The notes under the pieces were generated by a model, which was not told where the DNA came from, searched no databases, and saw nothing but the letters and a program-made list of their open reading frames with translations. 24,661 bases of DNA from a virus, in IMG/VR virus record IMGVR_UViG_3300008113_001032, positions 1-24,661 of that record, one strand, 5' to 3'. Shown piece by piece: positions 1 to 24,661 of this stretch. The stretch's first letter is position 1, and each line of letters starts with the position of its first letter. Both the position numbers and the translations under genes were made by a program.

Positions 1-3000
1 ATTACAGGTAAACCAATAACATTAGTAAGTTATTCAACAACTTCATTTAGTGGTGTTGAATTTGTATACAGTAATGAAAAAGTTACTGGTATCACTTCAG
101 TTCCTCACAAATTCAGTGATGGTGATTTAGTGAGAATTTCTGGAATTAATACATATTCATTTAAATCATTTGAAGGTGTTTATAGAGTTGGTGTATCATC
201 GATTACAACAAATTTAGAAGTTGGGATTGGCTCCACACCAGCAACAGGAATGGTTACTGAGATTTCACTTCTTGAAAAATCTTACAATAGCAGAATTAAA
301 GTAAATGACATTATTGGAATTAACAGTGAGAGATTTTTGGTTCTTGATAAAAATAGAACTAATGGCAATTACAAGGTATTGCGTCAGTATGATTCAACAT
401 TAGGATTAGCTCATACGACAAATAGTGCAGTATCTTTAGATCAACGTTATTTTACATACACTTTAACTGGATTTACTACCAATGCACCTCTTATTGAAAA
501 TAAAATTCAATATTTTGATCCACAAACAAGTGTTGGTTCTGGAACAACTATAAAGAGAACTTTTGTTGGTTACGGCGTATCTGCAATTTTTGTTGGAGTT
601 CAAACTGGACAAGGTTCTTATACCAGAATCAATTTTGCATTTAATCCATTTAAAGTTGGTGATTATATACAATCAACCATTGGCACTGGTGTAACTATTA
701 CACAAGCTGCTGTTGTTTCAGCATCAACTACATCAATTCTAGTAGATTATAATAGCACAAGTGTTGTTGGAGTTGCAACTACAGGTGTTGTATTGTTAAG
801 AAAACTTTATAATATTAATGCAAGAAATATCTTTATTCCTGGTCATGGTTATTCTAATGGTCAAAAATTAAAATACTCTTACGTTGCTGGTGCGGCATTA
901 ACTTGCTCTGCAAATTCTTCATTAACACCAACGTTTACTTTACAAAATAATCAGATTGTATATGCAGTAAAAATTGACGATGATAATATTGGCATTGTTA
1001 CAACTCAAGCTGGTATTGGAAGCACTTCCACTAGATTATATTTTACTGGTATTGCAACTCAAATAGGATCTACACATGCGTTTACTGAAATTAAAAATAA
1101 TATTAATGGATCAGTTTCTAGATCTAGAGCACAGGTTAATACATCAGAAAATCATGGATTACAAATTGGCGATGAAGTAACGCTAGATCTTGTAGCAAAT
1201 TCCTCTCAAAATGTAACTTTAAAATATAATGATTACAATGCAAAACTTATTGCCAATCCAGTAAGCTTTGGTTCAACTCAAGTTGGTGTTGGATCTACAG
1301 TATCAACACTGAATTTAATCAATCATACTCTATCAACTGGTGATAAAGTTCTATATGAATCAAGTATTCCAATAACAAATCTTGAAAACCAAAGAGAATA
1401 TTTTGTAATCAAGATTGATGACAATAATATCAAACTAGCAGATTCATACTATAATTCTACTAGATTAAATTATGTAAATGTATCCTTTGGTTCTTCAGGT
1501 TCTGGAACTCATACTTTGTCACCAATTAATCCAAAATTAGAAGTAACTAGAAATAGTACTATTGGATTTGCAGTTTCTGATTCATCAATGCAAAATTTGA
1601 AATTAGAATTTTATGATAATGAAGATTTTACTAATCAAAACTTTGAAGAAAATGTGACAAGAATTGGTTCTCCTGGAGATGGTAACGTAACTACTAAAGT
1701 TAACTTAGTTATTAATGATCACATTCCAAATGTAATTTACTATAAAGCAACACCTGTTGGAATCGCTAGTATTACAAATAATGCATTAGGTCTTTCAGTA
1801 GATACTGATAATTATAATTCTGGGAAAATTATTGTTAAAGATAGTGTTTATAAAGGAAATCATAATGTAGTTTCTATTGGAAATAGTGTATTCTATTTCA
1901 ACTTAAATTCTCAACCAGAATCTTCATTATACACTTCTAGTGGAGTGACTACTGCATCATATGTTACAAGTTCAACATCTGCATCTGGTGGAATATTCAA
2001 TGTCAAAGTAAATTATCCTGGAGTTGGATATAAATCTGTTCCAGGAATTGCAACCGTAGTTACAGAATCTGGTTCTGGTAGTATATTAAGAGCTTACTCC
2101 GATACTATTGGTAAGATTAAATCTGTAAGTTTAAGTCTTCCAGGTTATAATTACCCAACAGATAGAACAATTTCTGCTAAAGCTGATACTCCTATTGTAT
2201 TAAGAATCAAGAATAATAATCGTGTATCTCAAGTTAGGGTTGTTCGTGGTGGAAATAATTATACAACTCCTCCTCAACTAAAAGTTATTGGTAGTAATAC
2301 ATTACTATTAAATGCAAATATTACTGGAAATTCTGTGACCTCAGTTGATATTTTAAACAATGTTAGTGGTTTATCAGAAGTTGGACCAACCGTTATTCCT
2401 ACATTTAATAGTAATGGAGTTAGAGTTATTAATGGATACAGCAGTGGCACTGATGTTACATTATCACTAAAAGCTCCTACAAATGGATTTACAATATTCC
2501 CATTTGAAGTTGGTGATGAAGTTTTTGTCGAAGGTATTGTTGGATTAGGCAGCACAGGTTCTGTAGGTGATGGTTACAACTCAAGTGATTATGGATATAG
2601 AAATTTCGTAATTACTCAAAGAGTAACTACAGTTGGTTCTGAAACTATTACATATTCTATTGCTGGAATTGGAACAACTGCTGGAACATTTGATGTAACC
2701 AATAGTGTTGGTAAAGTTATAAAAGCCACTGATCTTGCTTCGTTTGCCGTTGACGTTGAACAAACAGATTTCTTTAGCGAAGAAAAATTAATTATTGGCA
2801 ATACTGCTACAAATGTGCTTAATAATGGCTGGGATAGCACAAGAAAAATCCTAAAAGTTTCTGGCAAAGGAATTAGTCCAGAAGTAGGCAATATTGTAAC
2901 TGGTTCATTATCTGGTTCTATTGGTGAAATTGAAGAAGTTATTACTAATGATTCCAATTATAGTACAAGTTCTTCTATTACATTAAATGCAGAATCTACT

Positions 3001-6000
3001 TGGCTGAGTGAATCTGGAATCTTAAATAATTCTTTACAAAAAATTCAAGATAGTGATTATTATCAAAATTTCTCATATTCAATTAGAAGTACAATTCCAA
3101 AGAGTACTTGGGAAGAGCCTGTTAATAGCTTAGTTCATTCAGTAGGCTTTAAAAACTTTAGTGATTTAGTTTTAAATAGCAAATCAGATCAAAATCTTAA
3201 AGTATCTATTGGATCTTCAATAATTTCAACAATTGTTGCAATTGATAATGTTGTTTCAATGTACACAAAATATAACTTTGATTTTGTAAATGAAGAAACA
3301 ACAAATCAAGGAATTTCCAAGTTTGTAAATTTTGAAAACGCCAGACTTACTGATTATTCAATTTGCCAAACAAATAAAGTTTTGAAAATTGATGATATTA
3401 GCTCACAGTTTACTGGAATTGGTAGTTTTGGTACTACAGTAGGTGTTACATCATTTACTATAACAAATCAAGGTAATAGTCTACTTAAGAAAACATTTAA
3501 TCCCACCAATCTTTCAGTAGTTTCTGCTGGAAGTAGCCAGATCTTTATTCCAGGTCATGATTTTAATACAGGTGAAGAATTAATTTATGATCCAGGTGCA
3601 GGAGGATCTTATATTGGTATTGCTACTACAAGTAGAACTATTAGTGGTGTCAGTACGTCAAGATTACCTAGAACTGTATTTGCATATAAAGTAAACAATA
3701 ATATTATTAAGTTGTCTGGCATTAAAACCGATGCAACTACAAATAATATTTTCTTCCAGTTTACTTCTCCAACTGGAATTGGATCTACAGTTGGCGCTGG
3801 TCAAACACATACACTAGCAACGGAATATAAAATTGCAAATACCAGAGCTTTAATTACTATCGATGGTATCATTCAAAGTCCTCTTTATAGATTGCAAGTC
3901 TCTACTGGTCTTGTAGACAATATTGGCGCTGCTGATACTACTGTCAAGTTAACTGGCATCACTTCAATTGCAACTAATACATTACTACAAATAGGTAGTG
4001 AAATTGTACAAGCTCAAGTTGTAGGATTTGGTTCCACTAACGTAGTTACAGTTTCTAGAGGAGTTTTTGGAACTCCAAAAACTTCACATATTGTAGGAAC
4101 AGCAGTTACTGTTTTTGGTGGTGATTACAGCATTAATGATGGAACTTTATATTTTGTAGCACCTCCATATGGCCCAGTTGGAGTTAGCACACTACAGCCT
4201 GGAATTTCCACTAATTCATCATTCTCTGGTAGGATTTTCTATAGAAATGAATATAAAGAAAACTTCATCTTTGATGATATTTCAAACAATTTTGATGGTA
4301 TTAAGAAATCATTTACTTTAAGATCAAATAATCAGGATGTAACTGGTATTATTACAGGTGGTAATACAAATTATGGTATTGTATTAATAAACAACATTAA
4401 TCAACAACCAACGATTGATTATACAATGGCTCAGAGAGTTTCTCCTGGAATTGGTGCATCAATTACATTTACTGGAACAGACATTGAATCTATACCTAGA
4501 GGTGGTATCATTAATGAAGTGATTGCAGGATTTGGATCTGCATATCAGCCATTAGAACAAGCATATGCATTCTGTTCTGTTTCTGCTGGCGGAACTATTC
4601 AATCTGTTGGTATCGCAACTTCAGGTTCTGGATATAGAACTGCTCCTGTCATTAGCATCGCTAGCACTGCTGGTGGTAGTGGAGCCGTAATTACAGCAAC
4701 TGTATCTAATGGTGTAATTAGTGGATTAACAATTACTAATGGTGGATCTGGTTATAGTCAAGCAAGTCCTCCATTCATTACTGTTGGTGTACCAACAGCA
4801 TATTCAAATCTAGAATTAGTTGGTGGTTCTGGTTATGGTGGAAAGGTTAATGTTCAAGTTGGTGCTGGTGGTAGCGTAACACAATTCCAGATTACAAATA
4901 GAGGCTATGGTTACAAACCAAATGAAGTATTAACCATCACTGGTATCCCAACAAGAGTTGGAATTGCAACTAGTGCATTCACATTGAGATTAAACTCAGT
5001 TATAAGCAACAAGTTTTCTGGTTGGAGCTTTGGATTACTTGATAGATTAGATGATATTTCTCAGTATTTCAATGGAAGAAGAAAGACATTCTCATTGACA
5101 AAGACTGTTGTTACTTCTAATCCTTATAGTATTGATGCTGCTAGTGGTAGCGGAATTGATGTTGCAAATAACTTGCTAATTTTTATCAATGATATTTTAC
5201 AACAACCAGGAAGAGATTATGTCTTTACTGGTGGAACCCAGTTATCATTTACGGAAGCACCTAAGTCAGGAAGTAAATTCCAAATCTTATTCTATAAGGG
5301 TTCAGATTCTGACGTTGTAGATGTAGATATTACTGAAACAGTAAAAGTTGGTGATTACATTAAACTACTATCAAATACACCTTACCCAGAACAAAGTAGG
5401 AGAATTGTTGAAGAAATTACCAAAAGAGATCAAGTTCAAACAAATAACTATTTTGATGTCGGTATTTCAACATCACAAGAAGTACAACGTATTGTAAATT
5501 GGACTAAACAAACTTCTGACTTAGTGATTGATGGAGAAGTTATTTCAAAATCAAGAACAAATTATGTTGCCAACATCAAGCCAACTTCAAGGATTATTAA
5601 AAATATTCTATCATCTGACTCGGAAATTTATGTTGAAAATGCATTCCCATTCTTCAGACAATTAGACAATTATTTACAAGAAGATAATAAAATCATTATT
5701 GTAGATGAAATTGATGTTCAGGCAGCTACTGCATCTGCGTCTGTTTCTAGTGCTAGCACTATTGGTTCAGTTTCAATAACATCTGCTGGTTATGGATATA
5801 CAACCACAGCAGTTCCAAATGTAAGTTTTGCTTCTACTGTACCACAAATTCGTGAAATTGGTAAGACTTGGAATGTTGGTATTATTACTAACACTGCACT
5901 ATCTTATAAGGATATTGCATATAAAGGTGATATATTTGTTGCTGTTAGTGATGCTGGCTATATCTCAACTTCAACAGATTTAGCGTCTTGGTCAACTTAT

Positions 6001-7419
6001 AATGAAGAACCATATGATTTTACTGCCGTTGGTATTGGTAGCAATGCAATTGTAGCAGTTGGACATAATGCAACTGCAGTAAGATCTTATATTGGAACTC
6101 AAGGATCATGGTTTGATTCTCCAGTGTTTTATACAAGAACTTTTAGTAGTTTAAATTTCACATATACATTGATTCCATCGTTCACTAGACAATTAAATGG
6201 AATTGCATATGGAAATGATGCATTTGTTGCAGTTGGTACTGGTGGAACTGCAATTGTTAGCAATTATGGTTCTGCTGGAATTGGAACTGCTTGGATTGTT
6301 AGAAGCACTCCTATAACTAGTGCTTTAAATGGAATTACTTTTGGATTGGGAGGATTTATTGCCGTAGGTAACAGTGGTAGAATTCTTTCTAGTGCTGACG
6401 GATATGTTTGGAATGAAGTTCCTGATTCAGCAATTACAACCACTGAAAATCTATATGATGTTTCTTTTGAAAATGATAAGTTTATTGCTGTGGGTGAAAA
6501 TGGAACTTTAATATATTCAACTGATGGTAGTCTTTGGACACAAGCTACTACTAATGTAACAACAGACTTATACTCTGTTGTATATACGGATGGTGTGTAC
6601 GTTGTTACTGGTGCTAATGCTTTAGTATTAAATTCGATTGATGGTATTAATTGGAATATAAGACCTTCAGTAATTACAACCACAATTAATAAAGTAATTT
6701 CATATCCTGATGGTGTTATTGGTGTTGGATCTACAGCACAATTTGGTTATTCATCACCAGAAATTTCTAGATGTCAAGCAACTGCAACTGTTTCTGCTGC
6801 TGGAACAATATCTGCAATATCAATTACAGATGGTGGTTTTGGCTATAATCCATCAGCATTAACGCAAGTTCTAATATCTCCACCATTTGCAAAATATGAA
6901 AACTTCGCTAATGTTGATTCGGTGGGTGATTTCGGCATAATTGTTGGTGTTGGAACTAGTGCAACAGGAGTAAGTACGTCTTCTCCGATGATTAAATTTA
7001 ATTTTGATTCTGATTCTAGCTTAAATGTCACTAAATATTCATTTATTGCAAGAAGTGGAATCACAACTGGTGACTACTTTGTAATTAAAAATTCTTGTGT
7101 TGGTAGAGGAACTACAAGTCTGTACCAAGGTAAAACCATTGGAATAGGTTCAACCTTTATTGACAATGTTTATCGTGCAGATCAAGTTATTAATGATGGC
7201 ATCGCAGGGATTGTAACTGTGTATTCTAATGTTCAATCAGTATCTGGAATTGGTTCAACATCATTTACTGGAATTGCTGAATATTCTTGGGGCAAACTTT
7301 ACAACTTCAATACTAGAACATCTCCTGAAGAATTTAAACTTTCCAATACTGGATTGACAGGAGTTTCAACAGCGCCTGTTGTAACACGCATCAATGCTCT
7401 TAAGGAAGAGTTTTCATAA
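1..7419 (+). CDS. Giant modular virion structural protein, 5'-truncated (position of T4 gene 7)
   Basis: The frame is open from the first base, so the start lies outside the window; 2472 codons are visible and the first in-window GTG or ATG should not be taken as the start. The protein is almost entirely beta-type, Gly/Ser/Thr-rich repeat material. Visible modules are: H-x-x-x-x-G-(D/E/Q) repeats such as PGHGYSNGQKLKY (nt 835-873) and PGHDFNTGEELIY (nt 3550-3588); Gly-x-Gly-Tyr repeats near nt 2020, 4621-4920, 5785 and 6835; two DDIS-x-x-F-(D/N)-G modules (nt 4273 and 5050) each followed by a QQPxxDY strand; and seven blade-like repeats (nt 5899-6760) with FVAVG and S-x-DG-x-W signatures, as in BNR/Ycf48-type propellers. 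It sits immediately before gp8, where T4 has baseplate wedge gp7 (about 1030 aa), but I see no direct gp7 similarity. A baseplate or tail-fibre role is inferred from position and composition. The stop is followed by a 30-nt gap with a late-promoter-like box. Confidence 0.8.
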   Translation: MTGKPITLVSYSTTSFSGVEFVYSNEKVTGITSVPHKFSDGDLVRISGINTYSFKSFEGVYRVGVSSITTNLEVGIGSTPATGMVTEISLLEKSYNSRIKVNDIIGINSERFLVLDKNRTNGNYKVLRQYDSTLGLAHTTNSAVSLDQRYFTYTLTGFTTNAPLIENKIQYFDPQTSVGSGTTIKRTFVGYGVSAIFVGVQTGQGSYTRINFAFNPFKVGDYIQSTIGTGVTITQAAVVSASTTSILVDYNSTSVVGVATTGVVLLRKLYNINARNIFIPGHGYSNGQKLKYSYVAGAALTCSANSSLTPTFTLQNNQIVYAVKIDDDNIGIVTTQAGIGSTSTRLYFTGIATQIGSTHAFTEIKNNINGSVSRSRAQVNTSENHGLQIGDEVTLDLVANSSQNVTLKYNDYNAKLIANPVSFGSTQVGVGSTVSTLNLINHTLSTGDKVLYESSIPITNLENQREYFVIKIDDNNIKLADSYYNSTRLNYVNVSFGSSGSGTHTLSPINPKLEVTRNSTIGFAVSDSSMQNLKLEFYDNEDFTNQNFEENVTRIGSPGDGNVTTKVNLVINDHIPNVIYYKATPVGIASITNNALGLSVDTDNYNSGKIIVKDSVYKGNHNVVSIGNSVFYFNLNSQPESSLYTSSGVTTASYVTSSTSASGGIFNVKVNYPGVGYKSVPGIATVVTESGSGSILRAYSDTIGKIKSVSLSLPGYNYPTDRTISAKADTPIVLRIKNNNRVSQVRVVRGGNNYTTPPQLKVIGSNTLLLNANITGNSVTSVDILNNVSGLSEVGPTVIPTFNSNGVRVINGYSSGTDVTLSLKAPTNGFTIFPFEVGDEVFVEGIVGLGSTGSVGDGYNSSDYGYRNFVITQRVTTVGSETITYSIAGIGTTAGTFDVTNSVGKVIKATDLASFAVDVEQTDFFSEEKLIIGNTATNVLNNGWDSTRKILKVSGKGISPEVGNIVTGSLSGSIGEIEEVITNDSNYSTSSSITLNAESTWLSESGILNNSLQKIQDSDYYQNFSYSIRSTIPKSTWEEPVNSLVHSVGFKNFSDLVLNSKSDQNLKVSIGSSIISTIVAIDNVVSMYTKYNFDFVNEETTNQGISKFVNFENARLTDYSICQTNKVLKIDDISSQFTGIGSFGTTVGVTSFTITNQGNSLLKKTFNPTNLSVVSAGSSQIFIPGHDFNTGEELIYDPGAGGSYIGIATTSRTISGVSTSRLPRTVFAYKVNNNIIKLSGIKTDATTNNIFFQFTSPTGIGSTVGAGQTHTLATEYKIANTRALITIDGIIQSPLYRLQVSTGLVDNIGAADTTVKLTGITSIATNTLLQIGSEIVQAQVVGFGSTNVVTVSRGVFGTPKTSHIVGTAVTVFGGDYSINDGTLYFVAPPYGPVGVSTLQPGISTNSSFSGRIFYRNEYKENFIFDDISNNFDGIKKSFTLRSNNQDVTGIITGGNTNYGIVLINNINQQPTIDYTMAQRVSPGIGASITFTGTDIESIPRGGIINEVIAGFGSAYQPLEQAYAFCSVSAGGTIQSVGIATSGSGYRTAPVISIASTAGGSGAVITATVSNGVISGLTITNGGSGYSQASPPFITVGVPTAYSNLELVGGSGYGGKVNVQVGAGGSVTQFQITNRGYGYKPNEVLTITGIPTRVGIATSAFTLRLNSVISNKFSGWSFGLLDRLDDISQYFNGRRKTFSLTKTVVTSNPYSIDAASGSGIDVANNLLIFINDILQQPGRDYVFTGGTQLSFTEAPKSGSKFQILFYKGSDSDVVDVDITETVKVGDYIKLLSNTPYPEQSRRIVEEITKRDQVQTNNYFDVGISTSQEVQRIVNWTKQTSDLVIDGEVISKSRTNYVANIKPTSRIIKNILSSDSEIYVENAFPFFRQLDNYLQEDNKIIIVDEIDVQAATASASVSSASTIGSVSITSAGYGYTTTAVPNVSFASTVPQIREIGKTWNVGIITNTALSYKDIAYKGDIFVAVSDAGYISTSTDLASWSTYNEEPYDFTAVGIGSNAIVAVGHNATAVRSYIGTQGSWFDSPVFYTRTFSSLNFTYTLIPSFTRQLNGIAYGNDAFVAVGTGGTAIVSNYGSAGIGTAWIVRSTPITSALNGITFGLGGFIAVGNSGRILSSADGYVWNEVPDSAITTTENLYDVSFENDKFIAVGENGTLIYSTDGSLWTQATTNVTTDLYSVVYTDGVYVVTGANALVLNSIDGINWNIRPSVITTTINKVISYPDGVIGVGSTAQFGYSSPEISRCQATATVSAAGTISAISITDGGFGYNPSALTQVLISPPFAKYENFANVDSVGDFGIIVGVGTSATGVSTSSPMIKFNFDSDSSLNVTKYSFIARSGITTGDYFVIKNSCVGRGTTSLYQGKTIGIGSTFIDNVYRADQVINDGIAGIVTVYSNVQSVSGIGSTSFTGIAEYSWGKLYNFNTRTSPEEFKLSNTGLTGVSTAPVVTRINALKEEFS

Positions 7420-7422
7420 GAC

Positions 7423-7430
7423 GATAAATA
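7423..7430 (+). promoter_or_regulatory. T4-type late promoter box upstream of gp8
   Basis: GATAAATA matches the NATAAATA form of the T4-like late -10 element (T4 consensus TATAAATA, used by the phage sigma gp55 with the gp45 clamp). It lies in the only gap between the giant gene and gp8, 19 nt before the gp8 ATG, in an A-rich leader without a clear Shine-Dalgarno sequence. Assignment is by motif and position only. Confidence 0.55.
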
Positions 7431-7449
7431 AGTAAAAAACTATAAAAAT

Positions 7450-9081
7450 ATGGCAGCTATCATTACTGATCAATTTAGAATATTGAATGCTGAAACTTTT
7501 GTGCAAAGTTTTACAGGCATTGGTACAACAACCAATGTCTACTATACTTTTATAGGATTACCAAATTCTACTGACATTGTTACTGGTTCTGGAACAACGG
7601 ATTGGAATACAAATGTTCCAAATCCTAAAGATATGTTCAAAGAGCAAAATGATTACTATGACACCATGATTGCTCTTAAACGTGTCAACTCTTCTGACCT
7701 TAGAAGAATGGTTAGAAAGGTTGAATGGAGTGCTGGTACAACTTATGATATGTACAAGCATAATTACAGTTCTTCAAATCCAGCACCTGTAACTAATGCT
7801 ACAAGTTTATATGATTCCAATTACTATGTTGTTAATACAAACTTTAAAGTTTATGTTTGTTTAAACAATGGAATGTCTCCAGATTTTCCATCTGGAAAAC
7901 CTTCTATTGATGAGCCAGATTTTACTGATCTAGAACCAAGGGCTGCTGGTACTAGTGGGGATGGTTATATTTGGAAATATATGTATACCATTTCTCCAAG
8001 TGATGTAATTAAATTTGACTCGATTGATTATATTCCAGTTCCATCTAATTGGGGTTCAGGTGCAACCGCAGAAGTTAAAAATAATGCTGTTGAAGGGGAA
8101 ATTAAAACAGTAATTATCAATAATTCTGGAGCTGGTTATCAGCCTATTGGAACTTCATTTAAAAATGTTCCAATTTTAGGTGATGGTACTGGTGGCAAAG
8201 TTACAGTTACTGTAGATAATTCTGGAAAAGTATCTAATGTTGAAGTCACTAGTGGCGGAACTGGTTATACAAGAGGTAAGATAGAATTTTATCCTGGTGC
8301 CCCTGGATCAGAAATTGGAGGTTCTATTACAGGTTTAAGTGCTGTTGGAACTGGAACAACTTCTGTAGCATCCTTTGAAGTTATTATTCCACCTCAAGGC
8401 GGACATGGATTTGATGTTTACAAAGAATTAGGTGCGTATAGAGTTCTAGTATATTCTAGGTTTGAAACTACGTCTTCAAATCCTGACTTTATCGTTGGTA
8501 ATGACTTTGCTAGAGTTGGATTAATCAAAAATCCAACGGTTTATGGAAGTAAAACACAGCTATTAACTGCATCTGAAGCTAGTGCTGTTGGTGGAATTAA
8601 ATTAAAAAGTTTTACTGGTGGAAGTATTGTAGATACCACATATTCCGTTGATACTACAATTACTCAGACAACTGGAATTGGATCAACTGCTGCTGCCATT
8701 GTAGCATCTTGGGATAATACTACTGGTGTTCTCAAATATTATCAGCCAGTTGGCTTAGGTCTCTCTGCTTATGGTTGGAGAACTACAGAATTTACTGACG
8801 CTATTGGTTATGGTGGAACTTATATTGTAAGTGGTGCTAGTGTTGGTTCCAACTTAGGAATTGATACAAGCTTTGGTAGTGCAGCAAATCCAGGAACCGC
8901 TACAACAGTTGGTTCTGGAACTAATACTAGACTTGCTCCTCTAGGACTTAGATTTATTAATGGTGTGGCTCCACCAGAAGTTGAAAAATACTCTGGAGAA
9001 GTCATCTATATAGATAACAGAGCAGCAATTCCAAGATCTTCTACACAAAAAGAAGATATCAAAATTGTATTAGAATTCTAA
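7450..9081 (+). CDS. gp8: Baseplate wedge subunit gp8
   Basis: 543 aa, forming part of the baseplate wedge in the T4-like contractile tail. The ends match T4 gp8 by eye: near residues 170-200 GDGYIWKYMYTISPSD parallels T4 GDGYVWEYLFEIPPD, and the C-terminus SGEVIYIDNRAAIP followed by an acidic IKIVLEF-like end parallels T4 SGEMIYMENRPPI...INILFTF. The N-terminus ITDQFRILNAETF is typical of cyanophage gp8. It is about 200 residues longer than T4 gp8 (334 aa). The extra length includes two Gly-x-Gly-Tyr beta repeats (SGAGYQPIG at nt 8128 and GGTGYTRGK at nt 8257) and G-I-G-(S/T)-T loops, the same repeat types seen in neighbouring virion proteins. The ATG start leaves the conserved N-terminus intact. 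The next gene begins 4 nt after its stop. Confidence 0.93.
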   Translation: MAAIITDQFRILNAETFVQSFTGIGTTTNVYYTFIGLPNSTDIVTGSGTTDWNTNVPNPKDMFKEQNDYYDTMIALKRVNSSDLRRMVRKVEWSAGTTYDMYKHNYSSSNPAPVTNATSLYDSNYYVVNTNFKVYVCLNNGMSPDFPSGKPSIDEPDFTDLEPRAAGTSGDGYIWKYMYTISPSDVIKFDSIDYIPVPSNWGSGATAEVKNNAVEGEIKTVIINNSGAGYQPIGTSFKNVPILGDGTGGKVTVTVDNSGKVSNVEVTSGGTGYTRGKIEFYPGAPGSEIGGSITGLSAVGTGTTSVASFEVIIPPQGGHGFDVYKELGAYRVLVYSRFETTSSNPDFIVGNDFARVGLIKNPTVYGSKTQLLTASEASAVGGIKLKSFTGGSIVDTTYSVDTTITQTTGIGSTAAAIVASWDNTTGVLKYYQPVGLGLSAYGWRTTEFTDAIGYGGTYIVSGASVGSNLGIDTSFGSAANPGTATTVGSGTNTRLAPLGLRFINGVAPPEVEKYSGEVIYIDNRAAIPRSSTQKEDIKIVLEF

Positions 9082-9085
9082 GAAG

Positions 9086-9661
9086 ATGCCACAAAATACC
9101 AATCTCAACACAGCACCATATTTTGACGATTTTAGTGAAGATAAGAATTTTAAGCGAGTTTTATTTAAACCTGGCACTGCTATACAGTCTAGAGAATTAA
9201 CTACTTTACAGTCAATTCTCCAAAATCAGATTGAGAATTTTGGGCAACACTTCTTCAAAGAAGGTGCCAAAGTAATCCCTGGACAAACATCATACGATAA
9301 TCAGTATGAATATGTCCAGGTAAATTCTTCATATTTCGGTACAGATCTTAGAGATTATATCAGTTTATTAATCGGGAAAACTATTGTTGGTGCAAGTTCT
9401 GGAGTTACTGCAAAAGTAATTAATACACTTACTGATACAAATTCTGATAATAATAATAATACTTTATACATTCGTTATATTAAATCTAACAGTACAGATT
9501 TTACTGGATCTAGATTTGTAGATGGTGAAGAACTTTTAACCGAGGAAACTTTAACTACTAGCACCACTACAATTCAAGCTGGAAATGGTTTTGCAAATTG
9601 CATTGCCGAAAACGGCACAAGGATATTCAAACTATTCTGCCCCAGGCGCAGACAGATTTAA
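9086..9661 (+). CDS. DUF4815 virion structural protein, 5' part of a split gene
   Basis: 191 codons, of which about the first 176 belong to the protein. The N-terminus MPQNTNLNTAPYFDDF, then FKPGTAIQSRELTTLQSILQ and FFKEGAKVIPGQTSYDNQY, is the hallmark of the DUF4815 family of large cyanophage and T4-like structural proteins. The match runs to FANCIAEN (nt 9590-9613). After that the frame reads an unrelated basic tail and stops, while the family sequence resumes in the +1 frame as AQGYSNYSAPGADRFKIS (from nt 9615). In related proteins as I remember them, some 60-70 residues (an EGVYFIRG...LDQYTNTPSYRVG-like segment) lie between these two points. The best reading is therefore an internal deletion of 3n+2 bases, not a simple one-base error. 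As sequenced, this ORF would give a truncated product unless the junction is an assembly error. Confidence 0.85.
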   Translation: MPQNTNLNTAPYFDDFSEDKNFKRVLFKPGTAIQSRELTTLQSILQNQIENFGQHFFKEGAKVIPGQTSYDNQYEYVQVNSSYFGTDLRDYISLLIGKTIVGASSGVTAKVINTLTDTNSDNNNNTLYIRYIKSNSTDFTGSRFVDGEELLTEETLTTSTTTIQAGNGFANCIAENGTRIFKLFCPRRRQI

Positions 9662-12600
9662 AATTTCAACTACATTAGTTAAGAAATCTTTAACAGATTT
9701 TAATGATGAAGATTTCATTGAATTGATGAGGATTGAAAATGGAATTTTGCAATCATTCACAAAGGATAGCGTTGGTAATACTATCAGAGATGAACTTGCA
9801 AGAAGAACATTTGATGAGTCTGGTAACTATATTGTAAATCCTTTTGAAATTTTTGCAAAAGAAAGTTTAAATGATAACGAAGGTAATGGTGGAATTTATA
9901 ATTCAAATCAAGTAACTTCTGAAGGAAATTCACCATCGGAAGCTTTGGCACTTTTACAAGTATCTCCAGGAAAAGCTTATGTAAGGGGATATGAAATTGG
10001 TAAAATATCGAATACTTTTGTAGATATTGAAAAGCCAAGAACATCAAATACGGTAGATACATATTCATTAACTTTTAACTCTACTGGTAAAGTAGTTCTT
10101 AATAATGTAACTGGTTCACCACAAGTTGGTTTCGGAACAACTACTACGCTTCGTCTAAATGATTCTAGAGTTGAATCTAATGGTCTTGTAGCACCAGGAA
10201 ACGAAATTGGTGTTGCTAGAATTTATGATTATAAATCACAAGACTCTAGATATGCAGATGATACTACTAAGTATGATTTGTTCTTATATGATATCCAAAC
10301 TTACACCAAGGTATCAATTTCAACAACTGTTACATTAAATGCTCCTACAGTAATTAAAGGTAATAGTAGTGGTGCTACTGGTTATCTTCAAGCTTCAGTT
10401 TCATCTTCTCCCAATTTAACTTTATATTGCAGCAATGGTAAATTTATTCAAGGGGAGACAATTTCTGTCAATGGTATTAGCTCAGCTCCAACTGTAGTAT
10501 CTGTTCGTGACTATGACTTTAGTGATGTTAAATCAGTTTATTCACAAGTTGGTGTCAATACTTTTACTGCCGATTTAGAATTAAGTTCAACAAAATTAAT
10601 TGCACCACAAGGAACTCAATTTACGATTACTTCTGGTGGTGTTGTTACTGTTGGGATAACGTCTGCAACTTCAGTTGGAATTAAGACTGGCGATATCATC
10701 AGATATACAAAGTCTGGTAACACAGTATCTACTTTTAACAGAGTAATTTCAGTAAGTCCTGCTGCAAATAGCTTTACTGTCACTGGTATTACCAGTGTAA
10801 CAAATATCTGTGATGGTACTCTTCCAGGATCTACTTTAAATGTAAATGATCTTGTAATTATCAATCCAGAAATTATTAATGGTAAAGGATCAACTTTAAT
10901 CACACCATTACCACATAATGATATCAGTAATGTAAATCTGGTTTCATCTGAACTGAAAATTAAGAAGACATATACAATTTCTGTTTCTGGATCTCAGGCA
11001 TCTGTCACTGAATCTGATCCAAATCTATTCTTCTCAGAATTTGATGTAGAAGATTACAATGTATCCTATACTAATGGAACTGTGGAGCCATTAAGAAGTG
11101 GTCAGGTTGTCTTTAGTAATGGAAATAAGACAATTACTTTAACACAATTATCTGTTGCATCAGATTCAAGTGTAAAATTAATTGCATCATTGAATAAGAT
11201 TAATGCAACATCTAAGCAAAAAGTTTTAAATCGTTGTGCCACTATTACTATTTCCAGATCTTCAAATTCAGCATCTGGTATTGGAACAACAAAATTAAAT
11301 GATGGACTAACTTATAGTGCAATCTATGGAACAAGAGTTCAGGATAGTGAAATATCTTTAAACGTTCCTGATGTATTGCGTGTCCATGCAGTTTTTGAAT
11401 CTAATGATACTTCGACTCCAACTCTTCCACAATTAACTCTTGTAGAAATTTCTGGATCATTACTAAATGCAATTCAGGGTGATGTTATTGTAGGTGGTGA
11501 TAGTAAAGCTAGTGCTAGAGTTGTATCAACTACAGCATCATCTGTTAACTTTGTGTATTTGACAGAAAAATCATTTAGCATTGATGAATCTGTATCATTC
11601 AAAAAGTCTGGAATTACTGCAACGATTTCTAATGTAACTGATGGTGATCAAGACATCGTGGAATCATTTACATTAGATGGTGGTCAAAGATTAGAGTTCT
11701 TAGACTATGGTAGAATTATTAGAAAGGATGGTGTAGAATCTCCTAAAAAACAAATTACTATTGTATTTGATCATTATAGCGTACCTGCTGGAGATAGTGG
11801 TGACTTTGTATCATTCTCAAGTTATGATGCAGATTTATACTTGCGTGATATTCCATCTATCAGGCAATTAAGATCAACAGACTGTTTAGACATTAGACCA
11901 AGGGTTGCAAATTACAATCCTGCATCAGATACCTTATCACCATTTGAATTCAAAGCAAGGAATTTTGCATCTTCTGGCACATATTCTAATAATCCAATTT
12001 ATCCAAATAGCCAGTTAGTATTAGGGTATTCTTATTATCTACCTAGAGTTGATAAACTTCTCTTAACCAAAGAAGGTTTCTTTGAATTAAGAAAAGGTGT
12101 TCCATCGGATAATCCAGTTGCTCCTATTGACATTTCATCATCTCTAGAGATTGCTACTATTAGATTGAGACCTTATGTTTATAGTGTAAAGCAAGATATC
12201 AGCGTCACACCAACGCAACATAAGCGTTATACGATGGCTGACATTACAAAGCTTGAAAATAGGCTTGCTAATGTAGAGAAATATACTGCACTGTCTTTAC
12301 TTGAAAGTGACACTGCAAATCTAACTATCAGAGATTCCCAGACTGGTTTAGATAGATTTAAGTCTGGATTCTTTGTCGATAACTTTAAAAATCATGTTAG
12401 CCATATTTTAACAGGTAAATCAAGTATTGATACATTAAAAGGTGAATTAAGACCATCACATTATACAACTGCATTAGATCTTTTAATTGGATCTCAGTCT
12501 TTAGTTGGTATTGGTTCTACATCAAATCAAAATCTTGATACAAGATTTGTAACTGATCTTCAGTCTCCAAATATTAAGAGAACTGGAGCATTAGTAACTC

Positions 12601-15600
12601 TTAACTATACCGAGACTGTAGCCGCTCAGCAAAGATTTGCAACCAGAACTGAAAATGTAAATCCATTTGCAGTTGCAACTTGGATTGGCAATATTGAGCT
12701 TGCACCAGCCTCTGATACTTGGGTTGCTGAAAACAGACTTGCTGTAAGAAACGTTGAAGAAGAGGGTTCATTTACGGCACTGCTTAATACACTAAATGCA
12801 GATCCAAATACAGGTCTTGCTCCTACCGATTGGGGTGCTTGGGAGGAAATTTGGTCTGGTCAAACAGTAGTTGGTAATGAACTTGTAAGATCTGAAACTA
12901 CAACTCAACAAGTTTCTGATAGTGGTTGGAGGACAACTGGTGCTAGAAGAGGCGATTGGCCCTTCTTAGAGCAAGTAAGAAATAGAACTCTTCTCGATAC
13001 TACTACAAACACAAATCTTATTACAACTAGAATTGATTCTACATTATCTAGAAGTGGTGTTCAATTCCAGGTATCACCAAGAATTGATCGTAGATCATTA
13101 GGATCTTCAGTTGTCAGCAGAGACATTATTCCTTTCTTAAGATCAAGAAATATTGAATTTGTTGCTAGAAGAATGAGACCTAGAACCCAGTTCTATGCCT
13201 TCTTCGATAAGGTTGCAATGACCGATTATTGTGTTCCAAAACTATTAGAAATTAGTATGGTTAGTGGAACATTCAGTGTTGGTGAAACTGTTGTTGGTTA
13301 TATTCCAGGAACAACTTTAAGAAACACTGAAAATACTTTAATCAGATTTAGAGTTGCTAAGGCAAATCATAAGTATGGTCCTTATGATTCTCCAACACAG
13401 GTATTTGACCTCAATCCATATGAGGATACTTTGACTTTACCTGACATTTATTCATCAACTGCAACTGTTCTAAATGTTGATACGTTTAGTTTAGGAGCCC
13501 AGGCTGAGAGTGCCTTCTATGGACAGGTTGTACCTGATATGATCCTTGTTGGTCAAACTAGTGGTGCTCAAGCCACTGTGAGAGATCTAAGACTCATTTC
13601 AGATAGAAATGGAACTCTAATTGGATCTCTATTCATTCCTGATCCAGCATCTCCAGATCAGCCTGAATTTGAAACTGGAAGCAAAACCTTACTTCTAACA
13701 GCAAGTCAAAATAATAACCCAATTCCAGGTTCCTTCAATAGCCAAGCTGAAGTGACGTTTACTTCTTCTGGTGAATTAAATATAACACAAGAAACTGTAA
13801 TTTCAACAAGAAATGCAGATGTTCAAAGAACACAAGTAAGTGATACTACAACTGTATCACAGAATGTTTCTACTTTAACTAGAACAACAACTGCCGAAAC
13901 TAGAACTGTAACAAATCAGCAATGGTATGATCCTATTGCAGAAACTTTCTTGGTGACAGATGACGGTGGTATTTTCTTAACATCATTAGATGTATTCTTT
14001 GCAACTAAAGACCAAAATATTCCAATTACTTGCCAAATTAGAACGACTCAAGTTGGCACACCAACTTCAACTATTATTGCGTTCAGCCAAGTAACTCTTG
14101 AGGCAGATCAAGTTCAAACTTCAACTGATGGTAGTATTCCAACCAAGTTTACATTCCCATCTCCAGTTTATCTTGAAGGTAATGGAACGGAATATGCTAT
14201 CGTTCTTCTTTCAGATTCTAATAATTATACGGCATGGATTTCTAGAATGGGTGAGGCTGAGATCAGTACAGCAAACTTAACTGAAAATCAAAGAGTTATT
14301 GTTTCACAACAACCTTATCTTGGATCATTATTTAAATCTCAAAATGGTTCAACATGGGATCCAAGTCAGTTAGAAGATCTTAAATTTGTACTTTATAAAG
14401 CACAATTTACAACTGATCCTGGTGTCTTTAAACTTTACAATCCTAAGTTGGGAATTGGTAATGGTCAAGAACCAAGATTGAGACCAAATCCAGTTAAAAC
14501 TCTTTCTAAAGAAGTTATTGTTGGTCTCGGTTCAACTGTTGCTAGCACTTATCTATCTCCAGGTGTTACGATTACACAAATCAATAACACTAATACAACT
14601 GGTAAACTTTCTAGCATTAGTGGTGCTATTGCAATCAATAATACACAAGCACTTCAGGTTAATAATGTTGGAAGTGGTTTAACTCCTTCTTCTGGAAACT
14701 TTACATTTACTGGCGTAAATCTAACATCTATTAGTGGTGTTGGAACTGGTGCTCAAATGCAAATCACTGTCAGCAATGGAAATATTGGTGTTATTACCGT
14801 TACTTCTGGTGGCAATGGCTATGCAGTTGGTGATGTTCTTACTGCACAAGTTGGATCTTTAAGTGAAAATGTAAGATTTAATGTTGGTATTGTTTCTTCT
14901 TTAAATCAATTAGTAATTACTGATGTACAAGGAAGTTTCGATACTACCAATCAACTTGCTTGGATTGTTGGAAGTGGCCCTAACGTAGGTATTGCTTCTA
15001 CTTTACCTTCAACACCAGTAACTGTAACCAATAACCCTGATAGAACTGGCTTATACATGCAAGTTTCTCATAGAAACCATGGAATGCATGGAAGAAATAA
15101 TAAAGTTAGAATTTCTAATGTTGTTTCTAATGTTGGTGCTGTTAGATTATCTTCACAATATGTAAATACCGCGACCACAGATTTACCAGTTTCTGCTGTT
15201 GGTATCTTTACTAGTTTTGAAAATGTTGGTGTTTCTAGTACCAATCCTGGTTATATTATGATTAATAATGAAATTATCAAGTATACAGGAACTAATGCCA
15301 CCACAAGTCCACAAGTTCTCACAGGAATTTCTAGAGGAATTGACAACACTGTGGCTCAAACACATAGTACCAATTCTGCTATTATGAAGTATGAACTAAA
15401 TGGTGTATCTTTAAGAAGAATTAATACTACACACAACTTTGCTGATGTTGACGTTTCTAATAATATTGATCTTGATTCATACTATGTTAAGATTAATACA
15501 ACTGCAACTGGTCTTGGAACAGCAAGAGATGGATCAAATGGTCTCCCAATTTTAGCTTTTGAAAGCACAAGTCAAGGCGGAGGAAGAGGCGTAAGAGCTA

Positions 15601-16361
15601 CTCAAAACATTCAATTTGAGACTATTACTCCTAATGTTCAGATTATGCTTCCAACTACGACACAAATTGCATCAAGAGTAAGAACAGTTTCTGGAACTAG
15701 TGTTGATGGAACTGAAGTTTCATTCCAAGATAAAGGTTATGAACCAATTAACTTGAATGAAATAAATCAACTATCATCTCCAAGAATTATTTGTGCAGAA
15801 ATTAATGAATTGCAATACTTATCAGCTCTTCCAGGTAATAAGTCATTTACAATGGAAATGACTCTATCAACACAAAATAGAAATGTATCACCTGTTATTG
15901 ATTTAGATAGAATTAACATTATTACCACAACAAACAGGATTAATAATGTAGTCACCGATTTTGTTAACGATGGTAGAGTTAATTCAGATTTAACTGATCC
16001 AACTGCTGCGGCTTATGTAACTAAGCGTGTCGATCTTGAAAATCCTGCAACTGCACTTGATGTTAGATTTTCTGCTTTCCGTGATCAGAGTAATGATATT
16101 AGAGTCCTATATAAACTATACAGAGCAGATACTCCAGATGGAGATCAACCATATATCCTATTCCCAGGATATAATGATCTTCTAGATGGAAACCCTGATA
16201 CAAGAGTTCCATCTAGCAACAATAATGAATATCTAGACTATAAGTTTAGTGCGAATGATCTACCCGAATTTACTGGGTTTAGTATCAAAGTTGTATTTAC
16301 TGGAACAAATCAAGCAATAGTACCTAAGATTAAAGAGTTTAGAGCAATAGCATTAGCATAA
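9585..16361 (+). CDS. DUF4815 virion structural protein, 3' part of a split gene
   Basis: 2258 codons from the first ATG in this frame, but residues 1-10 (MVLQIALPKT) are a frame shadow of the upstream part; family-like sequence starts at nt 9615. With the 5' part the protein has about 2420 visible residues, and about 2490 if the missing segment is restored. Visible landmarks are: APGADRFKIS and DEDFIELMRIENG at the front; a conserved alpha-helical stretch TMADITKLENRLANVEKYTA (nt 12232-12291); a QQWYDPIAETFLV segment (nt 13918) followed by a jelly-roll-like LEGNGTEYAIVLL strand; a Gly-Asn-Gly-Tyr repeat (nt 14809); an RG-x-x-x-T-x-x-x-H module (nt 15330); and a C-terminal LYRADTPDG...DYKFSANDLPEFTGF block. 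It occupies the place of T4 genes 9-12 between gp8 and gp13. A baseplate or fibre role is inferred from position and family. Confidence 0.85.
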   Translation: MVLQIALPKTAQGYSNYSAPGADRFKISTTLVKKSLTDFNDEDFIELMRIENGILQSFTKDSVGNTIRDELARRTFDESGNYIVNPFEIFAKESLNDNEGNGGIYNSNQVTSEGNSPSEALALLQVSPGKAYVRGYEIGKISNTFVDIEKPRTSNTVDTYSLTFNSTGKVVLNNVTGSPQVGFGTTTTLRLNDSRVESNGLVAPGNEIGVARIYDYKSQDSRYADDTTKYDLFLYDIQTYTKVSISTTVTLNAPTVIKGNSSGATGYLQASVSSSPNLTLYCSNGKFIQGETISVNGISSAPTVVSVRDYDFSDVKSVYSQVGVNTFTADLELSSTKLIAPQGTQFTITSGGVVTVGITSATSVGIKTGDIIRYTKSGNTVSTFNRVISVSPAANSFTVTGITSVTNICDGTLPGSTLNVNDLVIINPEIINGKGSTLITPLPHNDISNVNLVSSELKIKKTYTISVSGSQASVTESDPNLFFSEFDVEDYNVSYTNGTVEPLRSGQVVFSNGNKTITLTQLSVASDSSVKLIASLNKINATSKQKVLNRCATITISRSSNSASGIGTTKLNDGLTYSAIYGTRVQDSEISLNVPDVLRVHAVFESNDTSTPTLPQLTLVEISGSLLNAIQGDVIVGGDSKASARVVSTTASSVNFVYLTEKSFSIDESVSFKKSGITATISNVTDGDQDIVESFTLDGGQRLEFLDYGRIIRKDGVESPKKQITIVFDHYSVPAGDSGDFVSFSSYDADLYLRDIPSIRQLRSTDCLDIRPRVANYNPASDTLSPFEFKARNFASSGTYSNNPIYPNSQLVLGYSYYLPRVDKLLLTKEGFFELRKGVPSDNPVAPIDISSSLEIATIRLRPYVYSVKQDISVTPTQHKRYTMADITKLENRLANVEKYTALSLLESDTANLTIRDSQTGLDRFKSGFFVDNFKNHVSHILTGKSSIDTLKGELRPSHYTTALDLLIGSQSLVGIGSTSNQNLDTRFVTDLQSPNIKRTGALVTLNYTETVAAQQRFATRTENVNPFAVATWIGNIELAPASDTWVAENRLAVRNVEEEGSFTALLNTLNADPNTGLAPTDWGAWEEIWSGQTVVGNELVRSETTTQQVSDSGWRTTGARRGDWPFLEQVRNRTLLDTTTNTNLITTRIDSTLSRSGVQFQVSPRIDRRSLGSSVVSRDIIPFLRSRNIEFVARRMRPRTQFYAFFDKVAMTDYCVPKLLEISMVSGTFSVGETVVGYIPGTTLRNTENTLIRFRVAKANHKYGPYDSPTQVFDLNPYEDTLTLPDIYSSTATVLNVDTFSLGAQAESAFYGQVVPDMILVGQTSGAQATVRDLRLISDRNGTLIGSLFIPDPASPDQPEFETGSKTLLLTASQNNNPIPGSFNSQAEVTFTSSGELNITQETVISTRNADVQRTQVSDTTTVSQNVSTLTRTTTAETRTVTNQQWYDPIAETFLVTDDGGIFLTSLDVFFATKDQNIPITCQIRTTQVGTPTSTIIAFSQVTLEADQVQTSTDGSIPTKFTFPSPVYLEGNGTEYAIVLLSDSNNYTAWISRMGEAEISTANLTENQRVIVSQQPYLGSLFKSQNGSTWDPSQLEDLKFVLYKAQFTTDPGVFKLYNPKLGIGNGQEPRLRPNPVKTLSKEVIVGLGSTVASTYLSPGVTITQINNTNTTGKLSSISGAIAINNTQALQVNNVGSGLTPSSGNFTFTGVNLTSISGVGTGAQMQITVSNGNIGVITVTSGGNGYAVGDVLTAQVGSLSENVRFNVGIVSSLNQLVITDVQGSFDTTNQLAWIVGSGPNVGIASTLPSTPVTVTNNPDRTGLYMQVSHRNHGMHGRNNKVRISNVVSNVGAVRLSSQYVNTATTDLPVSAVGIFTSFENVGVSSTNPGYIMINNEIIKYTGTNATTSPQVLTGISRGIDNTVAQTHSTNSAIMKYELNGVSLRRINTTHNFADVDVSNNIDLDSYYVKINTTATGLGTARDGSNGLPILAFESTSQGGGRGVRATQNIQFETITPNVQIMLPTTTQIASRVRTVSGTSVDGTEVSFQDKGYEPINLNEINQLSSPRIICAEINELQYLSALPGNKSFTMEMTLSTQNRNVSPVIDLDRINIITTTNRINNVVTDFVNDGRVNSDLTDPTAAAYVTKRVDLENPATALDVRFSAFRDQSNDIRVLYKLYRADTPDGDQPYILFPGYNDLLDGNPDTRVPSSNNNEYLDYKFSANDLPEFTGFSIKVVFTGTNQAIVPKIKEFRAIALA
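9605..9620 (+). other. Probable deletion junction with frameshift inside the DUF4815 gene
   Basis: The sequence GCCGAAAACGGCACAA joins the end of one family segment (…ANCIAEN, frame of nt 9086) to the start of another (AQGYSNYSAPG, frame of nt 9615). The two frames overlap openly from 9585 to 9661, so the exact breakpoint can only be placed within roughly nt 9609-9617. The shared AACG/GCACA-like bases suggest microhomology, but the parental sequences are not in this window. Confidence 0.65.
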
Positions 16362-16362
16362 T

Positions 16363-16593
16363 ATGAATAATCAGTATGATAGAGAAGAGAGGGATTTAAT
16401 CCCCGTAGAGGGTAATACTACTCTCAAAAGGGATTCCTTCTCTAAGGCAATAATCAATACCGATAAAAATGCCTATGAAAAATATATTTCCTTGCGTGAT
16501 CAAAGGAGTAGGGAAAGAGAAGAAATTGAATCCATTAAAAGTGATTTGGCAGAAGTAAAAGCATTACTATTTCAATTAGCAGCAAAGTTATAA
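16363..16593 (+). CDS. Small coiled-coil virion-region protein (RDxFSKAIINTD family)
   Basis: 76 aa. The middle carries LKRDSFSKAIINTDKNAYEKY, a block I recognise from small proteins between the DUF4815 giant and gp13 in T4-like cyanophages. The C-terminal half (residues about 47-76, REREEIESIKSDLAEVKALL) has heptad-like hydrophobic spacing and should form a coiled coil. It starts 1 nt after the stop of the giant, so it is probably translationally coupled to it. Its stop codon overlaps the late promoter box at 16589-16596. The function is not established; a small assembly or connector role is possible from position only. Confidence 0.8.
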   Translation: MNNQYDREERDLIPVEGNTTLKRDSFSKAIINTDKNAYEKYISLRDQRSREREEIESIKSDLAEVKALLFQLAAKL

Positions 16594-16596
16594 ATA
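16589..16596 (+). promoter_or_regulatory. T4-type late promoter, perfect TATAAATA
   Basis: An exact match to the T4 late promoter -10 element TATAAATA, overlapping the TAA stop of the preceding small gene and ending 26 nt before the ATG at 16623. This spacing leaves a leader of about 20 nt, typical of T4-like late transcripts. It probably starts the transcript for the small fibre genes and the gp13-gp16 block. Confidence 0.75.
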
Positions 16597-16622
16597 CTTA
16601 AAGACAATAATAGTATGCAGGC

Positions 16623-16964
16623 ATGTCTGTAAGAGTCGTTAATTTAATAATACCACAAGGAACAGATTTTACTTCATCATTTATGCTTGAAGAATATAAT
16701 GATCTTCCTATTGATTTGAACGGTTATACAGGTTCTTGCCACATCAAAAAACATCCATCGAGCACATCAAAATATTCGATGGATGTGACTTTCCCAAACC
16801 CTGATTATGGTGAAATTAAAATTTCTATAGGATCAACGGCATCTTCTTCCATTAAAGAAGGTAGATACTTATATGATATTCTTTTAACTGAAACAGCAAC
16901 TGGATTGAAAACCCGTGTAGTTGAAGGGACAGTAACAGTTACTGCAGGAGTTTCAACCTCATGA
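16623..16964 (+). CDS. Ig-like baseplate/fibre-associated protein
   Basis: 113 aa. It opens VNLIIPQGTDFTSSFML, continues with a DLNGYTGSCHIKKHP block, and has the C-terminal pattern GRYLYDILLT...VVEGTVTVTAGVST. This layout resembles small beta-sandwich proteins near the baseplate genes of cyanophages and, more distantly, the N-terminal domain of upper baseplate (BppU-like) proteins. The call is by pattern, not by a computed match. The chosen ATG lies 26 nt downstream of a perfect late promoter; there is only a weak AGG before it. The last codons overlap the next ATG (ATGA at 16961-16964). A strong hairpin lies within the coding sequence at 16751-16786. Confidence 0.75.
   Translation: MSVRVVNLIIPQGTDFTSSFMLEEYNDLPIDLNGYTGSCHIKKHPSSTSKYSMDVTFPNPDYGEIKISIGSTASSSIKEGRYLYDILLTETATGLKTRVVEGTVTVTAGVSTS
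16751..16786 (+). repeat. 11-bp perfect inverted repeat (hairpin) inside a coding sequence
   Basis: ACATCCATCGA (16751-16761) is perfectly complementary to TCGATGGATGT (16776-16786), with a 14-nt AT-rich loop; one more G·U pair could extend it inward. It lies about 130 nt into the 113-aa gene. There is no U-tract after it, so it is not a standard intrinsic terminator. It could slow translation, stabilise the late mRNA or be chance. Confidence 0.6.
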
Positions 16965-17170
16965 CGCAATTTAATACAAGAATATCTGATCAAAACAGGA
17001 TTAAAGTTACTACAACTTTAAAAGGAGTAACAACTCTAAATGCATTAACAAATGTTGATGTCACAAATTTAACTGACAATGCATTTTTAGTTTATAACGC
17101 TGCTACAGGAAAGTGGACTGCAACTTCAACTTTTGATGCTGGAACACTTCTAGATGGAGGTACGTTCTAA
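16961..17170 (+). CDS. Small fibre-type protein ending in DGGTF
   Basis: 69 aa. The central segment LTNVDVTNLTDNAFLVYN followed by ATGKWTATS is a recurrent cyanophage fibre motif (an 'xLVYNxxTGKW' beta turn). The protein ends LLDGGTF, closely similar to the end of the next protein (TTIDGGSY). It overlaps its neighbours at both ends (ATGA with the upstream gene, TAATG with the downstream gene), which points to coupled translation. It is probably a structural accessory to the fibre or baseplate genes here; the exact role is unknown. Confidence 0.75.
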   Translation: MTQFNTRISDQNRIKVTTTLKGVTTLNALTNVDVTNLTDNAFLVYNAATGKWTATSTFDAGTLLDGGTF

Positions 17171-18333
17171 TGGCTGTTGGAGCAACTATTCTCGTAAAGA
17201 GAACTACTGGTGTATCATCACTACCTTCACTACGATATGGTGAGATAGCAGTTTCTATTTCTACTGGAACATTTGGAAATGTTGGTGGTAGATTGTGGAT
17301 TGGGGATGATACTGGAAATCCTATTCCTGTTGGCGGTAGATACTATACAAATATACTGACAGTAGAGCCTGGTATATCATCTGCTGGTAAAGCACTAATA
17401 TTAAACGATGTTGGTGAGATTAATACTTTAAATGTTAGTGGTAATGTTTCTATTGGTGGTTCATTAACAGTAGCTGGTGTAACTACATTTTCATCTCAAG
17501 ATGGTTTTACATTAGATGCAATTGGAATTACATCCAATGTAATTTCAACAAAAGCTGGATCTGGAAATGTATTATATCTCGATCCATATCCTACTGGAAG
17601 TAACGATGGCAAGGTAGTTATTAAAGGAAGTCTTGAAGTTTATGGCGAAACAAGCAATGTAAACTCAAGAACTGTAACAGTTGAAGAATCTATTTTAGCA
17701 TTAAGTGATCCAACTTCAATTAGAAATATTGTTGGTTCTGTTGGTGTTGGAACTAGCGTAATACCTTTAGATTCAGTAACTGGAATTAATACAGGTGATG
17801 TCGTTAGAGGTGTTAATGGTTTACCAGCAACAGATGCGCTAAGAAGAATTACTTCTTATAATACGGTAACTAAAACTGTTAGTATTGCTGGAACTATTTC
17901 AGCTGGAATTTCATCAGGAACAGAAATTACGGTTGTTTATGGATGGGATACACAAACAAGTAGAGGTATTTCATTTACTTATAACGATGATTCTGTTGGA
18001 TTAGGAACTACGGCAACAAAAACTGGTTTCTTTGGTTACCAAGATTATAATAAGAAATTTACTTATATACCTGATGCTACCATTGGCATTACAACATCGA
18101 CTGGTATTCGTGGATATGTAAGTGGGACAAAAGGTTATCTTGATATTAAAGGAATTTATTATCAGCTAGAAGATACTAGCGTAAATGGTGTTGTTTATTT
18201 TGATTCTACTGGTTTAATGAATTCTACTACAGATCCTGCTAGTGGTTTATCAACTTCAAACTATATACTTACAACACAACCTGGAACAAATGTTCCTGTA
18301 TGGACTACAACCATAGATGGAGGTTCTTATTGA
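17170..18333 (+). CDS. Putative tail-fibre/collar structural protein
   Basis: 387 aa. The N-terminus has a PSLRYGEIAVSI...GGRLWIGDDTGNP pattern, seen in many phage fibre proteins that start with a 'GELA...lyiGd' unit. It is followed by a short beta-helix-like stretch NVSGNVSIGGSLTVAGVTTF (nt 17431-17490). The rest is Gly/Ser/Thr-rich with G-(V/L)-G-T loops, and it ends in TTIDGGSY. It lies where T4 carries the fibre and fibritin genes 11, 12 and wac, just before gp13. A receptor-binding or fibritin-like role is inferred from position and repeat style only. The ATG shares a base with the stop of the preceding gene, and the gene ends 1 nt before the next start. Confidence 0.75.
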   Translation: MAVGATILVKRTTGVSSLPSLRYGEIAVSISTGTFGNVGGRLWIGDDTGNPIPVGGRYYTNILTVEPGISSAGKALILNDVGEINTLNVSGNVSIGGSLTVAGVTTFSSQDGFTLDAIGITSNVISTKAGSGNVLYLDPYPTGSNDGKVVIKGSLEVYGETSNVNSRTVTVEESILALSDPTSIRNIVGSVGVGTSVIPLDSVTGINTGDVVRGVNGLPATDALRRITSYNTVTKTVSIAGTISAGISSGTEITVVYGWDTQTSRGISFTYNDDSVGLGTTATKTGFFGYQDYNKKFTYIPDATIGITTSTGIRGYVSGTKGYLDIKGIYYQLEDTSVNGVVYFDSTGLMNSTTDPASGLSTSNYILTTQPGTNVPVWTTTIDGGSY

Positions 18334-18334
18334 G

Positions 18335-18517
18335 ATGAATCCTGAAATTGATATTAATGTTTTAGTGAAAACATTTTCTGATCGCATGATGACGCTATAT
18401 AAAGACAATGCTATTTTAGAGGCAAAGTTTCAAAGTTTAGTTCAAGATTATCAACAAATTTTAGAAGATAAAAGGGAACTTCAAGCTGAAATAGAAAAAA
18501 TTAAGAGGGAACAATGA
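18335..18517 (+). CDS. Small acidic/coiled-coil protein upstream of gp13
   Basis: 60 aa from the ATG at 18335 (MNPEIDINVLVKTF). I prefer this start to the in-frame ATG at 18317 because GGAGG at 18319-18323 lies 11 nt ahead of it and it gives a compact TGAGATG junction with the upstream stop. The sequence is almost all helix: LYKDNAILEAKFQSLVQDY, then ILEDKRELQAEIEKIKREQ, with heptad spacing that predicts a coiled coil. It overlaps gp13 by ATGA. Cyanophages often carry such a small helical protein just before gp13; its function is unknown. Confidence 0.75.
   Translation: MNPEIDINVLVKTFSDRMMTLYKDNAILEAKFQSLVQDYQQILEDKRELQAEIEKIKREQ
18503..18510 (+). promoter_or_regulatory. Ribosome binding site for gp13
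   Basis: AAGAGGGA precedes the gp13 ATG at 18514 by 3 nt, one of the stronger Shine-Dalgarno-like sites in this window. It lies inside the preceding small gene. Confidence 0.5.
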
Positions 18518-19317
18518 AACCATCCAGCAGACAACAATTGATTGATTATTGCCTAAGAAAGTTAGGTTATCCTGTGCTGGAAATTAATGTTGATGATGAT
18601 CAAATTGATGATCTTGTTGATGATGCATTGCAGTTATTCAACGAAAGACACTTTGATGGTGTCGAAAAAATGTATTTGAAGTATAAAGTTACCCAACAGG
18701 ATATTGATAGAGCAAAAAATAATATAACATCGCAAAGAACAGTTGGTGTATCAACTTATACTTATTACGAAACCCAGAACTACATTGAAATTCCAGATAG
18801 TGTTATAGGTGTTGAAGGAATATTTAAACTTGATGATAGTACATTATCAAGTGGCATGTTTAATGTTGCATATCAAATTTTCTTAAATGATGTATATAAT
18901 TTTACATCTATCGAATTATTGAATTATTCAATAGTTAAAGAATACCTTGAAACAATTCAATGGCTTATTAGCCCTTCTAAAAAAATTAGATATACAAAAC
19001 GCCAAAATAGATTATATGTTGATATGAATTGGACTAATATTAATGTAAATACTTACATAGTAATTGAATGTTATCGAATTTTAGATCCTGCTGATTTTAC
19101 AAAGATTTATAATGATTCATTCTTGAAGTTATATCTAACTGCATTAATTAAAAAACAATGGGGTCAGAACATGATTAAATTCCAAGGAGTTAAACTCCCA
19201 GGTGGAATCGAATTGAATGGAAGACAACTTTATGATGATGCAGTTAATGAATTGGCAGACATTAAAACAAGAATGTCCTCAGAGTATGAATTACCTCCTC
19301 TAGACATGATCGGATAA
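18514..19317 (+). CDS. gp13: Neck protein gp13
   Basis: 267 aa. The N-terminus MKPSSRQQLIDYCLRKLG, then PVLEINVDDDQIDDLVDDAL, is the signature of T4-like gp13; T4 gp13 carries the same layout (LADYIKRSLGAP...VEITDDQIFQFINDAI). gp13 and gp14 form the neck that seals the filled head and accepts the tail. The C-terminal part (GVKLPGGIELNGRQLYDDAV followed by ELADIKTRM) is the conserved end of the cyanophage forms. Its length is slightly below T4 gp13 (309 aa). The ATG overlaps the previous stop (ATGA), and gp14 starts 9 nt after its stop. Confidence 0.92.
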   Translation: MKPSSRQQLIDYCLRKLGYPVLEINVDDDQIDDLVDDALQLFNERHFDGVEKMYLKYKVTQQDIDRAKNNITSQRTVGVSTYTYYETQNYIEIPDSVIGVEGIFKLDDSTLSSGMFNVAYQIFLNDVYNFTSIELLNYSIVKEYLETIQWLISPSKKIRYTKRQNRLYVDMNWTNINVNTYIVIECYRILDPADFTKIYNDSFLKLYLTALIKKQWGQNMIKFQGVKLPGGIELNGRQLYDDAVNELADIKTRMSSEYELPPLDMIG

Positions 19318-19326
19318 TAAAGACAT

Positions 19327-20736
19327 ATGGCATTAAATCCATACTTCCTTCAAGGAAACTATTCCGAGCAAAGACTTCTGCAAGATCTCATCAATGAGCA
19401 GTTGAAGATGTATGGCGTTCAGATTGGATATCTTCCTAGAAGTTATGCAATTAATGATGGCGTATTAAGAGAAAATATTCTCGCACGATTTAATGATAAT
19501 TACTATATCGAAGCTTATATTTCTTCATATGGTGGTTTTGGTGGTGGTGGAGATTTATTAACTAAATTCGGTGTTCAAGGTAATGATGATTTATCATTAA
19601 TTATTTCTAGAGAAAAATTTGAAGATTTTATTACTCCATTTATTGAAGCTGAATTGGATGATGAAAATTTGAAAATTAGTAATAGACCCAAAGAAGGAGA
19701 CTTGATATATTTTCCATTAACTGACACTTTATTTGAAATTAAGTTTGTAGAACATGAAGTTGAGTTCTATCAATTAAACAAATTATATGTTTATGAATTG
19801 AGATGTGAACCATTCATGTTTGAGGATGAAGTTATTGATACTGGTGCATATGAAATTGATACTAGTGTTGCTGAACGTGGTGTTGATGCTGTATTAACTT
19901 TAGTTGGAACTGCAAATACTGCTGGAGCTGGAACAACAGTTATACCATTTGGTGCTGTACAACAAGTACATTTAGTGAATGATGGTTGGGGATATACAAG
20001 CGCACCTACAGTTACGTTCTCTGCAGCACCTTCTGGAGGTGTAACTGCTACTGCTGTTGCAATCACAACTAGCAAATCAATAGTTGGTTATACATCAAGT
20101 CTATCTATTGATAGGATTGTACTTACAAATCCTGGTGGTGGATACACAATGGCACCAACAATTACTATCAGTGGTGGTGGAGGATCTGGTGGTATAGCTA
20201 CTGCTTCTCTTGGAAATGGAACAATCTCAAGAATTCAGATTAATAATGCTGGAGCAAATTATTCAAGAACGCCAACGATTACAATTGCTCCTCCTACTGG
20301 AGCTGGAACTACTGCTACTGCAGAAGTCTTTATCACAAATGGAAGTGTATCTAGAATTTATGTAACAAATGCTGGTTCTGGATATACATCAACACCATCA
20401 ATAACACTATCACATCCTGGTGTTGGAACTGGCAATTATCTGTATAACGAAGTAATTACTGGAGAAACATCAGGAACAAAGGCAATCGTAAAGGATTGGA
20501 ATGCTTCTGCAAAAGAATTGAAAGTATACAGATTATCAGGTCTATTTACTCCTGGTGAAGTCATTGTTGGATCAGCAGGAACCTATCATACTGGAATTGG
20601 CTCCACTGGAAGATATATATTTAAATCGGCGGATTATTTTGTAGATCCAGATTTATACGCTGAGAATGATGAAATAGAAGCAGAAGCTGATACCTTCTTA
20701 GATTTTTCTGAGACAAATCCATTTGGAGAATACTGA
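19327..20736 (+). CDS. gp14: Neck protein gp14 with inserted Gly-x-Gly-Tyr repeats
   Basis: 469 aa, against 256 aa for T4 gp14. The N-terminal part matches T4: a [20 protein letters not shown] segment, the aromatic [19 protein letters not shown] stretch, and [20 protein letters not shown], parallel to T4 [20 protein letters not shown]. The conserved acidic end ([18 protein letters not shown] ... NPFGEY) follows. Between them, roughly residues 190-375, sit four copies of a G-x-G/N-Y-(T/S)-x-x-P-T-(V/I) beta repeat (nt 19984, 20134, 20248, 20371) that T4 lacks. It works with gp13 in closing the head and joining the tail. Its stop overlaps the gp15 start (TGATG). Confidence 0.92.
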   Translation: [469 protein letters not shown]

Positions 20737-21590
20737 TGTTAGGAAATTATTTTTATCACGGAATTATTAGAAAAACCATTATAGGTTTTGGTACTCTGTT
20801 CAATAATATTGAAATCCGAAAAGTTGACACTGATGGTAGTATAGCGTCTGTAATGAAAGTTCCCATTGCGTATGGGCCTATCCAAAAGTTTTTGGCAAGA
20901 ATAAATCAACAGCCAGATTTGAATAAAAAACAAACAATTACCCTTCCAAGAATATCATTTGAAATGAGAGGCATTTCTTATGACCCATCTAGGAAAGGTT
21001 CAGTAACGCAAACATTTAAATCTGTAACTAGTGACGCTAAATTGCAAAAGGTATTTTTACCAGTACCATATAATATCAATTTTCAATTAGCAATTATGTC
21101 TAAAACGCAAGAAGACATGTTGCAAATTATAGAGCAAATATTACCATTTTTCCAACCAGCTTTTAACATATCGATAGATCTGGTTGAAACTATTGGGGAA
21201 AAAAGAGATATTCCTATCGTATTAGAATCTGTAAATCCACCAGATGACAAATATGAAGGTGGATACGATGAAACAAGAACCATTATATATACATTGAATT
21301 TTGTGGCAAAAACATCTCTGTTCGGATTGATAGCCGATTCAACAGATAAACTAATTAAAAAAGTTCAAGTTGATTACTACGGCAACACAACAACAACTGC
21401 TAAGCGTGAAGTACGTTACACTGCAACACCAAAAGCATTACAAGATTACAATGATGACGGTGTAATAAATGCTGCTGATGACGTATTAGTAGAGCCTGGT
21501 GATGATTTTGGTTTTAATGAAACTTCTTCATTCTACCAAGATTTCAAAACTTATAGTCCATCCCAACAACAAGATGTAGATCTAACATGA
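20736..21590 (+). CDS. gp15: Proximal tail sheath stabiliser gp15
   Basis: 284 aa. T4 gp15 caps the finished tail tube and sheath and connects the tail to the head. Matching blocks are the N-terminal YFYHGIIRKTIIGFGTLFNNI, VPIAYGPIQKFLARI, and the diagnostic LQIIEQILPFFQPAFNISI (T4 FQIVEQILPYFQPHFNTTM), followed by KRDIPIVLESV. After the conserved core comes a C-terminal tail of about 60 residues with a loop DYNDDGVINAAD (residues 237-248) that fits the 12-residue EF-hand/dockerin calcium pattern D-x-N-x-D-G-x-I-x-x-x-D. The tail then reads EPGDDFGFNE. The start shares a base with the gp14 stop; the stop overlaps the gp16 ATG. Confidence 0.92.
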   Translation: MLGNYFYHGIIRKTIIGFGTLFNNIEIRKVDTDGSIASVMKVPIAYGPIQKFLARINQQPDLNKKQTITLPRISFEMRGISYDPSRKGSVTQTFKSVTSDAKLQKVFLPVPYNINFQLAIMSKTQEDMLQIIEQILPFFQPAFNISIDLVETIGEKRDIPIVLESVNPPDDKYEGGYDETRTIIYTLNFVAKTSLFGLIADSTDKLIKKVQVDYYGNTTTTAKREVRYTATPKALQDYNDDGVINAADDVLVEPGDDFGFNETSSFYQDFKTYSPSQQQDVDLT

Positions 21591-22003
21591 ATACTTTCGA
21601 CAAAATTAGTGACGTTTTGAACGTAGAATCTGAAGTAGAATCTTCTGAAATAGTTGCTTCTGAAAAACCAAAACTTGTTAAAGTTGAAGAACCTCAAAAG
21701 GACTATGAGTATACCAGGGGTCAACTTTATGCTTTGATCGAGAAAGGTCAAGAAGCTGTGGATGGAATACTGGAAGTTGCAACTAGTTCCGATCATCCTA
21801 GAGCTTACGAGGTTGCTGGGCAATTAATTAAAAACGTTGCTGATGTTGCCGATAAATTAATGGATCTTCAAAAGAAAATGAAGGATCTTGATGAAAAACA
21901 TGCAAGACCAACAACTGTAAATAATTCATTGTTTGTTGGTTCCACAGCAGAACTTTCTAAATTAATTAAGCAAGGTATTCTAAATAATAATACGCAAGAT
22001 TAA
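21587..22003 (+). CDS. gp16: Terminase small subunit gp16
   Basis: 138 aa, close to the usual size of cyanophage gp16. It has a variable acidic N-terminus, then a DYEYTRGQLYALIEKGQEAV block, the helical core HPRAYEVAGQLIKNVADVAD followed by LMDLQKKMKDL, and the conserved tail NNSLFVGSTAELSKLIKQG. gp16 recognises phage DNA and regulates the large terminase gp17, whose gene is expected downstream of this window. The ATG overlaps the gp15 stop (ATGA). T4 keeps the same 13-14-15-16 order. Confidence 0.92.
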   Translation: MNTFDKISDVLNVESEVESSEIVASEKPKLVKVEEPQKDYEYTRGQLYALIEKGQEAVDGILEVATSSDHPRAYEVAGQLIKNVADVADKLMDLQKKMKDLDEKHARPTTVNNSLFVGSTAELSKLIKQGILNNNTQD

Positions 22004-22008
22004 ATTTT

Positions 22009-22086
22009 ATGAGAGACGGAAAATCCGCCAAAGATAAAAACTACTCCCTCCGTGATTGGTTTAAAGGTGGTGGATGGGGATCATGA
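22009..22086 (+). pseudogene. Truncated N-terminus of a DWFKGGGW-type phage protein
   Basis: 25 codons starting MRDGKSAKDKNYSLRDWF, followed by KGGGWGS and a stop. This N-terminus is very characteristic of a cyanophage/pelagiphage protein that normally continues for 50 or more residues with a GGKYDGKPCAKQPG-like, Cys-containing, basic tail (recalled, not searched). Here the match stops at about nt 22077 and the sequence changes to …DHEYSMARSEL in another frame. I read it as the remnant of a gene fused to its neighbour by a deletion. The ATG is 5 nt after the gp16 stop. Confidence 0.65.
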
Positions 22087-22093
22087 ATATTCA

Positions 22094-23197
22094 ATGGCTC
22101 GTTCTGAATTGAAAACAATTCACAATGCTGCAAAGCGTCTTGAGAAAAAAATGGGTAAAAAGGGTGAAGGTAATTTAGAAGCTTGGGTTCAATCTAAAAT
22201 TACTAAGGCAGCAGATTATATTGATACTGCCGCCGATTATGTTGCAAATGAACAAAGATCATATAGAGTTGGTGAACAAATTCCAGCATCTGCAACTAAG
22301 CCAAAACCAAAACCCACTGGTGCTTCAAGATTTAAGTTTAGTGTTGATAAGACTGGATTACAAGGACCAGACAAACCATTGACTACCGAAGAAAAAGATG
22401 CTTGCTACAAGAAAGTAAAGTCTCGGTATTCTGTATGGCCCTCTGCATACGCATCTGGGGCATTAGTTAAATGTCGTAAAGTTGGTGCTAAAAATTGGGG
22501 CAATAAATCTGAAGAAGTTTCAGCAATTGTAGCTAAAGTTTTAGATGAAAAATGTTGGGATGGTTATAAGCAAGAAGGGATGAAGAAAAAAGGTAAGAAA
22601 ATGGTTCCAAATTGTGTCCCAGTATCAGAGAATGTAAAAAGAATTCAATCGATGGGGAGAGTATATGTAGTTATGGTAAATTTTTATGGAAAATATTATA
22701 CCATAAAATTATATTTTTCTGGATCAGAGCAACCTTCAAGAGAGGAAGTAGCTACTGCAGTAGAAAAAATTTATCCATCTGGAAAAGTTCTTGCATATTA
22801 TCCTGCAATGAATACTGTTGGTTCCGATAATTATATCATTGCCAAAGAAGAAGCTGAGCCTCAACCAGAACCTAAGTATGGTAACACCACTTATGATAGT
22901 GCAGAAAAAAGACGTAGAAACTACTTAATGAATATTGGGGTTATTGGTGAGGGTGCTGCTTGGACTCGTAAGGAGGGACAGAATAAAAAAGGTGGTCTTA
23001 ATGAAAAAGGTCGCAAGTCTTATGAAAGAGAAAATCCTGGTAGTGATTTGAAGGCACCTTCTAAAAAGGTCGGTAACAAAAGACGTGCATCATTCTGTGC
23101 AAGGATGAGAGGTATGAAAGAGAAACTAACATCAAAGAAAACTGCTAATGATCCAAATAGCAGAATCAATAAGTCCCTTAGAGCTTGGAACTGCTGA
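22094..23197 (+). CDS. Basic multi-domain protein with PSAYASG (DUF5872-like) and DUF6321-like regions
   Basis: 367 aa from the ATG at 22094; the frame is open upstream to nt 22013 and a GTG at 22052 is possible, but residues before about nt 22079 are shadows of the truncated gene, so the native start is probably lost. Regions in order: MARSELKTIHNAAKRLEKK and an EAWVQSKITKAADYIDTAADY helix block; KVKSRYSVWPSAYASGALVK plus CRKVGAKNWG (nt 22415-22503), a module also known from large DNA viruses of algae; DEKCWDGYKQEGMKKKGKK; a small GRVYVV...PSREEVATAVEKIYP domain (nt 22652-22846) shared with the next gene; and a C-terminal AWTRKEGQNKKGGLNEKGRK ... DPNSRINKSLRAWNC region (nt 22955-23194). DUF numbers are from memory. 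The strongly basic C-terminus suggests DNA contact, perhaps as a virion-packaged protein. Function unknown. Confidence 0.75.
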   Translation: MARSELKTIHNAAKRLEKKMGKKGEGNLEAWVQSKITKAADYIDTAADYVANEQRSYRVGEQIPASATKPKPKPTGASRFKFSVDKTGLQGPDKPLTTEEKDACYKKVKSRYSVWPSAYASGALVKCRKVGAKNWGNKSEEVSAIVAKVLDEKCWDGYKQEGMKKKGKKMVPNCVPVSENVKRIQSMGRVYVVMVNFYGKYYTIKLYFSGSEQPSREEVATAVEKIYPSGKVLAYYPAMNTVGSDNYIIAKEEAEPQPEPKYGNTTYDSAEKRRRNYLMNIGVIGEGAAWTRKEGQNKKGGLNEKGRKSYERENPGSDLKAPSKKVGNKRRASFCARMRGMKEKLTSKKTANDPNSRINKSLRAWNC

Positions 23198-23198
23198 T

Positions 23199-23519
23199 AT
23201 GAAAAGCTTCAATCAATTTCTTTCAGAAAGTGTCACCATCAACGGTGACTTCAACGGTACTTTAAATATTGGTAGTCATTCAGAATCACAACAAGTTGGT
23301 GAAGATTTTACTGCTGATCTTGTTTGGCAAGGTCAATTATATCGAATGGATTTTACTGCTAAGGATGGAATTCCTTCTAGAGAAAGATTAGCAGAAGAAC
23401 TTCAAGGGCAATATCCAGGAATTATTGTACATCAAATTTATCCAGCAGATTCTGAGTCGGATAATATTAAAGTAAAAGATTCTAAAAGATATCATCCAGC
23501 AAAGTTAGATTGGGTTTAA
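23199..23519 (+). CDS. Candidate capsid-targeted internal head protein
   Basis: 106 aa from the ATG at 23199, which is 1 nt after the upstream stop. I reject the longer in-frame start at 23148 because it overlaps 50 nt of the neighbour and precedes the conserved MKSFNQFLSE. That decapeptide parallels the T4 capsid targeting sequence MKTYQEFIAE of internal proteins, which directs them into the prohead and is removed by protease gp21 after the Glu. A VTINGDFNGTLNIG strand pair follows. Residues 34-95 (GEDFTADLVWQGQLYRM, PSRERLAEELQGQYP, then IYPADSESDNI) align with a domain in the upstream protein. The C-terminus is RYHPAKLDWV. The internal-protein role is inferred; T4 cleavage usually prefers A, G or T where this has Ser. 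Confidence 0.75.
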   Translation: MKSFNQFLSESVTINGDFNGTLNIGSHSESQQVGEDFTADLVWQGQLYRMDFTAKDGIPSRERLAEELQGQYPGIIVHQIYPADSESDNIKVKDSKRYHPAKLDWV

Positions 23520-23522
23520 TTT

Positions 23523-24661
23523 ATGGCACAGTGGAATAAGACTACACAAGACTTTCTGAATCAAGAAAGATCTTTATTTGAGGTTTTTAACATCGCAGAT
23601 CACTGGGGAAACCAGACAGATTGGAGACCTCAGTTTTCTAATAATAACAGGTTAAAAACTGCACCTTTCCAAACAGTTTTCTTTAACACATTTCAGTATG
23701 GTAAAGAGACTGATGTTTGGGATGAGAGAATTGTTGGAGTTGGAACTGCAACTTGGAATCAATATTCCAGTAATGTAATTATGCAAGTTGGTGTTACTAC
23801 TGGAAGTAAAGTTATTAGACAAACCAGAAATGTGATGAGGTACATTCCTGGTAGACCTGCAACACTTGCGTTCGCAATTAGGTTAGAACAACCAAAGGTA
23901 GGTATTCGCAGAAGATTTGGATTGTTTGATGACTATAATGGTGCATACTTTGAGGATGATGGAGGAACTTACTCCTATGTAATTCGCACAAGCACATCTG
24001 GTATTACTACAGAAAGAAGAGTTGGTAGAGATGAATGGAATGGTGAAAAGTTTGATGGCAATGGTTGGACTGGTGTAACCGCAGATCCAACAAAACAACA
24101 AATGATTTCTATCAATTATGAATGGTATGGTGCAGGAACCGTAGATTTTGCTTGGTTGATGAAGGGAGAAACTATCAAGAGTCATACCTTTGATAATTCA
24201 AATGTAAATAATTTTGTTTGGTGTTCTAGTCTATTCCTCCCAATCCGTTGCGAGATTGAGAATGTAACTGGTGTTGCAGGAACTCATTATCTCTATCAAG
24301 GTTCCAATTCTCTCATCCAAGAAGGTAATGCAGACAAACTCGGAACTCTTTTAAGCCAATCCAATGGAATCACTGGGACTACGATGACACTGGCAAATAC
24401 GTTCTATCCGATTGTAAGTTTGCGTCTTAAATCATCTGCTCTCAATTCAGTAATGCTTGTGAGATCTTTGCAGGCAGTAACCAATGATAATACTAATGTG
24501 TATTGGAAAGTTCTTCAGAATGCAACGTTGACTAATCCAGTTTGGACAAATCACGCAGATGTAGATTCATTTATCCAATATGATACCTCTGCAACTGCAC
24601 TTTCTGGGGGTAGAGATATTCTTTCTGGATTTGTAGTTTCTGGTGGATCTAATTTGATTGA
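23523..24661 (+). CDS. Virion-like structural protein, 3'-truncated by the window end
   Basis: The ATG at 23523 is 3 nt after the previous stop and the frame stays open to the last base (379 complete codons). It begins MAQWNKTTQDFLNQERSLFE. It has recognisable blocks RLKTAPFQTVFFNTFQYGKE, QTRNVMRYIPGRPATLAFAI, VGIRRRFGLFDDYNGAYFED, RDEWNGEKFDGNG and MISINYEWYGAGTVDFAW. I recall the same blocks in unnamed virion proteins of cyanophages and other phages, with a beta-sandwich look (alternating strands, W-G-A-G turns). In T4-like phages the large terminase gp17 would be expected soon after. Base usage is slightly less AT-rich than in the giant genes. Function unknown; a structural or particle-attached role is inferred from family memory and position. 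Confidence 0.75.
   Translation, partial: MAQWNKTTQDFLNQERSLFEVFNIADHWGNQTDWRPQFSNNNRLKTAPFQTVFFNTFQYGKETDVWDERIVGVGTATWNQYSSNVIMQVGVTTGSKVIRQTRNVMRYIPGRPATLAFAIRLEQPKVGIRRRFGLFDDYNGAYFEDDGGTYSYVIRTSTSGITTERRVGRDEWNGEKFDGNGWTGVTADPTKQQMISINYEWYGAGTVDFAWLMKGETIKSHTFDNSNVNNFVWCSSLFLPIRCEIENVTGVAGTHYLYQGSNSLIQEGNADKLGTLLSQSNGITGTTMTLANTFYPIVSLRLKSSALNSVMLVRSLQAVTNDNTNVYWKVLQNATLTNPVWTNHADVDSFIQYDTSATALSGGRDILSGFVVSGGSNLI

Follow-up and report, generated by a model that had tools for sequence, protein, structure and literature searches.

The window analysed here is the whole 24,661-base stretch of IMG/VR record IMGVR_UViG_3300008113_001032, a fragment of a T4-like cyanophage, a virus of marine or lake cyanobacteria. 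Its genes encode, in order, baseplate and tail proteins, gp13-like and gp14-like neck proteins, gp15, the terminase small subunit, a DUF6321 protein, the short ORF 23199–23519 that is our subject, and a structural protein. The gene order matches that of the closest complete relative, Synechococcus phage DSL-LC03 (Kyanoviridae), in which the corresponding short protein is 74.5% identical; beyond the equivalent of the window, DSL-LC03 continues with the large terminase, sheath, tube, portal, prohead protease, scaffold and major capsid protein. The features of the locus are as follows.

21587–22003, plus strand: terminase small subunit, gp16-like (phrog_445, E = 3.4e-55)
21980–21986, plus strand: CTAAATA, candidate cyanophage late promoter preceding the DUF6321 gene and ORF 23199–23519
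22052–23197, plus strand: DUF6321 protein upstream of the ORF, listed from GTG 22052 (PF19846, E = 1.6e-22)
22643–22807, plus strand: copy of the body domain of the ORF, residues 198–252 of the DUF6321 protein (hhalign E = 3.9e-5, 28% identity)
23199–23519, plus strand: 106-aa ORF of family phrog_1742 (E = 2.6e-35)
23199–23228, plus strand: capsid-targeting-like tag MKSFNQFLSE, predicted gp21 cut after E10 (conservation in relatives)
23229–23300, plus strand: low-confidence, probably flexible linker, residues 11–34, including a conserved GDFNG (pLDDT mostly under 50)
23301–23516, plus strand: beta-beta-alpha-beta domain, residues 35–106 (pLDDT block means 71–95)
23523–24661, plus strand: virion structural protein downstream of the ORF, truncated by the contig end (phrog_1645, E = 6.8e-153)

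The counterpart of the DUF6321 protein, SSCSM1_29, was found by mass spectrometry in S-SCSM1 virions, and S-SZBM1_190, a relative of the downstream structural protein, was likewise detected in virions. We regard the CTAAATA at 21980 as a candidate late promoter, a role adopted from cyanophage late promoters in general. The window has fewer MTAAATA sites than chance would give (4 observed, at 7031, 7424, 16590 and 21980, versus 21 expected), and those at 7424, 16590 and 21980 directly precede genes, as late promoters would. Whether the DUF6321 gene starts at GTG 22052 or at the alternative ATG 22094 is uncertain, and there may be a frameshift here; positions 22010–22094 also hold a 25-codon ORF (MRDGKSAKDKNYSLRDWFKGGGWGS) ahead of this gene in another frame. 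Elsewhere, a long gene that is a single CDS in DSL-LC03 (5796–13520) appears in the window as two overlapping frames, 9086–9661 and 9585–16361, a split probably caused by a frameshift or sequencing error. The gp14-like neck protein (19327–20736) has an extra glycine-rich repeat region at about residues 190–390, which matches tail-fibre and baseplate profiles.

ORF 23199–23519 opens with the ATG at 23199, has 106 codons and closes with the stop codon ending at 23519. A longer in-frame ATG at 23148 falls within the upstream gene, and relatives begin at the equivalent of 23199. The N-terminus reads MKSFNQFLSE|SVTINGDF, with 96 residues C-terminal to E10, just as the preliminary description of this DNA had it. 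The phrog_1742 profile matches over its full length (residues 1–100 of 106); members of this family, which has no assigned function, occur in 138 cyanophage records. S-PM2 and Syn9 have no phrog_1742 protein, so their proteomes are no test of its packaging. In the literature searched, all of it outside subscription journals, we found no mention of the tag in phrog_1742 or of such tags in cyanophages.

The first ten residues are similar to the tag of T4 IPII and IPIII (MKTYQEFIAE): both are ten residues long, start with M-K, have an aromatic residue at position 4, F7, an aliphatic residue at position 8 and E10, and are followed by a body. Among 67 distinct phrog_1742 relatives K2, F7 and E10 were invariant, position 4 was F or Y and position 8 was L, I or M. 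Because several of the scans had the tag in the search pattern, we counted again using just the 24 relatives without the query's MKSFNQFL, and the pattern was kept in all of them. In T4, tag mutants (Mullaney and Black, as reported in PMC9026906) assign residues 4 and 7 to targeting and residues 8 and 10 to processing, and the same source gives the gp21 motif as a cut after L/I-x-E. The invariant or restricted positions in phrog_1742 are those important in the T4 mutants (4, 7, 8 and 10); the tag is an N-terminal peptide of about ten residues with the targeting residues at 4 and 7, and L8-S9-E10 agrees with the cleavage motif.

The preliminary description had also called for a gp21-like protease. 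Such a gene (Peptidase_S77/gp21) lies at the syntenic place in DSL-LC03, about 8.6 kb downstream of the phrog_1742 gene, and a gp21-type protease is present in 21 related contigs, but none is found in the 24.7-kb window, a fragment too short to reach it. The DSL-LC03 capsid protein contains GFLSE|ASPTN, which aligns with SFLTE65|A66 of T4 gp23. The tag reads QFLSE|SVTIN, so that its FLSE repeats the residues that precede the cut at the lineage's own maturation site.

The preliminary description further suggested searching the genome for other proteins starting MKxFxxF(L/I)xE. The strict pattern used in the genome and proteome counts, MK.[FYL]..F[LIVMF].E, gave 11 matches in four complete cyanophage genomes versus 0.05 expected when N-terminal residues were shuffled. 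At the DNA level, a pattern for MK[ST]FxxF[LIMF]xE had 15 matches in 8 T4-like records and the reversed pattern none; in T4 itself, the positive control, it picked only ipII, ipIII and gp61.1. In public viral contigs, 112 of the 124 tag matches listed stood close to the beginning of an ORF of 55 aa or more, compared with 10 of 121 in the reversed-order control; for these scans we used the ORF-start fraction, the matches listed being no measure of abundance. The shuffling, the reversed pattern and the ORF-start comparison all speak against chance resemblance, which we reject.

The proteins that carry the tag are otherwise very different. Among the matches listed they belong to at least 14 Pfam families: cytidylyltransferases (15), DUF6267 (9), DUF5661, DUF6321, adenylate kinase, AAA, SAM lyase, HD_4, HicA, SET, GNAT, methyltransferase, HNH and others. 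When 85 of the tagged proteins among these matches were aligned, they had in common only M1, K2, F4, F7 and E10, and these positions were for the most part dictated by the search pattern. Judged from sequence, a single short N-terminus that precedes so many unrelated bodies has the look of a targeting signal.

Several further observations were made on tagged proteins. A second common module, approximately KAxxLGLxSDGHGxWxDxxGxxVAKTxxGxLxF, comes after the tag of several cargo enzymes; its SDGHGxWxD-type carriers include tagged nucleotidyltransferases (contigs L099, L108, L183, L192 and others) and S-CREM2 ORFs 12 and 14. Four tagged ORFs of other viral contigs (L154:3736–4149, L141:10529–11047, L191:12007–12630 and L219:1226–1783) resemble, by eye, ADP-ribosyltransferases or HicA/HD_4 domains, and such proteins could possibly be effectors injected against the bacterial host. 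T4 gp61.1, a hypothetical protein of 54 aa, starts MKTFKEFIKE, and on visual comparison its remainder is like the N-terminal arm of mature T4 gp23 (SGAV..GP), so that gp61.1 may be a head protein of T4 that has escaped recognition. The small cyanophage virion proteins S-CREM2 ORF160 and S-SCSM1_97 contain a capsid-protein-like peptide, GFTG..GPxAGYDPLM.

We compared the tag with published virion proteomes. S-CREM2, with 52 virion proteins of 219 (PMC10665884), has four proteins with the strict pattern, SAM hydrolase ORF6, ORF13, kinase ORF14 and cytidylyltransferase ORF154, and every one of them was detected in the virions (hypergeometric P = 0.003). S-SCSM1 (PMC9602691) has two strict tags, and the tagged NMNAT ORF91 was detected in virions, while the phrog_1742 member, ORF30, was not among the 45 virion proteins. 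In S-SZBM1 (PMC9146016) the single strict tag is that of the phrog_1742 member, which was not among the 30 virion proteins. Over the three phages, 5 of 7 strictly tagged proteins were found in virions (P = 0.0045), small numbers though these are. S-CREM1, with a virion proteome of 14 proteins, was left out, its GenBank record carrying no virion flags in the stretch examined. Looser look-alikes were spotted afterwards and excluded from the counts: Cas9-like ORF12 (LRFASFMAEA) and ORF136 (MQTFSMFFSE), both detected in S-CREM2 virions; an S-CRM01 virion kinase (MISFDQFLSE); and S-SZBM1_192 (MKTFKQYITEA), not detected in S-SZBM1 virions. All four non-lysis enzymes of S-CREM2 virions (SAM hydrolase, Cas9-like nuclease, kinase and cytidylyltransferase) have a capsid-targeting-like tag at or near the start. 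The authors of the cyanophage virion proteomes did not exclude co-purified contaminants.

It follows from these comparisons that reading the first ten residues as a capsid-targeting sequence is well supported. The likeness to T4 pointed out in the preliminary description has held up in the conserved functional positions, the gp21 gene of syntenic genomes, the match to the capsid site, the spread of the tag over unrelated proteins and its association with virion proteomes. It seems very unlikely that the motif instead docks elsewhere, for instance on a membrane, a chaperone or the RNA polymerase of host or phage, and is like that of T4 by convergence. In favour of this, the literature searched yielded no experiment on any cyanophage tag, and some tagged DSL-LC03 proteins lie outside the virion data; the presence of every strictly tagged S-CREM2 protein in virions, the agreement of positions 8–10 with the cleavage site in this lineage's capsid protein and the selection of ipII and ipIII by the same pattern in T4 all speak against it.

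The tag therefore marks virion proteins in general, and phrog_1742 is so far the exception. Trypsin releases just one or two suitably sized peptides from the phrog_1742 protein; the S-SCSM1 and S-SZBM1 samples yielded other proteins of 61–112 aa, so its non-detection has some weight. Of the earlier suggestion of a packaged protein, the targeting reading of the tag stands, but the protein itself went undetected in these two proteomes. A different fate would agree with this absence: the tag would target the core, but the phrog_1742 protein would serve in assembly or as part of the core and be lost by expulsion or degradation as the head matures, leaving little in the virion. The gene does lie in a late structural block next to terminase and virion proteins, and T4 core fragments mostly exit the head according to PMC9026906. 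We nevertheless consider this fate unlikely, since virions do retain other tagged proteins (S-CREM2 ORFs 6, 13, 14 and 154 and the S-SCSM1 NMNAT) and the body is a compact conserved domain, unlike an extended scaffold.

An AlphaFold model of the protein was built from 33 sequences. In it, tag residues 4–9 form a helix, confidence is low over residues 9–31, where the linker is probably flexible, and the confidently modelled domain starts at about residue 35. The calculated pI of the mature body is about 4.8, that is, acidic, versus 9.6 for T4 IPII. The domain copy in the DUF6321 protein of the window matched the phrog_1742 profile at E = 0.024, and the domain is also found within the virion protein SSCSM1_29 (E = 3e-5). 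Searching the PDB by fold, we obtained as top matches YkzG (E = 0.23 and 0.36; probability 0.82 and 0.92) and T7 Gp2 (E = 0.30; probability 0.92), none of them significant, and the viral fold matches include a phage RNA polymerase inhibitor. A sequence search with the family profile against solved structures gave no match, nor did hhalign of the family with T7 Gp2.

T4 Alt is a packaged protein that acts early on host transcription. The injected phrog_1742 body might bind RNA polymerase and so could likewise act early on host transcription, which would add to the packaging reading, not replace it. YkzG, the RNA polymerase epsilon subunit, and T7 Gp2 both bind RNA polymerase, and the inhibitor among the viral matches also counts in favour; however, the lack of a significant fold match, the empty sequence comparisons and the frequency of small beta-beta-alpha-beta folds make this addition the least probable of the readings considered. 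Host RNA polymerase binding is thus a weak lead taken from the model, albeit the best one for the task of the body in the host.

Comparison with known systems places the protein more precisely. T4 internal proteins (IPI–III) have a small basic body, which the window's protein does not. With IPII and IPIII it has in common, besides the features of the tag, that a gp21-type protease is encoded, here in syntenic genomes; it differs in that its body is unrelated in sequence and acidic, it belongs to another virus family (Kyanoviridae), and its cleavage and packaging are predicted here from sequence. As the body is acidic, unlike that of T4 IPII, we class the protein by its capsid-targeting sequence and do not count it among homologs of the T4 internal proteins. 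The NMNAT/cytidylyltransferases of cyanophage virions carry a like tag, strict in S-SCSM1 and S-CREM2 and shortened (MRFRQFIIEA) in S-SZBM1, and are virion-detected; they differ in having an unrelated enzyme body, in many cases with the extra SDGHGxWxD linker module after the tag. Some cyanophage DUF6321 proteins contain the same beta-beta-alpha-beta domain and some are tagged, but they are often larger and multidomain, and the copy in the window has no tag.

Taken together, it is quite probable that a functional T4-type capsid-targeting sequence brings this small beta-beta-alpha-beta protein into the prohead, where it would be cleaved by gp21 and packaged. F4 and F7 of the newly made protein would dock onto the prohead core, and the gp21-type protease would cut after E10 at FLSE|S, as it does the capsid protein at FLSE|A. 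The acidic body of 96 residues, linker and domain, would then be retained in the DNA-filled head and would probably pass into the host along with the DNA. We infer this targeting, cleavage and injection for phrog_1742, and other cyanophage cargo would be loaded by the same tag. More broadly, we lean towards the view that in marine and freshwater T4-like cyanophages a modular, gp21-cleaved tag loads varied, fast-changing host-takeover cargo for delivery with the DNA, and that the tag alone reveals much of this cargo from genomes; the proposed set, held with the same leaning, comprises NMNAT, SAM lyase, protein kinases, a Cas9-like nuclease, adenylate kinase and phrog_1742.

Enzymes recur in cyanophage virion proteomes, and their authors were unable to tell cargo from contamination. 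A short tag makes this distinction testable, as it predicts both the packaged proteins and the new N-terminus of each. A tag-defined set of cyanophage cargo is of more interest than the single ORF 23199–23519, and existing virion mass-spectrometry data can test it. If the proposal is true, phrog_1742 would gain a place in the virion, and the injection strategy of T4 would extend to some of the most abundant viruses of surface waters.
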